DNA of 64,000 nucleotides from Jiangella asiatica (lineage in GTDB: Bacteria; Actinomycetota; Actinomycetes; Jiangellales; Jiangellaceae): positions 1 through 64,000 of the forward strand of contig NZ_SMKZ01000025.1 in the NCBI RefSeq assembly GCF_004349065.1, read 5' to 3'. The position numbers were made by a program, and so were the translations under genes. The number at the start of each line of letters is the position of its first letter. Position 1 is the stretch's first letter. The notes under the pieces are model-generated. The model saw nothing but the letters and a program-made list of their open reading frames with translations. It was not told the DNA's origin and ran no database searches. Of the stretch, positions 1 through 64,000 are shown piece by piece.

Positions 1-56
1 GTGGCCAGGTGATCCCGGGCGGCGGAAGCGGCGTCCCCGGCGGACAGGGCGGGTGA
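1..56 (+). CDS. C-terminal tail of an upstream protein, cut by the window edge
   Basis: An open frame enters from the left edge and stops with TGA at 54-56. It encodes a glycine-rich tail ([17 protein letters not shown]). The stop overlaps the GTG start of the next gene at 53, so the two are probably translationally coupled. The tail resembles the Gly/Pro-rich end of the adaptor encoded at 2872-4842, so a membrane fusion protein of the same exporter is a reasonable guess, but no domain is visible. Confidence 0.5.
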   Translation, partial: GQVIPGGGSGVPGGQGG

Positions 57-774
57 GTGGGGTGACCACGACACGCGGTGACGGAGCCGCCGTCCTCGAC
101 GTGGACGGCGTCGGCAAGTCCTACCAAACCGGGACGCTGAACGTGGACGCACTGCGCGGCATCGACCTGACCATCGGGCAGGGCGAGTACGTCGCGATCA
201 TGGGCCCGTCCGGGTCCGGGAAGTCGACGCTCATGCACATCCTCGGCTGTCTCGACACCCCGACCGCTGGCACCTACCGGCTGGTCGGCGTCGATGTCGG
301 CGACCTGTCCGAGGTGGAGCTGGCCGAGGTCCGCAACAGCCTCATCGGGTTCGTGTTCCAGCAGTTCAACCTGCTGGCGCATCTCACGGCCCTGCGCAAT
401 GTCGAGCTGCCGCTGGCCTACGCGGGGACCTCCCGCGACGAACGCCGTCGCCGGGCCCTCGACGCGCTGGCCGGGGTCGGCCTGGCCGACCGGGTCGATC
501 ACCGGCCGCGTGAACTATCCGGCGGCCAGCAGCAGCGGGTCGCCATCGCCCGGGCGCTGGTCACCGACCCGGCGCTGATCCTCGCCGACGAACCGACCGG
601 CAACCTCGACTCACGCTCGACCGGCGACGTGCTGGCGCTCTTCGACGAGCTGCACCGCGGCGGCCGGACCATCGTGCTGATCACGCACGAGGAGGACGTG
701 GCCGCGCGGGCGGAGCGGGTCATCCGCATCCACGACGGCGAGCTGCGCACCGGCGTTCCCCTGGCGGTGGGCCG

Positions 775-778
<4 letters not shown>
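53..778 (+). CDS. MacB/LolD-type ABC transporter ATP-binding protein
   Basis: This 241-residue protein is the cytoplasmic ATPase of a MacB-type exporter. The Walker A motif GPSGSGKS lies at residues 51-58, the Q-loop at FQQFN (about 102-106), the signature LSGGQQQ at about 155-161 and Walker B plus D-loop ([12 protein letters not shown]) at about 175-186. This is the MacB/LolD/FtsE subgroup pattern, and the length is normal. GTG 53 overlaps the preceding stop, and the gene end overlaps the ATG of the permease at 775. Family members energise a periplasm-facing permease in export of lipoproteins, peptides or drugs; the substrate cannot be read here. Confidence 0.95.
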
Positions 779-2004
<1,226 letters not shown>

Positions 2005-2036
2005 CCGTTGTCCGAACCGATCCAGGAGTTGTTGAC

Positions 2037-2879
2037 ATGTTGCGAAGGTTCTCTTTCCTGCTGGTCCCGCTCGTGATCGCCGCCGGCTGCGGTGCGGCCG
2101 AGGACGGAGACACGACGGCCGACGACGACGCGGCGACCGCGTCCGCGGACGGCGACGCCATCGTGGACGAGCCGGACGAGCCGGCCGCGCCGGGGGCCGC
2201 CGGGCTCGTTGCCGCCGTGGACGGCACGACGCTGCAGGTCCAGAGCGACTCCGGACAGGTGGCGGTCACCTACACCGACGCCACGGAGATCACCGCGACC
2301 ACCGAGGGCACCGCGGCCGACCTGGCGGTGGGCTCCTGCGTCGTCGTGGAGACCGAGGAACCGGCGGGAGAGGAGACGGCGACGGAGGTCGCCGCGGTCG
2401 CTGTCTCGGTGACGCTGGCCGGCGACGACGGCGGCTGCTCGGACGGTGGCGCGGGCAACGGCGGGCCCGGCCCGGTCGGACGGCCGACGGACCGGCCGTC
2501 CGGGCCGCCGACCGACCGGCCGGAGGACGCGCCGCCGCGGTCCCCTGACGACATAGCCGGCCGGACCATCGGCGTCGTCACCGCCGTCGACGGCGACACG
2601 TTCACCGTCGAGGCCACCACGCCCGTGCGGCCGTTCGAGGACGAGGACGGTGCCGCCACCGCCGAGCCGACCACGACCGAGGTCGCGGTGACGACATCGG
2701 AGAGCACCGCCTGGAGCGTCGAGGTGGTCTCCGGGCCGGACGCCCTTGTGGTGGGCAGCTGTGCCAGCGCGCTCGGCTCCGCCGACGACACCGGCGCGAT
2801 CACCGCGACCACCATCGCCATCCACCCGGCGGCCGACGGCGCTTGCCCGTGGCGGACCCGAGGTGGCGAAGGTGCCTGA
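2037..2879 (+). CDS. Lipoprotein with two DUF5666-like repeats
   Basis: The ATG at 2037 is chosen over an in-frame ATG at 2001 because AGGAG sits eight bases before it and the protein then begins with a lipoprotein signal peptide ([18 protein letters not shown], lipobox IAAGC). The mature part has an acidic low-complexity linker and two beta-rich repeats of DUF5666 type ([13 protein letters not shown]... and [13 protein letters not shown]...), each ending in VGSC. The two repeats are separated by a Pro/Asp-rich stretch. It lies between the permease and adaptor genes and overlaps the latter, so it is probably an extracytoplasmic accessory of the exporter. Its molecular role is unknown. Confidence 0.8.
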
Positions 2880-4842
2880 GACCTTCACGGTCCGACGCCG
2901 GCAGCGGCGCGGCCGGCGGTGGAAGCTCGTCGTGGCCGGTGCCTCGACGGTGGTCGTCGCCGGTGGTGCCGCGAGCGTGTGGGCGGTGGCAGACGTCGGT
3001 GCACGGCCGGCGTACCGGACCGTCCCCGCCGAGCTGGGCTCGGTCGCGGAGACCCTGGATCACAGTGCGACGGTGTCAGTGACTGACTTCGCGACGGTCG
3101 GCTTCGCGCGCTCGGGGACGGTGGCGACGGTGGACGTCGCCGTCGGCGACACCGTGACGGTCGGGCAGCCCTTGGCCTCGCTGGACACCGCCGCCCTGGA
3201 AGCCGACCTCGCCGACGCCACCGCGCAGCTGGCCCAGGCCGAGGCGGCTCTGGAGGCGACCGAGACCGGCCAGGAGGAGGCGGTGGCAGCGGCCGCGGAG
3301 ACGACCTCGCCGGAAAGGTCGTCCGAGACGTCCTCGGCGGACACGGCGCCGTTGGACACAGAGACGGCGCCGTCGGATGGCGGGTCCGCGCCGCCGGCCT
3401 CGTCGGTGTCGCAGGACGAGCTGCGGGCGCTGCAGCAGGCGGTCAAGGCCGCTCAGATCGCCGCTGAGCGCAGCCTCGCCCAGGCGAGCGCGGCGCTGGC
3501 GGCGCAGGACGAGGCGTGTTCGGCCTCGATGGCGGAGAGCGCCGCGGACGCGACGGCCGCCTCGACCGTCGCGGACATCGAGACCGCGAGCCCGTCGCCG
3601 TCTCCGTCTCCGTCGGAGCCGCCGGACCCGAGCCCGTCGCCGTCGCCGTCTCCGTCGGAACCGCCGGACCCGAGCCCGTCGCCGTCGCCGTCTCCGTCGG
3701 AACCGCCGGACCCGAGCCCGTCGCCGTCGCCGTCTCCGTCGGAACCGCCGAGCCCGTCGCCGTCGCCGTCTCCGTCGGAGCCGGAACCACCGACGCCTGA
3801 CCTAGGGCCGTGCGTGGCGGCGCTGCAGAAGGCGCAGACGGCGCAGCAGCAGGCGGCAGCCGACCAGGACGCGCTGCAGTCGGCCATCACGGCGCTGGCG
3901 GACCTGCTCGCCACGGCCTCGGCACCGTCCGGCGATACCGACGCCAGCACGGACAATGGCACGGACAATGGCACGGACAATGGCACGGACAATGGCACGG
4001 ACAATGGCACGGACAATGGCACGGACACCGGCACGGACACCGGCACGGACACCGACACCGGCAGCACGCCGGAGCCGGAGTCGTCGGAGTCCGCCTCGTC
4101 CGGGCCGGGCGGAACCGCGTTGTCCGAGGCAGCCCAGCTCGCCCGCGACCAGGCAGCCGTGACCGAGGCGGAGCTGGCCGTGCTCGAGGCACAGCAGGCA
4201 TTGGACGCGGCCACCCTCGTCGCGCCGATCGCGGGCACGGTCGCTGAGGTCGGGCTGAGCGCGGGAGCCGCCGCGGACGGCGCGGCGACCATCACCGTGA
4301 CCGGCGCGGGGTCGGTCACCGTGACGGCCTCGCTGTCGGAGAGTGACCTGCGGCGGCTCGAGGTCGGCACCGCCGTCGAGGTGCGGACCGCCGGCTCCAC
4401 CGCGGCGGTCGACGGGCAGGTCGTCTCGATCGGGCTGATCCCCGACACGTCCTCGGGCAGCGCGCTCTACACCGTCGTCGTCGGCGTCGAGGAACCGCCG
4501 GAGAACGCGGCGACCGGGGCGGAGGCGGACGTGTCGTTCCTGCTCGGCGAGGTGGAGGAGGTCCTCACGGTGCCCAACTCGGCGGTGACGCTGACCGACG
4601 ACGAGGGCGGCGCCTCGGTGCAGGTGCTGGTCGACGGGGACGTGCGCACCGTGGAGGTCGGCGTCGGCGTGGTCGGTTCGGAGCGCACCGAGATCGTCGA
4701 CGGTCTGGAGACCGGTGACCAGGTGGTGCTCGCTGAGCTCGACGCCGACCTGCCCACGTCGGACAACTCCGACCCGGCAGGCTCGTTCGGCGACCCGGGT
4801 GGCGGGATGCGACCGCCCGGCGGCGTGATGCGGCCGCGCTGA
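2872..4842 (+). CDS. HlyD/MacA-like membrane fusion adaptor with large low-complexity inserts
   Basis: A GTG at 2872 (another at 2863) follows GAGG and overlaps the preceding gene. The protein of about 656 residues has a basic N-terminus and one membrane helix (about residues 20-42). A biotinyl-lipoyl half-motif (FARSGTVATVDVAVGDTVTVGQPLASLD) precedes an alanine-rich coiled hairpin; the second lipoyl half (LVAPIAGTVAEVGLSAG) and beta-barrel/MPS-like domains follow. The hairpin is interrupted by a PSPSPS-EPPDP region and a TDNG repeat, both tandem at DNA level, which make it much longer than typical family members. It would bridge the MacB permease to the cell wall side. The tail is Gly/Arg/Pro rich. 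Confidence 0.88.
   Translation: MPETFTVRRRQRRGRRWKLVVAGASTVVVAGGAASVWAVADVGARPAYRTVPAELGSVAETLDHSATVSVTDFATVGFARSGTVATVDVAVGDTVTVGQPLASLDTAALEADLADATAQLAQAEAALEATETGQEEAVAAAAETTSPERSSETSSADTAPLDTETAPSDGGSAPPASSVSQDELRALQQAVKAAQIAAERSLAQASAALAAQDEACSASMAESAADATAASTVADIETASPSPSPSPSEPPDPSPSPSPSPSEPPDPSPSPSPSPSEPPDPSPSPSPSPSEPPSPSPSPSPSEPEPPTPDLGPCVAALQKAQTAQQQAAADQDALQSAITALADLLATASAPSGDTDASTDNGTDNGTDNGTDNGTDNGTDNGTDTGTDTGTDTDTGSTPEPESSESASSGPGGTALSEAAQLARDQAAVTEAELAVLEAQQALDAATLVAPIAGTVAEVGLSAGAAADGAATITVTGAGSVTVTASLSESDLRRLEVGTAVEVRTAGSTAAVDGQVVSIGLIPDTSSGSALYTVVVGVEEPPENAATGAEADVSFLLGEVEEVLTVPNSAVTLTDDEGGASVQVLVDGDVRTVEVGVGVVGSERTEIVDGLETGDQVVLAELDADLPTSDNSDPAGSFGDPGGGMRPPGGVMRPR
3589..3783 (+). 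repeat. Coding tandem repeat, 42-base unit (Ser-Pro rich)
   Basis: About five head-to-tail copies are present. Three are full 42-base units (3589-3630, 3631-3672, 3673-3714) and two are shortened ones that lack the GACCCG end (36 and 33 bases). They encode SPSPSPSPSEPPDP repeats inside the adaptor hairpin. All length changes are multiples of three and keep the frame. Near-identical copies suggest recent slippage or unequal crossing over. Confidence 0.95.
3949..4062 (+). repeat. Coding tandem repeat, 12-base unit (Thr-Asp-Asn-Gly)
   Basis: Six exact copies of ACGGACAATGGC at 3949-4020 are followed by variant ACGGACACCGGC copies to about 4062. They encode TDNG then TDTG repeats in the same adaptor. 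The perfect identity indicates recent expansion. Confidence 0.96.
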
Positions 4843-4872
4843 CCGACCGAACCCGCGGGTGGGGCGGGCGGC

Positions 4873-5364
4873 TCAGCTCTTGCTGACTGCTCGCTCGCCC
4901 TCGCCCGGCTTCCAGATGGTGACGGTGAGTTGCCCGTCGGCGAACTCCACCGAGGAGGCGCCGACGAGGTCGCCGACGTAGAACGGGTCGAAGGGCTGGC
5001 CGCGCAGGTCCATGCCGGTCTCGGCGAACAGGTGCTCGGCGAACCGGTCGTGCAGCCCTGTGTCTTGCTCGTTCACCGCCTCGCCCCACACCTTCGCGTC
5101 GCCGTCGCCCACGTAGGGGTCGACGGTGGCGGTGTGCAGCGAGAACCGCGGGTCGCGGCCGAGGTCCTTGAACTTGAGCGTGCCCGGCATGCCGACGATC
5201 ACCAGCCGGCCCTCGAAGATGCGCGGCTCGACGGGGCTGATCCGGGGGAAACCGTCGGAGCGCAGGGTGGCCAGCATGCACAGGCTGCCCGTGGCTCGAT
5301 GGCGGCGCACGAACGTCTCCGCGACGTGTGGTGCCTCTGCGACGAACTGCGACCAGGCGACCAT
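4873..5364 (-). CDS. Pyridoxamine 5'-phosphate oxidase-fold (PPOX) protein
   Basis: This 163-residue protein has the split-barrel pattern of PPOX-class flavin/F420-binding proteins. The N-terminus ATGSLCMLATLRSDGFPRISPVEPRIFEGRLVIV gives the first barrel strands, and KFKDLGRDPRFSLHTA is the usual cofactor-side helix and strand. Many actinobacterial members use F420 or FMN to reduce small molecules, while others bind heme. No feature separates these here. It is convergent with the exporter genes and monocistronic. Confidence 0.8.
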   Translation of the reverse strand: MVAWSQFVAEAPHVAETFVRRHRATGSLCMLATLRSDGFPRISPVEPRIFEGRLVIVGMPGTLKFKDLGRDPRFSLHTATVDPYVGDGDAKVWGEAVNEQDTGLHDRFAEHLFAETGMDLRGQPFDPFYVGDLVGASSVEFADGQLTVTIWKPGEGERAVSKS

Positions 5365-5657
5365 GGGCCCGGATGGTACCGCGATCCGGGGGCGGTGGCT
5401 CAGCTCCCGGTGGCCGTCTTGATGACGTCGTCGAGGACCTCCCGCGAGAGTTGGAGGTCGTCGATCGCCCGGTCCAGCTGTTCCGCCGCGGCCTGGCCTA
5501 CTTCCACCTCACCGACGACGACGCCTACCCGGCGCTGGCCGACTTGCGGCCCCGCTGGTCAACCCGGACCTGTCGCATCGGCTGCGGTCGGGCCTGGACT
5601 GATCGGCTACACCGACTACCCGCCCGCGGACGGTCAGACCGCCGGGTCCGTCGTCGG
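5365..5657. other. Intergenic stretch with possible gene debris
   Basis: No complete gene is seen. On the minus strand, about 5400-5510 can be read as a C-terminal-like tail (AAAEQLDRAIDDLQLSREVLDDVI and on to a stop), which looks like the end of a regulator coiled coil. It runs into an in-frame stop upstream. On the plus strand, a stretch encoding AYFHLTDDDAYPALADL also looks protein-like but is frameshifted. Both are weak signs of decayed genes. Confidence 0.25.
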
Positions 5658-6548
5658 TCAGTCGCCGTCGCCGAGCAGAGCGTCGACGACCCTGCGTGCC
5701 TCGGCCTTCACACGGGCCACGTGCGAGTCGTAGGTGATGAGCGCCTTCCACAGCGCCCAGCCGCGAGCCCGTGCCCACATGGCGTCGTCGGCCGCGCTGC
5801 CGAGCGTGGAGCGGAACGCCGCGCGCGCCGGGGCGTCCAGGAACGTCCACGCCAGCACATGGTCGCAAGCGGGGTCGCCGACCCCGCAACCGCCGAAGTC
5901 GATGACGGCGCTGAGCTCCCCGTCGCGGACCAGCAGGTTGCCGGGCGCGACGTCGCCGTGGAACCACACCGGAGAGCCGGTCCACGCCGCGGCCAGCGAG
6001 TCCTCCCAGACCGCCCGGGCGCGGGCGGTGTCGATGCGGCCGTCGAGGTCGCGCAGCTTCTGTTCGGTCTCCTCGCCGTAGGCCGCGGCGACGGCCGCAC
6101 CACGATGGAAGTTGTGGCTGCCCGGCGCTGGCCCGCCGTCGGTGTCCAGCTGTCGCAGCGCCAGCAGGAAGCCGGCGACGTCCTCGGCCATCCGCACCAG
6201 GCTGTCGATGCGCGCGACGTGCGAGGGCTCGCCGTCCAGCCACCGGTTCACCGACCACGTCCACGGGTAGCCGCATCCGGGCTGCCCGACGGCCACCGGC
6301 GCCGGGATCGGCAGCGGCAGCCCGCGGGCGAGGCGCGGCAGCCAGTGCTGCTCCTTGGCGACCTGCTCTCGGTAATGCTCCGCGCTGGGCAGCCGCACCG
6401 ACAGCGCGTCGCCGAGCCGGAACGTCCGGTTGTCGATCCCCTGGTGCGTGACCGGCCGGACGGGGAGGTGCGCCCACTCGGGGAACTGCTCGGCGACGAG
6501 GCACCGCACGAGACCGACGTCGATGGTGGGTACCTGCGCGGTGGTCAT
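5658..6548 (-). CDS. Aminoglycoside phosphotransferase-family kinase
   Basis: This 296-residue protein has the APH fold. The catalytic loop is WFHGDVAPGNLLV (about residues 194-206), with the conserved HGD and N. The metal-binding IDFGGCGVGDPACD follows at about 216-229. The N-lobe has the GIDNRTFRLGDALSVRLPS nucleotide-loop region. Family members phosphorylate aminoglycosides, other antibiotics, homoserine or sugars, and many actinobacterial paralogues are uncharacterised. Nothing nearby shows the substrate, so resistance should not be assumed. Confidence 0.9.
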   Translation of the reverse strand: MTTAQVPTIDVGLVRCLVAEQFPEWAHLPVRPVTHQGIDNRTFRLGDALSVRLPSAEHYREQVAKEQHWLPRLARGLPLPIPAPVAVGQPGCGYPWTWSVNRWLDGEPSHVARIDSLVRMAEDVAGFLLALRQLDTDGGPAPGSHNFHRGAAVAAAYGEETEQKLRDLDGRIDTARARAVWEDSLAAAWTGSPVWFHGDVAPGNLLVRDGELSAVIDFGGCGVGDPACDHVLAWTFLDAPARAAFRSTLGSAADDAMWARARGWALWKALITYDSHVARVKAEARRVVDALLGDGD

Positions 6549-6925
6549 CGAGGGTCACTGTAGGGATCGCCGGCGCGGGCGCCAACGCAATATCGGAGGG
6601 TCGGGTCGTGCGCGGCCCGGATTCAGGTGCGGAGCGTTGTTCGCCGGCCGGCGACACCGTTGCGGCGGCATCGGGTTCGCCGATCGGCTCGAGCCGCGCA
6701 ACCTCGCTGGTCGGTCGGAGGGCGACGCCCTTTTGGGTGACTGGAGTCGACGGAGCGGGATCGCTGTGGTGGTGGCGACAGCAGCCCCACAGTCCGGCAC
6801 GGCAACGTCCCGAGCTCGACCGGGTGGTGCGTATGTGCGACCAGTGCGAAGGAGGGCGGGCGGCACCGCTTCTCGGCGCCGGCCGGCCCGCGCCGCGGTG
6901 CGAGGCCGCGCCGTCGCACCACCGG
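6549..6925. other. Intergenic region, nothing recognised
   Basis: This stretch of 377 bases lies between two minus-strand genes. Frames across it are arginine/proline-rich read-throughs without domain character or credible ribosome binding sites. It must contain the promoter of the phosphotransferase gene near 6549-6600, but no clear -10/-35 pair was found. Confidence 0.5.
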
Positions 6926-7588
6926 TCAGTCGCGGCCCTGGGTGGTGGCGACGTCGGCCTCGTTGCCCTCGGCGTCGGCAAGGGTCCACCACGTCGGGGC
7001 GCGGTCCCTGACCAGCCGCCCGCCGGCGGCGAGGGCGGCGGCGACGCGCGCCTCCGCCTGGTCGTACGGGACCCAGACATCGACGTGGATGCGGTTGCGC
7101 TGCGGACGCGGTGCGTCCATGTCCTGGAACCAGATGCCCGGTCCGTGCCAGCGCGGGTCGATCAGGTCTTCGTCGGGGTTGTCGGGGCGGCGTTCGTAGT
7201 CGAGCACGGCCGCCCAGAACGGCATCACGTCGGCGCTGACGAGGGCGTCGATGGTGAGCAGGACCGTCTGGATCCGGGTCGGGTCGGCGGTGAGGCCGCG
7301 GTCGCTGGCCAGCGCCGAGATCCGGCGGGCCAGGTCGAGGTCGCGCTCGGTCATCCCGGCGTAGTCGTCGGTGGCGGTGAGCAGGCGGACCGTGACGCCG
7401 TCGTGCCGCAGGTCGATGTCGGGCTGGTGCGGGCCGACACCGTCGAGCTCACCGATCGCCTGGACGAATGCGGTCCCGTCAGCGAACGAGGCGGTGCGGA
7501 AGAAGGCGTTGGCGCCGTCGCCGACCACCCGCCAGTCGCGGGTGCCCTCGGCGGCGTGGAACGCGCGCATGGTGATGGGTTCGGACAT
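6926..7588 (-). CDS. Pterin-4a-carbinolamine dehydratase-like / VOC (glyoxalase) fusion
   Basis: This 220-residue protein joins two domains. The N-terminal part (about 10-75; WRVVGDGANAFFRTASFADGTAFVQAIGEL then HQPDIDLRHDGVTVRL) matches the pterin dehydratase core, where HxPDIDLRYxxV is the usual signature. The C-terminal half (about 100-220) is a VOC fold ending in TLADAEGNEADVAT, the usual last strand of glyoxalase-like proteins. Start ATG 7588 lies two bases after the stop of the DinB gene upstream, so they share a transcript. The reaction is unknown. Confidence 0.8.
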   Translation of the reverse strand: MSEPITMRAFHAAEGTRDWRVVGDGANAFFRTASFADGTAFVQAIGELDGVGPHQPDIDLRHDGVTVRLLTATDDYAGMTERDLDLARRISALASDRGLTADPTRIQTVLLTIDALVSADVMPFWAAVLDYERRPDNPDEDLIDPRWHGPGIWFQDMDAPRPQRNRIHVDVWVPYDQAEARVAAALAAGGRLVRDRAPTWWTLADAEGNEADVATTQGRD

Positions 7589-7590
7589 GG

Positions 7591-8130
7591 TCACTCCCCG
7601 GTGCTGCCGTCGACCGCCTCGCGGATGAGGTCGGCGTGGCCGTTGTGTCGTGCGTACTCCTCGATCATGTGGCAGAGGACCCAGCGCAGGCTCGGTGCAC
7701 TGCCGTCGGGCCAGGGGCGGCTCGCGGGCCGGTCCAAGCCGCCGTCGGCGAAGGCCTCGGCGAAGCTCGCGCGGGACCGCTCCACCGCCGTCTCCCACAG
7801 CGCGAAGAGCTGGTCGGGGGTGTCCGCGGCGGCGGAGTCCCAGTCCCAGTCCCGGTCCGCGGCCCAGTCGATGGCGTCCCACGGCGCCGGCCGGTCCCGG
7901 TCGTGCAGCCAGCGCTGGAACCAGTCGTCCTCGACATATGCGAGGTGCTTGAGCAGGCCGCCCAGAGTCATCGTCGACGCGCCGATGGTGACCCGCAGCC
8001 CGGCGGGGTCCACGTCGCGGCACTTCCAGGCCAGGGTGGCGCGCTGGTAGTCGAGGAAACCGAGCAGGGTCTCGACCTCGCCGGCGTTCAGCGGCGGCTC
8101 GGGCCTGCCGTGCTGGTCGACGACCGTCAT
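7591..8130 (-). CDS. DinB/DUF664-family protein
   Basis: This 179-residue protein carries the four-helix DinB-like pattern. GGLLKHLAYVEDDWFQRWL and the later LRWVLCHMIEEYARHNGHADLIREAVDG carry the metal-binding histidines of DUF664 proteins. In actinomycetes many DinB relatives are mycothiol-dependent transferases, which is possible here. The gene overlaps the upstream hydrolase by four bases (ATGA) and is followed by the pterin dehydratase-VOC gene, forming a three-gene operon. Confidence 0.82.
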   Translation of the reverse strand: MTVVDQHGRPEPPLNAGEVETLLGFLDYQRATLAWKCRDVDPAGLRVTIGASTMTLGGLLKHLAYVEDDWFQRWLHDRDRPAPWDAIDWAADRDWDWDSAAADTPDQLFALWETAVERSRASFAEAFADGGLDRPASRPWPDGSAPSLRWVLCHMIEEYARHNGHADLIREAVDGSTGE

Positions 8131-8843
8131 GCCGCGGACTTGTCCGCGGCCGCCACGATGGCCTGGCCCAGGAGGTCGGGGCGGCTGAACTGCGGCCAGT
8201 GTCCGGTGTGCAGGTCCATGTACTCCACGTCGCGGAACTTCGTGAACTCCTGGACCGACGGCTCGCCCGCCTCGATCCATGCTTGGAGCTGGGCGCCGGT
8301 GAACTCCGGGCAGACGACGGTGAGCGGAACGTCGTAGCGCCGTTCGTCGGTGAGCCGCAGCGGGTCGGTGACCGCTCGTTCCGGCGACGGGACTGACCGC
8401 TCCCGGAACGCCGCGCGCATCGCGTCGTCGAGGTCGGCGATGTCCTCCTCGCCCAGGTTCTCCCAGGGCGGCAGCGGGATCTCGCCGTTCTCCGCGTGGA
8501 ACCCGGTACCGAGGGGCTCGCCGTCGGCCGCCGGGAACCCGCCGACGTAGACAGCGCGCGCGACCCGCTGGGTGCGCGCGTCCGTGGCGGCGCAGGCGAT
8601 GCCGGCACCCATCGAGTGCCCGACCACGACGACCTTGCCCTCGGCCGGTGGCACCGCGTCGATGGCCGCCGTGACCGCGTCGACGTGATCGCGCACGGTG
8701 ATGCCGGACCGGTCGGTGTCCTCGGACTCCAGCCCGGGCAGGGTCAGCGGATGCGCGCGATGGCCCGCCTGCTCCAAAGCCGGAATAATCGGGTCCCAGG
8801 ACGAACCGTCCAGCCAGAGGCCGGGAATCAGGATGACGTGCAT
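8127..8843 (-). CDS. Alpha/beta hydrolase
   Basis: The start at 8843 is preferred over a longer frame from 8915 because AGGAG lies just before it and MHVILIPGLWLDGSSW is the normal first strand and oxyanion region of the fold. The 238-residue protein has the nucleophile elbow GHSMG (Ser at about residue 78) and a C-terminal TGHWPQFSRPDLL that supplies the catalytic His. It is of the EstC/salicylate-esterase-like group in general appearance. It is the first gene of a three-gene operon, transcribed divergently from an ArsR-type regulator. Confidence 0.88.
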   Translation of the reverse strand: MHVILIPGLWLDGSSWDPIIPALEQAGHRAHPLTLPGLESEDTDRSGITVRDHVDAVTAAIDAVPPAEGKVVVVGHSMGAGIACAATDARTQRVARAVYVGGFPAADGEPLGTGFHAENGEIPLPPWENLGEEDIADLDDAMRAAFRERSVPSPERAVTDPLRLTDERRYDVPLTVVCPEFTGAQLQAWIEAGEPSVQEFTKFRDVEYMDLHTGHWPQFSRPDLLGQAIVAAADKSAA

Positions 8844-8867
8844 GATCGGGTCTCCTACTGCGTCGCA

Positions 8868-8897
8868 GTTATAATCCAGATTGACGGATTGATCCAA
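8868..8897 (-). promoter_or_regulatory. Promoter of the hydrolase operon with embedded operator palindrome
   Basis: On the minus strand TTGGAT (8892-8897) and TATAAC (8868-8873) are spaced by 18 bases, a near-consensus sigma-70 promoter. The inverted repeat AATCC (8873-8877) / GGATT (8886-8890) lies between the two hexamers, so a bound repressor would block RNA polymerase. The divergent regulator starting at 8918 is the obvious candidate. Confidence 0.6.
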
Positions 8898-8917
8898 CAT
8901 AGTGGAACGGACCAAAA

Positions 8918-9481
8918 ATGTCGATCGATGGGGTGATGCCGGATTACGAGCTCGAGGATCAGGCCGTGGTGACGGCGCCGACGCAGCTGCGCGCGATGTC
9001 GGATCCCCTCCGTTCGGCCATCCTCGACCTGGTCCTCGAACGTGCCGCGACGGTGAGCGAGCTGGCCACCGCGGTCGGCCGCCCCAAGAGCACCGTCGCG
9101 CACCACGTCAACGTCCTGGTCGACGCCGGCATGCTTCGAGTGGTCCGGACCCGGCGGGTGCGCGCGATCGACGAGCGCTACTACGGCCGCACCGCGCGCC
9201 TGTTCCGGATCGGCAAGATCGATCATCCGGTGATCTGGGAGAACGACCTATCCGTCGCCGCGGCCGAGGCCAAGTCGGCCTACGAGGCGGACGTGATGAT
9301 GAGCATCCTCCGGCACGCCCGCATCCCCCGGGAACGGGCGATGGAGTTCTGGGAGCACGTCCTGGCGCTGGTCCACGAGTTCAGCCGGATTCCTCGTTCC
9401 GGCGACGCCGTGTTCGGCTTCGTGGCCGGCCTGTATCCGACCGACCACCCGTCCCTGCCCGACCCGGAACCGGAGCCCTGA
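8918..9481 (+). CDS. ArsR-family winged-helix regulator
   Basis: This 187-residue protein has an N-terminal winged helix (about 20-95). APTQLRAMSDPLRSAILDLVLERAATVSELATAVGRPKSTVAHHVNVL is the ArsR-like helix-turn-helix. The C-terminal extension may carry effector or dimer contacts. No metal-binding CxC motif is visible, so a metalloregulator role is unlikely. It is divergent from the hydrolase-DinB-VOC operon and probably controls it through the palindrome at 8873-8890. Confidence 0.88.
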   Translation: MSIDGVMPDYELEDQAVVTAPTQLRAMSDPLRSAILDLVLERAATVSELATAVGRPKSTVAHHVNVLVDAGMLRVVRTRRVRAIDERYYGRTARLFRIGKIDHPVIWENDLSVAAAEAKSAYEADVMMSILRHARIPRERAMEFWEHVLALVHEFSRIPRSGDAVFGFVAGLYPTDHPSLPDPEPEP

Positions 9482-9725
9482 GAATCGAGGTCGCAGCCGC
9501 GTTCCGCCAGCCGGCGGGCCCGGCTCCTTCTCCGCGCGGTCAACGGACTCTCCTCGCCTCGGGAACGTCATGGAGCTCAGAACGTCACTCGGCCAGGAAC
9601 TCCGGCAGACGGCGGCGGCGTCCTGGTCCCGGTTCTCGGCAGCCTGCCGCCGGGCGTAGAACGTCACCATTGCGAATAGTGGTGATTCCTGCCGAACGCG
9701 AAGGTCCGGGCGCGGCGAGTCGAGG

Positions 9726-10193
9726 TCAGTCGGGCTGCTTGGTCGCGGCCATCGTCTCCCGCTCGAAGGTCAGCAGGGCGTTGATGACGAGAGCTCGCTC
9801 CGCCGGCTTCAGCGGCTCGAACGCCGTGCGCCAGGCGCCGGCACCCGCGGACAGCCAGCTCTCGATGGCCTCGCGGTGCTCGTCGGCGATGGTGACGATG
9901 GTGCGTCGACGGTCCTGCTCGTCCTCGTGCCGCTGGAGGATCCCCTGGCGGCTGAGGTCGCCGACCATGAGGCTCACCGTCGTCGATGCGACGTCCAGTC
10001 CGTCGGCCAGGTCCTTGACCGCCGACGGGCCGTCGTAGAGCAGCAGGGCGAGCAGTGACAGGTGGCGCGGAGTGAGCGCGAAGTCGCGCAGCTGCTCGGG
10101 AACCGGCATGCGCTTGGAACGGGCGACCAGCCGGGGCATCAGCAAGATCATCTCGCGAACACCTTCGTCGACGGTCGGCTCGTCCTTCGGCAT
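9726..10193 (-). CDS. MarR-family transcriptional regulator
   Basis: This 155-residue protein is a typical MarR dimer. LTPRHLSLLALLLYDGPSAVKDLADGLDVASTTVSLMVGDLSRQGILQRHEDEQDRRRTIVTI is the winged helix with the DxRR wing. Neighbouring genes are not clearly linked, so its target is unknown. The 244 bases downstream (9482-9725) show no gene. Confidence 0.92.
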   Translation of the reverse strand: MPKDEPTVDEGVREMILLMPRLVARSKRMPVPEQLRDFALTPRHLSLLALLLYDGPSAVKDLADGLDVASTTVSLMVGDLSRQGILQRHEDEQDRRRTIVTIADEHREAIESWLSAGAGAWRTAFEPLKPAERALVINALLTFERETMAATKQPD

Positions 10194-10668
10194 GCAACCC
10201 TTCCCGGTTGGCGTTGCCGATCACCCTACTTCGACGGCGACGTCACCACTCCCCCCGCACGCGGCGGCTCCCCGTTGAGGCCCACCGCCCCGATCCGTGG
10301 CCGCGGGGACCCGAAATGATCACGTTCAGCACGAGATCTCGTGTCGCACCATGCTCGCAAGCCTCGTGATGCACGCGAAGTCCTCCTGATGGCCGCCGAG
10401 CGCCCGCGCCAGCGGACCGGATTGCGCAGCCACGAGGGCGGCTGGCTGTCGGTGGTTCCGACGGCCCACCGGACGGTCCCGCTGCCCCGGGGACGCCTTC
10501 ATCAACATCGAGTCCGTCATCGCGGGTCCTCGTGTGATGGTGGGTGGTGGGGCTGTGTGGCGCCACCAAACTTCCCACCATCGCCGTGAACCTGGGAACG
10601 GTGAGCGTGCGGCCCCTGCGGCTGCGGCGGCTAAGATGGAGATCCGATTCACCAGAGAATGGATATGC
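10194..10668. other. Intergenic region holding a palindromic repeat
   Basis: This region lies between the divergent MarR and aldo/keto reductase genes. The repeat element at 10314-10393 lies in it; the rest shows no gene. The last 40 bases (AGAGAATGGATATGCATG) are AT-richer than the surroundings and probably hold the promoter and start region of the aldo/keto reductase gene. Confidence 0.5.
10314..10393 (+). repeat. Mosaic palindromic repeat, copy 1
   Basis: The left part (AAATGATCACGTTCAGCA, then CACGAGATCTCGTG and CACCATGCTCGCAA) is nearly identical to the copy at 31230. The right part, read on the opposite strand (CATCAGGAGGACTTC), matches the arm of the copy at 23288. The outer stem is therefore no longer self-complementary. 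It looks like a recombinant or half-decayed member of the family. Confidence 0.75.
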
Positions 10669-11634
10669 ATGACACGCTCGCCGGTCGCATCCGAACGCCG
10701 CCTGGGCTCCACCGGCATCCCGGTCACTGATCTCACGATCGGCACGTCGTCGCTCGGCCGTGACACCGCGGCGGGTTCCCCGGCTGAGGAGGCGGCGGTC
10801 GCGACGGCACGAGCCATGCTCACCGGGCCGTTCGCGCTGCTGGACACGTCGAACACGTATGGCGGCGGGCGGTCGGAGGCCGTGCTCGGGCTGGCGCGGC
10901 GCACTCTCGGGAACGCCTCGGCCGGGGTCGTCACCAAGGTCGACCGCGATCCGGAGACCGGCGCCTTCGGGCGCGAGCGAGTGCTCCGTTCGTTCGAGGA
11001 GAGCATCGAGCGCCTGGGTGTGGAGCGGGTGCCGGTGCTCCACCTGCACGACCCCTACTCGGTCTCGTTCGCCGAGGCGACCGGTCCGGGAGGCGCGGTC
11101 GAGGCGCTGGTCGAGCTGCGCGACGCCGGCACCGTCGACGCCATCGGCATCGCGGCCGGCCCCATCCCGCTGATGACCGCGTATGTCGACACCGGCGCGT
11201 TCGACGTGGTGCTCAGCCACAACCGTTTCACGCTCGTCGACCGCAGTGCGCAGTCGCTGTTCGAGAACGCGCGCACGCGCGGCATGGGTGTGTTCAACGC
11301 CGCTCCGTTCGGCGCCGGCATCCTGGCCACCGGCGCCAGGACGGATGCGAGTTATGCGTACCGCCCGGCGCCGCCGGACTTGGTGGCCTGGGTCGAGCGG
11401 GCCGAACGGATCTGCGCGGACCACGGAACGTCACTCGTCGCGGTCGCGCTCTGGTTCTCGATCCGGTCACCGCTGGTCGACTCGACGGTGGTGGGCGCGT
11501 CCTCCGCGAGCCGGCTGGCAGAGCTGGACGCGCTGCGCTCGACGCCCCCGCCGGACGCGGTGTGGGAGGAGCTGGACGAGCTGGGTCCCGCTCCGACGCC
11601 CATCAGCGACCCTCCGCTGGAGGGACAGCGATGA
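10669..11634 (+). CDS. Aldo/keto reductase, candidate sugar 1-dehydrogenase
   Basis: This 321-residue TIM-barrel oxidoreductase has the AKR tetrad visible at D59 (LLDTSNTYGGG), Y64, K90 (VVTKVDRD) and H127 (LHLHDPY). The C-terminal SAS/NADP-binding loop (VVGASSASRLAEL) is present. It resembles the aldose/galactose dehydrogenase branch that oxidises aldoses at C1 to lactones. ATG 10669 is the likely start, and an in-frame ATG at 10636 is possible. Its stop overlaps the GH2 gene start (ATGA). The position beside glycosidases suggests it oxidises a released monosaccharide; apiose is one possibility. Confidence 0.85.
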   Translation: MTRSPVASERRLGSTGIPVTDLTIGTSSLGRDTAAGSPAEEAAVATARAMLTGPFALLDTSNTYGGGRSEAVLGLARRTLGNASAGVVTKVDRDPETGAFGRERVLRSFEESIERLGVERVPVLHLHDPYSVSFAEATGPGGAVEALVELRDAGTVDAIGIAAGPIPLMTAYVDTGAFDVVLSHNRFTLVDRSAQSLFENARTRGMGVFNAAPFGAGILATGARTDASYAYRPAPPDLVAWVERAERICADHGTSLVAVALWFSIRSPLVDSTVVGASSASRLAELDALRSTPPPDAVWEELDELGPAPTPISDPPLEGQR

Positions 11635-14573
11635 CCGGGTACTGGGAGAGCACCGAACCCGGCGCCGGCCGCCGGGCGCCCCGTGCCGACGCGGTGAGCG
11701 ACGCGGCCGTCCTGAGCCTGAACGGGGTGTGGCGCTTCCGGCTGTCACCGACGGCGGACGGCACCGGTGCCGCGTTCGTGGCGGACGACTTCGACGACTC
11801 GGCCTGGGACACGATGCGGGTGCCGTCGCACTGGGTCCTCGAGGAGTTCACCCCGCTGTCGGGCGGACCGGCGCGCTCCATGCGCGGCACCGAGGAAGGC
11901 CCGCTGTACACCAACACCGCCTATCCCATCCCGCTCGATCCGCCGCGAGTCCCGGCCGAGAACCCGACCGGGGACTACCGCCTCGTCTTCGGCGTCCCGG
12001 CGGGCTTCGGCCCGGCCGTGCTGCGGTTCCAGGGAGTCGACTCCTGCGCCAAAGTGTGGCTCAACGGCCGCGAGCTGGGCTGGTCCACGGGCAGCCGCCT
12101 GCCGTTCGAGTTCGACGCGCCGGTGCGCCCCGGCCGCAACGTGCTCGCGGTGCGGGTCCACCGGTGGTCGGCAGGAACCTACCTCGAAGACCAGGACATG
12201 TGGTGGCTGCCGGGGATCTTCCGTGACGTCGAGCTGCTCGCCCGGCCGACGTCGGGAGCCATCGACGACCACTTCGTGCATGCCGGCTACGACCCCGCCA
12301 CCGGGCTCGGTACGCTGCGGGTCGACTGCCCGGTGGACGCCGTGGTGGAGATCCCGGAGCTGGGCGTGCTGATGCCGGCGGGGCGGACCGCGAGCGTCGC
12401 CGTCGAGCCGTGGAGCGCGGATTCGCCCCGCCTCTACCGGGGCGTGCTGCGGTCCGACGGCGAGGCGGTCGACCTCGCGGTCGGGTTCCGGCGGGTGGAG
12501 ATCGTCGACGGCGTCTTCACCGTCAACGGCCGCCCGGTGAAGTTCCGCGGCGTGAACCGGCACGAGCACCACCCCGACACTGGGCGCACCCTGGACCGGG
12601 CGACCATGATCCAGGACATCGTCATGATGAAGCGCGCGAACGTCGACGCCGTACGCACCAGCCACTATCCGCCGCACCCGGAGTTCCTGCGCCTGTGCGA
12701 CGAGTACGGCCTGTGGGTCGTCGTGGAGTGCGACCTGGAGACGCACGGTTTCATCTACGCGGGGTGGGACGGCAACCCGCCCGCCGACCCGGCATGGAGA
12801 GACGCCGTCATGGACCGGCTGCACCGCACGGTCGAGCGCGACAAGAACCACCCGAGCGTCGTCATCTGGTCGCTGGCGAACGAGAGCTGGACGGGTGAGA
12901 CGTTCGGCGAGATGGAGCGCTGGCTGCGCGAGCGCGACCCGTCCCGCCCGGTCGTCTACGAGCGTGACCCGAGCTACCGCAACTCCGACTTCTACTCCCT
13001 CATGTACCCCTCGCTCGACCTGCTGGAGCAGATCGGACGGCACGAGGAGCCCACGCCCGCGGGCATCAGTGCCGACGAGGACGCCCGCCGGCGCGCCCTC
13101 CCGTTCCTGCTGATCGAGTACGCCCACGCCATGGGCAACGGACCCGGCTCGCTGAGCGACTACTGGCGGATCCTGTCCACGCACGACCGCATCTGCGGTG
13201 GCTTCGTGTGGGAGTGGATCGACCACGGCTACAACGCGGTCGCCGACGACGGCACGCCGTTCGTCATGCACGGCGAGGACGTCGACTACGAACCCAGCGG
13301 CCGGCGGTTCTGCCTGGACGGGCTCGTCTTCAGCGACCGCACGCCGACCCCCGGCCTGGTCGAGCTCGCCAAGGCCTACGAGCCGGTCTCGATCACGGTC
13401 GGCAGCGCCGTCACGATCGCCAACGCCAGGCACAGCGCCTCCACCGACGACCTCGTCTTCCGCTGGACCCTGGAGGACGACGAGACGCCGCGCGCGTCGA
13501 GCGCCCTGGCCGTGCCGCCGCTGGGGCCGGGCGAGACCGTGGAGCTGCCGCTGCCAGCAGGCGCGACCGGCCACGCTGGTCGCGGAGACCTGGTGCTGAC
13601 GGTCGAGGCGGCGCTCGCCGACGACACCGTGTGGGCCGATGCCGGGCATGTCGTCGCGTGGGGGCAGACCTTGCTGACGTCGACGCCCGCGCGGGCGCCC
13701 CGGCCGGCGCCGCCCGGCCGCGCCGTGACCGTCGACGACGGCGAGGTCGCCGTGGGCGAGGCCGTGTTCGACGCGGTCAGCGGGCGCCTGCGCCGGCTCG
13801 GCGCGCTCGAGCTGGACGGACCGTGGCTGGACCTCCACCGCGCGCCGACGGAGAACGACCACGGTCAGGGCGCGATCAACGACATCGCCTCGGTGTGGCG
13901 CAAGACAGCGCTACACCGGATGCTCCATCGCACCGATGCCGTCAGCGCGGGCGACGGGTGGCTGCGGGTCGCCGGCCGCACCGCGCCGCGCACGCACCCG
14001 CACGGTGTCGCGTGGACGATGTTGTGGACCGAGGACGACGACGGCGTCGCGCTGGAGGCGACCGCGGACTTCGTCGGGCCCTGGGCGGACACGCCGTACC
14101 TGCACCGCGACGTCTGGGTGCCGCGGCTGGGACTACTGTTCGCGCTGCCCGGTGGCGTAGAGCGGGCCGAGTGGTTCGGACGCGGTCCGGGGGAGACCTA
14201 CGTCGACTCCTTCGAGGGCTCGCGCATCGGGCGCTACGCCCGGACGGTCGACGACCTGCAGGTGCCGTACCCGGTCCCGCAGGAGAACGGCAACCACGTG
14301 CAGACCCGCTGGCTCCAGCTCACCGGCCCGGACCTCCCCTGCCTGCGCGTCGTCGGCGAGCCGCACTTCGACTTCACGGCCCGACGCTGGACCTCCGTCG
14401 CGCTCCAGGAGGCACGAAAGCCGCATGATCTTGTCGACTCGGGCCGGGTGTGGCTCAACCTCGACCATGCGCAGCAGGGCGTCGGCTCGGCATCCGTCGG
14501 GCCGGCGCTGCCGGAGCGCTACCGCATCCCCCGGGAGCGCACCGTGTGGCGGGTCCGGCTGGGGGCCGTCTGA
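11631..14573 (+). CDS. Glycoside hydrolase family 2, LacZ-like beta-galactosidase
   Basis: This 980-residue enzyme has the LacZ five-domain plan: sugar-binding jelly roll (about 25-210), Ig-like domain, TIM barrel (about 300-585), a second Ig-like domain and a C-terminal beta-sandwich (about 710-980). The acid/base Glu is E418 in SLANES and the nucleophile is E496 in IEYAHAMGNGPG, both matching LacZ. No signal peptide is seen, so it acts inside the cell on imported oligosaccharides. It is co-transcribed with the aldo/keto reductase. The exact sugar (galactose, or another such as arabinopyranose) is not decided by the motifs. Confidence 0.93.
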   Translation: MTGYWESTEPGAGRRAPRADAVSDAAVLSLNGVWRFRLSPTADGTGAAFVADDFDDSAWDTMRVPSHWVLEEFTPLSGGPARSMRGTEEGPLYTNTAYPIPLDPPRVPAENPTGDYRLVFGVPAGFGPAVLRFQGVDSCAKVWLNGRELGWSTGSRLPFEFDAPVRPGRNVLAVRVHRWSAGTYLEDQDMWWLPGIFRDVELLARPTSGAIDDHFVHAGYDPATGLGTLRVDCPVDAVVEIPELGVLMPAGRTASVAVEPWSADSPRLYRGVLRSDGEAVDLAVGFRRVEIVDGVFTVNGRPVKFRGVNRHEHHPDTGRTLDRATMIQDIVMMKRANVDAVRTSHYPPHPEFLRLCDEYGLWVVVECDLETHGFIYAGWDGNPPADPAWRDAVMDRLHRTVERDKNHPSVVIWSLANESWTGETFGEMERWLRERDPSRPVVYERDPSYRNSDFYSLMYPSLDLLEQIGRHEEPTPAGISADEDARRRALPFLLIEYAHAMGNGPGSLSDYWRILSTHDRICGGFVWEWIDHGYNAVADDGTPFVMHGEDVDYEPSGRRFCLDGLVFSDRTPTPGLVELAKAYEPVSITVGSAVTIANARHSASTDDLVFRWTLEDDETPRASSALAVPPLGPGETVELPLPAGATGHAGRGDLVLTVEAALADDTVWADAGHVVAWGQTLLTSTPARAPRPAPPGRAVTVDDGEVAVGEAVFDAVSGRLRRLGALELDGPWLDLHRAPTENDHGQGAINDIASVWRKTALHRMLHRTDAVSAGDGWLRVAGRTAPRTHPHGVAWTMLWTEDDDGVALEATADFVGPWADTPYLHRDVWVPRLGLLFALPGGVERAEWFGRGPGETYVDSFEGSRIGRYARTVDDLQVPYPVPQENGNHVQTRWLQLTGPDLPCLRVVGEPHFDFTARRWTSVALQEARKPHDLVDSGRVWLNLDHAQQGVGSASVGPALPERYRIPRERTVWRVRLGAV

Positions 14574-14579
14574 GGCGGC

Positions 14580-15842
14580 TCAGCCGCCCAGGGCCAGTAC
14601 CTCTTGGAAGAGGCGGTCGCCGCCGACCTGCCCGCCCTTGAGCAGCAGCTCGAGGCCGTCGATGGCGGGTTCGGCGGCGTGCGCGCGCAGCAGGACGACG
14701 TTGTGCCACGGGTTCGCGGCGATCGAGAGCGACTCGACACCCAGCAGGCGCGTGACCCGGCCGGAGGTGTCGCCGCCGCAGACGATGACGCGGCGGGTCA
14801 GCCCGGCGCGCACGGCGGTGTCGACGACGGTCGCCGCGGCCTGGGCGATCAGGTCGAGGACGGGCCGCCCGGCCGCCGCGGAAGCATCGGCGTCGTCCGA
14901 CGTCAGGGCGACGCTACGGCCGCCGCGAAGCGCGTGCACCGTCTGCTCCAGAACCTGGTCGGGCCCGGCCGGCGCGATCGGCAGCGGGCGCACCAGCCAG
15001 CCTTCGGCCGCCGCCGCGTCGGCTTGCCGTCGCGTCCGCGGGGAGAGGCTTCCGGAGACGACGAGGACCGGTCCCTCGGCGGGTGCGGAGGCGGGCGGCC
15101 GCGGGGAGCCCATCGGGTCGGCCGCGGCGATGGCGTGGCTCAGCCCACCCGAGCCGATCGCGAACACCGGAGGCGGGATGCGGAGCACGGCCCGGCCGAC
15201 GGCGACGAGGTGCTCGTCGTCCACCGCGTCCAGAACGAGCGCCGCCGCGTCGCTGGTGCCGATGCGCTCGGCGAGCTGCTCGTCGTACGCGGTGAACGGC
15301 AGCGAGCCGACCGGGAGCTCCGTCTGCCGCCCCACGTGCAGGGCGAGATCGGACTCCGTCATCGGGGTGGACGGGTGCGCCGACATGGTCGGCTGCCGGT
15401 CCAGCCGGTAGACGACGCCGTCCTCGGCGGCGAAGTGGTGACCGAAGATCGTGTAGCGCCCGAAGTCGGGTTGGGCGAACAGCATCGGCACCGGCCGGTC
15501 GGCGACGATCGCGCGGCCGAGCTCGACGACGCGGCCGAGGCTGCCGACCGCGGGTGAGGAGTCCGCGGTCGAGCATGCCTTGTACTGCACGACCTGCGGA
15601 TCGAGCGCGGCGAACGCCTCGAACATCCTGGTCAGCTCGGTGGCCATGGCCGCCGTCGGCAGCGAGCGGGCGATGCCGGCGACGCCGACGACGTCCACCT
15701 CCGCGGCGGCGCGACGCAGCGCCTCCTGAGCCGGCAGCCGCGTGAACAGCCGGCCGGTCCATCCGCGCCGCGCGAACTGCAGCAACGCGTCGACGCTGCC
15801 GGTGAAGTCGTCGCCGTAGAACGCGGCGCGAGCTCTAGGCAC
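14580..15842 (-). CDS. oiaK: Four-carbon acid-sugar kinase family, candidate 3-oxo-isoapionate kinase
   Basis: This 420-residue protein belongs to the OtnK/DUF1537 kinase family: AFYGDDFTGSVDALLQFARRG at the N-terminus (residues 7-27) and a C-terminal nucleotide-binding part with RVIVCGGDTSGRVTRLLGVESLSI. GTG 15842 is chosen because FYGDDFTGS normally lies at the very N-terminus. It overlaps the stop of the RuBisCO-like gene by eight bases. Kinase plus RuBisCO-like partner is the known OiaK/OiaX pairing of apionate breakdown, in which 3-oxo-isoapionate is phosphorylated at O4. Other acid-sugar substrates (threonate type) remain possible. Confidence 0.78.
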   Translation of the reverse strand: MPRARAAFYGDDFTGSVDALLQFARRGWTGRLFTRLPAQEALRRAAAEVDVVGVAGIARSLPTAAMATELTRMFEAFAALDPQVVQYKACSTADSSPAVGSLGRVVELGRAIVADRPVPMLFAQPDFGRYTIFGHHFAAEDGVVYRLDRQPTMSAHPSTPMTESDLALHVGRQTELPVGSLPFTAYDEQLAERIGTSDAAALVLDAVDDEHLVAVGRAVLRIPPPVFAIGSGGLSHAIAAADPMGSPRPPASAPAEGPVLVVSGSLSPRTRRQADAAAAEGWLVRPLPIAPAGPDQVLEQTVHALRGGRSVALTSDDADASAAAGRPVLDLIAQAAATVVDTAVRAGLTRRVIVCGGDTSGRVTRLLGVESLSIAANPWHNVVLLRAHAAEPAIDGLELLLKGGQVGGDRLFQEVLALGG

Positions 15843-17100
15843 GGACCGGGCCGAACAACTCGGCGGCGCGGCGCAGCGGCTGCGAACGCGCGAACGCCGT
15901 GTCCGCGGTCTCGCCGAGCGCCGCGGACTCCCAGGCCTCACGCATGCTGGCCACGCCCGCCGCCGCTCCGTCCGGGTGGCCGTGAATGCCGCCACCGGCC
16001 AGGACGAGCAGGTCGGTGGTGCGCACGGCGGCATAGGTCGCGTGTGCCAGGCCGCCCCACTGGCCGGAGGACAGCACCGGGACGGTCGAGGTGAGCCCGA
16101 GGAGCGGCTCGCGGACCGCGGCGATGGAGTCGAGCACCTGCGCGTCGGACTCGTAGAACTTGTTGCTGATCCCGTTGGTGTGCAGGTGGTCGGCGCCCGC
16201 GAGGCGAGCGAGTTTCTGCCACGCCCGGAACCCTATCCCGACCTGGTCAGACCGACTGATCGCCCCGATCATCGCCCGGTGACCGTGGATCGGGACGGCG
16301 GCGTGGCGGCGGATGAACTCGAGCCCGGCCAGGCCGACGAGGTTGACGCACACCATGACGCAGGTGCCGCCCGCGGCCATCACGAGATCGTGGTTCGCCG
16401 CGAGCCGCCCGATGTCGTCGGTGATGTTGAACGCGTACATCGGCTTCCGGCCGGTGCGGTCGGCGTGGCGCTCCAGCACCGGCATGACCGCCCGGACCCG
16501 CTCGGCCAGCGGCGCTGCCGGCCCGTTGCCCTGCAGCTCGTCGTCCTTGATGAAGTCGACGCCCGCCTCGGCGAGCTCCCCGACGAGCTCGGCGAGCTCG
16601 GCCGGGGAAAGGCCGATGCTCGGTTTGATGATCGTCCCGATCATGGCGCCCTCGGAGCGGCTCATGAGCCGCCGGGTGCCGTCGACGCCGAAGGCAGGAC
16701 CGGGGTAACGGTCCGCGAACGGCAGTGGCAGCTCGAGGTCGACGAGCTTGACGGCGGCGAACTCCTTCAGCTCGAAGAGGTTGCCGGCGACCGCCGCCAG
16801 CAGGTTCGGCATCGACGGGCCGAAGTTGTCCAGCGGGAAGCGCAGGCTCAGCCGGGCGCGGCGGCGTTCGTCCGGGTCACCGATCGAACCGGGAAGCGGT
16901 GAGCCGCCGGTGAGAGGCAGCTCTTCGATCGCGTGGACCTGCGCTGCGAAGCGCGCCCGGAGGTCGTCGGACTCGCGCTCGACCCGGACGAACGTGCCCG
17001 TGGACTGTTCGCCGGCAAGGACCTCGGCGGCGACGTCGAGGGGAAGGGACGTCTCTACGATGTACGTGGCGACGACCTGGCGACTGGTCACGTGGGTCAC
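15835..17100 (-). CDS. oiaX: RuBisCO-like protein, candidate 3-oxo-isoapionate-4-phosphate decarboxylase (OiaX type)
   Basis: This 421-residue RuBisCO large-subunit homologue keeps the carbamylation/metal motif FIKDDE (K185, D187, E188). It has KPS at 159-161 where true RuBisCO has KPK, and lacks the usual loop-6 lysine motif, so it does not fix CO2. Form-IV relatives act on sugar phosphates; those paired with a DUF1537 kinase are OiaX (decarboxylase) or OiaT (transcarboxylase/hydrolase). GTG 17100 overlaps the GH127 stop (GTGA). With the apnO/apnL genes elsewhere in the window, the apionate role is favoured. OiaX versus OiaT cannot be decided by eye. Confidence 0.8.
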   Translation of the reverse strand: MTHVTSRQVVATYIVETSLPLDVAAEVLAGEQSTGTFVRVERESDDLRARFAAQVHAIEELPLTGGSPLPGSIGDPDERRRARLSLRFPLDNFGPSMPNLLAAVAGNLFELKEFAAVKLVDLELPLPFADRYPGPAFGVDGTRRLMSRSEGAMIGTIIKPSIGLSPAELAELVGELAEAGVDFIKDDELQGNGPAAPLAERVRAVMPVLERHADRTGRKPMYAFNITDDIGRLAANHDLVMAAGGTCVMVCVNLVGLAGLEFIRRHAAVPIHGHRAMIGAISRSDQVGIGFRAWQKLARLAGADHLHTNGISNKFYESDAQVLDSIAAVREPLLGLTSTVPVLSSGQWGGLAHATYAAVRTTDLLVLAGGGIHGHPDGAAAGVASMREAWESAALGETADTAFARSQPLRRAAELFGPVRA

Positions 17101-19088
17101 CAGACCACCGGGAGCCACACGGTCATCTCGCTCCGCCCGCGGTTGCCCCACGCGTAGTAGGGCACGAGCCGCGCCGAGGTGGTGGACACCTCGGCGTCGG
17201 TGAGGTCCTCGTACAGAGAATCCTCGGATCCGGCCGGTAGCACGGCCAGCTCGACATCGAGGGCAACGACACGGTGCCCCGCGATGTCGGCGTCGACGGG
17301 CGTCAGCGCGGCACCGCGCCGCAGCGCAGCCTGCTCGAGCGTGACCCCGTCGGCGAGGTCGGTGCTCTCGAGGCAGTAGACAAGCGGGCCGCGACGCACG
17401 GCCACCTGGTTGGTCGCCTCCTCGGCCAGGCGATGCGCGCGGGTCACCCGGACCGGCATCGGCAGGGTCAGCTCGACCACGTCGCCGGCCAGCCAGTCGC
17501 GATCGACCCGGGTGTAGGAACCCGGCGCTGTCACCGTGGCGCTCTCGCCGTTGACGCGCAGCGAGGCGTCCGTCGCCCAGCCCGGGATGCGAAGCCGCAG
17601 CGGGAGACCACCGCCCGCCGCCTCGGTGACGGTGAACGTGATCCGCCCGTCCCACGGGTAGTCGCTGTCCTCGTGCAGGGCGAGCGCGCGGCCGTCGTCG
17701 GTCGAGACCCGAAGGTCGCTGCCGCCGTAGAGGTGCACGTACAGGCCGTCGTCGCCCAGCGCGGCGACCCGTTCGTGGAAGCGCGCCAGGGTGCGCGCGA
17801 TGTTGGGTGGGCAGCAGAAGACGGAGAGGTAGGCCTGGCGCAGCCGGGCGTCGGAGGGCGGTGGCTGCGGGGCGGGGCGGATGGCGGTGTCTCCGGGGCG
17901 CCGCAGGGGATACGGCAGGTCGCGTACCTGGCGCAGCGGGTTGGTGTAGAAGTACTCCGAGCCTTCGAGGCTGACGCTCGCGAGCAGGCTGTTGAAGGCG
18001 ATCTGCTCGATCACGTCGGCGTACTTCGCGTCGCCGGTGAGCGACAGCATCCGCTCGCTCCACAGGATCATGCCGACGTTGGCGCACGACTCGTTGTGCG
18101 CAGTCGTGTGCGGTAGCTGGTACGCGCGGCCGTAGGCCTGGTGGACCCGGCTGATCTGGTCCTGCCACGGATATCCGTCGGGGGACGCGCCGTCGTACAG
18201 CGCGCCGCAGCCACCGGTGATGTAGAGCTTCGTGTCGACGACGTCGTCCCACAGCCGCGTCAGGACGCCGGCGAGTTGGTCGTCGCCCGTCTCCATGACG
18301 AGATCGGCGAGCCCCGCGAACAGGTAGTTGGCGCGCACTGCGTGACCGGCCATCACGGTCTGTTCGCGGACGGGCACGCGGTCCTGGTTGTCGTCGCCGC
18401 CCTGGAAGTCGTCCCGTACCCGCAGGAACGCCTCGGCCAGCCGGAGGCAACGCTCGTCCCCGGTGGCCCGGTAGAGGTCGATCACCGCCATGTAGTGCGA
18501 CGGGCAGATCGCGCTGCGTGCGAGCTCGACGGGCTTGTCGGCGGCGAGGTGTTCCAGGAAGCCGGCGGCTTTCCGCGCGGCATCGAGCAGGGTGGTCGAG
18601 CCGGTGACTTCATGGTGCCGTACGCCGGCGGTGATGAGGTGGCCGAGGTTGTAGGTCTCGAAGTGGAAGCGGTCGGCCAGCTCCGACACGTTCTCGTCGT
18701 TGCGGGCGGAGATGATGGTCGGCGTGTGCAGGTAGCCGTCCTCTCGCTGCACCGACGCGATGAGCTGAGCGACCCCGTCGATGGTCGTCGCGAGCTCGGG
18801 GTCCGGGTCGGTCTCGAGGCGCGCGACCGCTGCCTCCAGCCACTTGTAGAGGTCGCCGTCCATGAACGGCGGGCCGGAGTGGGTGCCCTGTTCGAGCCCG
18901 GCGGCGATGCGGAAGTTCGTCAGGCCGGGGCTGACCGCCGGGTTCTGCAGCGAGTCCCAGATCTGAGGGATCGTCACATCCCGGGTGCGGTCGTGCACGT
19001 GACCCCAGAAGCCTCCCGTCCAGCGGGCTTTGTCGGCACCGAGCGGTCTCAGGCGGGCGTGCGCCCGGAGCGCTGTCGTGGCGGGCAT
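17097..19088 (-). CDS. Glycoside hydrolase family 127
   Basis: This 663-residue (alpha/alpha)6-barrel enzyme carries the GH127 active site: E333 and C335 in HNESCANVGM and the C425-C426 pair in FCCPPN. These match the Zn-held cysteine nucleophile arrangement of beta-L-arabinofuranosidase. No signal peptide is present. ATG 19088 follows GAAGGAA. It heads an operon with the RuBisCO-like and kinase genes, overlapping the former. GH127 also includes an aceric acid hydrolase acting on a branched sugar of rhamnogalacturonan II, so an apiose-like branched furanose is a reasonable candidate leaving sugar here. Confidence 0.93.
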   Translation of the reverse strand: MPATTALRAHARLRPLGADKARWTGGFWGHVHDRTRDVTIPQIWDSLQNPAVSPGLTNFRIAAGLEQGTHSGPPFMDGDLYKWLEAAVARLETDPDPELATTIDGVAQLIASVQREDGYLHTPTIISARNDENVSELADRFHFETYNLGHLITAGVRHHEVTGSTTLLDAARKAAGFLEHLAADKPVELARSAICPSHYMAVIDLYRATGDERCLRLAEAFLRVRDDFQGGDDNQDRVPVREQTVMAGHAVRANYLFAGLADLVMETGDDQLAGVLTRLWDDVVDTKLYITGGCGALYDGASPDGYPWQDQISRVHQAYGRAYQLPHTTAHNESCANVGMILWSERMLSLTGDAKYADVIEQIAFNSLLASVSLEGSEYFYTNPLRQVRDLPYPLRRPGDTAIRPAPQPPPSDARLRQAYLSVFCCPPNIARTLARFHERVAALGDDGLYVHLYGGSDLRVSTDDGRALALHEDSDYPWDGRITFTVTEAAGGGLPLRLRIPGWATDASLRVNGESATVTAPGSYTRVDRDWLAGDVVELTLPMPVRVTRAHRLAEEATNQVAVRRGPLVYCLESTDLADGVTLEQAALRRGAALTPVDADIAGHRVVALDVELAVLPAGSEDSLYEDLTDAEVSTTSARLVPYYAWGNRGRSEMTVWLPVVW

Positions 19089-19199
19089 CGGGTTCCTTCC
19101 GAGAGGGCTTCAGTCTCGTCGTGGGCTCGCGGCGCCGGCAACCAGGCGTGGTCCCGCGGCCAGATTACGGGCGGCTGCAAGTTCTCGCAAGCATGCATG

Positions 19200-19276
19200 G
19201 AAATTCAACAGCGCGCCACAAGATGAATAGAAATTCAAGATTGACTGTTGACACACTCTCGATCCAAGCCTACTGT
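19200..19276 (+). promoter_or_regulatory. Promoter and direct-repeat operator of the first sugar importer
   Basis: TTGACA (19248-19253) and TACTGT (19271-19276) are spaced by 17 bases, a strong vegetative-type promoter in front of the binding-protein gene at 19324. Upstream, GAAATTCAA occurs twice (19200-19208 and 19230-19238), exactly 30 bases apart, about three helical turns. The repeats lie between this promoter and the divergent GH127 operon, so one regulator could control both. The SorC-type protein at 23406-24386 is a candidate. Confidence 0.6.
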
Positions 19277-19323
19277 CAGGCGTCAAACCCCGAAGTCGCA
19301 TGGTCGTCGTCAAGGAGGACGTC

Positions 19324-20643
19324 ATGGTCAGCCGCCGCAATCGCCGGACGCCGACGGCAGCCGGTCTCGTACTCGTCGCCGTCGCACCCCTCGCGGCCTG
19401 TGGTGGCGGCGACGCGACCGACGGCAGCGGTGACGGGACTGACCCCGACGCCTTCACCGTGCTCACCGCCAATGAGAACGAGACCCTCGAGGCCCAGCTC
19501 ACCGCGCTGGCCGAGAACCAGTGCAAGGCCGAGAACGAGGCCCTGCCGCTGGAGCACCAGAAGACGGCGCAGGCCGACACCGTCCAGAAGGTTACGCTGC
19601 TGGCCAGCCAGGACGCGCTGCCTGCCCACTTCATCGCCGGAACCGCGATGGTCCAGCCCGACGGCGACCTCGGCGCGGCGGGGATGGTGCTCGATTACGA
19701 GGAGCTGCTCACCCAGGAGGACGCGTGGGACAACGTCCTGCCCGCGGCCGCGTCGACGGTGGAGCACATCTACGGCGGCATGGTGTCCCTGCCGTACCAG
19801 TACAACCTCGAAGGTATCTGGTACAACAAGGCGATCTTCGCCGAGCTCGGCATCTCCGAGCCGCAGACCTTCGACCAGCTCATCGCCGCCGGAGACGAGC
19901 TTCTCGCGGCCGGCTACCAGCCGTTCGCGCAGGGCGGCGCCGCCGGGTGGCCGCTGACGCGCCTCATCGGCATGTACATCTTCCGCAACGTCGGCCCCGA
20001 CGCCATGGAGAAGATCCGCGACGGCGAGGCCGAGCTCACTGACCCCGAGTACCTCGCCGGTGCCGAGGCGCTCCAGCAGATGGCCGAGAGCGGCTTCTTC
20101 GGCGAGGGCTTCATCTCCCTCGAGCCCGATGCTGCGACGGCGGCCTTCCTCAGCGGCCGGGCGGCGATGAAGTACGACGGCACCTGGATGCTCAGCAGCA
20201 TCAACGACGAGACGCAGAATCAGATCGGGGTCGAGAACGTCGGCTTCATCCCCTTCCCCGAGGTCGAGGGCGGCGCGGGCACGGCCGATCAGTGGCCGGC
20301 GAACGCCGGCGCTGCGATGGCGGCCAACCCCGACGCCGCCGGTCCCAAGGTCGCCGACTGGATCGCGTGCATCGCCGAGAACTACGGCCAGCAGGCGCTG
20401 TCCGACGCCGGCGTCCTGTCGGGCTTCCGGGTCAACGGCGAGGTGACGGACATCCCGGAGACGACGAAGCTGATCCAGGAGCAGCTCGCGGAGATCGACG
20501 AAACCGTCGCCTGGTTCGAGGCCCTCTTCGACTCCAAGTCCAACTCGCTGGCGTCGACCAACGTGACGCTGCTGACGACGGGTCAGATGACACCGGAGCA
20601 ATACATGGCCGACCTCCAGGCGAGCATCGACGCCGCCCGCTGA
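19324..20643 (+). CDS. ABC importer sugar-binding lipoprotein
   Basis: This 439-residue extracellular solute-binding protein (family 1, MalE-like) has a lipoprotein signal (VAVAPLAACGGG). ATG 19324 follows AAGGAGG, which favours it over the ATG at 19300. The fold pattern DAFTVLTANEN...LPYQYNLEGIWYNKAIFAELGISEPQTFDQLI is typical of carbohydrate binding proteins. It is first in an operon with MalF- and MalG-type permeases and a racemase-like gene. Nothing shows the exact sugar. No ATPase gene is linked; a shared MsiK-like ATPase elsewhere would be expected in an actinomycete. Confidence 0.92.
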   Translation: MVSRRNRRTPTAAGLVLVAVAPLAACGGGDATDGSGDGTDPDAFTVLTANENETLEAQLTALAENQCKAENEALPLEHQKTAQADTVQKVTLLASQDALPAHFIAGTAMVQPDGDLGAAGMVLDYEELLTQEDAWDNVLPAAASTVEHIYGGMVSLPYQYNLEGIWYNKAIFAELGISEPQTFDQLIAAGDELLAAGYQPFAQGGAAGWPLTRLIGMYIFRNVGPDAMEKIRDGEAELTDPEYLAGAEALQQMAESGFFGEGFISLEPDAATAAFLSGRAAMKYDGTWMLSSINDETQNQIGVENVGFIPFPEVEGGAGTADQWPANAGAAMAANPDAAGPKVADWIACIAENYGQQALSDAGVLSGFRVNGEVTDIPETTKLIQEQLAEIDETVAWFEALFDSKSNSLASTNVTLLTTGQMTPEQYMADLQASIDAAR

Positions 20644-20683
20644 CCCCGGCAGAGCCGCCCCGGCCCGTCACGAAGGCAACCGC

Positions 20684-21565
20684 ATGAATCGCGTCTACGG
20701 AGACCGCAAGACGATCCTGATCCTCTTGCTGCCGACGCTGGCGATCTACGTCTTCCTCAAGGTCGTGCCCGTCGCGTGGTCGCTGGGCCTCTCGTTCTTC
20801 GAGGGCAACACGCTGCGCGGGTTCGAGTTCGTCGGCTTCGACAACTTCACGACGTTCCTCTCCGACGACGCCGCGCTGCAGTCGGTGCGCGTGAGCATCA
20901 TGTTCGCGGTCCTGGCCACGATCGGCCAGGTCACGCTCGGCTACCTGCTCGCGCTGCTGTACGTCTTCGTGCTGCGGAAGGGTTCGGCGTTCGTGCGGAC
21001 CGCCGTCTTCTTCCCGATGGTGCTGCCGACCGTCGCGGTGGCGCTGCTGTTCCGCAGCTTCGTGGCCGTCGGGGACACGCAGGGGCCCGTCAACGAGATC
21101 ATCAACGCCGCCGGAGGGGAGAGCGTCGAGTTCATGGCCTCCACGTGGGGCACCATGGGCACCGCTCTCGCGATGACGCTGTGGAGCTCCATGGGCTTCT
21201 ACGCCGTCCTGCTGTACACCGGTCTGCTCGACATCCCCGACGAGGTGATCGAGTCCGCGCGCCTGGACGGCGCGGGTGGACTCAGGATGGTGCGCCACGT
21301 CATCATCCCGCTGTCGCTGCCCATCCTGCTGTCGTCGATCATCTTCAGCCTCAACGCCACCCTCAAGGTCTTCGACAGCCTCCTCGCGCTCAACAACGGC
21401 GGGCCAGGCACCTCCACGGCGCCGCTGACCCTGTACATGTACCGGACCGCCTTCGAGTACGCCGAGTACGGCTACGGAAGCACGATCGCACTGGTGCTGA
21501 CCCTGTTGTGCCTCGTGTTCACGCTCACCGTCTTCCGGTCGTCCCGCAGGCGGGTGGAGGACTGA
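20684..21565 (+). CDS. ABC sugar importer permease, MalF/UgpA type
   Basis: This 293-residue protein has six predicted membrane helices, the first at about residues 9-31 (ILILLLPTLAIYVFLKVVPVAWSLG). The EAA-type coupling loop EVIESARLDGAGGLRMVRHVIIPLSLP lies at about 187-213. It forms a heterodimer with the next permease, which starts one base after its stop. It belongs to the importer headed by the lipoprotein at 19324. Confidence 0.93.
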   Translation: MNRVYGDRKTILILLLPTLAIYVFLKVVPVAWSLGLSFFEGNTLRGFEFVGFDNFTTFLSDDAALQSVRVSIMFAVLATIGQVTLGYLLALLYVFVLRKGSAFVRTAVFFPMVLPTVAVALLFRSFVAVGDTQGPVNEIINAAGGESVEFMASTWGTMGTALAMTLWSSMGFYAVLLYTGLLDIPDEVIESARLDGAGGLRMVRHVIIPLSLPILLSSIIFSLNATLKVFDSLLALNNGGPGTSTAPLTLYMYRTAFEYAEYGYGSTIALVLTLLCLVFTLTVFRSSRRRVED

Positions 21566-21566
21566 C

Positions 21567-22481
21567 GTGACAACTACGCAGAGCCTCGTGGAATCGGGAT
21601 CGGCAGCACGCGTGCCAAGCCGCCGGGCCACGCAGCCCTTCCGCCGCCGCGCCCGGCGCCGCCTGCGCCGTCTTCCGGTCTGGTGTGCCGTCGGGCTGCT
21701 GCTCGTGGTCGTTCTGTACCCGCTGCTGTGGATGATCCTCGGGTCGTTCAAGACCCCCACCGAGTTCTTCGAGAACCCCGCCTGGGCCCTGCCGGAGAGT
21801 CTCGATTTCGAGAACTACGTCACGGCGCTCACCCGCGGCGACGTCGCCCTCAACTACCGCAACAGCATGCTGGTGACGCTCCCGTCGGTGTTCCTCATCA
21901 TCATCCTGGGCGTGGCCGCCGGCTACGCCCTGGAGATCATGATCTGGAAGGGGCGGCACAACACGCTGCTGTTCGTCCTCGCCGGCATCATGGTGCCCGG
22001 TCAGATGATCCTCGTGCCGCTGTTCACCATGTACTTCCGCGCCGGCCTGACGGACACCCTCTGGCCACTCGTCCTCACGTACACGGCGATGGGCCTGCCG
22101 CTGACGACGTTCCTGATGGCCGCCTATTTCCGGTCGATGCCGCGCGAGATCTTCGAGGCGGCGGCCGTGGACGGGTCCGGGCCGCTTCGGTCGTTCTTCC
22201 TTATCGGCGTGCCGCTCATGCGCAACGCCATGCTCACCATCGGCCTCATCCAGTTCTTCAGCGTCTTCAACGACCTGCTCATCGCGCTGACGTTCACGAC
22301 CGATCCGGAGCTGGCTACGATCCAGCTGGGCCTGTTGAGCCTGAGCGACGAGTACGGCTCCACGCAGTACGGTCCGCTGTTCGCGGCCATCAGTGTCAAC
22401 ATCGTGGTGCTGCTCGTCGTGTTCGCGTTCCTGAACAAGAAGATCATGGCGGGGTTGGCCGCCGGGTCGTTGAAGGGGTGA
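21567..22481 (+). CDS. ABC sugar importer permease, MalG type
   Basis: This 304-residue protein starts at GTG and carries six helices after a basic N-terminal tail of about 45 residues. The coupling loop is EIFEAAAVDGSGPLRSFFLIGVPLMRNA. It is the partner of the permease at 20684-21565 and ends four bases before the racemase-like gene. Confidence 0.93.
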   Translation: MTTTQSLVESGSAARVPSRRATQPFRRRARRRLRRLPVWCAVGLLLVVVLYPLLWMILGSFKTPTEFFENPAWALPESLDFENYVTALTRGDVALNYRNSMLVTLPSVFLIIILGVAAGYALEIMIWKGRHNTLLFVLAGIMVPGQMILVPLFTMYFRAGLTDTLWPLVLTYTAMGLPLTTFLMAAYFRSMPREIFEAAAVDGSGPLRSFFLIGVPLMRNAMLTIGLIQFFSVFNDLLIALTFTTDPELATIQLGLLSLSDEYGSTQYGPLFAAISVNIVVLLVVFAFLNKKIMAGLAAGSLKG

Positions 22482-22485
22482 CCGA

Positions 22486-23148
22486 GTGACCGGATCCGCA
22501 CCGCGCGTCGCGTTCGTCCACACCGGGGCGGTGGTCATCCCGCCGGTCATGGATCTGGCGCGCCAGCACCTGCCCGAGGCGACGACGGTCAACTACCTCG
22601 ACGACAAGATCGTCCCCGACCTCGCCGATCCCGAGCGGGCGGCGTCGGTGCCCGCTCGGCTCGAAGGGCTGGTCGGTGCCGCGCGGGACGCCGGCGCGGA
22701 CCTCGTCATGCTCACGTGTTCGTCGATCTCGACGCTCGCGGCTCCGACGGCGCGGGCCGTCGGCGTCCCGGTCCTGCGGATCGACGAGGCGATGGCCGAC
22801 GCCGCGGTCGCGGCCGGTGCCCGGATCGCCGTCCTGGCCACGCTGCCGACCACCTGTGCGCCCACGACCGGGCTCATCGAGGAGCGCGCGGCGCTCGCCG
22901 GCCGCTCGCCGACTATCACGAGCGAGATCGTCGACGGCGCCTTCGCCGCGGTGTCGAGTGGGGACCGGTCCTCGCACGACCGCCTCGTGGCCGAGGCCAT
23001 CGAGCGGGTTGCCCGTGACTGCGACGTGGTCGTGCTGGCCCAGGCGTCGATGGCGAGCGCCGCTGCGGCGGTAGTCGTCGAGGTGCCGGTTCTGACCAGC
23101 CTGGAGCCGGGCATCCGCCGGCTGCGCGAGGCTGTCGACGAGCTCTGA
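22486..23148 (+). CDS. Aspartate/glutamate racemase-superfamily protein lacking the second catalytic cysteine
   Basis: This 220-residue protein has the Asp/Glu/hydantoin racemase fold pattern. The first lobe has the usual catalytic-cysteine site (VMLTCSSISTLA, Cys at about 78). In the second lobe, where GC(T/A) is expected, the sequence is VVVLAQASMAS, with alanine in the cysteine position. Loss of one cysteine argues against two-base racemisation and for a decarboxylase, isomerase or other single-thiol reaction. It is the last gene of the sugar-importer operon, so its substrate is probably derived from the imported compound. Confidence 0.75.
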   Translation: MTGSAPRVAFVHTGAVVIPPVMDLARQHLPEATTVNYLDDKIVPDLADPERAASVPARLEGLVGAARDAGADLVMLTCSSISTLAAPTARAVGVPVLRIDEAMADAAVAAGARIAVLATLPTTCAPTTGLIEERAALAGRSPTITSEIVDGAFAAVSSGDRSSHDRLVAEAIERVARDCDVVVLAQASMASAAAAVVVEVPVLTSLEPGIRRLREAVDEL

Positions 23149-23287
23149 CGGCACGCGTTCCCATGATCAGGAGCAGACTTGTGCTGCCGGAGAGGTTGTC
23201 GCGTCATCGTCGGCCGTCCCCGGTGCGCTGGAAATCCTCCGCCACGCTGAGCTGGGCCGATGCCGCCGACGTCGCGAGGGCCGGTGC

Positions 23288-23356
23288 ACATCACCAGGAC
23301 TTCTCGCCCTCACCAGGGACGCAAGCATGGTGACGCACCAGAAGTCCTGGTGATGT
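23288..23356 (+). repeat. Mosaic palindromic repeat, copy 2
   Basis: Arms ACATCACCAGGACTTCT (23288-23304) and AGAAGTCCTGGTGATGT (23340-23356) are perfectly complementary over 17 bases, around an inner stem CACCA/TGGTG. The core CTCACCA...GCAAGCATGGTG is shared with the other copies. It sits between convergent genes, so its transcript would fold into a stable hairpin and may end transcription from both sides. The rest of 23149-23405 shows no gene. Confidence 0.85.
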
Positions 23357-23405
23357 CGCCCATCGTTCGGCGCGCTTGCTACACCTGATCAAGAAGTCGC
23401 CGCGG

Positions 23406-24386
23406 TCAGGCGCGCGCGGTGAGCTCGTTCGCGGTGCGGAGATCGGTCACGAGGGTGGTGACCCACCCGCCGGCCAAGGCCCCGTGGATCGCGTCGAGCT
23501 TGCGGCTACCGCCGGCGATGCCGACGCGTCGCGGAATGCGCGTGAGGTCGTCGACGGGGATGGCGATGATGCGGTCGTCGAGCTCGCCGCGCACGAGTGA
23601 GCCGTCGGCGCGGAAGATGCGGTGGCAGATGTCGCCGACCGCGCCGTCGTCGACCAGCGCGCGGCGCTCCTCGACCTCGAACGCGTTGCCGCTGGTGGCC
23701 AGGACGTCGGACGGTTCGATGCTGCCGATGCCCATGATGGTCATCGTCAGCTCGCGCCAGTGCCGCGTGACCTCCTGCATCGACGGATCGGAGAGCAGGC
23801 TGTCGCGGACGGCGGGACTGGCGACCACGCCGGGCGCCTGGACGTAGACGGGCTCCGCACCGAGCATGCGGGCGAGCTCGCCCAGGATGCGGTTGGAGTG
23901 GCTCTGTGCCTCGGGCGCGCCGATGCCGCCGAGCAGCTGCACGACCTCGGTCGCGCCGCGGACGGTGAACGGCCGCAGGCGTTCGACCATCGCGAGCACG
24001 GTCTGGCTCCAGGAGGACACCCCGATGCGGTCTCCGCCCGACAGCGTCGCCTCGAGGTACGCGGCCGCGCCGGCGCCGACCGCGGCCAACAGCTCGGCCT
24101 CGTCGGCGTCGGAGTCGACGTCGACGACGACCGCCTCGGCGATGCCGTACTGTTCCTCCAGCTGCTCCTCCAGCTCGGAGTAGACGCCGGGCGCGACGGT
24201 GACGGTAGTGCGGACGATGCCCACGGCCTCGGCGCGCTTGAGCAGCCGCGAGACCTTCGCCTGTGAGATATTGAGCGCAGCGGCGATGTCCGCCTGCCGG
24301 ACACCCCGCTCGTGGTACATGCGGGCGACCTTGGTGAGCAGGCGGACCTGGCCGTCCTGGGGACGCGTGGCGCGCGCTTTGGACAC
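23406..24386 (-). CDS. SorC/DeoR-type sugar-binding transcriptional regulator
   Basis: This 326-residue protein has an N-terminal helix-turn-helix (about 29-52; RQADIAAALNISQAKVSRLLKRA) followed by a SorC-type phosphosugar-binding domain (about 70-320). The latter contains GGDRIGVSSWSQT and IGSIEPSDV regions typical of the CggR/SorC fold. GTG 24386 follows GGAG. It lies between the importer operon and the GH78 rhamnosidase gene, so it probably senses a phosphorylated intermediate of this locus. The 30-base direct repeat at 19200-19238 is a candidate binding site. Confidence 0.9.
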   Translation of the reverse strand: MSKARATRPQDGQVRLLTKVARMYHERGVRQADIAAALNISQAKVSRLLKRAEAVGIVRTTVTVAPGVYSELEEQLEEQYGIAEAVVVDVDSDADEAELLAAVGAGAAAYLEATLSGGDRIGVSSWSQTVLAMVERLRPFTVRGATEVVQLLGGIGAPEAQSHSNRILGELARMLGAEPVYVQAPGVVASPAVRDSLLSDPSMQEVTRHWRELTMTIMGIGSIEPSDVLATSGNAFEVEERRALVDDGAVGDICHRIFRADGSLVRGELDDRIIAIPVDDLTRIPRRVGIAGGSRKLDAIHGALAGGWVTTLVTDLRTANELTARA

Positions 24387-24494
24387 GTCTGCTCCGATCG
24401 ATGGCGACCCCGGTCGCCGGCATCGCGATTCGCTAACGAAAGGATATTCATCCAGCAGCGGATCGGCCAGTCGCCGGGCCGGGACGGTCCCGGA

Positions 24495-27092
24495 TCAGCG
24501 CGGCAAGGTCGTGGTTCGGGTGTGCGTACCGGGCGGGAGGGTCTCGTCGTCGCGACCGTTCAGCTGGAGGACCGCCTCGGCGCCGACCGGCACCACCGCG
24601 TCGACGTGGAGGTCCCGCCCGTCGAGGCGCCAGGAGATGGCGGCCTCGCCGTACGGGGTGAGGTGACGGGCGGCGGCCGACGTCAGCCCGCCGCCGGGCC
24701 GCGGTGCGAAGCGGATGCGCCGATAACCGGGCTCCGCCGGTGCCAGGCCCGCGACCACACGATGCATCCAGTCGGCCACCGCGCCGAGGGCGTAGTGGTT
24801 GAACGACGTCATGGTGCCGGGGTTGACGGTGCCGTCGGGCAGCAGCGAGTCCCACCGCTCCCACACGGTCGTGGCGCCCATCGTCACCTGGTACAGCCAC
24901 GACGGACACTCGCGCTCCATGAGGAGGTCGTACGCGGTCTCGGTGTGGCCCGAGTCGCTCAGCGCATCGGTCACCAGCGGCGTGCCCACGAAGCCGGTCG
25001 CGATTCGGTTGCCAGCCTTGCGCACCAGCTCGGCCAGGCGGGTCGCCGCGGCAGCGCGGCCGTTCTCGTCGGGGATCAGGTCGAACCGGAGCGCCAGGGC
25101 GTAGGCGGTCTGCGCGTCGCTGGTCATCGTCCCGTCGTCGTGCACGTACGCCGCCGCGAAGGCCGCGGCGACCTCGTCGGCCAGGGCGTCGTACCGCTCG
25201 GTCTCCGCGGCGAGCCCCAGTGCCTCGGCCATGCGCGCGACGATGCGCGTCGACCGCGCGAAGTACGCCGTCGCCACCAGATAGCGGTCGGTACGCGCGT
25301 CGGCCGGGTCCTCGGGAGGTGCCGCCGGATCGAGCCAGTCGCCGAGCTGGAATCCGGTGTCCCACCGTCGTGACGGGCCCGACAGGCGCTCGACGAGGTC
25401 CACCCAGCGGCGCGCGCTGTCGAACTGCGCGTCGAGCACGCCGAGGTCGGCGAACCGCTCGTAGAGCGTCCACGGCAGCAGCGTGGCGACGTCGCCCCAC
25501 GCCGCGCCCGGACGCAGCGGCGTCCACATCTGGTGCGCGGGGATGACCGGCACGTACCAGGGCACCGTCCCGTCGGGCAACTGCTCGATCGCGACGTCGC
25601 GCAGCCAGCCCGACAGCATGCCGCTCACGTCGAACAGGTACGACGCGGTCGGCCCGAAGACCTGGATGTCGCCGGTCCAGCCGACCCGCTCGTCGCGCTG
25701 GGGGCAGTCGGTCGGGATGTCGACGACGTTGCCCCTCATGCCCCACACGACGTTGTCGTGCAGGCGGTTGAGCAGCGGGTCGGACGACTCGAACCAGCCG
25801 GTGCGCTCAAGGTCGGTGTGGATGACCCGGGCGACGATCGAACCGTCGCCGGCCGCGGCGTCGAGGTCGCCGGGCCAGCCGGACACCTCGACGTAGCGGA
25901 AGCCGTGGAACGTGAAACGTGGCTCCCACTCCTCGCCGTCCGGGCGTCCGGCCAAGGTGTACGTGTCGGTGGAGCGCGCCTCTCGCAACGGCCGGGTGTA
26001 CAGCTCGCCGTCCTGGAGCACCTCCGCGGTGCGCAGTGAGACCGACGCGCCCGCCTCGCCGGTCGCGCGGATGCGCACGCGCCCGACGAGGTTCTGGCCG
26101 AAGTCGAGGATGTGGCGGCCGCTGGGGCTGGTGAGCACCGCGACGGGCGCGACGTCCTGGGTACGGCGGACCGGGGGTGCGGTCGGTGCCACGAGCGTCG
26201 CGGGATCGCGGTGGCGCACCGAGACGACCTCCCAGGCGCTGTCGTCGAAGCCCGCGCGGGACCACCCCGGCTGCTCCTCGCGGGCGTCGTGGTCCTCGCC
26301 GTCGTAGATGCCGGTGCGGATGATCGGGCTGGGTGCGGCGCGCCACGAGGGATCGGTGGCGACCACCTCGCGCGTGCCGTCGGCGTAGGTCAGCTCGAGC
26401 TGCCCGAGGAACGACAGGTCGTAGCCGTAGAGGTTGCGGAAGCCGCCCCGCCACCCCAGACGGCCGCGGTACCAACCGTCGCCGAGCCACGCGCCGATGG
26501 CGTTCTGGCCGGGCCGGACGAGCCCGGTGACGTCGTAGGTGTAGTAGCGCAGCCGTTCGCCGTAGACCGTCCACCCCGGCGACAGGGTGTCGTCGCCGAC
26601 CCGCTCACCGTTGATCTCGGCCTCGTACAATCCGTGCGCCGTCGCGTACAGCCGTGCGCGCACCAGGCCGGCGCGCGCCTCGAAGTCCCGGCGAACGATC
26701 GACGGGCGGCGCTCGTCGGAGTCGGGGTCCTCGTTCCAGGTGGCACCGACCGGCCGGGCGACCCAGTCCGCGGGGGCGAGCAGGCCCACTTCGACGGTGG
26801 CCGGATCGGACGGCGCCGACCATGCACCGTTCGTCCCACGGACGGCGACCCGGACCGTCGCCGCCTCGCGCGATCGCAGCGGCGAGGCGGGCCACGGCAC
26901 GAGGATCTGCTCGGCGGACTCCACCTCGTACGAGTGGATGTTGCCGTTCCTGACGATGTCGATCCGGTAGGCGGTCTGCCGCCAGCCCGACGGCGCCGAC
27001 CGTACCCGCCACGACAGGCGCGGTCGCGGCTCGCCGATGCCCAGAGCGTCCCGATGGTGTTCGAAGCGGGGTGCGTCGACGACGGTCGCCAT
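24495..27092 (-). CDS. Glycoside hydrolase family 78 alpha-L-rhamnosidase
   Basis: This 865-residue protein has the full GH78 order: N-terminal Ig-like domain, Bac_rhamnosid_N lectin-like domain (about 150-310), a concanavalin-like domain, the (alpha/alpha)6 barrel with the catalytic region DCPQRDERVGWTGD (about 461-474) and a C-terminal beta-sandwich. No signal peptide is present, so it acts on imported rhamnosides. ATG 27092 follows GGGAG. A LacI-type operator lies upstream at 27110. The SorC regulator gene follows after 108 bases on the same strand. Confidence 0.94.
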   Translation of the reverse strand: MATVVDAPRFEHHRDALGIGEPRPRLSWRVRSAPSGWRQTAYRIDIVRNGNIHSYEVESAEQILVPWPASPLRSREAATVRVAVRGTNGAWSAPSDPATVEVGLLAPADWVARPVGATWNEDPDSDERRPSIVRRDFEARAGLVRARLYATAHGLYEAEINGERVGDDTLSPGWTVYGERLRYYTYDVTGLVRPGQNAIGAWLGDGWYRGRLGWRGGFRNLYGYDLSFLGQLELTYADGTREVVATDPSWRAAPSPIIRTGIYDGEDHDAREEQPGWSRAGFDDSAWEVVSVRHRDPATLVAPTAPPVRRTQDVAPVAVLTSPSGRHILDFGQNLVGRVRIRATGEAGASVSLRTAEVLQDGELYTRPLREARSTDTYTLAGRPDGEEWEPRFTFHGFRYVEVSGWPGDLDAAAGDGSIVARVIHTDLERTGWFESSDPLLNRLHDNVVWGMRGNVVDIPTDCPQRDERVGWTGDIQVFGPTASYLFDVSGMLSGWLRDVAIEQLPDGTVPWYVPVIPAHQMWTPLRPGAAWGDVATLLPWTLYERFADLGVLDAQFDSARRWVDLVERLSGPSRRWDTGFQLGDWLDPAAPPEDPADARTDRYLVATAYFARSTRIVARMAEALGLAAETERYDALADEVAAAFAAAYVHDDGTMTSDAQTAYALALRFDLIPDENGRAAAATRLAELVRKAGNRIATGFVGTPLVTDALSDSGHTETAYDLLMERECPSWLYQVTMGATTVWERWDSLLPDGTVNPGTMTSFNHYALGAVADWMHRVVAGLAPAEPGYRRIRFAPRPGGGLTSAAARHLTPYGEAAISWRLDGRDLHVDAVVPVGAEAVLQLNGRDDETLPPGTHTRTTTLPR

Positions 27093-27109
27093 GCCGGGTC
27101 TCCCTCATG

Positions 27110-27126
27110 GATCGAAACGATTCAAG
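27110..27126. promoter_or_regulatory. LacI-type operator between GH78 and the oxidoreductase gene
   Basis: ATCGAAACGATTCAA is an imperfect palindrome with the central CG of LacI/GalR operators. It lies 18 bases upstream of the GH78 start and about 80 bases before the divergent gene at 27207. It shares GAAACG with the site at 29103. Confidence 0.5.
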
Positions 27127-27206
27127 ATAGTCTAGGGCCACTGCCGCCGCGGCGCTGACCGGCGGCGTCTCGTCCCGCTCCACACGCGGCTGAACAGGAG
27201 ATCCAG

Positions 27207-28034
27207 GTGATCGGCGTCACCGGTAGTGGCGGCAAGCTGGGCAAGGCAACAGTGGCGCGGCTGCGAGCCGACGGCCACGACGTCATGGGCTTCGACCTGG
27301 CGGGCCCTCCGGGCGCGGGGTTCACCCGCGTCAACCTGACCGACTTCGGGCAGACGCTCGACGCGTTCCTGTCGGTCACCGCCCGCCACCACGGCCTCGA
27401 CGCCCTGGTGCACCTGGCCGCGATCCCTGTGAACGGGCTCGTGCCCGACGCCGCCACCTTTCACAACAACGTGACGGTGTCGTTCAACGCGCTGTTCGCC
27501 GCCCATCGCGCCGGCATCCGCACCATCGTCCTCGCGTCGAGTATCACCGCCATGGGATTCCCGTTCGACGAAGCGCCGCCGGCCCTCCCCGTCGACGAGA
27601 CCTACACCCGCGCCACCAACACCTACGGATTGGGAAAGGTCGCTGAGGAGGCGATGGCGGCGCAGCTCGTCACCTGGGCCCACGGCACCTCGATCACGGC
27701 GCTGCGCTTCACGAACGTCGTCGCCGAGGACGAGTACGCCACCTTCGAGCGGGCGGAGGATCCGGGCTACCGCCGCGACCTCCTCGGATCGTGGGTCGAC
27801 GCGCGCGACGGTGCCCGGGCCATCGCGCTCGCGCTCGCGGCGGCTCAGCCGGGCTTCGAGGTGTACAACGTGGCGGCACCGGAGTCGGGCTCGCGCATCC
27901 CCTCGCGGCGGCTGGCCGCGGACTGGTTCCCGGGGACCCCGGTCGCCGACGACCTCGGCGAGTACGAGTCGCTCATGTCCACCCGCAAGATCCGCGAGCG
28001 GCTCGGGTTCGTCGCGGCGCACGACTGGCGCTGA
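27207..28034 (+). CDS. NAD-dependent epimerase/dehydratase-type oxidoreductase
   Basis: This 275-residue Rossmann protein has the nucleotide loop GSGGKLG (6-12), an S-Y-K triad (S111/S112, Y140 and K144 in YGLGK) and a short C-terminal part. It is of the extended SDR type, in the size range of uronate and sugar dehydrogenases rather than full-length nucleotide-sugar epimerases. GTG 27207 follows CAGGAG. It is divergent from GH78 and likely shares the LacI-type operator. It may oxidise a monosaccharide released in this locus; rhamnose and apiose are both possible. Confidence 0.85.
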   Translation: MIGVTGSGGKLGKATVARLRADGHDVMGFDLAGPPGAGFTRVNLTDFGQTLDAFLSVTARHHGLDALVHLAAIPVNGLVPDAATFHNNVTVSFNALFAAHRAGIRTIVLASSITAMGFPFDEAPPALPVDETYTRATNTYGLGKVAEEAMAAQLVTWAHGTSITALRFTNVVAEDEYATFERAEDPGYRRDLLGSWVDARDGARAIALALAAAQPGFEVYNVAAPESGSRIPSRRLAADWFPGTPVADDLGEYESLMSTRKIRERLGFVAAHDWR

Positions 28035-28047
28035 GGCCCAGCCGTCG

Positions 28048-29046
28048 TCACAGCGACGACCACGCCACCCCGATGCCCCGGTGCTCGGGCAGCGCGTAGC
28101 CGCCGACGTCGACCGGGGACTTCAGCCGTCGGACCGCACAGTAATAGTGGTGCAGGCGGTCCTGGTGCCGGATCACCGACGGCTTGTGAGCGTGCCAGTC
28201 GTCGAGGCTGCCCGGTGCTCCCACACCGACCAGGACGTCACCGGTCTTGACCCACGTGACGAGGTCGTCGGAGACGGCGACCAGCTCTTGCGCGTGTCCG
28301 TCGCCGCCGAGGCCGAAGTAGAACATCACCCACGTGCCGTCGGGTGCCCGGAGGACGCACGGGTCGGAGGCGAACCGCTCGTCTGGCGAGCCCGGACCGC
28401 CGTTCGGCAGCAGCGGCTCGTCGGCGACGCGACCCCAGTGCACGAGGTCGTCCGACACCGCCGCCCCGGTCTGCTCGATCCAGCGGCCGTCGTCGCGGTC
28501 CTTGGCGTTGTAGAACAACCAGTACCTGCCGTCGTGGCGCATCAGCCAGGACTTGTAGAGACCGCCGCGCTCCCACCGGCCGCCGTCCTCGGGACGAAGG
28601 AGCTCGCCGTGCTCCTCCCAATGCAGGAGGTCGCGGCTGCGGACGATGCCGATGACGGCCGAGCCGTGCTCGTAGCCGGCCTGCGGATAGGCGTGGTACG
28701 TGCCGTAGTGCCACCCGTCGACGGTGACCAGCTCGCCGTCGCCCGTGAGGTCGTTGTCGCGCAGGATCGACGTCAATGCGGTGTTGTAGCGACGGTGCGG
28801 CGAGGTGGGGTCGCGCGGGAGGACGAGCGTGGGACTCGACCACGTCCGGCCGTCGAACCACGACACGCCGGTCTGATAGCCGATGCCGTCCCAGCCGACG
28901 ACGGTCATGCCCAACTTCCCGTCGCGCCGGAAGGCGAACGGGCAGTCCACGCCGTGGCTGTTCCAGTCGCCGGCCCGCCAGGTCGGCGCGATCACCAGCT
29001 CGGCGGAGCGATCGGTCGGTCTCACGTAGGGCGGCAGAACGGCCAT
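28048..29046 (-). CDS. Five-bladed beta-propeller glycoside hydrolase (GH43/GH32-like)
   Basis: This 332-residue protein has repeated propeller blades with acidic residues in the inner strands: NSHGVDCPFAFRRDGKLGMT, YKSWLMRHDGRYWLFYNAKD, SDPCVLRAPDGTWVMFYFG and HKPSVIRHQDRLHHYYCAV. The pattern (blade aspartates plus GRYWLFY motifs) fits the GH43/GH32/GH130 superfamily, and no subfamily can be assigned. ATG 29046 follows GGAG. There is no signal peptide. It shares a divergent control region with the gene at 29112. Confidence 0.75.
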   Translation of the reverse strand: MAVLPPYVRPTDRSAELVIAPTWRAGDWNSHGVDCPFAFRRDGKLGMTVVGWDGIGYQTGVSWFDGRTWSSPTLVLPRDPTSPHRRYNTALTSILRDNDLTGDGELVTVDGWHYGTYHAYPQAGYEHGSAVIGIVRSRDLLHWEEHGELLRPEDGGRWERGGLYKSWLMRHDGRYWLFYNAKDRDDGRWIEQTGAAVSDDLVHWGRVADEPLLPNGGPGSPDERFASDPCVLRAPDGTWVMFYFGLGGDGHAQELVAVSDDLVTWVKTGDVLVGVGAPGSLDDWHAHKPSVIRHQDRLHHYYCAVRRLKSPVDVGGYALPEHRGIGVAWSSL

Positions 29047-29076
29047 GAACACAGGGCTCCGGGGGAGACGCTCGCG

Positions 29077-29120
29077 TTGACACGCGATGGCGGATCTGGT
29101 CGGATTGAAACGTGTCAATC
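29077..29120 (+). promoter_or_regulatory. Promoter overlapped by a perfect LacI-type operator
   Basis: TTGACA (29077-29082) and TCGGAT (29100-29105) are 17 bases apart. The 18-base site GATTGAAACGTGTCAATC (29103-29120) has perfect 6-base arms (GATTGA/TCAATC) and the TTGAAACG core of LacI operators. It covers the -10 box, the expected start point and the GTG at 29112, so it would repress directly. It also lies upstream of the minus-strand gene. Confidence 0.65.
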
Positions 29121-31214
29121 CATCCTACCGTCCCGGCCGTGGACCGCCGGGATCTCGTCGATCGGCACCGCGTCCATCTCACCGCCGCAGCTCCCGAGTC
29201 GCCGCTCAGCGTCGGCAACGGAGACTTCTGCTTCACCGCGGACTGCACCGGACTCCAGACCCTCGCCGACTGGCACACCCGGGCCAGCGCGAGGCGCGAC
29301 GAGCGCAGCGCCACACCGCTCGGGACGCAGTCCTCGTGGGCCTTCCACTGGGCGCCGAACCCGGACGGAGTGACGCTGGCCGACACCGAGCGGCAATACC
29401 CCGACCCGGCCGGTCGCGAGCTGAGCTTCCCGACGGCGTACGACTGGCGGCTGTCCGACGAGGAGGCCCGGCGCCTCCAGCCCGCGGGGCACTACTTCTG
29501 GACCAACCCGCAGCGGCTGCATCTCGGCCGGGTCGCCTACGTGCTCCGCTCGCCGGACACGCGTGCTCCCGTCGTGACCCCGGGGCCGATCGACGACGTC
29601 GACCAGACGCTCGACCTGTGGACCGGTATCTTGACCAGCGCCTTCTCCCTCGAGGGGCGGCGCACCACCACCCGTACCGCCGTCCATCCGCACCGTGACG
29701 TCCTCGCCGTGCACGCCGCGTCCGGCCTGTTCGCCGGCGGCGACGCCCGGCTGCGGGTCTCGTTCGGCGCCGTGGACGACACCTTCGAAGCCGAGGAACG
29801 CACGGACGACCCCGACGCGCACCGGAGCATCGTCGAGCTGACCGACGCGCGCACCGTCGTCGTCCGGCGGGCCGTCGACGACGCCTGCTACGTCGTGCGC
29901 GCACACGTGGTGGGCGCCTCGTTCGAGCACACCGACCGCCACGCGCTCGACGTCGTGCCCGAGGGCGACGGCGTCCACCTGGTGGTGGAGTTCACCCCCG
30001 GGCCGTCCGACGAGCCGCTGCCCAGCGCGGCGGCGGTCTTCGCGGAATCCGAGCGGCACTGGGAGCGCTTCTGGCGCTCCGGGGCCGTGGTCGACTTCAG
30101 CGGCAGCAGCGACCCCCGCGCGGGCGAGCTCGAACGCCGCGTGGTCCTGTCGCAGTACCTCACCGCGATCCAGTGCGCGGGGACGCTGCCGCCGCAGGAG
30201 AGCGGCCTGGTCTGCAACTCGTGGGCCGGCAAGTTCCATCTCGAGATGCACTGGTGGCACGCGGCGCACTTCCCGATGTGGGGCCGGCCCGAGCTGCTCG
30301 AGCCGAGTCTGGAGTGGTACCGGTCGATCCTCCCCGTCGCCCGGCGCAACGCCGAGCGCAACGGCTACCGCGGGGCGCGCTGGCCGAAGCACGTCGGCCC
30401 GGAGGGGGTCGAGAGCCCCAACGACATCGGGCCGCTGCTGGTGTGGCAGCAGCCGCACCCGGTGTACTTCGCCGAGCTCGTGTTCCGCGCCCGCGGCGAC
30501 GACCCGGCCGTACTGGAGGCCTACGGCGACCTCGTCGACGAGACCGCGGAGTTCCTCAGCTCGCTGCTGTGGTGGCGCGACGGCGAGGCGCACCTCGCAC
30601 CGCCGGTCATGCCGGCACAGGAGCGCTACGAGGCCGCCACGACCTGGGACCCGACGTTCGAGCTCGCCTACGTCGCGTGGGCCCTGGGCGTCGCGTGCGA
30701 GTGGCGCCGGCGGCGTGGGCTGGAGGTCCCCGACGCGTGGGAGCGCGCCATCACGGGCATGGCGCCGCTGCCGACGGCGGACGGGCGCTACGAGGCCGTC
30801 CGCGGGCAGTGCGCCGTCATCGACCACCCGTCGCTGCTGGGGGCGCTCGGGTTCGTACCGGACTCGCCGCTCGTCGACCGCGACACCATGTCAACCACCC
30901 TCGACTGGGTCCTCGAGGCCTGGGACTGGCGGACGACGTGGGGCTGGGACTTCCCGCTGATCGCCATGTGCGCCCGCGAGCTCGGGCGGCTCGACCTCGC
31001 GTTCGACACGCTCCTGTCGCCGCGGCCCCGCAACCGCTACCTCGCGAACGGGCACAACTTCCAGGTGCCGAACCGGCTCCCGCTGTACCTGCCGGGCAAC
31101 GGCGGGCTGCTCGCGGCGATCGCGATGCTGGTCACGGACAAGACCGGCACCGTCGTCGCGGACCTGCCCGACGGCTGGGTCGTCCGGGCCGACGGCTTCC
31201 CACCGCGCCCTTAG
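29112..31214 (+). CDS. Six-hairpin (alpha/alpha)6 glycoside hydrolase-like protein
   Basis: This 700-residue protein has an N-terminal beta-sandwich (about 20-310) followed by an (alpha/alpha)6 barrel (about 330-690), the layout of GH65/GH95-like enzymes. Conserved-looking acidic motifs include WAGKFHLEMHWWHAAHFPMWGRPE and WGWDFPLIAMCARELG. The GTG at 29112 lies seven bases after the -10 box, so the mRNA is probably leaderless; GTG 29139 is the alternative. No signal peptide is seen. The family cannot be fixed by eye, and the substrate is probably a glycoside imported by one of the two ABC systems. Confidence 0.75.
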   Translation: MSIHPTVPAVDRRDLVDRHRVHLTAAAPESPLSVGNGDFCFTADCTGLQTLADWHTRASARRDERSATPLGTQSSWAFHWAPNPDGVTLADTERQYPDPAGRELSFPTAYDWRLSDEEARRLQPAGHYFWTNPQRLHLGRVAYVLRSPDTRAPVVTPGPIDDVDQTLDLWTGILTSAFSLEGRRTTTRTAVHPHRDVLAVHAASGLFAGGDARLRVSFGAVDDTFEAEERTDDPDAHRSIVELTDARTVVVRRAVDDACYVVRAHVVGASFEHTDRHALDVVPEGDGVHLVVEFTPGPSDEPLPSAAAVFAESERHWERFWRSGAVVDFSGSSDPRAGELERRVVLSQYLTAIQCAGTLPPQESGLVCNSWAGKFHLEMHWWHAAHFPMWGRPELLEPSLEWYRSILPVARRNAERNGYRGARWPKHVGPEGVESPNDIGPLLVWQQPHPVYFAELVFRARGDDPAVLEAYGDLVDETAEFLSSLLWWRDGEAHLAPPVMPAQERYEAATTWDPTFELAYVAWALGVACEWRRRRGLEVPDAWERAITGMAPLPTADGRYEAVRGQCAVIDHPSLLGALGFVPDSPLVDRDTMSTTLDWVLEAWDWRTTWGWDFPLIAMCARELGRLDLAFDTLLSPRPRNRYLANGHNFQVPNRLPLYLPGNGGLLAAIAMLVTDKTGTVVADLPDGWVVRADGFPPRP

Positions 31215-31229
31215 ACCGCGTCCAGCCCC

Positions 31230-31317
31230 AAATGATCACGTTCAGCACGAGATCTCGTGTCACACCATGCTCGCAATCATGGTGAGGCTCGGGTGATCCT
31301 GCTGAACGTGATCATTT
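31230..31317 (+). repeat. Mosaic palindromic repeat, copy 3 (88 bases, intact)
   Basis: Perfect 18-base terminal inverted repeats AAATGATCACGTTCAGCA (31230-31247) and TGCTGAACGTGATCATTT (31300-31317) enclose two inner palindromes: CACGAGATCTCGTG (31246-31259) and the hairpin CACCATG (31263-31269)/CATGGTG (31278-31284). It lies between convergent genes. The size and structure suit a small non-coding palindromic element (REP- or MITE-like) that may also terminate transcription. Confidence 0.9.
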
Positions 31318-31344
31318 CGATCGCGGACACGGTGGTCGCGCGGC

Positions 31345-32172
31345 TCAGCCCTTCACCGCTCCGGACGTCACGCTGCTCATCACCATGCGGCGGAAGAACA
31401 GGAACAGCACGATCAACGGGATGGTCGCGAGCAGCGTCGCGGCCATGACGACCGGGTAGTCGCTGGTGCCGTGGGTGCCGTTGAGCTGCTGCAGCGCCAC
31501 CGGGAGCGTGTAGAGGGCGGAGTCGTTGAGGACGAGCAGCGGCCATAGGTACTCGTTCCAGTTCCACATGAACTGGAACACCGTGAAGCCCGCGATGGCC
31601 GGCCGCAGCGCCGGCACGCCGACGTGCCAGAAGACGCGGAGGAACCCGGCGCCGTCGACGCGCGCGGCCTCGATCACCTCGTATGAGACCGCCTCGCGGG
31701 CGGCCTGGCGCATCCAGAAGATGCCGAACGCGCTGGCCGCTCCCGGGACGATCAGCGGGAGGTAGGTGTTGATCCAGCCGAGGTCGACGTAGATCTGGAA
31801 CATCGGAACCAGCATGACGCCGGTGGGCAGCGTCATCGTCACGAGCAGGATCGCGAACAGCCAGTCGCGGGCGGGGAACCGGAACATCGCGAACACGAAG
31901 CCCGAGAGCGCCGCGATGGTGACGGTGACGGCGGTGGCGACGACGGACACGAACACCGAGTTGAGGAACGCCTGGTGGAAGTCGACGCTGTCGAACAGCC
32001 GGCCGATGTTGGCGACGAGCTGGCTGCCGGGGATGAGCCGGGGCGGGCTGCCGAAGATGTCCGACGTCCGGCTCGTCGACATCACGACCAGCCAGTAGAA
32101 CGGGAACGCGAACAGGGCGGCGGCCGGGACCAGCACGAGGTGCTGGACCCACATCCGTGGGCGGGACTTCAC
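31345..32172 (-). CDS. ABC sugar importer permease, MalG type (second system)
   Basis: This 275-residue permease has six helices and the coupling loop YEVIEAARVDGAGFLRVFWHVGVPALRPA. GTG 32172 overlaps the stop of the MalF-type gene (GTGA), showing translational coupling. It is the third gene of the operon that starts with the binding lipoprotein at 34416. Confidence 0.93.
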   Translation of the reverse strand: MKSRPRMWVQHLVLVPAAALFAFPFYWLVVMSTSRTSDIFGSPPRLIPGSQLVANIGRLFDSVDFHQAFLNSVFVSVVATAVTVTIAALSGFVFAMFRFPARDWLFAILLVTMTLPTGVMLVPMFQIYVDLGWINTYLPLIVPGAASAFGIFWMRQAAREAVSYEVIEAARVDGAGFLRVFWHVGVPALRPAIAGFTVFQFMWNWNEYLWPLLVLNDSALYTLPVALQQLNGTHGTSDYPVVMAATLLATIPLIVLFLFFRRMVMSSVTSGAVKG

Positions 32173-33128
32173 GACAGCTCCTTCCGGCGCTTTGCGATGA
32201 CCCTGGCGTTGAGGACCGCGAGCAGGATGAGCACGACGAAGATGCCCCAGCCGATGGCGGTGGCGAACCCGAGGTCGGTCGGGACGGTCTGCAGCGTCGC
32301 GCCCATGTACCGCACCTGGAGGAACATCATCGTGACCACTGAGTCGTTCGGGCCGCCCAGCCCGTTGGTCAGCACCTGCGGCTCGGTGAAGATCTGGAAG
32401 CCGCTGATCGTGCCGGTGACGGCGACGAAGGCCACGGTGGGCAGGATCATGGGGATCGTGATCGAGCGCAGGATGCGCCAGGAGCCGGCGCCGTCGAGCC
32501 GGGCCGCTTCGTACAGCGTCGGCGGGATCGACGAGATACCCGCGAGAAAGATGACCACGAAGTAGCCGAAGCTCCGCCAGAAGATCATGATCGAGACGAC
32601 CAGGCGGACGCCCCACTCGGTGGTCATCCAGGGAACCGACGACAGTCCGACCCCCTCGAGGATCGCGTTGATGATGCCGTACTCGTTGGAGAACAGCGAC
32701 TGGAACACGATCGCGACCGCCACGATCGAGGTCACCTGTGGCAGGAAGAACATGGTCTGGTACAGGCCGCGGGCGCGCAGTTTCGGCGAGCTGAGCAGCG
32801 CCGCGGCACCCAGGGACGCGAGGATGACGGGGACCTGCGCGGTCAGGAAGATGATGACCGTGTTGCCGAGGGCGTGCGTGAACTCGCCCGAGGAGAACAG
32901 CCGGACGAACTGGTCGGGCCCGACCCATTCGATGTCGCCGAGGCCGTCCCACGACACCATCGACAGGTAGACGGCGAACAGGAGCGGGAACAGGCCGAAC
33001 GCGGCGAAGAGGATGAAGAACGGCGAGATCGCGAGGTACTCCCGCCAGTAGCGCAGGAGCGACCTGCGCTTTCTGAGCTGAGGCGTCGTCGTCTTCCCGG
33101 GGCGTCGCGTCGTTGCGGTCTGCGTCAT
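32169..33128 (-). CDS. ABC sugar importer permease, MalF/LacF type (second system)
   Basis: This 319-residue permease has a basic N-terminal tail, a first helix at about 32-54 (AISPFFILFAAFGLFPLLFAVYL), a P2-loop with the WVGPDQFVRLF segment, and the coupling loop PTLYEAARLDGAGSWRILRSITIPMILP. ATG 33128 follows GGAGG. It pairs with the permease downstream and the lipoprotein upstream. Confidence 0.93.
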   Translation of the reverse strand: MTQTATTRRPGKTTTPQLRKRRSLLRYWREYLAISPFFILFAAFGLFPLLFAVYLSMVSWDGLGDIEWVGPDQFVRLFSSGEFTHALGNTVIIFLTAQVPVILASLGAAALLSSPKLRARGLYQTMFFLPQVTSIVAVAIVFQSLFSNEYGIINAILEGVGLSSVPWMTTEWGVRLVVSIMIFWRSFGYFVVIFLAGISSIPPTLYEAARLDGAGSWRILRSITIPMILPTVAFVAVTGTISGFQIFTEPQVLTNGLGGPNDSVVTMMFLQVRYMGATLQTVPTDLGFATAIGWGIFVVLILLAVLNARVIAKRRKELS

Positions 33129-33180
33129 ATGGCCCTCCGCGCGGGCGGCGCCGTGCCCGGCACCGCCCGCGAATGTCGGA

Positions 33181-34416
33181 TCACAGTTCGGCGGTCGCCG
33201 CGAGCAGTGACTCGTAGACCTCCGCGGGATCCTCGTCCGAGCTCGCCAGGTCGTTCAACGCCACGAAGAACTGGGCCGCGACCGTTCCGCTGTTGGGGCC
33301 CTGGTAGACCAGCGGCGCCTCGGCCGCCGTCTGGGCGAGGACGCCGAGGGTGTCCTGCCCGCCGTAGAAGTCCTGCGGTGTCGCCACCTCGGGATCGGCA
33401 TGGACGCCGGTCGAGGCCGGGAAGAGGCCCTTGTCGAGGTAGCCGGCCTTCTGGAACTCCGCGCCCCCGATGAACGCGGCGAGCTCACGAGCCTCGTCCG
33501 GGTGGTCGCTCGCGGCGAGGGCGGCGACGTACGAGCCGCCGGTCGCGGCCGGGCCGCCGGGCACCGTGGTGACTCGCCAGGCGCCGGACTGCTGCTCGCC
33601 GGCCGACTGGAGCAGTCCGTCCTCCCACGCGGGTCCGACGAAGGCGACGATGTCCTCCTGCGTCATCGCCGCGTTCCACTCGGGCGTGTACGGCTCGGTG
33701 TTCGTGCACAGGCCGTCCTGTGCGAGTGCCGCGGACTCGACGAAGGCGTCGTGCGAGATGGGCGAGTCGACGGCGTTCACGGCCTCGCCGTCCTGCTGTT
33801 CGAAGTAGGCGTAGCCCTGCTGCGCGAGCCGCGCCTGGTAGACCTGACCGGCGTGGTCGCACACGTACTGGCCGGTCGCGGCGGTGGCTTCGGCGAGCTC
33901 GCGGTACGCCTCCCACGAGTCGATCTCCGCGGCGACGGCCTCCGGCTCGGTCGGGTAGCCGAGCGCTTCCAGGGCGTCCGCGCGGTAGAAGAACCCCCAC
34001 GGGCCGATGTCGGTGGGGAGCGTGAGCTGCTTGCCGTCAGGGGTGAGGCCGAGATCGAGCGTCCAGTCGACCGCGTCGCTCGCGGCGGCCTCGTCCGCGA
34101 GATCCAGGAACTGGTCGGAGACGCTGAAGAACGACGGCAGGCTGCCGCCCATGACGACGACGTCGGGCAGGCCGCTCTTCGACCGCAGCGCGGCCCGCAG
34201 CTTGTCCTCGATGTCGGGGATGTCCTGGAAGGTGATCTCGTAGTCGGGGAACTGCTCGTCGAGCAGCTGCTGGACGTCGTCGGGCACCGAGTTGCTTCGA
34301 GCCCAGAGCGTCAGCTCGACCTGGCCGTCGGAGGCCTGGTCGTCGCCGCCGCACCCGGCCAGGGCGCCGACCGTCGCGATGGCCGCGCCAGCTGCGAGCA
34401 TGCGAGGAAGTCTCAT
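33181..34416 (-). CDS. ABC importer sugar-binding lipoprotein (second system)
   Basis: This 411-residue family-1 solute-binding protein has a lipoprotein signal MRLPRMLAAGAAIATVGALAGC. ATG 34416 follows GGAG at good spacing; an in-frame GTG at 34428 is less likely. VELTLWARSNSVPDDVQQLLDEQFPDYEIT is the usual first domain. The operon is divergent from the GH140-like and GH42 genes, so the importer probably feeds those enzymes. No ATPase gene is linked. Confidence 0.92.
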   Translation of the reverse strand: MRLPRMLAAGAAIATVGALAGCGGDDQASDGQVELTLWARSNSVPDDVQQLLDEQFPDYEITFQDIPDIEDKLRAALRSKSGLPDVVVMGGSLPSFFSVSDQFLDLADEAAASDAVDWTLDLGLTPDGKQLTLPTDIGPWGFFYRADALEALGYPTEPEAVAAEIDSWEAYRELAEATAATGQYVCDHAGQVYQARLAQQGYAYFEQQDGEAVNAVDSPISHDAFVESAALAQDGLCTNTEPYTPEWNAAMTQEDIVAFVGPAWEDGLLQSAGEQQSGAWRVTTVPGGPAATGGSYVAALAASDHPDEARELAAFIGGAEFQKAGYLDKGLFPASTGVHADPEVATPQDFYGGQDTLGVLAQTAAEAPLVYQGPNSGTVAAQFFVALNDLASSDEDPAEVYESLLAATAEL

Positions 34417-34442
34417 CGTCGTCTCCACTCAGGGGGTGAGTA

Positions 34443-34537
34443 ACAACGGTTGTCGCGGACCTATACGTTTCAGTGACATGGGCGCCGGGCGCCGGGCCGA
34501 TGCTATGTTGCATGAACATTCACGTCAACACGATTAT
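34443..34537. promoter_or_regulatory. Divergent control region with LacI-like half-site and promoter
   Basis: ACAACGGTTGT (34443-34453) is a perfect palindrome next to the importer gene. CTATACGTTTCAGT (34461-34474) carries, on the minus strand, the TGAAACG core seen at 27110 and 29103. TTGCAT (34508-34513) and GATTAT (34532-34537), 18 bases apart, form a plausible promoter for the gene at 34580. The repressor gene is not in the window. Confidence 0.45.
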
Positions 34538-34579
34538 GCAAGCTGGTGCCGTCAACGGTCCGAAAGGGAGCACACACCC

Positions 34580-36085
34580 ATGTCCCATGAGCTCTATCGA
34601 CCGATCGAGCTGTCCTTCGAGGGAGACACCGTTATCCCGGCGGACCGAACGCCGCTGTGGGTGCGCTTCACCCACGAGTCCGCCGGTGAGCACGTGCTTC
34701 CCGGGTTCTGGGACGGCGAGCGGACCTACCGCGTCCGGTTCGCGCCGGAGGAGACAGGCACGTGGACCTGGCGCAGCGAGAGTGCCGAGGACCCCGCGCT
34801 CGCCGGCGTCGAGGGGACGTTCGACGTCGTCGCGGGCGGGGAGCATGGTCCGGTCCGGGTCGCCAACCGGTTCCATTTCGCCCACGCCGACGGGACGCCG
34901 TTCCGGCCCGTGGGCACGACCGCCTACAACTGGCTGCACCAGGACGAGCCGCTCTTCTCCGAGACGGTGGACGCCGTCGCCGACGCCGGGTTCAACAAGC
35001 TGCGGTTCATGGTCTTTCCGCAGGCCGGCGGCTACATCGAGCACACCCCCGAGCTGTTCCCGTTCGAGCGGACGGACGGGAAGTGGGACGTGACGCGGCC
35101 GGTGATCCCGTTCTTCCGGCGCCTCGACGCCGCCGTCGAGGCGCTGGGGCGTCGCGGCGTCCAGGCGGATGTCCTGATCTTCAACGCCTACGACCGCGGC
35201 TACTTCGGGCTCAACGAGCTCACCGAGGACGAGGACGACGTCTACCTGCGGTACCTCGTGGCTCGGCTGGCGGCGCATCCGCACGTGTGGTGGTCGCTGT
35301 GCAACGAGTTCGACCAGCTCCAGCGGCCCGCCCGGCGGTGGGACCGTGCCGGGCATCGCCTGGCCGAGCTCGACCCGCACGCGCACCTGCGCTCGATCCA
35401 CAACTGGGTCGAGCTCTACGACAACAACCAGCCGTGGGTCACGCACGCCTCGATCCAGAACGGGTCGGCGACCACCGAGTTCGGCCGCGCGAACCTGTAC
35501 CGCGACGTCTACGGCAAGCCCGTCGTGCTGGACGAGATCAAGTACGAGGGCGACATCCCCGAGCGCTGGGGCCGGCTGACGGCCCGGCAGCTCGTCGACC
35601 AGTTTTGGATCGCGACTGTCTCGGGGTGCTACGCCTCGCACGGCGAGAGCTTCGTCACCAAGAGCGGCAGCCTGCACATGGTCGAGGGCGGCCCGCTGCG
35701 TGGGGAGTCGCCCGCGCGGCTGCGGTTCCTGCGCGGCATCCTCGAGGACCTCGTCGTTCCCGGCCTCGACCCGATCGACAAATGGGACGACCCCGCGCAC
35801 GCGGCCGGCGTGTCGCGCCGCCAGTACGTGCAGTACCTCGGTGCGTCGGCGCCGCGGACGTGGGCGTTCCGCCTTCCCGTCGGGGTCCCCGGCGAACGGC
35901 CGGAGCCCGGCGACGTCTTCGAGGTCGACGTCATCGACACCTGGAACATGACGGTGACGCGCGTCGACCGCCGGTTCACCCTCACCGAAGTCCTGCGCAA
36001 GGACGCCTACGATCGTGACTGCGCCCCGCTGGAGCTGCCGCACGGAGAGGCGATCGCACTGAGGATCACGCGAGTCGAGGACTGA
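34580..36085 (+). CDS. DUF5060-DUF4038-like-DUF5605 glycosidase, candidate apiosidase (GH140-like)
   Basis: This 501-residue protein starts with a DUF5060 beta-sandwich (about 1-85; WDGERTYRVRFAPEETGTWTWRS). A TIM barrel follows (about 100-400; FRPVGTTAYNWLHQ, LRFMVFPQ) and then a DUF5605-type beta domain (about 410-501). Likely catalytic residues are E243 in WWSLCNEFDQ and E319 in VVLDEIKYEGD, as in clan GH-A. DUF4038-type barrels include GH140 apiosidases. ATG 34580 follows AAAGGGAG. No signal peptide. The GH42 gene begins one base after its stop. The apionate pathway nearby supports an apiose-releasing role, which is an inference. Confidence 0.75.
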   Translation: MSHELYRPIELSFEGDTVIPADRTPLWVRFTHESAGEHVLPGFWDGERTYRVRFAPEETGTWTWRSESAEDPALAGVEGTFDVVAGGEHGPVRVANRFHFAHADGTPFRPVGTTAYNWLHQDEPLFSETVDAVADAGFNKLRFMVFPQAGGYIEHTPELFPFERTDGKWDVTRPVIPFFRRLDAAVEALGRRGVQADVLIFNAYDRGYFGLNELTEDEDDVYLRYLVARLAAHPHVWWSLCNEFDQLQRPARRWDRAGHRLAELDPHAHLRSIHNWVELYDNNQPWVTHASIQNGSATTEFGRANLYRDVYGKPVVLDEIKYEGDIPERWGRLTARQLVDQFWIATVSGCYASHGESFVTKSGSLHMVEGGPLRGESPARLRFLRGILEDLVVPGLDPIDKWDDPAHAAGVSRRQYVQYLGASAPRTWAFRLPVGVPGERPEPGDVFEVDVIDTWNMTVTRVDRRFTLTEVLRKDAYDRDCAPLELPHGEAIALRITRVED

Positions 36086-36086
36086 C

Positions 36087-38177
36087 ATGCCGGAGGCCAC
36101 CGGAGACCGCTTGCACGCCTGGCGGGCGGGGCCGCGCCTCGGCGCGGCCTACTACAACGAGTACCTGCCGGACCCGGACCGGCTGGCGGAGGACCTGTCG
36201 CTGATGCGTGCCGCCGGCATCACCTGCATCCGGGTCGGTGAGTCGGTGTGGTCGACCTGGGAGCCGTCCGACGGCCGGTTCGACCTGGACTGGCTCACCC
36301 CGGTGCTCGACGGCGCCGCCGAGCACGGCATCGACGTGATCCTCGGCACCCCCACCTACGCGGTGCCGCCGTGGCTGAGCCGGAAGCATCCCCAGCTCGC
36401 CGTCGTCGGCCGGAACGGGCGGACGGTGCCGTGGGGCGCACGGCAGGAGGTCGACTACACCTCCGAGCTGTTCCGCGGGTACGCCGAGCGGGTGATCCGG
36501 GCGGTGCTCGGCAGGCACGGCCGCCACCCCGCCGTCGTCGGCGTTCAGCTCGACAACGAGCCGGGCCTGCACCTCATCCACAACGACCATGTCGTCGAGC
36601 GCTTCCGCACGTGGCTGGCCGACCGGTACGGCGACGTCGACGCCCTCAACCGGGCCTGGGGGCTCGCGTACTGGTCGCACCGGCTGTCGGGGTGGGACGA
36701 CCTGTGGACGCCGGCCGGCAACACCACACCGGCGTACGACCTGGCCTGGCGGCGCTTCCAGGCCGAGCTCACCGCGGAGTTCGTCGGCTGGCAGGCCGGC
36801 ATCGCGCGTGAGCTCCTCGGGCCGGAGACGTTCCTCACGACGTGCATGGCCTACCAGCGCCCGGCCATGGACGACGTCGCCGTCGGCTCGGTGCTGGACG
36901 TCGCCAGCGGCAACGCGTACTACCTGGCGCAGGACGCTCTGCACGCGGTCCGCGACGGTGCCGGTGGCCGGTGGTACGCCGACGACGTCGCCCAGCTGGT
37001 CCTCATGGCCGACCGGATGCGAGCCACCCGCGACGACGCCTTCCTGATGACCGAGACCGGCGCCGCTTCGATCGGCCCGGCACACCTGACGCGGCCACCG
37101 TACGCCGGCCAGCTCGCCCAGGTGGCGTGGCTGCTCGTCGCGCGGGGCGCCCGGCTCGTGTCGTACTGGCACTGGCACACCCTGCACTCCGGCGCCGAGG
37201 TGCATTGGGGCGGGATCCTCGGGCACGGCCTGCGGCCGGGACGCGTCTACGACGAGATCGCCGGCATCGGCCGTCAGTTCGCCGCCGCCGCGCCGTGGCT
37301 CGCCGACGCCGAGGCCGAAGCGGGCGTCGGGATCGTCTACGCCCACGACAGCGAGTGGATGATGGCGTTCGAGCCGCCGCTGCCCGGGCCGGGGGAGTCC
37401 GGCGACCGGGGGTCCTATGCGCGCATCGTGGGCGCGTTCGGTCGGGCCGTGCTGGACGCCGGACACCAGGCGGCGTTCGTCAACGAGCGCCAGCTCACCG
37501 ATGCCGGCGACCTGCTCCGCCGGTTCCCCGTCGTGGTCGTGGCTGGCCTGATCGCGGCGTCGGACCGCACGCTGGCGCTCCTCGCGGAGTACGTCGAGGC
37601 GGGCGGCCGGCTCGTCGTCGGCCCGCGAACCGGCTACGGCGACGACGAGGGCCGGATGCGGGCGACGTCGCCGGCCCCGGCGGTGCTGCACGACCTCGCC
37701 GGCGCGGGCTACGAGGAGTTCGCGGCGCTGGCCGAGCCGGTTCCCGTCGAGTTCGACGGCGCGACGGGTGAGGCGCGCGGGTGGATGGACGCGCTCGTCG
37801 CCGAGGACGCCGAGGCCGTGGCGCGGTACCGGCACCCGCATTTCGGGACCTGGGCGGCGGTCACCCGCCGGCAGGTCGGCCGCGGCGAGGTGACCGTGGT
37901 GGGAACGCTGCTCGACCGGACGCTCCTGGCCCGGGTCGTCGCCGAGGCGGCCGGCGCCGTGTCACCGGAGCCGCCCCTTTCGGTCGAGCCGCTCGAGGTG
38001 ACGGCACACTCGGTCGTCGGGCCACGGGGCCGGGTCTGGGTCGTGCACAACTGGGCGCCGGAGCCTCGTTCCGCGCGCCTGGAACGAGCGGTGGCCTCCG
38101 TCGTCGACGACTGCCGCCACGACGCGGGCGCGTCGGTCACCCTCGAGCCGTGGGCCGTCCGGGTGTGGCGGGAGTGA
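36087..38177 (+). CDS. Glycoside hydrolase family 42 beta-galactosidase
   Basis: This 696-residue protein follows GH42: TIM barrel (about 1-390) starting YYNEYLPDPDRLAEDLSLMRAAGITCIRVGE, with acid/base E158 in GVQLDNEPGLH and nucleophile E323 in FLMTETGAAS. A trimerisation (class-I-glutamine-amidotransferase-like) domain and a C-terminal beta domain follow. No signal peptide. GH42 enzymes split beta-galactosides and sometimes alpha-L-arabinopyranosides. It is coupled to the GH140-like gene. Its 3' end overlaps the convergent apnL gene by 41 bases. Confidence 0.92.
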   Translation: MPEATGDRLHAWRAGPRLGAAYYNEYLPDPDRLAEDLSLMRAAGITCIRVGESVWSTWEPSDGRFDLDWLTPVLDGAAEHGIDVILGTPTYAVPPWLSRKHPQLAVVGRNGRTVPWGARQEVDYTSELFRGYAERVIRAVLGRHGRHPAVVGVQLDNEPGLHLIHNDHVVERFRTWLADRYGDVDALNRAWGLAYWSHRLSGWDDLWTPAGNTTPAYDLAWRRFQAELTAEFVGWQAGIARELLGPETFLTTCMAYQRPAMDDVAVGSVLDVASGNAYYLAQDALHAVRDGAGGRWYADDVAQLVLMADRMRATRDDAFLMTETGAASIGPAHLTRPPYAGQLAQVAWLLVARGARLVSYWHWHTLHSGAEVHWGGILGHGLRPGRVYDEIAGIGRQFAAAAPWLADAEAEAGVGIVYAHDSEWMMAFEPPLPGPGESGDRGSYARIVGAFGRAVLDAGHQAAFVNERQLTDAGDLLRRFPVVVVAGLIAASDRTLALLAEYVEAGGRLVVGPRTGYGDDEGRMRATSPAPAVLHDLAGAGYEEFAALAEPVPVEFDGATGEARGWMDALVAEDAEAVARYRHPHFGTWAAVTRRQVGRGEVTVVGTLLDRTLLARVVAEAAGAVSPEPPLSVEPLEVTAHSVVGPRGRVWVVHNWAPEPRSARLERAVASVVDDCRHDAGASVTLEPWAVRVWRE

Positions 38178-39852
38178 CCTGGAAGCTTCGCCACGACAGT
38201 GCTGGCAGGACCACCCGCCGCTCGCGACCGTCGAGCGACACCGCGATCGTCCGCGTGGCGATGTCGAGGTTGGACGTGAACACGACGTCGTGATCGCCGT
38301 GGCGGGCGCCGACGGCCCAGACGAGCCCGTCCGGGCTCTCGCCGTGGAGGGCTCTGGCGCCCGCGGCCGCAGCCAGGTGGCTGATCGCCGTCGCGACGGG
38401 GAACGGGTCGCAGGAGGCCGAGCGGACACCGCGAGGCCCCCACTCCTCGAAGTAGGTGAGGCTCGCCACGCCCGGTACCGCGAGCGCGGCGGCGCTCGCG
38501 ATGGTCCAGGCCGCCAGCTCCGGCGCCTGCTGTCGCGGGTCGACGGCATCGGTGGGCTCGGAGCCGGTGGTCGCCGCGTCGTTGAACCGCGGGCGCAGCG
38601 TGATCGGGCCGACGTGGACGGGTGTGCCGCGTGCGTACGAGACCGTCTGTCGGGCCACGAGCCGCTGCATCGCGACCGACTCGACGAGCTGGTCGGTGCT
38701 GAGCTCGTGAAACAGCGGCGTCAGGGCGACGGTGAGCCCGGCGAGCTCGTCCGGGAGGTCCCCGCGCCGGCGGTTCAGCTCGGTGAAGTGCGAACGTGAG
38801 CCGCCGACGACGGGGACCGTCGCCCCGGCCGTCGTCAGCGCATCGCGCAGTGCTGCCACGAGGACCGCCTCGGACACGTGCGACGCGGTGCCGAAGGCGG
38901 CGACCCGGAGGACCGCGTGCGTTCGCAGCCGTCGCGCGAGCTCGTGCAACAGTCCGCCAGGGGGTGGCACGGGGAGGATCACGCGGACGTCGAGCGGCAG
39001 CCCGCGTCCGGCGGCCCGGGCGAGCTCGGCCGGCCAGGTCGACATCGCGAGGTCCAGCTCCACCAGCAGCGACCGGCCGATCCGCGACAGGCCGTCCGGC
39101 TCCGGGTCGGGGGCCGTCGAGGCGGCGACCCCGACCGCGGGGAACGGCCCGTCGGGGGTCAGCTCGATGCGCTCGCGTGGTGGATGGACGGTGACGGACG
39201 GCGCTCCGGAGACGGTCACCGTCACGCTCTGGCGAACCCGCTCACCTGGGGCCAGACGATAGGGGAACGGCAGGCACAGCGGGCGGCTGTAGGTCTTGAA
39301 CGAGGCATCGGTCCAGTTGCGCTGGTCCTCCATCTCGAAGACGTCGCCGGTGAACTCGACGGCGACACGAAGCCCGTCGTCGTCCCAGGCCAGCGCCGCG
39401 ATGTCGGACGCGGGCTGGTGCGGGCTGATGTCGGCCGGGAACCTCGTCGACTCACGCGACCCGTCGGGGTGGGTGACAGTGAGCCTCGTGCCGGCCAGCC
39501 GGGGCGGATGCAGCACGACCAGGCCGGTGCGGTTGGTCTCGAACTCCCGGTCCGACACCGCGTCGAACTCGACCGACAAGATGCCTCCGCGTGCGTGCAC
39601 ACGGAGCGTGCCGGACAGGCCGGCGCCGAAGCTCAGCGACCGCACCGGGACCTCGAGGGTGTCGCCGTCGTCGCCGCCGGTGATCGGGCCGAGGGTCCAC
39701 TCGCCGGTCCGCCAGTCCCGGTCCCGCAGGACGGCGCGGACGCCGCGCAGCACCGGCCGGTCCTTCCAGGCCAGGTCCGCGAGCTCGTCGCCACGCAGCT
39801 CGAGCGACCACGGCCCGCTGCGCCACATCCTGGACCGCGCGTGCGAGAACAC
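38137..39852 (-). CDS. apnL: Candidate D-apionolactone lactonase (D-apionate lactonase)
   Basis: This 571-residue protein fits the D-apionate lactonase family. It has an N-terminal beta domain (about 1-220), a TIM-barrel-like middle part (about 225-470) with VALTPLFHELSTDQLVE and PVHVGPITLRPRFN, and a C-terminal domain (about 475-571). The known reaction hydrolyses D-apionolactone, from apiose oxidation, to D-apionate. It is the last gene of the six-gene operon and starts at GTG three bases after the apnO stop (ATG 39828 is the alternative). Assignment rests on recalled family motifs plus the very strong context. Confidence 0.8.
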   Translation of the reverse strand: MFSHARSRMWRSGPWSLELRGDELADLAWKDRPVLRGVRAVLRDRDWRTGEWTLGPITGGDDGDTLEVPVRSLSFGAGLSGTLRVHARGGILSVEFDAVSDREFETNRTGLVVLHPPRLAGTRLTVTHPDGSRESTRFPADISPHQPASDIAALAWDDDGLRVAVEFTGDVFEMEDQRNWTDASFKTYSRPLCLPFPYRLAPGERVRQSVTVTVSGAPSVTVHPPRERIELTPDGPFPAVGVAASTAPDPEPDGLSRIGRSLLVELDLAMSTWPAELARAAGRGLPLDVRVILPVPPPGGLLHELARRLRTHAVLRVAAFGTASHVSEAVLVAALRDALTTAGATVPVVGGSRSHFTELNRRRGDLPDELAGLTVALTPLFHELSTDQLVESVAMQRLVARQTVSYARGTPVHVGPITLRPRFNDAATTGSEPTDAVDPRQQAPELAAWTIASAAALAVPGVASLTYFEEWGPRGVRSASCDPFPVATAISHLAAAAGARALHGESPDGLVWAVGARHGDHDVVFTSNLDIATRTIAVSLDGRERRVVLPALSWRSFQVTPATPGRPTARG

Positions 39853-39855
39853 CCG

Positions 39856-40719
39856 CTAGCGCTCGATCGTGTCGAGGTGCAGCATGCGGGCCAAGTTCTT
39901 GTCGAGCTCGTCGTCGCGGAAGACCTTCTTCCAGTCATCCTTGACGATGCTCTCGCGGCCGTAGTCCATCGCGATGAGGCACGCGTCGCTGAACGGGTTG
40001 TCGCCGCGCAGGCCATTCGCCAGCGCCACCTGGGTGTGGCCGAGCAGGATGCTGCGGGCGGCGGGCTCGGGAACGCCCATCGTGCGCACGGCCTCGTCGA
40101 GGGCCTCCTTCAGCAGCGCGCCGACCATGCACGCGATCGTCTCGACCAGCGTCGGTTCCAGCTGGGCGAGCTGCTTGACGGTGACCCAGTGGACGTCGAC
40201 CACCGGTGCGTAGATGGCACGCACGGTGGTCTCGACGATCGCCGCGGCGGCCGGGTCGTCGGACTCGATCGCGGCGATCGCGTCCTGTGGTGCCGCGATG
40301 CCGCCGAAGGTGTCGGCGTACTCCTCGGGGGTCGTGCGCCGCAGGAAGATCGACGGGTGACACGGGTGGGCGACGGCCTGGGTGAGGTCGTCCCGGGTCG
40401 TGAGCAGTCCCGCGTACGCGGCGGCGGGGTCCAGCGTGAGGGCGACGCAGCCGGGCCGCATCTGCGGCACCAGCTCGGCGGTCACGGACCGCAGCGCGAG
40501 GTCGGGCACCGCGAACACGACGATGTCGGCGTCGGCGACGGCGGTCGAGGCGTCGGTCAGCTCGCGTCCGGCGTCGAGCGTGCGCTGCTGCCCGGCGCGG
40601 GAGTTCTCGACGTAGCGGACCCGGTGAGGCGTCTTCACGAGGTTGTTCGAGATGCGCATCCCCATCTTGCCGCCGGCTCCGATGACGGCGATGGTGAGGA
40701 CGTCGGTGGGCGCTGTCAT
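39856..40719 (-). CDS. apnO: Candidate D-apionate oxidoisomerase
   Basis: This 287-residue protein has a Rossmann nucleotide site (IAVIGAGGKMGMRISNN, glycines within 14-20) and a helical C-terminal domain of the 6-phosphogluconate-dehydrogenase-like type (KQLAQLEPTLVETIACMVGALLKEALDEAVRTMGVPEPAARSILLGHTQVAL). This is the pattern recalled for ApnO, which converts D-apionate with NAD+ to 3-oxo-isoapionate. ATG 40719 follows AGGAG and overlaps the oiaC stop (ATGA). Neighbouring lactonase, decarboxylase, kinase and isomerases all fit this assignment. Confidence 0.85.
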   Translation of the reverse strand: MTAPTDVLTIAVIGAGGKMGMRISNNLVKTPHRVRYVENSRAGQQRTLDAGRELTDASTAVADADIVVFAVPDLALRSVTAELVPQMRPGCVALTLDPAAAYAGLLTTRDDLTQAVAHPCHPSIFLRRTTPEEYADTFGGIAAPQDAIAAIESDDPAAAAIVETTVRAIYAPVVDVHWVTVKQLAQLEPTLVETIACMVGALLKEALDEAVRTMGVPEPAARSILLGHTQVALANGLRGDNPFSDACLIAMDYGRESIVKDDWKKVFRDDELDKNLARMLHLDTIER

Positions 40720-41510
40720 GGTGTGCTCCTGAGGTAGTCGAGGGTGATGCGGGTCCAGTCCCGCTCGGTCCGGACGGTGGTCGGTGCGTCGCCCTGCCAC
40801 GGCAGCCAGTGCTCGACGATCTCGTTGATGCCCCGCTCGCGCGGCCGCACGGTGTCGAGCAGGTGCGGGTAGTCGTGCAGCCCGGAACCCATCGGCGCGC
40901 CGCCGTAGGTGAACCCCACCCAGCCCGGCTGCCGCGCGAAGGCGAAGTCCTTGACGTGCACGTTGGCCACGTGGCCGGCCGTCAGCTCGACGGCATCGCG
41001 CGGCCGTTCCAGCCTGGCCACCACGTTGCCGGGGTCCAGGCAGATCCCGAGGCGCTCGGTTCCGAGCGACGACACGAGCGCGACCAGGTGGTCCGTCGGG
41101 ACCTGCTCGTACGTCTCCAGGGCCAGAGTGACCCCGGCCGCCTCGTACGCCGGCAGGGCGGCGCCGAGCCAGTCCTTCGCCTCGGCGAGCGTCGGGCGTG
41201 AGTCCGGGCCGTTGAGCATGCTGCGTACGAGCCGGGCGTCGAACCGGTCGGCGAGATCCAGGAAGCGGGTGAGCCGGCCGGGCTCGATCCCCTTCGTGCC
41301 CAGCTCGATCGTCAGGCCCAGGTCGCGTGCGGCCGCCGCGGCGCGCCGCAGGTCGGCGTCATCCATGGTCTCCAACGGCGCGTAGTCGCAGATCTGGAAC
41401 AGCTCCACGCCCAGCTCGCGGGTCGCCTGGAACGCGCCGACCAGCGACAGCGGCTCGTCGACGCGGTCGGAGTGCTGCCAGAAGAAGGCGTACGTCCCGA
41501 GCCCGATCAT
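40716..41510 (-). CDS. oiaC: Xylose isomerase-like TIM barrel, candidate 3-oxo-isoapionate decarboxylase
   Basis: This 264-residue AP-endonuclease-2/xylose isomerase-type barrel has likely metal ligands E132 (LETYEQ), D159 (CLDPGN), H185 (NVHVKDF) and E230 or E233 (GINEIVEHW). OiaC is the family member that decarboxylates 3-oxo-isoapionate to L-erythrulose. The gene sits between apnO and the erythrulose-phosphate isomerase genes, with four-base overlaps on both sides. A sugar isomerase or epimerase function is the alternative, but the order kinase-isomerase-isomerase-this-apnO-apnL makes the decarboxylase role likely. Confidence 0.8.
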   Translation of the reverse strand: MIGLGTYAFFWQHSDRVDEPLSLVGAFQATRELGVELFQICDYAPLETMDDADLRRAAAAARDLGLTIELGTKGIEPGRLTRFLDLADRFDARLVRSMLNGPDSRPTLAEAKDWLGAALPAYEAAGVTLALETYEQVPTDHLVALVSSLGTERLGICLDPGNVVARLERPRDAVELTAGHVANVHVKDFAFARQPGWVGFTYGGAPMGSGLHDYPHLLDTVRPRERGINEIVEHWLPWQGDAPTTVRTERDWTRITLDYLRSTP

Positions 41511-42292
41511 GCGCGGTCCGGGACCGGTGAGCGGCGCGACGCGAGCGTGGCAGCCTCGTCGACGACCGCGGCCAGCGCGTCGGTGTCGTGGGCGAACCGG
41601 CCGAGGAAGAGGCCGTCGACGCAGACGCCCAGCTCGGTGAGGAGACCGGGGCCGGCGGACCCGCCGTAGATGACGGTGCTGCCTGCCCGGCCGGGCATCG
41701 TGTCCAGAGCCGTGCGCAGCGCGCGACTCACGGCGGTGATGTGCGCGGGCGGTGCCGGTTCCGCGGCCGCGATCGCCCACACCGGCTCGTAGGCGACGAT
41801 CACCGGGCCATCCGGGGTCCGGTCGAGCCCGGCGTGCACCTGCGCGACGGCAGCGGCCGCGGCGCCGTCCGTGGCGAGCCGGTCGGCCTCACCGACGCAC
41901 AGCACCGGGGTCAGGCCGTGGCGCAGCGCCGCGGCGCTCTTGGCGGCGACGTCGTCGTCCGTCTCGCCGAACAGCCGCCGTCGCTCGGCGTGTCCGACCT
42001 CGGCCAGACGCACGCCGACCTCTGCCAGCTCGGCGGCGCTCACCTCGCCGGTGAAGGCGCCGGTGTCGTGGCCGGCAACGTCCTGCGCACCAACCCGGAC
42101 GTTCGTGCCGGCGAATGTCGCGAGGGCCGGCAGGAGCTGCAGATAGGTGGGCATCACGAACAGCCCGACCGCGCCCGAGGCGACGGCGGGATGCGCCCGT
42201 GCGAGTGCGGCGACCCGCTCGCACCACTCGGCGGCCCGGCGATGACCGAAGTACATCTTCAGGCTCACCCCCACGGCGACCGCCGCGGCCAT
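41507..42292 (-). CDS. lerI: Triosephosphate isomerase homologue, candidate L-erythrulose-1-phosphate isomerase
   Basis: This 261-residue TIM homologue keeps the catalytic Lys (K12 in SLKMYFGH), His (H101 in VGHAERR) and Glu (E169 in VAYEPVWAIA). It differs at the first motif, where glycolytic enzymes have NWKMN. LerI proteins are TIM paralogues that turn L-erythrulose 1-phosphate into D-erythrulose 4-phosphate. ATG 42292 overlaps the derI stop by one base and its own stop overlaps oiaC. Operon context argues against a second glycolytic TPI. Confidence 0.85.
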   Translation of the reverse strand: MAAAVAVGVSLKMYFGHRRAAEWCERVAALARAHPAVASGAVGLFVMPTYLQLLPALATFAGTNVRVGAQDVAGHDTGAFTGEVSAAELAEVGVRLAEVGHAERRRLFGETDDDVAAKSAAALRHGLTPVLCVGEADRLATDGAAAAAVAQVHAGLDRTPDGPVIVAYEPVWAIAAAEPAPPAHITAVSRALRTALDTMPGRAGSTVIYGGSAGPGLLTELGVCVDGLFLGRFAHDTDALAAVVDEAATLASRRSPVPDRA

Positions 42293-42762
42293 CAGCAGGA
42301 CCCCGTCGTCTCGAACTCGTCGAGGACCGCCACCTTCGCCGCCGACGCGGACTCGGGATCGAACCGGTACGAAAGCCATTCCCGGACGAGCCGGCGAGCC
42401 AGCTCGATGCCGATGACGCGCTGACCCATCGCGAGCACCTGGGCGTCGTTGGAGAGGACGGAGCGCTCCACCGAGAAGCTGTCGTGCGCGGTCACGGCGC
42501 GGATTCCGGGCACCTTGTTCGCGGAGATCGCGACGCCGAGCCCGGTGCCGCAGATCAGCAGGCCGCGGTCGACGTCGCCGGCGGCGATCCGTTTCGCGGC
42601 TTCGATGGCGACCTTCGGGTACGGGGTGTGGCCGTCGGCGTCCACGCCCATGTCGACGACGGAGGCGACCCCGGGATGCTGCTCGAGGTCGCGCTTGAGG
42701 GTCTCCTTGTAGTCGAAGCCGGCGTCGTCGCTGCCGATGACGATCCGCAGGGGCTGGAGCAC
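42292..42762 (-). CDS. derI: RpiB-like isomerase, candidate D-erythrulose-4-phosphate isomerase
   Basis: This 156-residue RpiB/LacAB-type protein has the catalytic cysteine C71 in [13 protein letters not shown]. The usual GSDHAG motif reads GSDDAG (residues 10-15). DerI enzymes of this family isomerise D-erythrulose 4-phosphate to D-erythrose 4-phosphate, which enters the pentose phosphate pathway. GTG 42762 follows AGGAAGGA. The gene lies one base after the kinase stop and overlaps lerI. Ribose-5-phosphate isomerase activity is the alternative; pairing with a TIM paralogue supports DerI. Confidence 0.85.
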
Positions 42763-42763
42763 G

Positions 42764-44506
42764 TCAGGTCCTTCCTGAGTCGTCGAGCACGACCGCCACG
42801 GCGGCGACCACGAGGGCGAGGGAGTGGGCGCCAGGGTCCGGGGTGCCCAGGCTCCGCTCGGCGTGCGGGCGGGCGCGACCCACCCGGGGAAGCAGGTCGG
42901 CGGTGGCGGCGGCCGCACGGGCCGCCGCACCGGCCGCGTCTGTCCACGCGGCAGCAAGGGACGCCCCGGCCTCGGCGGCCCGGGTCAGCTCGGTGCTGAA
43001 CGGGACGAGCGCGTCGACGAGGGTCTTGTCGCCCACCGCAGCCTTGCCGAACATCATGACTTCCTGCGTCGCGGCGGCAACACCGGCGGCGACGTCGACG
43101 GCGGACGGCTTACGCGTGTCGCCGAGCCTGGCGGCGACGGCGCAGAGCATGACGCCCCACAGCGCGCCCGAGGTTCCGCCGGCGCGTTCGGACCACGCGT
43201 CGGCCGCGTGTTGCAGCGTCGTGCGGGCACCGGCACCCGCCGTCGCCGCGTCGGCCGCCGCGGCGAGGGCGGCGTGCGCGCCGCGCCGCATCCCGATGCC
43301 GTGGTCGCCGTCCCCGGCGATCTGGTCGAGCCGGCCCAGGTCGTCCGCGTGCGTGTCCATCGTCCGGGCGGTGGCCTCCAGGACGGCGCGGACCGTCTCG
43401 GCGGCGGCGCGGGACTCCTCGTCCGCCGGCGGGACGGTGACCGGGCCGCCGGCGGAGGTCGTCACCGTCGTCGTCGCATCCTGTCGTGGCGCCGGTGCGA
43501 CCGCGCCGCGGCGGTACGCGGGTGTGTCGACGGGCGTGTCCCACAGCCGCTCCAGCTCGTCGTCGAGCCAGAACAGCGTCAGCGACGTGCCGGCCAGGTC
43601 GAAGCTCGTGCAGTACTCGCCCACGTGCGGGTCGACGACCTCGGCACCGGCCGCGTCGAGCAACTCCGCGACGCGGCGGTAGACGACGAACATCTCCTCG
43701 TACTTCAGCGAGCCGAGTCCGTTCAGGACTGGCACCACCCGCGCCCCGTCCGCCGTCGCCACGCCCTCCGGGAGCTCGTCGAGAAGCTGGCCGACCAGCA
43801 GGTCCGCGAGGCCGTCGGCGGTGGGCACGTCGGTCTCGTCGATGCCCGGCTCACCGTGGATGCCCAGCCCCACCGCCATCCGCCGGTCCGGGACGGTGAA
43901 CAGCGGCTCCTCGGCGCCCGGCAGCGTGCAGCCGCCGAACGCTACGCCGAACGACCGGGTTCGCTCGTTCGCCCGCCGCGCGATCTCGACCACACGGGTC
44001 AGGTCATAGCCGGTTTCGGCCGCGGCCGCCGCGGCGCGGAACACCGTCAGATCGCCGGCGATCCCGCGACGCTTGTGCTTCTCGGCCGGTGGTGCGCTGA
44101 AGATGTCATCGGTGACGACGACCGTCTCGCACGCGATGCCCTCCGCGCGCAGCTTGTCCTGCGCGGCGTCGAAGTTGAGCACGTCGCCGGCGTAGTTGCC
44201 GTAGCTCAGCAGCACGCCGCCACCACGGTGTGCCGCCGCCGCGACGGAGTACACCTGGGCTGCCGAGGGGGAGGCGAACAGGTTGCCCATCGCCGCACCG
44301 TGCGCGAGGCCCTGCCCGACCAGGCCGCCGAAGGCCGGATAGTGCCCCGAGCCGCCGCCGATCACCACCGCGACCTGCTGGTCGGGACTCACGGTGCTGC
44401 GCACCACACCGCCGGAAACCCGTCGCACGTACCGCTGGTGTGCCGTGACGAACCCCGCGATCATCTCGTCGGCGAAGTTGGCCGGGTCGTTCCACAGCCT
44501 GGTCAT
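42764..44506 (-). CDS. lerK: Dihydroxyacetone kinase-family protein, candidate L-erythrulose kinase
   Basis: This 580-residue single-chain ATP-type Dha kinase has DhaK at residues 1-330, with the substrate-binding histidine H217 in [10 protein letters not shown], and DhaL at about 365-575, with the nucleotide/Mg site [10 protein letters not shown] (residues 397-406). LerK proteins phosphorylate L-erythrulose to its 1-phosphate. As first gene of the operon with derI, lerI, oiaC, apnO and apnL, it would use the L-erythrulose made by OiaC. Dihydroxyacetone is a possible alternative substrate. The upstream region is shared with the divergent GntR gene. Confidence 0.88.
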
Positions 44507-44559
44507 CAGCCCTCCTCGGCTTCCGGTGCCGCTGGTCCGACCATACTGGCAAACCGGTT

Positions 44560-44581
44560 GACCGGTATTCAAGACCGGTAT
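44560..44581. promoter_or_regulatory. Direct-repeat operator between lerK and the GntR gene
   Basis: GACCGGTAT occurs twice, at about 44560-44568 and 44573-44581, 13 bases apart, within the short divergent region. The second copy ends ten bases before the regulator's GTG start, so the regulator would repress itself and the apionate operon. FCD-type GntR proteins commonly bind such short repeats. Confidence 0.55.
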
Positions 44582-44590
44582 CGTGGTCCG

Positions 44591-45343
44591 GTGCCCGCGT
44601 TCCGTACCGACCCCTCGTCCGACATCACGGCGGCACTCGGCACGCTCCCGGCGGCCACACCCGTCTCGGAGGTCGCTCGGCGGCTCCTCGACCTCTTCAC
44701 CAGCGGCGCGGTCGCGCCGGGGTCACGGCTGCCACCGGAGCGGCAGCTGGCGGCCACCCTCGGCGTCGGGCGCTCCGCCGTCCGGGAGGCACTCGCCGCG
44801 CTGGAGATCCTCGGGATCGTCGACGTGCGTGCCGGCTCGGGCACCTATCTGCGCGGCGCGGTCAGCGACCTGCTCCCGCAGACGCTGCGCTGGGGCCTGC
44901 TCGTCGGTGAGCGCAACACCGCCGAACTGCTCGAGCTGCGCTCCGGGCTGGAGATCTATGTGGCCCGCCTCGCGGCCAGCCGGGCCGACGCGTCCCAGCT
45001 CGACGCGATCGGCGAGCACCTCGAACGCATGCGGTCGTCGGTCGGCGACCTCGACGCCTTCGCCCGCGCCGACCGGGACTTCCACCAAGCCCTGGCCGAC
45101 GCCGCAGGCAACGCCACGCTGATCGACGTGCTGCACGTGGTGCGGTCGCTGCTCCAGGTTTATGCCGACCGCGCCGTGCACGACGACGAGCAGGCCCGGG
45201 TCGCGCTCGACGAGCACGACGCCGTCTTCCGGGCACTGCGCGACGGTGACGAGGACGCGGCGGCCTCGGCGATGGCGGTGCACATGGCGACCGCGTCCGC
45301 GCGCCTGGCGGCGGAAGCACGCTTGGAGTCGCCGCCGGCCTGA
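44591..45343 (+). CDS. GntR-family (FCD) regulator of the apionate operon
   Basis: This 250-residue FadR/FCD-type regulator has a winged helix at about 25-88 (GSRLPPERQLAATLGVGRSAVREALAALEILGIVDVRAGSGTYL) and an FCD effector domain at about 100-235 with metal/ligand residues in DRDFHQALADAAGNATL and HDAVFRALRDGDEDAA. FCD proteins usually sense small organic acids, which fits D-apionate or 3-oxo-isoapionate. GTG 44591 has no clear ribosome binding site, so the message may be leaderless. It is divergent from lerK. Confidence 0.92.
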   Translation: MPAFRTDPSSDITAALGTLPAATPVSEVARRLLDLFTSGAVAPGSRLPPERQLAATLGVGRSAVREALAALEILGIVDVRAGSGTYLRGAVSDLLPQTLRWGLLVGERNTAELLELRSGLEIYVARLAASRADASQLDAIGEHLERMRSSVGDLDAFARADRDFHQALADAAGNATLIDVLHVVRSLLQVYADRAVHDDEQARVALDEHDAVFRALRDGDEDAAASAMAVHMATASARLAAEARLESPPA

Positions 45344-45354
45344 CGTGCGGCGGT

Positions 45355-45560
45355 TTAGACCGCGACGTCCAACGGGAGTCGAGCGGGGCCGGAGCCCTGC
45401 CGGAACGCGGTCCAGGCGTGGGTGAGCCGGTCGATCGCGACAGGCAGCTGCTGGGGATCGGCGACGAACGAGAGGCGCAGGTGGTCGTTGCCGGTGCCGT
45501 CCGGGGTTGTCCGGCCGCCGGGCAGCACCCGCACACCGTGACGCGCCGGGGCGCGAGTGC
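45355..45560 (-). pseudogene. Remnant: C-terminus of a PLP-dependent aminotransferase
   Basis: The minus-strand frame from about 45560 to the stop at 45355 encodes ARHGVRVLPGGRTTPDGTGNDHLRLSFVADPQQLPVAIDRLTHAW and a short tail. This is the last 60-70 residues of a class I/II aminotransferase (GntR/MocR type). The rest of the gene is absent: upstream sequence in this frame belongs to the antisense of another gene fragment. It is a truncated, non-functional remnant. Confidence 0.7.
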
Positions 45561-45790
45561 TGACCGGAGGAACCCGCGAGGGCACCCGCATGCTGCCGAC
45601 CTTGATCGACCGTGTCGCTCCCGACCATTCGCTGGCCACCGACGAACTGTTCGGGCCGGTCACCGTGCTGCACCCGGTCGCCACCCTCGACGAGGCCATC
45701 GACACGGCCAACGCGTGCGGCAGCAACCTCCAGACGGCCGTGTTCACCAGGTCGATCGACCGGGCGTTCACGGCGATCCGCGCCGAAGGT
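45557..45790 (+). pseudogene. Remnant: internal piece of an aldehyde dehydrogenase
   Basis: The frame encodes VLTGGTREGTRMLPTLIDRV, the FGPV motif (ATDELFGPVTVLHPVATLDEAIDTAN) and TAVFTRSIDRAFTAIRA, the conserved late-catalytic part of an NAD-aldehyde dehydrogenase. The cofactor domain, the catalytic cysteine region and the C-terminus are missing. It abuts the aminotransferase remnant at about 45557-45560, so a deletion or rearrangement joined two broken genes. Confidence 0.75.
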
Positions 45791-45804
45791 GGTCTGCCTC
45801 TCGG

Positions 45805-46242
45805 CTACCATGCCAAGAAGATCACCAGGATGCGTAGGAGGGCGGGAACCCCGACCAGGAAGAGGACGATCAGCAGCAACGGCAGCACGCCCGACGACAC
45901 CGGGGCCGGACGGGCAGAAGCGCGCTCCCACGGAGGGCGCCAGTCGGCGTCGGCGGCAGGCGGGCCCGGCGGTGGTGTGCGGGTCTGCGATGGCGGGCGG
46001 GACGGCTGTGGTGTGCGGGCCCGCGCCGGCGTGCTCCGTGGTGGCGTGGGCTCCCGGAGCAGCACGTCACGCGCGACGACGAGCCGCCGGAAGGCACGTG
46101 CGTCACCGCCGGTGTCCGGGTGGCCACCCCGCAGTGCCTCGCGATGGAACGCCCTGGTCACCTGTTCCGGGCTCGCACCTCGCCGGACCCCCAGCACCTC
46201 GTGCGGGTCGACCCCGTCGAGCACCCCGATGTCAGCCTTCAC
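45805..46242 (-). CDS. J-domain protein with C-terminal membrane anchor
   Basis: This 145-residue protein has an N-terminal J-domain (about 13-60; DPHEVLGVRRGASPEQVTRAFHREALRGGHPDTGGDARAF) with the HPD motif intact. A proline-rich linker follows, then one transmembrane helix near the end (VLPLLLIVLFLVGVPALLRILVIFLAW). It would stimulate DnaK at the membrane. GTG 46242 is the likely start. It is next to the cytochrome oxidase genes but separated by 537 bases. Confidence 0.82.
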   Translation of the reverse strand: MKADIGVLDGVDPHEVLGVRRGASPEQVTRAFHREALRGGHPDTGGDARAFRRLVVARDVLLREPTPPRSTPARARTPQPSRPPSQTRTPPPGPPAADADWRPPWERASARPAPVSSGVLPLLLIVLFLVGVPALLRILVIFLAW

Positions 46243-46779
46243 GATCGATCACCTCCGCGTGCGGCTACCACTGCCGTTCGCTACATATACGACGCCGCGG
46301 GACCGCGAGATGTGACAGGCGCACGCCCTGTACACCGCGCCTGTGACCGTTGTCTCAGCACCGTGCCGTGGGCGGCCTCGCCCCACGAACGCGACGGCGG
46401 ACACCCGTAGCCCAGGCGCATCCGTTGGCCGCGTGGAGGAGGTTCGGTCGATCAGAGTGCGTCGCCGACTGCGGAATCGCTCGGCCCAGCCCGGACACCA
46501 CCGCCGCAGTGACACTGTTCTGGAAGCGGAGTGGCCCGTCGCGATCACTGCCGTCCCGACCCGTCGGCGGGTGCCGCGTCCACCTCGTCAGCATCCGCAA
46601 CGACCCGCCGGGTGGTCGATCACCCACCGTCGGCATAGATGCTCATGGAGATCTCCGGGCGCCGTGGCCATTCGGCTACTCCTGCCCCGAGCAACCGCGC
46701 GCGGACGAGCGGCAGCCCGGTGAGCCGGCATGGACGACGACGGGCGTGCACCAACAAGGTCCGAGGCATGGACTCGATG
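46243..46779. other. Intergenic region, only a small hairpin seen
   Basis: This stretch of 537 bases lies upstream of the J-domain gene and downstream of ctaD. ACAGGCGC (46315-46322) and GCGCCTGT (46337-46344) form an 8-base stem. No convincing gene, RNA or repeat was recognised in the rest; longer frames are arginine-rich read-throughs. Confidence 0.45.
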
Positions 46780-48522
46780 TCACGTGCCGTCCTTCCGGTC
46801 TTCTTCGGGGTCCCCCACATCGGCGGGGCCCAGTGTCTGGGTCAGTGGTCCGGCGTCCGCGGGTTTGCCCTCGGCCACTGCGGCGACCTCCGGGTACTTC
46901 AGATCGAACGCCGGGCGCTCGCTGCGGATGCGCGGCAGTGAGGTGAAGTTGTGCCGAGGTGGCGGGCACGACGTCGCCCACTCCAGCGAGTTCGCGAAGC
47001 CCCAGGGGTCATCGAGCTGGATCTTGGGCGCGAGCCGGGTCTGCCACACGTTCCACAGGAACGGCAGGGTCGAGGCGGCGAGGATGAAGGCGAACACCGA
47101 CGAGAACTGGTTCAGCGTGGTGAAGCCGTCGTCGGGTTCGTAGTCGGAGTAGCGGCGCGGGAAGCCCTCGACGCCCAGCCAGTGGTGGACCATGAAGGTG
47201 CCGTGGAAGCCGATGAACAGCAACCAGAAGTGGATCTTGCCCAAGCGTTCGTTCAGCATCCGCCCGGTGAACTTCGGCCACCAGAAATAGAAGCCGGCGA
47301 ACATCGCGAACACGACGGTGCCGAACACGACGTAGTGGAAGTGCGCGACGACGAAGTAGCTGTCCGTGACGTGGAAGTCCAGCGGCGGCGAGGCCAGGAT
47401 GATGCCGGTCAGGCCGCCGAACAGGAACGTCACCAGGAAGCCGACGGCGAACAGCATCGGTGTCTCGAACGTCAGCGAGCCGCGCCACATGGTGCCGATC
47501 CAGGCGAAGAACTTCAGCCCGGTCGGGATGGCGATCAACATGGTCATGGCCGAGAAGAACGGCAGGTTCACCGCACCGGTGGCGAACATGTGGTGCGCCC
47601 ACACCGCCACCGACAGTCCGACGATCGCCAGGGTAGCGAAGACCAGGCCCTTGTAGCCGAAGATCGGCTTGCGGCTGAACACCGGTATGACCTCGGTGAT
47701 GATGCCGAAGAAGGGCAAGGCGATGATGTACACCTCGGGATGGCCGAAGAACCAGAACAGGTGCTGCCACAGAATCGCCCCGGCGACGGTCGGGTCGAAG
47801 ATGTGCGTGTCGAGGTTGCGGTCGGCGAGCATCGCGAACAGCGCCGCGGCCAGCAGCGGGAACGCGATCAGCACCAGGACGCTCGTCGCCAGGATGTTCC
47901 AGGTGAAGATCGGCATCCGGAACATCGTCATGCCCGGCGCACGCATGCACACGACTGTCGTGACGAAGTTGACCGCGCCGAAGATGGTGCCGAAACCACT
48001 CATCGCCAGCCCGGCTACCCACAGGTCGCCACCGGCTGTCGGGCTGTAGACGGTGTTGTGCAGCGGCGCGTAGGCGGTCCACCCGAAGTCCGCGGCGCCG
48101 TCCTTGGTCAAGAAACCCGCACACACGATCAGGCCGCCGAACAGGAACAGGTAGAAGCTGAACATGTTCAGCCGCGGGAACGCCACATCCGGCGCGCCGA
48201 TCTGCAACGGCACGATGATGTTGCCGAAGCCGATGAACAGCGGCGTGGCGAACAACAGCAGCATGATCGTGCCGTGCATGGTGAACAGCTGGTTGTACAT
48301 CTGGTCGCCGACCACCTGCCGGCCGGGCGAGAACAGCTCGGCGCGGATGAACAGCGCCAGCACGCCGCCGAACAGGAAGAACCCGAACGACGCGATCAGG
48401 TACATGTACCCGATGATCTTGTGATCGGTGGAGGTCGCCCATCGCGCGACCACGTTGCCCTTCCGCGTCGGCCGCGTCAGACCGGCGCGCGCGGCAGCGG
48501 TGCGCTCCAGGAAGGTGGTCAC
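46780..48522 (-). CDS. ctaD: Cytochrome c oxidase subunit I
   Basis: This 580-residue protein is the heme-copper catalytic subunit of an aa3-type oxidase, with about 12 helices. [18 protein letters not shown] carries the CuB histidine and the cross-linked tyrosine. MFATG, FHYVVFG and HHWLG (heme-binding histidines) and [10 protein letters not shown] are the family motifs. GTG 48522 overlaps the stop of subunit II (GTGA). No subunit III or IV gene is adjacent, so this pair is probably a secondary copy that uses subunits from elsewhere, or a stress-related oxidase. Confidence 0.96.
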
Positions 48523-49445
48523 CGGTCACCTCCCGGACTGTCCGGGTCCAGCGGCTCGTCGTCGTAGGCGCCGCGGATCGGCGGATCGATCAAGCCGGTC
48601 TGTCCGGCTTCGCGCAGGCCGTCCATCTGGTCCTGGTACTCCTGCTCGGACACCACCTCGACGGTGAATCGCATCGACTGGTGGAACACGCCGCAGAACT
48701 CCGCACACCGGCCCTCGAAGGTGCCCTCCCGGTCCGGCGTGACCTGGAAGGCGTTCGGCTGGCCGGGAAACACATCCTGCTTCATGTAGAACTCCGGGAT
48801 CCAGAACGAGTGGATGACGTCCTGCGAGCCCAGCTCGAACCGCACGGTCTGACCGATCGGCAGGTAGAGCGTCGGGCGGTCGTTGATGGTGCCGATCTCG
48901 TGGACGTCCTCGTCGACGTAGTTGAACGTCCATGACCATTGCTGACCGACGACGTCGACCGTTAAGTCGGGCTCGGCGCGGATGTCGGTGATCTGGTCCT
49001 GATGATTCGCGGTGAAGTAGAAAAACGGCGCGATCACGAAGAACGGCGTGACCGTGTAGAGGAACTCGATCGGGATGTTGAAGCGGGTCTGCTTCGGCAG
49101 CTGGTCGTTGCGCCGACGGTAGGCGATGACCGCCCAGAGGATCAGGCCCCATACCAGGAAGCCGACGGCGAACGCCGCGATCCACGCGCCGATCCACAGG
49201 TCACCGACCAGGGGCGCCTCCTCGGTCGCCGGCTCCGGCAGCGCCAAGCGCGACCACTCGTCGCGCTGCTCGGCCGAGCAACCACCCAGCAGGAGCGTCG
49301 CCACGAGGACGGCGGCGGCGGTCGTGCGGCCATGGGCACGGGTCAGGGCCCGGTCAGGCCCACGTTGGTCGCGCCGGCAGTCATGGTCGAAACGGCGGTC
49401 ACTACTCGACTGACGATCAAACCTGCTCGCGGGGTTGTCGGCCAT
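48519..49445 (-). CDS. ctaC: Cytochrome c oxidase subunit II
   Basis: This 308-residue protein starts at ATG 49445 after AGAGGGG. A basic leader precedes a lipoprotein-like signal ([10 protein letters not shown]), two membrane helices and a cupredoxin domain. The CuA ligands are in [12 protein letters not shown] and the upstream histidine in [10 protein letters not shown]. It passes electrons from cytochrome c to subunit I, encoded by the overlapping next gene. The leader of about 40 residues before the signal helix is longer than usual, so a later start is possible. Confidence 0.94.
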
Positions 49446-49858
49446 GTCTGATGCCCCTCTGCGGCCGTTGTACTGGTTCGACGTGCCTCCTGAACCGTCG
49501 GGCTGCCGCACGAGTACCCGTCGGCACACCGTTTACTCACGAGGACCACGAGCGATTCGTCTCACATCCCTGGTGCGACACCGGCGGTAGCCGAAAACTT
49601 TCCCCTGGGCAGGTCTGAACAGCAGCACAGCCCAGCACTGCTCCCGCCGCCGGCGGCGAGCATGCAGAGTCCACCACCGGCGGTGAGCAGCAACGCGATC
49701 GAATCAGCGAATCGCGTGATCATCTAGGTCAGCAGCGTGAGTGGCGGCGCCGCAACCTCACGCCGAGCCGCCGTGTGTTTCAACGCGACCCGTGAGTCGT
49801 CACCGTCGCGGCCGTCCTCACTCGGGCGTGAGACCGATCCGGCCGGCGGCCGGCGCTA
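49446..49858. other. Intergenic region upstream of ctaC
   Basis: This stretch of 413 bases should contain the promoter of the oxidase genes. A perfect 14-base palindrome CGCCGCCGGCGGCG (49645-49658) is the only structure noted. No gene or repeat is supported in the remainder. Confidence 0.45.
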
Positions 49859-50053
49859 TCAACGGTCTCCGGCCGTGAGGTGTTCCTGCTGCTCGACCCG
49901 GCGCATGAGAACGAGGCGCTCGTCGAGCCGTCGGTCGATCGCCTCGACGATGCGGAGAAGCTCGCCAGGGTCGTCGCAACGATGGCGGTACTCGGAGAGG
50001 TGGCCCAATGTCCGGTCGACGTGGTCGATCTGGGAAGCGGCGGCCCAGGTCAT
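49859..50053 (-). CDS. Small hypothetical protein (64 residues)
   Basis: An ATG at 50053 is preceded by GGAGG four bases upstream, a good ribosome binding site. The product (MTWAAASQIDHVDRTLGHL... ending EQQEHLTAGDR) is charged and probably all helical, with a heptad-like pattern in LLRIVEAIDRRLDERLVLMRRVEQQ. No family is recognised. It lies between the oxidase genes and a hairpin and DUF4383 gene on the same strand. Confidence 0.6.
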   Translation of the reverse strand: MTWAAASQIDHVDRTLGHLSEYRHRCDDPGELLRIVEAIDRRLDERLVLMRRVEQQEHLTAGDR

Positions 50054-50097
50054 TGTTCCTCCGGCGATTCTTGCGACCGCTACCGGTCGAGTCCGTT

Positions 50098-50133
50098 GCG
50101 TCTCGCCCTCCGCGATCGCGGAGGGCGAGACGC
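50098..50133. terminator. Perfect 16-base hairpin (bidirectional terminator-like)
   Basis: GCGTCTCGCCCTCCGC and its exact complement flank a GATC loop. It lies between the DUF4383 gene end (50189) and the small gene at 50053. No U-tract follows, as is common for actinobacterial terminators. It could also be an attenuator for the small gene. Confidence 0.7.
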
Positions 50134-50188
50134 CCTGTGTGCGCTGGTGGAGTCGGCGGCGACCGCCGGAGCCGGCTCACCGGCAGGG

Positions 50189-50647
50189 TCAGCCGGGTCG
50201 GCCGGTGGCGCGAGCGGTCCGGCTGAGCGTGACGCCGAGGAGGATCATTCCAGCGGCCAGGCCGAAGTGAAGCCAGTCGTCGGCGTTGTTCATCGGGACG
50301 AAGTTGGCCGAGCTGTCGTGGTCGACGAACAGCCCGTACAACCACAACACCGCGTAGATGACGCCGCCCCAGATGAGGAAGTTGCGCGCCCCACCCGCCG
50401 TCCGGGCCAGCGCGAGCCCGGCGACACCGAAGAGCAGATGGACGATGTTGTGCAGGATCGAGACCTGGAAGACGCCCAGGAGCATCGCTTCGGACTCGTG
50501 TCCGGCGAACTCGATGGTGTCGAAGTCGGTGGTGATGCCGGGGATGAAGCCCAGTATCCCGACGGCCAGGAAGACGACCCCGACGACGGTGGCGGCTGTC
50601 TGCACCGGGGTTGCCGTCATGCCGGTCTTGCCTACGTCGTTTGCCAT
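50189..50647 (-). CDS. DUF4383 membrane protein
   Basis: This 152-residue protein starts at ATG 50647 after AAAGGA. It has four predicted helices: VVGVVFLAVGILGFIPGI, HNIVHLLFGVAGLALA, LIWGGVIYAVLWLYGLF and LHFGLAAGMILLGVTL. The HNIVHLLFGVAGL and DDWLHFGLA motifs identify DUF4383. The family is common in actinomycetes and often near stress genes; the function is unknown. It lies downstream of CtaG-like and DUF2243 genes on the same strand. Confidence 0.88.
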   Translation of the reverse strand: MANDVGKTGMTATPVQTAATVVGVVFLAVGILGFIPGITTDFDTIEFAGHESEAMLLGVFQVSILHNIVHLLFGVAGLALARTAGGARNFLIWGGVIYAVLWLYGLFVDHDSSANFVPMNNADDWLHFGLAAGMILLGVTLSRTARATGRPG

Positions 50648-50783
50648 GGCACGGTCCTTTCGTCTGGGCGGCCGAGTCCGGCCTTCCGGGACGCCGGTTG
50701 TGACGTCCCGACGAGCGTTCTGGCGCGGTCGATACCCATCTCGGCAAGGACCATTCCGTCGACGAGTCGACGACGTGGCTTTT

Positions 50784-51641
50784 TCAGCCGGCGGTGCGGA
50801 AATTCGACGGCGGGGTGGTCGGCGAGATGCGGCGTGCACGGTCACGCCGTCGACGTGCCAGCCATCCGGTGAAGAGAGCCGTTGCGAGGGCCAGTTCGGC
50901 GATGTCGCCGCCGTAGTACATGAGCTGCGCGGCCTGCTGGATGTGGTCCGGTTCGTGTCCGGCGCCGGGTGGGAGCTCGGCGGCGCGGGCGTAGAGGAGC
51001 TTGGCTAGGTAGGCGTGCGCGCCGGCTGTCACGATGAGGACGCCGGCCCGGGCGGGCATGCCGGGGCGGCGAGGGGCCGGGTCGGGTCCGGCGATGGACC
51101 AGGCGAACAGATATCCGCTGAACAGGAAATGCACGTGGACGGCGTGGTGGACGACAACGCTGTCGGTGCTCACTGTGTACAGCGGGGTCAGGTAGAGGAC
51201 GTAGAGGCCGGCGGTCGCGATGGTCCCGGCGGTGATCGGGTGTGCCAGGACGTGCACCGAACGGCTGCGCAACACGCGGGCCATGCCGCCGGTGTGCCCG
51301 GGGGAGAGGCAGGTGAGGAGCAACGTCATGGGCGCGCCGAGGACCATGGCGATGGGCACGTACATGCCGATGAGTAGGTGCTGGACCATGTGCCCGCGCG
51401 GGTCGCCGCCGGTGAGTGCCTCGACCGGGGGCGAGACCGCCACGGCGAGTACCAGCGCGCCGGTCACGAAGCTGGCCGTCCGTGCGACCGGCCACGGTCG
51501 CGTGGCGCGGGCGAGCCTGCCCACGCCCGCGAGGTAGAGCAGGATCATCGCGGCAGCGATCAGTACCGGAAGCGCCCAGCCGCCCGGCCCGGCGCCCGAG
51601 TCACCGTGTGAGTGTGTGAGCTGCGCGGCGGTGACGAGCAT
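50784..51641 (-). CDS. CtaG-type cytochrome c oxidase assembly protein
   Basis: This 285-residue protein has about seven helices and the caa3_CtaG pattern: GHMVQHLLIGMYVPIAMVLGAPMTLLL, HPITAGTIATAGLYVLYLTPLY, HHAVHVHFLFSGYLFAWSIAGPDPAP and QLMYYGGDIAELALATALF. Histidines in these segments are typical. Bacillus CtaG is needed for caa3 oxidase assembly, which fits the ctaCD genes nearby. ATG 51641 lies one base after the DUF2243 stop. The protein may serve copper handling for the oxidase. Confidence 0.85.
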   Translation of the reverse strand: MLVTAAQLTHSHGDSGAGPGGWALPVLIAAAMILLYLAGVGRLARATRPWPVARTASFVTGALVLAVAVSPPVEALTGGDPRGHMVQHLLIGMYVPIAMVLGAPMTLLLTCLSPGHTGGMARVLRSRSVHVLAHPITAGTIATAGLYVLYLTPLYTVSTDSVVVHHAVHVHFLFSGYLFAWSIAGPDPAPRRPGMPARAGVLIVTAGAHAYLAKLLYARAAELPPGAGHEPDHIQQAAQLMYYGGDIAELALATALFTGWLARRRRDRARRISPTTPPSNFRTAG

Positions 51642-51642
51642 G

Positions 51643-52140
51643 TCAGGCCGACGGCCGTCGCCCACTGCGTTCGTCGGCACCGGTGCGGTTCCGCCACGCC
51701 ACGCCGACGCCGGCGGCCAGGAGCGCGAGTCCGGCGACGTTCCACGCGACGTCGTAGGTGAAGGGATCCACGCCGTAGCGAACCTGATGCAGTCGTAGCA
51801 CCTTGTGGTCGATCAGCCCGTCCCACAGCTGGAAAGCACCGGCACCGAGCAGCAATCCGGCCCAGGCCGAACGCGCCGCCAAGGCATGTCGTCCGCGAAG
51901 ATCGGCGAGCAGGACGAAGCCGGCGACGAGCAGCACCACTTCGGCCGCGTGAAGGAGGCCGTCGGACAGCAATGCCACGTCCCTGGCAGCACGGTCGTAG
52001 AAGTGATGCCATCCGAGCAGTTGGTGGAAAACGATCTCGTCCACGGCGGCCATCAGCGCCACGCCGATCATCGCTCCGGTCATGAGCGAACGACGCTGCT
52101 CCAGCGGCAAGGGCTCCTTCGGGTGCTGGCCACCGGTCAC
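51643..52140 (-). CDS. DUF2243 membrane protein
   Basis: This 165-residue protein has four helices. GVALMAAVDEIVFHQLLGWHHFYDR and LWDGLIDHKVLRLHQVR carry the histidine-rich DUF2243 signature. GTG 52140 is the start. It is immediately upstream of the CtaG-like gene, and this pair is a common actinobacterial arrangement. The conserved histidines suggest metal or heme contact, but the function is unknown. The 304 bases between it and the catalase gene (52141-52444) show no further gene. Confidence 0.88.
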   Translation of the reverse strand: MTGGQHPKEPLPLEQRRSLMTGAMIGVALMAAVDEIVFHQLLGWHHFYDRAARDVALLSDGLLHAAEVVLLVAGFVLLADLRGRHALAARSAWAGLLLGAGAFQLWDGLIDHKVLRLHQVRYGVDPFTYDVAWNVAGLALLAAGVGVAWRNRTGADERSGRRPSA

Positions 52141-52444
52141 GCCGACCTCCGCCCGTTGTCCCCACCGCTCCGGAGTCGCGACGTACCCACTGGCGGACGG
52201 CCCAACCGTCCAGCCACTTCGACGCGACCATCGATTGGCGTGGGATCGACGGCTGGCACCATCCCTCTCCGGACGGAGGCCGGATTCCGCGCGCTACCCG
52301 GAATGGCTCTTGATCCCGTGGGTACAAGGCGGCAGTCGTGATGATGAGCACGGGGGGAGGGAGGTCTCGTCGCAATCGACCCGGCCGCCCGCCATCAACG
52401 GTGCCGCGGCCCCACACATCACACTCCGCAGAGGTGAGCGCACC

Positions 52445-53326
52445 ATGTTCTTTCATCGTCAGGAACTCCAGCACCAGGCCAGCCCGGACCGCCCGGACGC
52501 GGTCTACGCGCGCAAGCTCCAGGAAGTGCTCGGTGGCCAATACGGCGAGATCACCGTGGCCATGCAGTACGGATTCCAGTCGTGGAACGTCCACATCCCC
52601 GGTAAGTACCGAGATCTGCTCTACGGCATCGGCACCGAGGAATTCGGCCACGTCGAGATGCTTGCCACCATGATCGCCCAACTGCTGGAGAAGGCGCCCC
52701 TCGGCGTCACCGAGGACGCCGTCCAGGACGATCCCGCCGTCGCCGCCGTCATCGGCGGCACGGACATCCAGCATGCCATCGTCGCCGGTGCCGGAGCCCG
52801 GCCGGTCGACAGCATGGGCAACCCGTGGTCCGCGGCCTACATCACCGCCAGCGGCAACCTTCTGGCCGACTTCACCGCCAACGCCAACGCAGAGATGCAA
52901 GGACGGTTGCAGGTCGCGCGGCTCTACAACATGACCGACGACGCGGGCGTCCGTGATCTGCTGGCATTCCTGCTCGCTCGCGACACCATGCATCAGAACC
53001 AGTGGATCGCCGCTGCCCGAGAGCTCCAAGAAGAAGGACTGGAGAACCTGCCCGTGCCCAGCAACTTCCCGCTCTCGCAGGAGAACCGCGACGTCGCCTA
53101 TCAGTACATCAACTTCTCCGACGGTGAGCACGCCGGCGAGGGCTCCTGGGCCGGCGGCCCCACCCCGGACGGCAAGGGCGAGTTCCACTACGTCCCGGAG
53201 CCTCCTGAGGGCGTTCCGATGCCGCCGCCGACCCGTCCCGACTCACGGCTCTACGGGACAACGGACCTGCCGAACATCGTGGAAAAGGCCGCCGGCAAGA
53301 TGCAGGACGTGATGCAGAAGGAGTGA
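52445..53326 (+). CDS. Manganese catalase
   Basis: This 293-residue non-heme catalase has dinuclear Mn ligands at E35 (GEITVAMQY), E66 and H69 (TEEFGHVEM), E150 (NANAEMQGRLQ) and H183 (RDTMHQNQW), the same set as in the Lactobacillus plantarum enzyme. It removes hydrogen peroxide in the cytosol. ATG 52445 follows AGAGGTGAG. It is divergent from the DUF2243-CtaG genes and fits an oxidative-stress role for this group. Confidence 0.96.
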   Translation: MFFHRQELQHQASPDRPDAVYARKLQEVLGGQYGEITVAMQYGFQSWNVHIPGKYRDLLYGIGTEEFGHVEMLATMIAQLLEKAPLGVTEDAVQDDPAVAAVIGGTDIQHAIVAGAGARPVDSMGNPWSAAYITASGNLLADFTANANAEMQGRLQVARLYNMTDDAGVRDLLAFLLARDTMHQNQWIAAARELQEEGLENLPVPSNFPLSQENRDVAYQYINFSDGEHAGEGSWAGGPTPDGKGEFHYVPEPPEGVPMPPPTRPDSRLYGTTDLPNIVEKAAGKMQDVMQKE

Positions 53327-53723
53327 CGAGCCGCGAGCGCCTCGCTGCTGTCGACGACGGGACGTGGCGTCTGGCCCCTCACGCCAAGGGGTGCCTGCTG
53401 CTTCCCACGGCCGGCAGCACGATCTGGCGGCGCGCGGAGCACCCCGCCCGCTGCAGTCCTGCTGGATGCCTCGGCGGGGTTTGACGGTGAGGCAGCCGCA
53501 CGGGGTCGGCGACGCGTGCGAGCCAGTGGTCGTTCTCGAGCAAGTTTTCCGCACCCCTTCACGAGGCGGGCGTCCGGCTGCACCAGGCCGGCCCGGATGG
53601 TCCGGTGGCCGCGTAATTCCCTCGCCGGGAGTGACGCGGCCACCGGCATTCTCGTCTCCATGACCGGCGCCCTGTGCCTTGCTCTGGTACCGCTGGGCCG
53701 GCGAGGATCCAATAACCCGACCG
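53327..53723. other. Intergenic region between catalase and beta-helix genes
   Basis: This stretch of 397 bases lies between convergent genes. Apart from the strong hairpin at 53602-53646, no gene or repeat is supported. Frames across it have no domain character. Confidence 0.5.
53602..53646. terminator. 13-base perfect stem hairpin
   Basis: CCGGTGGCCGCGT (53602-53614) and ACGCGGCCACCGG (53634-53646) pair perfectly around a 19-base loop. It lies between convergent genes and could end transcription from both. No U-tract follows. Confidence 0.6.
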
Positions 53724-55913
53724 TCAGTCCCGGACGGCCCACGCGGGCAGGTCGAGCCCGTCGGCGGCTCGTGGAGAGACCGATTGCGCAGCGGCCAACG
53801 CTTGACACTCGGGTTCGGCATCCGGCCGTGTTTCGGGACCGTTGTCGGCGTGCCGGCCCCCGTCGTCGGCGAGCGCGACGAGTCCGTTGGCGACCCGGTT
53901 GTGGACCACCGTCGTGTCGGCGGTGTTCTCGGTGCGAATCGAAGCGGGGGGCGTCTGCGGGCTTCCGGACGGCTCGCCGATCAGATTGCATGCGATCTCG
54001 TTACGTCGGCCGTTGCGCAGCGCTATGCCGTGCCCCGTCCAGTCGGTCACCTCGTTCGCGACGAACTGCAGGTCCTCATGAGGCCGCGCTCGCTCGGTGA
54101 TCGCCCGTTCGCGGGTGCACGTCGGACCCGTTCCGCCGCCACAGGCCAACAGGCCGACCTGGACCGAGCCCGCGATGTCCCGGTTCCGGGCCACAACATT
54201 GTTGATCACTCGCGCTCGAAGTGACATCAGACCTTCGTTACCCCGCCAGGGATGGTTCTCGAAGATCATTGCCGCGCCGTCCTGGGTGTCGAACAGCGTG
54301 GACTCCACCGTAGTGTCGACGGTGCGCAGGAGAAGGCCGTAGCGAAGCCCGCCGACGAACGCGTCGTTGCGGAAGGTGGTCAACGGCGCAGCGTCGTGCA
54401 TGCCGTACAGCACGTCGGCCTGGGTGATCGGGGCGGCCAGGTGCAGCACGGTCGTGTCGTCCGCTCCGATGTCGACCTGCTCCACGGTTGTCCTGGTCGT
54501 GGTGCCGTCGGCGAACACGTAGCCGGCCACTTCGGTACCGACCGGAATGGCCACGCTGTCAGCGAGCGTCAGCGCCTGGCCACCGTCGGTGATCTCCGTG
54601 ACGACGTGCGGTATGGGCCGGAGGTTCACGACGTCATCCATGAGTCCGTGGAAGACCGAGTTCTCGACCCAGGGCCCTCGGGTCATGCCCAATCCGTGGA
54701 TGCCGTCGGCGTTGGTCGAGGCGTAGCGACCGTCCTTGACACGCACGGCGGAGTTCACCACGGTCAGCCCGTGGCCCTCTCGCGGGTTGACCAATCCGCT
54801 GGGGGACGCATAGGCGGTGATCCGGTCGAGAGCAAGGTTGGTGATCTGGGCGCCGTTGACGATGCTGCGTCCGTTGATCCTGGCCTGCCTACGGAAAATG
54901 TCCCCGATCTCCGCCTCCGCGTGCAGGCGTGGCGAGTACAACCGATACGTCCCTGAACCTTCGTCGACGATGTCCTCACTGGGCACATTGATCACGCCGC
55001 CTGCGGACGGGACCAACGTGCCGGGCTGCCCACTGTCGAGGAGTTGCCCCCACCTGGGATAGCCGGCCACGCCCTCCTTGAACGTCATGTGCGGGTCGAG
55101 CAGGCCAGGCATGTCCGGACTGGTGACGTCGGCGATGACGTATGGCCGGCCGGAGCCGTCGACGCCCTTCGCGATGATCGTGGTCTCACTGAACGGTAGG
55201 GGGTCGTAGTCGACCGAGAAGTTCCGCAGCGTGACATCACGGCTCTCGGTGAGGTCGACGAAGCTGGACGTGGGGTTGGTGACGACGAACGCGGCACCAC
55301 CGCCGTCGATCATCAGGTTTCGCGCGCCGGAGAGATCGAAGCAGGGTTCCTCCTCGGCGAGCGTTCCACAATCGAGCTCGTGACGGTCGCCGGTGAACCG
55401 CACGACCGTCGTGCGATGAGGTCGGTCGTGACCGCGAGCCATGGCCGTTTCGAGCAGTTCTCGCATGGTGTCGGTGGACGCGTCAGCCGGCACCGTGATC
55501 ACGTCGCGTTGGGCGACGTCGACTCGGGCGGCCGGTGCCCAGGCGCCGCGACCTGCCGCCGATTCAGCTCGTACGCGAACGAACACCTCCCCGGGATCGA
55601 GGGCGGTGTCAGGGACGAACCGCGGCGTCTGGACGACCTCGTCGATCGACACGTCCATGAACGAGCGATCGGTGGCGACCTGCACCCGGTACCAGACCTG
55701 GCGGTCGCTGGAACAGGGCGTCCAGTCGATGTCGGGGAATGGCGAGGTGGCGACCGCTCTCGGGGGGAGGTTGGTGTCGATGGTCGGCCGGCACGTCAGC
55801 TGGGAGTCGATACGTTGCTGCGCTGAGACGGTGGTCACGCCGACCGCGCTCACGATCGCCACGGCCGCAAGGACTGAGGGAACGGCCTGGCGCCAAAACC
55901 TGCGTCCGACCAC
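53724..55913 (-). CDS. Secreted right-handed beta-helix protein, GH110-like appearance
   Basis: This 729-residue protein has a signal peptide (about 1-31, ending VSAQ), an N-terminal fibronectin-like part (about 50-135) and a long parallel beta-helix (about 165-680). Repeated coils include NLMIDGGGAAFVVTNPTSSFVDLTESRDVTLRNFSVDYDP and TNADGIHGLGMTRGPWVENSVFHGLMDDVVNLRP. The ADGIH...RG..VENS.F....DD..N pattern resembles the catalytic coils of GH110 alpha-galactosidases. Polysaccharide binding or cleavage outside the cell is likely; the enzyme class is uncertain. A palindromic operator precedes it at 55954. Confidence 0.8.
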   Translation of the reverse strand: MVGRRFWRQAVPSVLAAVAIVSAVGVTTVSAQQRIDSQLTCRPTIDTNLPPRAVATSPFPDIDWTPCSSDRQVWYRVQVATDRSFMDVSIDEVVQTPRFVPDTALDPGEVFVRVRAESAAGRGAWAPAARVDVAQRDVITVPADASTDTMRELLETAMARGHDRPHRTTVVRFTGDRHELDCGTLAEEEPCFDLSGARNLMIDGGGAAFVVTNPTSSFVDLTESRDVTLRNFSVDYDPLPFSETTIIAKGVDGSGRPYVIADVTSPDMPGLLDPHMTFKEGVAGYPRWGQLLDSGQPGTLVPSAGGVINVPSEDIVDEGSGTYRLYSPRLHAEAEIGDIFRRQARINGRSIVNGAQITNLALDRITAYASPSGLVNPREGHGLTVVNSAVRVKDGRYASTNADGIHGLGMTRGPWVENSVFHGLMDDVVNLRPIPHVVTEITDGGQALTLADSVAIPVGTEVAGYVFADGTTTRTTVEQVDIGADDTTVLHLAAPITQADVLYGMHDAAPLTTFRNDAFVGGLRYGLLLRTVDTTVESTLFDTQDGAAMIFENHPWRGNEGLMSLRARVINNVVARNRDIAGSVQVGLLACGGGTGPTCTRERAITERARPHEDLQFVANEVTDWTGHGIALRNGRRNEIACNLIGEPSGSPQTPPASIRTENTADTTVVHNRVANGLVALADDGGRHADNGPETRPDAEPECQALAAAQSVSPRAADGLDLPAWAVRD

Positions 55914-55953
55914 GATCGACCTCCATCAGGTTGGCACCCAGTGTTTCCTACTC

Positions 55954-55969
55954 ATCTACACGTGTAGAT
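55954..55969. promoter_or_regulatory. Perfect 16-base palindrome, likely operator
   Basis: ATCTACACGTGTAGAT is a perfect palindrome 41 bases upstream of the beta-helix gene start. A second, partial copy TACTCGTGTAG lies at 56081-56091. Two related sites about 125 bases apart suggest a TetR- or LacI-type repressor, possibly with looping. The repressor is not identified. Confidence 0.6.
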
Positions 55970-56091
55970 CGATGTGGCACGCTCGGCCGATGATTGATGG
56001 CACTGCCACCGAAGCACCCACGCAACCGTGCAGTTGTCGCCAGCGCAAAACATCGAGCCACGCCTCGGAGATAGCCAATTTACTCGTGTAG

Positions 56092-56253
56092 CCGCGTGCT
56101 CAGGGAAGCAGGAGCGGTGCGGGAAGTCAAGAGGTGGCGCGCTTGGGCCACATCTCCGTCGGCGTCTCCACTCGACGAGAAGTGTGCGGTCACCAACAGC
56201 CGGATCCTCGGGCGGTACCTTCGGCACCGACCGCTACCGCGGGGGACGATTCG
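56092..56253. other. Intergenic region upstream of the beta-helix gene
   Basis: The whole stretch from 55914 to 56453 lacks a well-supported gene. It holds the palindromes described above and one weak small reading frame at 56254. The rest, including this part, shows nothing recognisable. Confidence 0.4.
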
Positions 56254-56430
56254 ATGTCTACCGCACATCACCTGCTTGCCGACGACACCCCGGCTGCTCG
56301 CCCGGAGCGAGCCGGTCAAGCGACGGTGGTTCTGCGCGGTGATCTCGGCGTGACCGCTGACGACTTGCGCGGCCTTCCGTACCAGCTGGATCTCACCGAC
56401 CGCGCCCTGCGGTTGCTGCCGACCGCATGA
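56254..56430 (+). CDS. Possible small protein (58 residues)
   Basis: ATG 56254 is preceded by GGGGGA at good spacing. The product ends ATVVLRGDLGVTADDLRGLPYQLDLTDRALRLLPTA, which looks protein-like but matches no family known to me. It could be a real small protein or the remnant of a larger gene. Confidence 0.3.
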   Translation: MSTAHHLLADDTPAARPERAGQATVVLRGDLGVTADDLRGLPYQLDLTDRALRLLPTA

Positions 56431-56453
56431 ACGGTCCCCTCGGGCAGTCGGAC

Positions 56454-56894
56454 TCAGTCGATGTCGCCGTCGTCGTCCGGGAAGAACACCATGTGTCGTG
56501 CGACAGCGACCGTTGAGCCGTGCTGGTTGGTGATCGTGACCTCCGCCGTCATGCGGCGCCGGTGCTCCTCCAACTCGGCTAGTCGATACCCGACCTGGAT
56601 AGTGTCACCGAAATACACGGGCGCGACGAACCTGACCCGGTCGTACCCGTACGCGACGGCCGGTCGCCCGGACCGGTTGATCATTGCCGTTGAGGCGGTC
56701 GAGACGAAGCCCAACAGCAAGGCGCCGTGGACCAATCGCGCACCGTACGAGGTGCCGCGCATGGCTTCGGCGTCGACGTGGTTGCGATTGAAGTCACCGG
56801 TCAGTCCGGCGAAGAGATAGACATCGCTCTCGCTCACGGTCTTGCGGAAGTGTTCCTCCGCACCGATCTCCAGATTCCCGAAAACGTCACCCAT
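56454..56894 (-). CDS. MaoC-like hydratase/dehydratase
   Basis: This 146-residue hot-dog-fold protein has the R-hydratase motif GDFNRNHVDAEAM (D34 and H39 as the catalytic pair) and GTSYGARLVHGALLLGFVS. It would hydrate an enoyl-CoA. ATG 56894 is the start. It is divergent from the transporter gene at 57070 and shares its control region, so it belongs to the second catabolic cluster with the CoA-transferase. Confidence 0.9.
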   Translation of the reverse strand: MGDVFGNLEIGAEEHFRKTVSESDVYLFAGLTGDFNRNHVDAEAMRGTSYGARLVHGALLLGFVSTASTAMINRSGRPAVAYGYDRVRFVAPVYFGDTIQVGYRLAELEEHRRRMTAEVTITNQHGSTVAVARHMVFFPDDDGDID

Positions 56895-56992
56895 GCATCA
56901 GTCCTCATCGCTCCAAACTGGACAGCTCGATCGGCGCCGGAAACAGCGTGGCCGGTCGGTGACCTGGATCCATGCATCCTTCGCGCAGGTTG

Positions 56993-57047
56993 TTGACACC
57001 GAGGAAGCACAACTCTAGCGTGGTGTCGCTCTGTCAGACAATGTCCG
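56993..57047 (+). promoter_or_regulatory. Promoter and IclR-type operator of the transporter gene
   Basis: TTGACA (56993-56998) and TAGCGT (57016-57021) are 17 bases apart. CAGACAATGTCC (57035-57046) lies just downstream and shares AGACAATGTC with the perfect palindrome in front of the IclR gene at 61261. A repressor bound there would block elongation. Confidence 0.6.
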
Positions 57048-57069
57048 AAATATCGAACGAGGTGTTGCC

Positions 57070-58524
57070 GTGACAGCCGAGAAGCGCTCCGCCGTAGATC
57101 CCGGTGCCATCGACGGCGACATCGTGCGGGGCCTGCCGGCCGGGACATTGGCGCCACTGCGATACCGGCCACTGCCGGCGGCGGCGTCCTTCCGAAAGAT
57201 CGTGGGTCCCAGCGTCGTTCTCCTGGCCCTGGCCATCGGTTCGGGTGAGTACGTGATCTGGCCGTTCATCGGCACCCAACTCGGCACCGGTGTGCTCTGG
57301 CTTGCTGCTGTTGCGCTGATCAGCCAGTACTTCGTCGTCATGGAGATCGAGCGCTACACCTTGGCCACCGGCGAGACGGCCATCACTGGATTCACGCGGC
57401 TCTGGCGCGGATTCGGACCCATCTTCCTCGTGCTGATCCTGCTGCCCTACATCTGGCCCGGCTGGGCAGCCGGCGCCGCCACGATGTTCGGCTACCTCAT
57501 CGGAGGTGGCGATCAGCAGCTGCTGACACTCGCAGTCCTGATCGTGGGCGCCGCGGCGTTGACACTGTCGCCGGTCGTGTATCGCATGGTTGAACGGATG
57601 CAGTTCGTGCTGATGGGTGCCGTCGTGGTGTTCCTGGCCATTGCGGTCGTGTTCGCCACCGAGGCTGAGGCGTGGGCTGGCGTGATCCAGCCCACCATGC
57701 CCGACACCAGCGGAGCAGTGACGATGGCGGTCCTGGTAGGTGCGATCGCGTTCGCGGGTCCAGGTGCGGGGAACCTGGCACAAAGCCACTGGATCCGGGA
57801 CAAGGGAATGGCGATGGGCCATTACATCCCTCGCGTTGTCTCCCCGATCACTGGACAAGAGGTCAGCGCTCCCACCACCGGTTACCTGTTTCCACAGGAC
57901 GAGGCCAACCTCTCGCGGTGGCGCAGGTGGTGGCGACTGGCGAACCTGGAGCAGTTGTCCACGAACATCTTGATCGGGTTCCTGTCGATCGTGGTGTTCA
58001 CCGTGCTCGCAGTGTCGACGCTGGGTATCGGCGGTGACTACGCGGGCGACCTGAGCTTCATCTCCGAAGAGGCTGATGCCCTCACGTCCATCCTCGGTTC
58101 GGGCTTCGGCACGTTCTTCCTGATCGCCGGCTGCGCAGCCCTGTTCTCCACCAGCATCACGCAGGTGGACTTCGTCGGACGTCTCGTGAGCGACGTCACG
58201 AAGATCAACCTGCTGATCAAGAGCAACTTCTGGTCCGAGAGCAAGCTCTATTTCGCGGCCGTATGGATCTTCACGGTCGTATGCGTGGGGATCGTCCTGG
58301 CAGGCCTCCGGCAGCCATTGGTCCTTCTGATCATCTCGTCCGTGTTCCAGGCCATCGTCCTGGCCTCCTCCTCGATCATGCTCGCCGTCCTGAACAGGCG
58401 CGCGTTGCCCGATGCCATCAAGATCCGCGGCATCAGACTCTGGGCCGTGATCTGGGCTGGCCTGTTCTTCGGTGTCAGTTCCGGTTACGTCGCCGTGAAC
58501 CAGATCGCCAACCTCCTCGGCTGA
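57070..58524 (+). CDS. Nramp-related transporter lacking metal-binding motifs
   Basis: This 484-residue membrane protein has about 11-12 helices and the LeuT-like layout of the Nramp family. Helix 1 reads GPSVVLLALAIGSGEYVIWP and not the DPGN metal motif. The helix-6 region reads GAIAFAGPGAGNLAQSHWIRDKG and lacks MPH. Manganese or iron transport is therefore unlikely; an organic or other substrate of the neighbouring catabolic genes fits better. GTG 57070 is the start. It is under an IclR-type operator. Confidence 0.82.
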   Translation: MTAEKRSAVDPGAIDGDIVRGLPAGTLAPLRYRPLPAAASFRKIVGPSVVLLALAIGSGEYVIWPFIGTQLGTGVLWLAAVALISQYFVVMEIERYTLATGETAITGFTRLWRGFGPIFLVLILLPYIWPGWAAGAATMFGYLIGGGDQQLLTLAVLIVGAAALTLSPVVYRMVERMQFVLMGAVVVFLAIAVVFATEAEAWAGVIQPTMPDTSGAVTMAVLVGAIAFAGPGAGNLAQSHWIRDKGMAMGHYIPRVVSPITGQEVSAPTTGYLFPQDEANLSRWRRWWRLANLEQLSTNILIGFLSIVVFTVLAVSTLGIGGDYAGDLSFISEEADALTSILGSGFGTFFLIAGCAALFSTSITQVDFVGRLVSDVTKINLLIKSNFWSESKLYFAAVWIFTVVCVGIVLAGLRQPLVLLIISSVFQAIVLASSSIMLAVLNRRALPDAIKIRGIRLWAVIWAGLFFGVSSGYVAVNQIANLLG

Positions 58525-58772
58525 CCGCAGTCCTGGGGGACCGGCGCACGGATAGGCGGCATCTGATCCGTGGTGGCGGTGGCATGTGCATCGCCGGAGG
58601 ATGTCGTCGTGCTGACGCCGTGTCCGAGGAGTTCCGAAGGATGTGATCGGTGCCGCCCGGTCGGAGGCCGGGGGTCTCGATCGCTCACCGGACGAAGGTG
58701 CGGCCGTGAAATACCTGGTCAACGCCGCGGCGCGGCGAACTGTCGCCCGTTCGTACAGGAGTCCGCGCGGGG

Positions 58773-59990
58773 TCAGGACGCCGTGGGCACGGCCGCGTTC
58801 TCGACCACACCGGACTTCACCAGCGCCTCGATCTGTTCGCCGGTGTAACCGAGGTCCGCGAGCACCGAGTCTGTGTGTTGACCAAGAAGTGGGGCGGCCA
58901 CGTACGGCCGTTCGGTGGCTGCGGACAGACGAATGGGGTTGTCGATCGCGCAGACGTCACCTGTGACTGGGTGATGAAGCGTGCGCACCACGTCGTTGTG
59001 TACGACCTGCGGATTCTCGAGTACTTGGTCGTAGTCCAGCACCGGCCCGCAGATCACCCCGGCGGCGGCGAGTCGATCCACAGCCTCGTCGGTCGTGAAC
59101 CGGCTGAGCTCCTCGTCCAGGATCGCCCAGAGCTCGCTCCGGTTCTGCTGCTGCAGCTCTGGCGTCCTGAACTCCTCACGGAGTGTGAGATCGTCGATCC
59201 CGAGCGCCTCGCACACGGCACGAAGTGGATCGGGACGGAAGAGGCCGACGATCGTCACCCATCCATCGGAGGTCTTGAAAGCGCCGACGAGGTTGTCCCG
59301 CTCCCAGTGGATCTCGAACCGTCGCATCATCCATGCGGTGTACTCCTGCATCTGCTCGAACATGGCCGTGTCGAGAAGGGAGACGTCCACGCGCTGTCCC
59401 TGCCCTGAAACGGCTCGTTCGAACAGCGCCAGCAAGATCCCCTGGGTGATCGCCATGCCCGCGCCGAAATCGACGAAGGGAATCGGGTAGATCGCCGGTC
59501 GACCGTTCGAGTCCCGGTTGTGCCAGGTCGCTCCGGAGATCGACTGCAAGGCCATGTCCTGCCCGCCGAGGTGCTTCATCGGGCCGGTCTCCCCGAATCC
59601 GGTCCCGGAGGCGTAGATCAGCCTTGGATATCGTTCGCGCAGGTCCTCGTACCCGAGTCCCAGTCGTTCCGCCACCCCTGCTCGGTAGTTCGCGACCAGG
59701 ACATCTGTCTGCTCCAGCAGCGCGTACACGATCTCCATCGCCTCGGGCCTCTTCATGTCGAGGACGATCGAGCGCTTGTTCCGGTTGAGCGCATGGAACG
59801 AGGCGCTGTCCTCGAGGCCGTCGGATTTCACGTCGATGGATCGGCTGATGTCGCCCAGCCTGGGCCGCTCGACCTTGATCACGTCGGCGCCGAAGTCGGC
59901 CAGGATCTGCGTGGCCATGGGCCCGAACTGAACCTGGCTGAAATCGAGCACGCGGATTCCGTTGAGCGGCAACGAGCGCGCAGTGGCCAT
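58773..59990 (-). CDS. Class III CoA-transferase (CaiB/BaiF family)
   Basis: This 405-residue protein starts at ATG 59990 after GAGGAG. The N-terminal region LPLNGIRVLDFSQVQFGPMATQILADFGADVIKVERP and the catalytic aspartate D145 in HLGGQDMALQ are those of family III transferases such as CaiB and formyl-CoA transferase. It moves CoA between carboxylic acids. With the MaoC hydratase it suggests the cluster degrades a carboxylic acid as a CoA thioester. The 248 bases downstream show no gene. Confidence 0.93.
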   Translation of the reverse strand: MATARSLPLNGIRVLDFSQVQFGPMATQILADFGADVIKVERPRLGDISRSIDVKSDGLEDSASFHALNRNKRSIVLDMKRPEAMEIVYALLEQTDVLVANYRAGVAERLGLGYEDLRERYPRLIYASGTGFGETGPMKHLGGQDMALQSISGATWHNRDSNGRPAIYPIPFVDFGAGMAITQGILLALFERAVSGQGQRVDVSLLDTAMFEQMQEYTAWMMRRFEIHWERDNLVGAFKTSDGWVTIVGLFRPDPLRAVCEALGIDDLTLREEFRTPELQQQNRSELWAILDEELSRFTTDEAVDRLAAAGVICGPVLDYDQVLENPQVVHNDVVRTLHHPVTGDVCAIDNPIRLSAATERPYVAAPLLGQHTDSVLADLGYTGEQIEALVKSGVVENAAVPTAS

Positions 59991-60045
59991 GGGAAACTCC
60001 TCGTCCTTCCAGTGATGTTGCGTGCGAGATTCGGCGTGCGGGACG

Positions 60046-61203
60046 TCAGATCCGGCCGGGCAGGATCGCGCCGGTGAGAACGGCGAGCGCCTCGAAGAGG
60101 AAATAGCTGCCGAACACCAGTTCCACGTCGGTTGCATCGGCATCCTGGGATCGGACGGTGGCCTTCCGGGTGAAACACCCGCCGGTGAGAATGCCGTGCG
60201 GGCGCTCGTCGGCCGGTGGCGTTGGCGTCAGGTACGTGTCGACGACCGCCTGCACGGTGCGCTCCGCGAAATCACGGTAGTGGTCGCCGGCCCGTCCCAG
60301 GGCGGCGGCGAGGCGGAGCGCCGCCGCGGCGGCGATCGTGGTCGCAGCGGTGTCCCGGCTCGTCTCCGGGATCGCCGGGTCGTCGAAGTCCCAGTACGCG
60401 ACCAGGTCACGCGGCACGTGGGCGATCCACCAGTCCAGGGTCTTGGCCGCGTAGTCGCGCCAAGCCGGTTCGTGGGGCCGCACGACGGCGGCATGACTCG
60501 CGTAGAGCATCGCCCACCCCTGGGCGCGACCCCAGGTGCTGGTGTCGCTGTACCCCTTGTGGGTATGCGTTCGCACGACTTCTCCCGTCGCCGGGTCCAA
60601 CGTCGAGGATTGAACGACCGACCCGTCGGGGCGTACGTGGATTTCGAGTACTCGGCGTAGGTGACGGTCGGCGATCTCGGCGTACCGGGGGTCTCCGCTG
60701 TGATCCGACGCCCAGTACAGAAGCGCCGTCGCCTGGAGCGAATCAATGCTGCTCTCCGCGGCCCCGACGGCATTGGCCTCTTCGGCATCTTCGCCGAGGG
60801 GAATCAATCCCAGCCGCTCGTCGAACATGTCGACCAGCGACTTGGCGGCGATCAGCGCGGCTTCCGCAGCACCGTCATGCCCGTGAAGGATGCTCGCCAC
60901 GGCCGCGCCGTAGTAGAACCCGAAGCCCTTGAACGCCGTCCGACGCTCGAGCCGCGGTCGCATCCGGTCCAGCGCACGCTCGGCCTGTGCGGCTGTGAAG
61001 CGCGCCGAGTCGATGCCGTGCGCGAGCCAGAGCTGGCCGACATACGCGCCGCCGGTCCAATCGCCGTCCGGCGTGACCGTCCACTCGCCCGTGTTCGAGG
61101 ACGCCCAATGGGGAAGTCCCCTGTTCACGACCTCGAAGCTCTGGTCGATCCGATCCAGCATGAGATTCCGCGCGATGGTGAACGGTCGGGACTGATCTGT
61201 CAT
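60046..61203 (-). CDS. Glycoside hydrolase family 88, unsaturated uronyl hydrolase-like
   Basis: This 385-residue (alpha/alpha)6-barrel protein has the GH88 motifs DWTGGAYVGQLWLA (48-61), SSIDSLQATALLYWAS (151-166, D154 in the position of the catalytic Asp149 of the Bacillus enzyme), TSTWGRAQGWAMLY (221-234) and YWDFDDPAIPETSRDTAATTIAAAAAL. It releases 4,5-unsaturated uronic acids by vinyl-ether hydration. ATG 61203 precedes the IclR gene divergently. No signal peptide. The companion polysaccharide lyase is not in the window. Confidence 0.9.
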   Translation of the reverse strand: MTDQSRPFTIARNLMLDRIDQSFEVVNRGLPHWASSNTGEWTVTPDGDWTGGAYVGQLWLAHGIDSARFTAAQAERALDRMRPRLERRTAFKGFGFYYGAAVASILHGHDGAAEAALIAAKSLVDMFDERLGLIPLGEDAEEANAVGAAESSIDSLQATALLYWASDHSGDPRYAEIADRHLRRVLEIHVRPDGSVVQSSTLDPATGEVVRTHTHKGYSDTSTWGRAQGWAMLYASHAAVVRPHEPAWRDYAAKTLDWWIAHVPRDLVAYWDFDDPAIPETSRDTAATTIAAAAALRLAAALGRAGDHYRDFAERTVQAVVDTYLTPTPPADERPHGILTGGCFTRKATVRSQDADATDVELVFGSYFLFEALAVLTGAILPGRI

Positions 61204-61239
61204 GAGACTCCCTTTGTCCTTCGGTGGCGACACGCGATC

Positions 61240-61273
61240 TTGCCAAGTCGTCTGAAATTTTAGACAATGTCTA
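61240..61273 (+). promoter_or_regulatory. IclR promoter with autoregulatory palindrome
   Basis: TTGCCA (61240-61245) and GACAAT (61263-61268) are 17 bases apart. The perfect palindrome TAGACA-A-TGTCTA (61261-61273) covers the -10 box. The predicted start point lies at about 61275, so the ATG at 61276 would be leaderless. The site also lies in the divergent region of the GH88 gene. Confidence 0.65.
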
Positions 61274-61275
61274 GC

Positions 61276-62103
61276 ATGGCTCGATCTCCGCAGAGGCTGT
61301 CCGGGACCCCGGACGACCAGACTTCGCCGATCCCTGGGCGCGTGACCGCGCCGGCACTTCGCCGCGGCCTGGACATCCTGGAGCTGTTCCTCGACTCGAG
61401 CGAAGGCCTGCGGGTGCCGGAGATGACCGCCGCGCTCGGCATTCCGCGAGCGTCGACGCATGAGCTGGTCGGAGCGCTCGTCGACCGCGGATACCTCCAG
61501 CCCAAACCGGGCTCGGCCGGCCAGTTCGTTCTCGGCGTCAAGACGTTCCAGCTCGGCGGTGCGTACGAGCGCAGCCTCGACATCGTCGAGGCCGGGCGCG
61601 AGGCCGCCCGTGCGGTCGCGGCCGAGTGCGGAGAGACGGTGCAAATCGTGGTGCGCGACGAGCGCGTCGTGGTGTACATCGTGCGGATCGACAGCACACA
61701 CTCGGTGCGCTTGGTGTCCGACGTCGGCAGCCGGTTGCCGGCGCACTGCACGGCTGGGGGCAAGGTGTTGCTGGCGTCCCTGTCACCGGAGGAGCTGGCG
61801 ACGCTCTTTCCCGACGACACCAGCCTCCTCCCGATGACCACCCGGAGCATCGACACCGTCGAGCGACTCAATCGCGAGCTCGCCGAGACCCGGGAGCGCG
61901 GATGGGGCGAGGAGTACTGCGAGTCGAACCAGGACGTCGCATGTGTAGCCGCGCCCGTACGCAATCCGAGGGGCGAATGCGTGGCAGCCATGAGCATCTC
62001 CATTCCGACCATCCGCTGGCAGGACGACAAGAGGGCCGACTACGTCGCGCTCGTCTCGACCGGCGCGCGGGAGCTGTCCACGCGGCTCGGCGCCCGGCTG
62101 TAG
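61276..62103 (+). CDS. IclR-family transcriptional regulator
   Basis: This 275-residue regulator has a winged helix at about 22-80 (RRGLDILELFLDSSEGLRVPEMTAALGIPRASTHELVGALVDRGYL) and the IclR effector domain (about 95-265; LPAHCTAGGKVLLASLSPEEL, RGWGEEYCESNQDVACVAAPV). ATG 61276 is preferred over ATG 61267, which lies inside the operator palindrome. It should control the GH88, CoA-transferase, transporter and MaoC genes through AGACAATGTC sites. Its 3' end overlaps the convergent dehydrogenase gene. Confidence 0.93.
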   Translation: MARSPQRLSGTPDDQTSPIPGRVTAPALRRGLDILELFLDSSEGLRVPEMTAALGIPRASTHELVGALVDRGYLQPKPGSAGQFVLGVKTFQLGGAYERSLDIVEAGREAARAVAAECGETVQIVVRDERVVVYIVRIDSTHSVRLVSDVGSRLPAHCTAGGKVLLASLSPEELATLFPDDTSLLPMTTRSIDTVERLNRELAETRERGWGEEYCESNQDVACVAAPVRNPRGECVAAMSISIPTIRWQDDKRADYVALVSTGARELSTRLGARL

Positions 62104-63224
62104 TCCGAGGACGTGGACCCGGGCACGATGATCGAACGCCCGACTGAGCCGCTTGCCAGAGCCGCGTAGGCGTCGTTGACCGCATCAAGCGGGTAAGTGG
62201 CGCCGACGAGACGGTCGATGGGCAGCCGGCCGGCGCGGAACAGATCCAGTATCAACGGCACCTGCACGACGGGGTTGGACGAGCCGTACAGGCTGCCGAC
62301 GATCCGCCGTTCGTGTTGAACGAGCAGGTTGACCGGGACCTGGAACGCGGCGTTCGCATCGGTGAGACCGACGGCCACCAGCGTGCCGCCGGTCTTCAGC
62401 AGGCCGAACGCCTGTTCCAGCGTCGTCGGCGAGCCGACCGCGTCGATCGCCCAACCGGCACCGTCGGCGCTGAGACCCTTGACGACATCCGGGAGGGATT
62501 CCACCGAGACATTTACCGTCGACGTCGCCCCCACCTCCGCGGCAAGAGCGAGCCGGGGGGCCACCGTGTCGGCGACGATGATGGGTGCGGCGCCGACGAG
62601 TGCCAGACCCATCACGGCGCTGATCCCGACGCCGCCGGCGCCGATCACGACCACGGGCTGACCGGCGGCCTGGCGCATGACGTTGAGCACCGTACCGACC
62701 CCGGTGACGACCGCGCAGCCGGCTATGGCGGCGACCTCGGCGGGGATGTCGTGCGGGATGGCCACGGCCGAGCGCTCGGACACGACGCAGAACTCGGCGA
62801 AACACGAGACGCCCATCAGGTGGTGGATCGTCTCGGACCCCTTGCTGAGCCGGGTGGTTCCGTCAGGGAGGCCGCCGGTGGTGCCCTGGACCCGGCCCAG
62901 CACACACAACGTCGGCCGGCCGCTGGTACAGAACTCGCAATCGCCACAACGCGGCCGCCAGGTCATCAGCACCCGATCTCCCGGCCGGAACCTCGTAACC
63001 CCGTCCCCGACGGCGTCGACGATGCCGACGCCTTCGTGCCCGAGCACGGCTGGCAGCTTCCCCCGCAGGTCTCCGTTCATGTAATGGAGATCGCTGTGGC
63101 ACACGCCGGCTGCTTCGATCTCGACCCTGATCTCGCCCGGCCGGGGCTCCTCGAGCCGAAGCTCTTCGACGGTCAGCGGTGCACCGACCGATCGCAAGAC
63201 GGCGGCCCTGGTGGCCGTGCTCAC
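62040..63224 (-). CDS. Zinc-dependent medium-chain alcohol dehydrogenase
   Basis: This 394-residue MDR protein has catalytic zinc ligands C42 and H63-E64 (GVCHSD, GHEGVG), the structural zinc cysteines C93, C96, C99 and C107, and the NAD loop GAGGVGIS. It resembles the actinobacterial NDMA-dependent/class III-like alcohol dehydrogenases. The family normally ends near RSIIVPG; here about 25 extra residues rich in Ser/Arg run into the antisense of the IclR gene. GTG 63224 overlaps the stop of the U32-like gene (GTGA). Confidence 0.9.
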   Translation of the reverse strand: MSTATRAAVLRSVGAPLTVEELRLEEPRPGEIRVEIEAAGVCHSDLHYMNGDLRGKLPAVLGHEGVGIVDAVGDGVTRFRPGDRVLMTWRPRCGDCEFCTSGRPTLCVLGRVQGTTGGLPDGTTRLSKGSETIHHLMGVSCFAEFCVVSERSAVAIPHDIPAEVAAIAGCAVVTGVGTVLNVMRQAAGQPVVVIGAGGVGISAVMGLALVGAAPIIVADTVAPRLALAAEVGATSTVNVSVESLPDVVKGLSADGAGWAIDAVGSPTTLEQAFGLLKTGGTLVAVGLTDANAAFQVPVNLLVQHERRIVGSLYGSSNPVVQVPLILDLFRAGRLPIDRLVGATYPLDAVNDAYAALASGSVGRSIIVPGSTSSDYSRAPSRVDSSRAPVETSAT

Positions 63225-64000
63225 GATGCCCGCCCTTCGATCGGCATGCCGCCGGCCCCAGTCACCCGATGTGGGGGCTGAGGCTGGTCACGCGACCCCA
63301 GAGCCGACATGGGGAGGTTCAAGCCGGACCGTTCGAGCTGGTCGAGACCGATGCGTGCCCGCCTGACCCGCTCGCGGGTGGCTCCGACCACAACCGATTC
63401 CAGGTGCCTGCCCGAGGGATACACATCCGGAGCCAGCCGAAGCCCGAACTTCAGGTACACCGGCGAAGCGATACGGATGATCTCGGCAATCTCCCAGTGC
63501 CGCACGAAGGCGCCGACGTTGTCAGGGGCTTCGACATAGAAGTCCATGGTGCCCACACACGCCGCGCGGATCTCGGCGAGCTGGGCCAGCGTCAAGTCGG
63601 ATGGGACGTTGATCGTGTCGGCTCCCAGCAACTCGTTCACCCAGTACGAGGCCGGGTTGCAGGGGGCGGCCATGATCGAGGTCTTGAGCTGGACATCGCG
63701 GGGAAGCGCGCCGGACTGCCGCATCCGGTTGAGGACGAGCAACGCGCCTTCATCGGCGACGAGGAAGCTACGGACGCCGAGATCGACTCCTCGCTCGACC
63801 TCCGCGACCACCGCGCCGAGCTGGGTCAGGCCACGCGCCCGGGCACCGCCCGAACCGGCCGTGCTCGTGCTGGCGCCCCCGACATCCCAGTTTGCACCGG
63901 GCCGAGCGAACAGGCAGAGCTCGATCTGCCGCGACTCGGCCAGTTCGACCATGGACCGGATCTCGCGGTCGGTCAGCATCGTCACGCCCGAGCCCTGCGA
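63221..64000 (-). CDS. Peptidase U32-like protein, 5' end beyond the window
   Basis: The minus-strand frame stays open to the right edge, and a GTG at 63985 is only a possible internal start. The visible 260 residues (TMLTDREIRSMVELAESRQIELCLFARPGANWD, GVRSFLVADEGALLVLNRMRQSG, LGADTINVPSDLTLAQLAEIR, VYLKFGLRLAPDVYPSG) look like a U32-family TIM barrel. U32 relatives include collagenase-like peptidases and hydroxylation factors (UbiU/V, RlhA). It is translationally coupled to the alcohol dehydrogenase and so likely acts on the same pathway. The actual activity is unknown. Confidence 0.72.
   Translation of the reverse strand, partial: SQGSGVTMLTDREIRSMVELAESRQIELCLFARPGANWDVGGASTSTAGSGGARARGLTQLGAVVAEVERGVDLGVRSFLVADEGALLVLNRMRQSGALPRDVQLKTSIMAAPCNPASYWVNELLGADTINVPSDLTLAQLAEIRAACVGTMDFYVEAPDNVGAFVRHWEIAEIIRIASPVYLKFGLRLAPDVYPSGRHLESVVVGATRERVRRARIGLDQLERSGLNLPMSALGSRDQPQPPHRVTGAGGMPIEGRAS

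What the first reader, a model, noticed from the sequence alone, without database searches (positions are those of the whole stretch)
34580..36085. Candidate new-type apiosidase with DUF5060-TIM barrel-DUF5605 architecture
The protein has two well-placed catalytic glutamates (E243, E319), a DUF4038-like barrel related to GH140 apiosidases, and lies beside an importer and the apionate operon. It lacks a signal peptide, so it would act on imported apiosides, unlike secreted Bacteroides enzymes.
Basis: partly seen in the sequence, partly recalled or inferred. Interest (0 to 1): 0.7.

Follow-up and report, generated by a model that had tools for sequence, protein, structure and literature searches.

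The report
Intracellular apiosidase of a pectin locus
A soil actinobacterium carries a sugar-cleaving enzyme, only very distantly related to the known apiose-releasing enzymes, that most likely frees the rare plant sugar apiose inside the cell from imported fragments of the most complex plant pectin.

Summary
The ORF is real: 501 aa, DUF5060–PF13204 (Apiosidase-like)–DUF5605, with Glu243 and Glu319 invariant in 65 of 65 aligned rows. It folds as a clan-A barrel (pLDDT 94). The architecture is not new (solved, unassigned PDB entry 4N0R), but it lies far from GH140: no significant BLASTP match, Glu where GH140 has its catalytic Asp, and a different C-terminal domain. The strongest evidence is genomic: 28 of 80 relatives' loci hold genes of one of two known D-apiose routes within 10 kb (52 do not), and in 28 of 33 genomes with AptA-like genes one lies within 21 kb of the enzyme (0.3 expected). 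In four rhizobial operons it is the only annotated glycosidase beside importer and apiose genes. It has no signal peptide, so imported substrates fit. Qualifications: the window's lactonase is divergent, no D-apiose dehydrogenase is recognisable, and the wider cluster (GH78, GH42, aceric-acid-hydrolase-like GH127, two importers) points to rhamnogalacturonan-II fragments rather than simple apiosides. Activity is untested. In passing: a GH127–RuBisCO-like–kinase–racemase gene set that looks like an undescribed aceric acid pathway.

The parts
34580..36085 (+). Candidate apiosidase, 501 aa, DUF5060-PF13204-DUF5605, no signal peptide
34592..34783 (+). DUF5060 domain (residues 5-68)
   Evidence: coordinates by arithmetic
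34865..35635 (+). TIM-barrel catalytic domain, PF13204 Apiosidase-like (residues 96-352)
   Evidence: coordinates by arithmetic
35306..35308 (+). Codon of Glu243, predicted acid/base (N-E motif); aligns with the catalytic Asp position of GH140-type proteins
   Evidence: catalytic role inferred
35534..35536 (+). Codon of Glu319, predicted nucleophile; aligns with the catalytic Glu position of GH140-type proteins
   Evidence: role inferred
35783..36067 (+). DUF5605 C-terminal domain (residues 402-496)
   Evidence: coordinates by arithmetic
36087..38177 (+). GH42 (beta-galactosidase / arabinopyranosidase type), starting just after the candidate's stop
   Evidence: 265 bits
33181..34428 (-). Lipoprotein-like solute-binding protein of a sugar ABC importer, divergent from the candidate
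32169..33128 (-). ABC importer permease 1
31345..32165 (-). ABC importer permease 2 (C-terminal part of ORF 31345-32952; start approximate)
38137..39852 (-). D-apionate lactonase (ApnL)-like, divergent
   Evidence: 209.8 bits, cut-off 750; 30% to the rhizobial ApnL over 74% of it
39856..40800 (-). D-apionate oxidoisomerase (ApnO)-like dehydrogenase (domain from residue 36, start uncertain)
   Evidence: PGDH_C 191.8 bits; 5T57, 221.7 bits; that 5T57 is ApnO is recalled
40716..41780 (-). Xylose-isomerase-like TIM barrel, candidate 3-oxo-isoapionate decarboxylase (name inferred from place)
41507..42379 (-). Triosephosphate-isomerase-like (candidate erythrulose-phosphate isomerase, inferred)
42764..44572 (-). 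Dak1-Dak2 kinase (candidate L-erythrulose kinase, inferred)
44666..45343 (+). GntR/FCD regulator (domains within ORF 42824-45343; start approximate)
24495..27092 (-). GH78 alpha-L-rhamnosidase
   Evidence: 423.9 bits
27159..28034 (+). NAD-dependent epimerase/dehydratase-type SDR; one candidate for the missing apiose dehydrogenase (inferred)
   Evidence: 70-88% identical in L024-L029, L032, L034-L036
28048..29118 (-). GH43/GH32-like glycosidase
29112..31214 (+). Uncharacterised protein, weakly GH65-like
   Evidence: conserved in L034, L051, L113
17097..19088 (-). GH127, aceric acid hydrolase-like
   Evidence: NF049879 780.4 bits, cut-off 950; 5MQO 650.9 bits, next 348.1
15835..17100 (-). RuBisCO-like protein, OiaX-like
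   Evidence: (NF042437 400.3 bits, cut-off 700)
14580..16034 (-). Four-carbon acid sugar kinase, OiaK-like (domains from residue 71; true start uncertain)
   Evidence: (NF042436 269.9 bits, cut-off 700)
19300..22481 (+). Second sugar ABC importer (SBP and two permeases)
22486..23148 (+). Asp/Glu racemase-like protein
23406..24494 (-). Sugar-binding (SorC-type) transcription regulator
11562..14573 (+). GH2 LacZ-type beta-galactosidase (neighbour; membership of the cluster uncertain)

Best explanation
A cytoplasmic, retaining, exo-acting beta-D-apiosidase of the DUF5060-PF13204-DUF5605 architecture, outside GH140. An ABC importer brings in apiose-containing oligosaccharides, most likely fragments of rhamnogalacturonan II (RG-II) side chains. 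GH78 removes rhamnose from apiose, and this enzyme then cleaves the apiosyl bond with Glu243 as acid/base and Glu319 as nucleophile. The freed apiose is oxidised and enters the lactonase - oxidoisomerase - decarboxylase - kinase - isomerase series encoded next door. Shown: gene, domains, predicted fold, invariant residues, lack of a signal, and linkage to apiose catabolism across phyla. Inferred: catalytic roles, retaining mechanism, the apiosyl bond as the one cut, RG-II as source, the order of steps, and the identity of the dehydrogenase.
For: Domain scores over curated cut-offs. AF2 model pLDDT 94.1, pTM 0.92; VIA Z 54.1 to 4N0R, 28.9 to the GH140 apiosidase 8T9W, 28.5 to 5MSY/BT_1012. Profile alignment of the 65-row family with 10 PF12904-bearing GH140-type proteins: 97.7% probability, E243 opposite the catalytic Asp position and E319 opposite the catalytic Glu (the BT_1012 pair from PMC4032388 passages). 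Rhizobium johnstonii pRL12: importer, candidate, ApnL scoring 1060.9 bits (cut-off 750) and a dehydrogenase at 652 bits to 5UHW, with no other glycosidase annotated within 12 kb (the plasmid gene tables are incomplete); ApsD and ApnL matches also in L023, L163, L164. Monoglobus: isomerase, AptA, AptB, FGGY kinase directly upstream. AptA/AptB identity is anchored on E. coli SE15 genes of a cluster whose carriers grew on D-apiose (PMC13001218 passages). 28 of 80 loci hold apionate or Apt genes within 10 kb; 28 of the 33 genomes with AptA-like genes (of 50 searched) have one within 21 kb on the same contig, expected 0.335. RG-II link: aceric-acid-hydrolase-like GH127 and GH78 in the cluster; B. 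theta uses BT1012 on Api-GalA and an alpha-rhamnosidase on Rha-Api (PMC7939467 passages).
Against: No activity data. No recognisable D-apiose dehydrogenase in the window; the best genome hit to the rhizobial one is 36% with an in-frame stop. The window ApnL is divergent. The window's clade is split from the Apt-linked rest by a long branch (0.87), so specificity may differ. 52 of 80 loci, among them all 18 verrucomicrobial ones, show none of these genes within 10 kb (one of the 18, L056, has AptA at 11 kb; some of the 52 are short contigs). ManDH5, a GH5 mannanase, matches the whole length better than GH140 does (Z 31.7). Dyadobacter carries a GH140-type protein and this type in one cluster, so the two may not do the same job.
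Confidence: 0.72

Rival explanations
1. Same apiosidase activity, but on plant secondary-metabolite apiosides (apiin-type flavonoid glycosides, apiosyl-glucosides), not pectin fragments.
For: In four rhizobial loci (L018, L023, L163, L164) the operon holds importer, apiose genes and this enzyme, with no pectin enzyme annotated within 12 kb (gene tables incomplete).
Against: In the window and Microbacterium the cluster includes an aceric-acid-hydrolase-like GH127, GH78 and GH42; Dyadobacter has BT_1020-like, GH140-type and GH127 genes in the same cluster.
Confidence: 0.2
2. A clan-A glycosidase that cuts another bond of apiose-containing glycans (for example a mannosidase-like, galacturonidase-like or rhamnosidase-like step), with apiose released by a different enzyme.
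For: Whole-length fold match to the GH5 mannanase ManDH5 (Z 31.7); N-E acid/base motif (as in GH5, recalled) and not the G-D of GH140-type proteins; co-occurrence with a GH140-type protein in Dyadobacter.
Against: In four rhizobial loci it is the only annotated glycosidase beside the importer and the apiose genes; the window genome has no other PF13204 protein; no sequence match to ManDH5 at E 0.01.
Confidence: 0.15
3. The window clade changed specificity and acts on a different branched sugar whose acid is handled by the divergent ApnL-like/ApnO-like operon.
For: Long clade branch; ApnL-like at 209.8 of 750 bits; no ApsD.
Against: Both catalytic and many barrel positions are kept across the family, and the ApnO-like, kinase and isomerase genes resemble the apionate route (route recalled).
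Confidence: 0.1

Closest known systems
4N0R, BVU_0362 of Bacteroides vulgatus (unassigned putative glycoside hydrolase)
   Same: Same length and fold, 34-35% identity, Z 54.1 over 494 residues
   Different: Bacteroides protein whose solved chain begins at residue 24, which fits a removed leader; no function given in the entry title
GH140 apiosidases (BT_1012: 3KZS/5MSY; 8T9W) and the related 4QFU
   Same: PF13204 barrel, paired carboxylates at matching positions, Z 28.0-28.9
   Different: No significant BLASTP match (E 0.53 against a GH140-type protein that itself scores 442 bits to 3KZS); Glu in place of Asp; DUF5605 in place of PF12904; extra N-terminal DUF5060 domain
GH5 mannanase ManDH5 of Dictyoglomus (9GPE and others)
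   Same: Whole-length fold including the N-terminal domain, Z 31.7
   Different: 15% identity; not found by sequence profile at E 0.01; relatives' genomic setting shows apiose genes
D-apiose dehydrogenase/apionate and AptA/AptB transketolase pathways (Carter et al. 2018, recalled; growth on D-apiose in PMC13001218 and PMC11747546, passages)
   Same: Catabolic genes near this enzyme in rhizobia, Microbacterium, Paenibacillus, Monoglobus and others
   Different: Window version lacks a recognisable ApsD and has a divergent ApnL

Membership tests
DUF5060-PF13204-DUF5605 architecture (4N0R type) | All three domains in order above curated cut-offs | tested here: met
DUF5060-PF13204-DUF5605 architecture (4N0R type) | Full-length fold match to 4N0R | tested here: met
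   (TM 0.94, Z 54.1)
Clan GH-A | TIM barrel with acid/base Glu after Asn and nucleophile Glu late in the barrel (definition recalled) | tested here: met
   (N242-E243, E319 invariant); catalytic roles themselves untested
GH140 | Significant sequence similarity to BT_1012-type proteins | tested here: not met
   (profile-profile similarity only)
GH140 | Asp at the first catalytic position (BT_1012 Asp187) | tested here: not met
   Glu243 here. PMC4032388 passages give Asp in 82% and Glu in 17.3% of PF13204 proteins
GH140 | PF12904 C-terminal domain | tested here: not met
   (present in L126, absent here)
GH140 | Beta-apiosidase activity | not testable with these tools
   no assay
ApnL equivalog NF049900 (window 38137-39852) | Score over curated cut-off 750 | tested here: not met
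   (209.8); the rhizobial partner met it (1060.9)
Aceric acid hydrolase equivalog NF049879 (window 17097-19088) | Score over curated cut-off 950 | tested here: not met
   (780.4)
CAZy family assignment | Listing in a numbered GH family | not testable with these tools
   no CAZy library on hand

The most novel reading that the evidence does not exclude
The DUF5060-DUF5605 proteins form an apiosidase family separate from GH140 that replaces it, inside the cell, in Gram-positive rhamnogalacturonan-II loci; and the flanking GH127 - RuBisCO-like protein - kinase - racemase gene set is the catabolic route for aceric acid, the branched RG-II sugar acid, with the RuBisCO-like enzyme decarboxylating a beta-keto acid formed from it.
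Probability: 0.3. Interest if true: 0.75.

Novelty: new variant of a known kind. Interest (0 to 1): 0.55.

Why it matters
If right, it gives a function to a widespread domain architecture still labelled 'unknown', adds a second sequence lineage of apiose-releasing enzymes with a different acid/base residue, and explains how bacteria without GH140 use apiose-bearing pectin. It also bears on an annotation: in Lactobacillus jensenii, DUF4038/DUF5060 genes in a cluster with a rhamnosidase and an isomerase were read as amylase-like (PMC10711310, passages), which this evidence makes doubtful. Apiose-releasing enzymes are useful for RG-II analysis and for processing plant glycosides.

Tried and rejected
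Frames: the antisense frame of the ORF (open) and the ORFs 36066-37841 (-) and 38878-40737 (+) that overlap better-supported genes gave no Pfam match; I take them as artefacts of high G+C. ORF 31277-32152 is the wrong frame of permease 2.

Chance linkage: rejected (0.169 genomes expected within 10 kb, 19 seen; 0.335 within 21 kb, 28 seen; a simple uniform model). Caveats: the 80 loci are the best 80 of 578. For the whole-genome test I gave 50 of the 80 and left out 30, mostly on short contigs or from groups already represented. E. coli AptA hits at E above 1e-54 were dropped as other transketolases. Related genomes are not independent. Of the 33 genomes, five (L053, L076, L087, L088, L091) have no AptA within 21 kb on the same contig.

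Independent class sample: 12 of 393 genomes hold a match, the window's own among them. I fetched surroundings for 8 of the 12; apiose genes lay near a copy in 5 (G010, G177, G017, G213, and G388 beside a truncated copy) and not in 3 (G008, G121, G346). G043, G144 and G154 were not examined.

ApnO test: 10 of 50 genomes have one at E 1e-40; 6 within 14 kb on the same contig, one at 28 kb, one 255 kb away if on the same contig, two on other contigs.

Other: blastn of the candidate plus GH42 against plasmids gave 11 records, none covering 80%; no phage match. Literature: DUF5060 in one paper; in the listed titles and abstract openings of the apiosidase/DUF4038 search (30 of 31 papers), the apiose searches and the GH140 search (20 of 31) I saw no description of this architecture as an apiosidase; most subscription papers are not held. 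Carter et al. 2018 (not held) and Ndeh et al. 2017 are recalled, not read. PDB codes had no hit in the library. A last search for any two of apiosidase, ABC transporter, operon listed 10 of 7,297 papers, none with the word apiosidase.

Full report
1. The observation. The frame 34580-36085 (+) codes 501 aa. Pfam finds DUF5060 (5-68), Apiosidase PF13204 (96-352) and DUF5605 (402-496), each over its cut-off; GH5 Cellulase is below cut-off. It is the only PF13204 protein found in the host genome. The host is a Jiangella-like actinobacterium: G008 is placed in the same genus, and its contig of 36,647 bases matches in length and identity that of J. aurantiaca L038. The candidate is 87% identical there and 89% in G010. 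Glu243 and Glu319 are invariant in 65 of 65 rows.

2. Family. The nearest solved structure is 4N0R, an unassigned Bacteroides glycosidase (phmmer 7.6e-88; profile 684 bits, where 4N0R itself was one row of the profile). No GH140 chain appears at E 0.01 even with the 16-row profile. To test GH140 directly I took PF12904-bearing proteins from Dyadobacter and others. One of them, L126, scores 442 bits to 3KZS/5MSY and 311 to 8T9W and has PF13204 at 388 bits plus PF12904. BLASTP of the window protein against it gives E 0.53. Profile-profile comparison gives 97.7% probability at 16% identity over the barrel, with E243 opposite that protein's Asp213 and E319 opposite its Glu306. The BT_1012 pair is Asp187/Glu284 (PMC4032388, passages; equating the positions is my reading). 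So the protein is laid out like GH140 but fails three tested GH140 features.

3. Structure. AF2 with 60 rows: mean pLDDT 94.1, pTM 0.92. Foldseek and VIA rank 4N0R first (Z 54.1), then ManDH5, a GH5 mannanase, over the full length (Z 31.7), then 8T9W, 5MSY, 4QFU and 3KZS over about residues 88-501 (Z 28.0-28.9), then GH5 mannanases. Fold alone does not choose between apiosidase and mannanase.

4. Neighbourhood in the window. To the right, on the minus strand: Dak1-Dak2 kinase, TIM, xylose-isomerase-like, ApnO-like and ApnL-like genes. On the plus strand, GH42 follows the candidate. Divergently to the left lie a solute-binding protein and two permeases. The ApnO-like protein matches 5T57 at 222 bits (that 5T57 is ApnO is recalled). 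The lactonase scores only 209.8 against a cut-off of 750. No D-apiose dehydrogenase of the rhizobial type is found in the window at E 1e-8. Microbacterium relatives have an SDR between the ApnL-like and ApnO-like genes (hits) that the window lacks. The step from apiose to apionolactone is thus the gap in the window pathway.

5. Relatives elsewhere. On rhizobial plasmids the enzyme sits between two permeases and a UgpC ATPase, downstream of a ribose-type importer, a Gfo/Idh dehydrogenase, a 'hypothetical protein' and DhaK/DhaL (without the kinases). In pRL12 the 'hypothetical protein' is ApnL by curated model (1060.9 bits) and the dehydrogenase is 652 bits to 5UHW (that 5UHW is D-apiose dehydrogenase is recalled). 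ApsD and ApnL matches are in 4 of 6 hyphomicrobial plasmid loci examined (L018, L023, L163, L164; not L020, L022). In Monoglobus pectinilyticus the enzyme follows an isomerase, two transketolase halves and an FGGY kinase. The last three correspond to aptA, aptB and the kinase of E. coli SE15 (46%, 33%, 36%), genes of a cluster whose carriers grew on D-apiose (PMC13001218, passages).

6. How often. Of 80 named loci, 9 hold apionate genes and 19 hold AptA/AptB within 10 kb: 28 of 80 (26 of the 59 loci of at least 20 kb). In 50 whole genomes, 33 have an AptA-like gene at E 1e-54 or better. In 28 of these one lies within 21 kb on the same contig: 19 within 10 kb, and 9 further ones where the same enzyme gene was found again in the fetched contig. 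Chance expectation is 0.335 genomes. The 28 span Actinomycetota, Bacillota, Bacteroidota, Planctomycetota, Pseudomonadota and Verrucomicrobiota (origins). Against: 52 of 80 loci, all 18 verrucomicrobial ones among them, show none within 10 kb. The window's own clade (18 of 92 rows) is linked to the apionate type only and sits on a long branch (a quick tree whose own checks warn of long branches).

7. Location. In the 16 window-clade rows scanned no leader is seen; 24 of 27 Verrucomicrobiota and Bacteroidota rows, and some sphingomonads, have a leader-like N-terminus.

8. Substrate. The cluster reaches from about 14.6 to 44.6 kb. It includes GH78, GH42, a GH43/GH32-like and a weakly GH65-like protein, a second importer, and a GH127 that matches the aceric acid hydrolase model at 780 bits (cut-off 950) and 5MQO at 651 bits. 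PMC10850190 (passages) names BT1003 the aceric acid hydrolase; that 5MQO is BT1003 is recalled. Aceric acid and apiose both occur in RG-II (PMC12168206, PMC7939467, passages). In B. theta, BT1012 cuts Api-GalA and BT1001, an alpha-rhamnosidase, cuts Rha-Api. GH78 homologues lie within 10 kb of the candidate type in 21 of 80 loci. In Dyadobacter the enzyme shares a cluster with GH140-type, BT_1020-like and GH127 genes and AptA. RG-II fragments are therefore the likeliest source in this clade; rhizobial operons without annotated pectin enzymes leave room for simple apiosides.

9. Verdict. A candidate apiosidase outside GH140, with strong linkage evidence and no biochemical proof. The architecture is known; I did not find the functional assignment in the listings of my searches. 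New variant of a known kind.

10. A second lead. The GH127, RuBisCO-like and kinase genes are contiguous in the window. They recur next to each other in L030, L033, L035, L037 and L117 and in L165-L169. With the racemase beside them they also recur in three genomes of the host's genus that lack the candidate enzyme (G011, G015, G009: L174-L176), where no apiose gene was hit in the 17-20 kb fetched. In G359 (L177) the contig ends near the kinase. The window's kinase and RuBisCO-like proteins fall far below the OiaK and OiaX cut-offs. Tracking the GH127 rather than apiose genes, they may handle aceric acid, whose ketose form would be a beta-keto acid suited to such a decarboxylase (inference). 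Among the 11 papers found, none holds 'aceric acid catabolism' or 'aceric acid metabolism'.

Noticed in passing
window 14580-19088 (-) and 22486-23148 (+); L165-L169, L174-L177: GH127 (aceric-acid-hydrolase-like), RuBisCO-like and OiaK-like genes form a unit, with an Asp/Glu-racemase-like gene nearby, also in genomes of the host's genus without the apiosidase candidate; candidate aceric acid catabolic gene set.
   Followed up: partly
window 38137-40800; L025, L034, L121, L157, L158: Microbacterium-type loci have an SDR between ApnL-like and ApnO-like genes; the window and G010 lack it there, so the apiose dehydrogenase step is unassigned.
   Followed up: partly
window 29112-31214 (+); L034, L051, L113: 700-aa protein without a Pfam family over cut-off, weakly GH65-like, conserved near the apiosidase type in Microbacterium sp. 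B35-30 (67%) and Pseudoduganella flava (43%).
   Followed up: partly
18 of 80 loci, between L043 and L083: A DUF6298 protein recurs near the apiosidase type in Verrucomicrobiota, Bacteroidota and a planctomycete, often with a xylose-isomerase-like gene or GH127.
   Followed up: no
G388:C3 (L121), G017:C15 (L005, L007), J. aurantiaca L038: Apparently decaying copies: a truncated DUF5060 enzyme beside an apionate operon, a copy split over two frames, and a GH42 match of only 20% of its length after an intact enzyme.
   Followed up: no
PMC10711310 (Lactobacillus jensenii cluster): DUF4038 and DUF5060 genes in a cluster with an alpha-rhamnosidase and an isomerase are discussed there as GH13/GH14 amylase-like; the present evidence suggests an apiose-related role (passages).
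   Followed up: no
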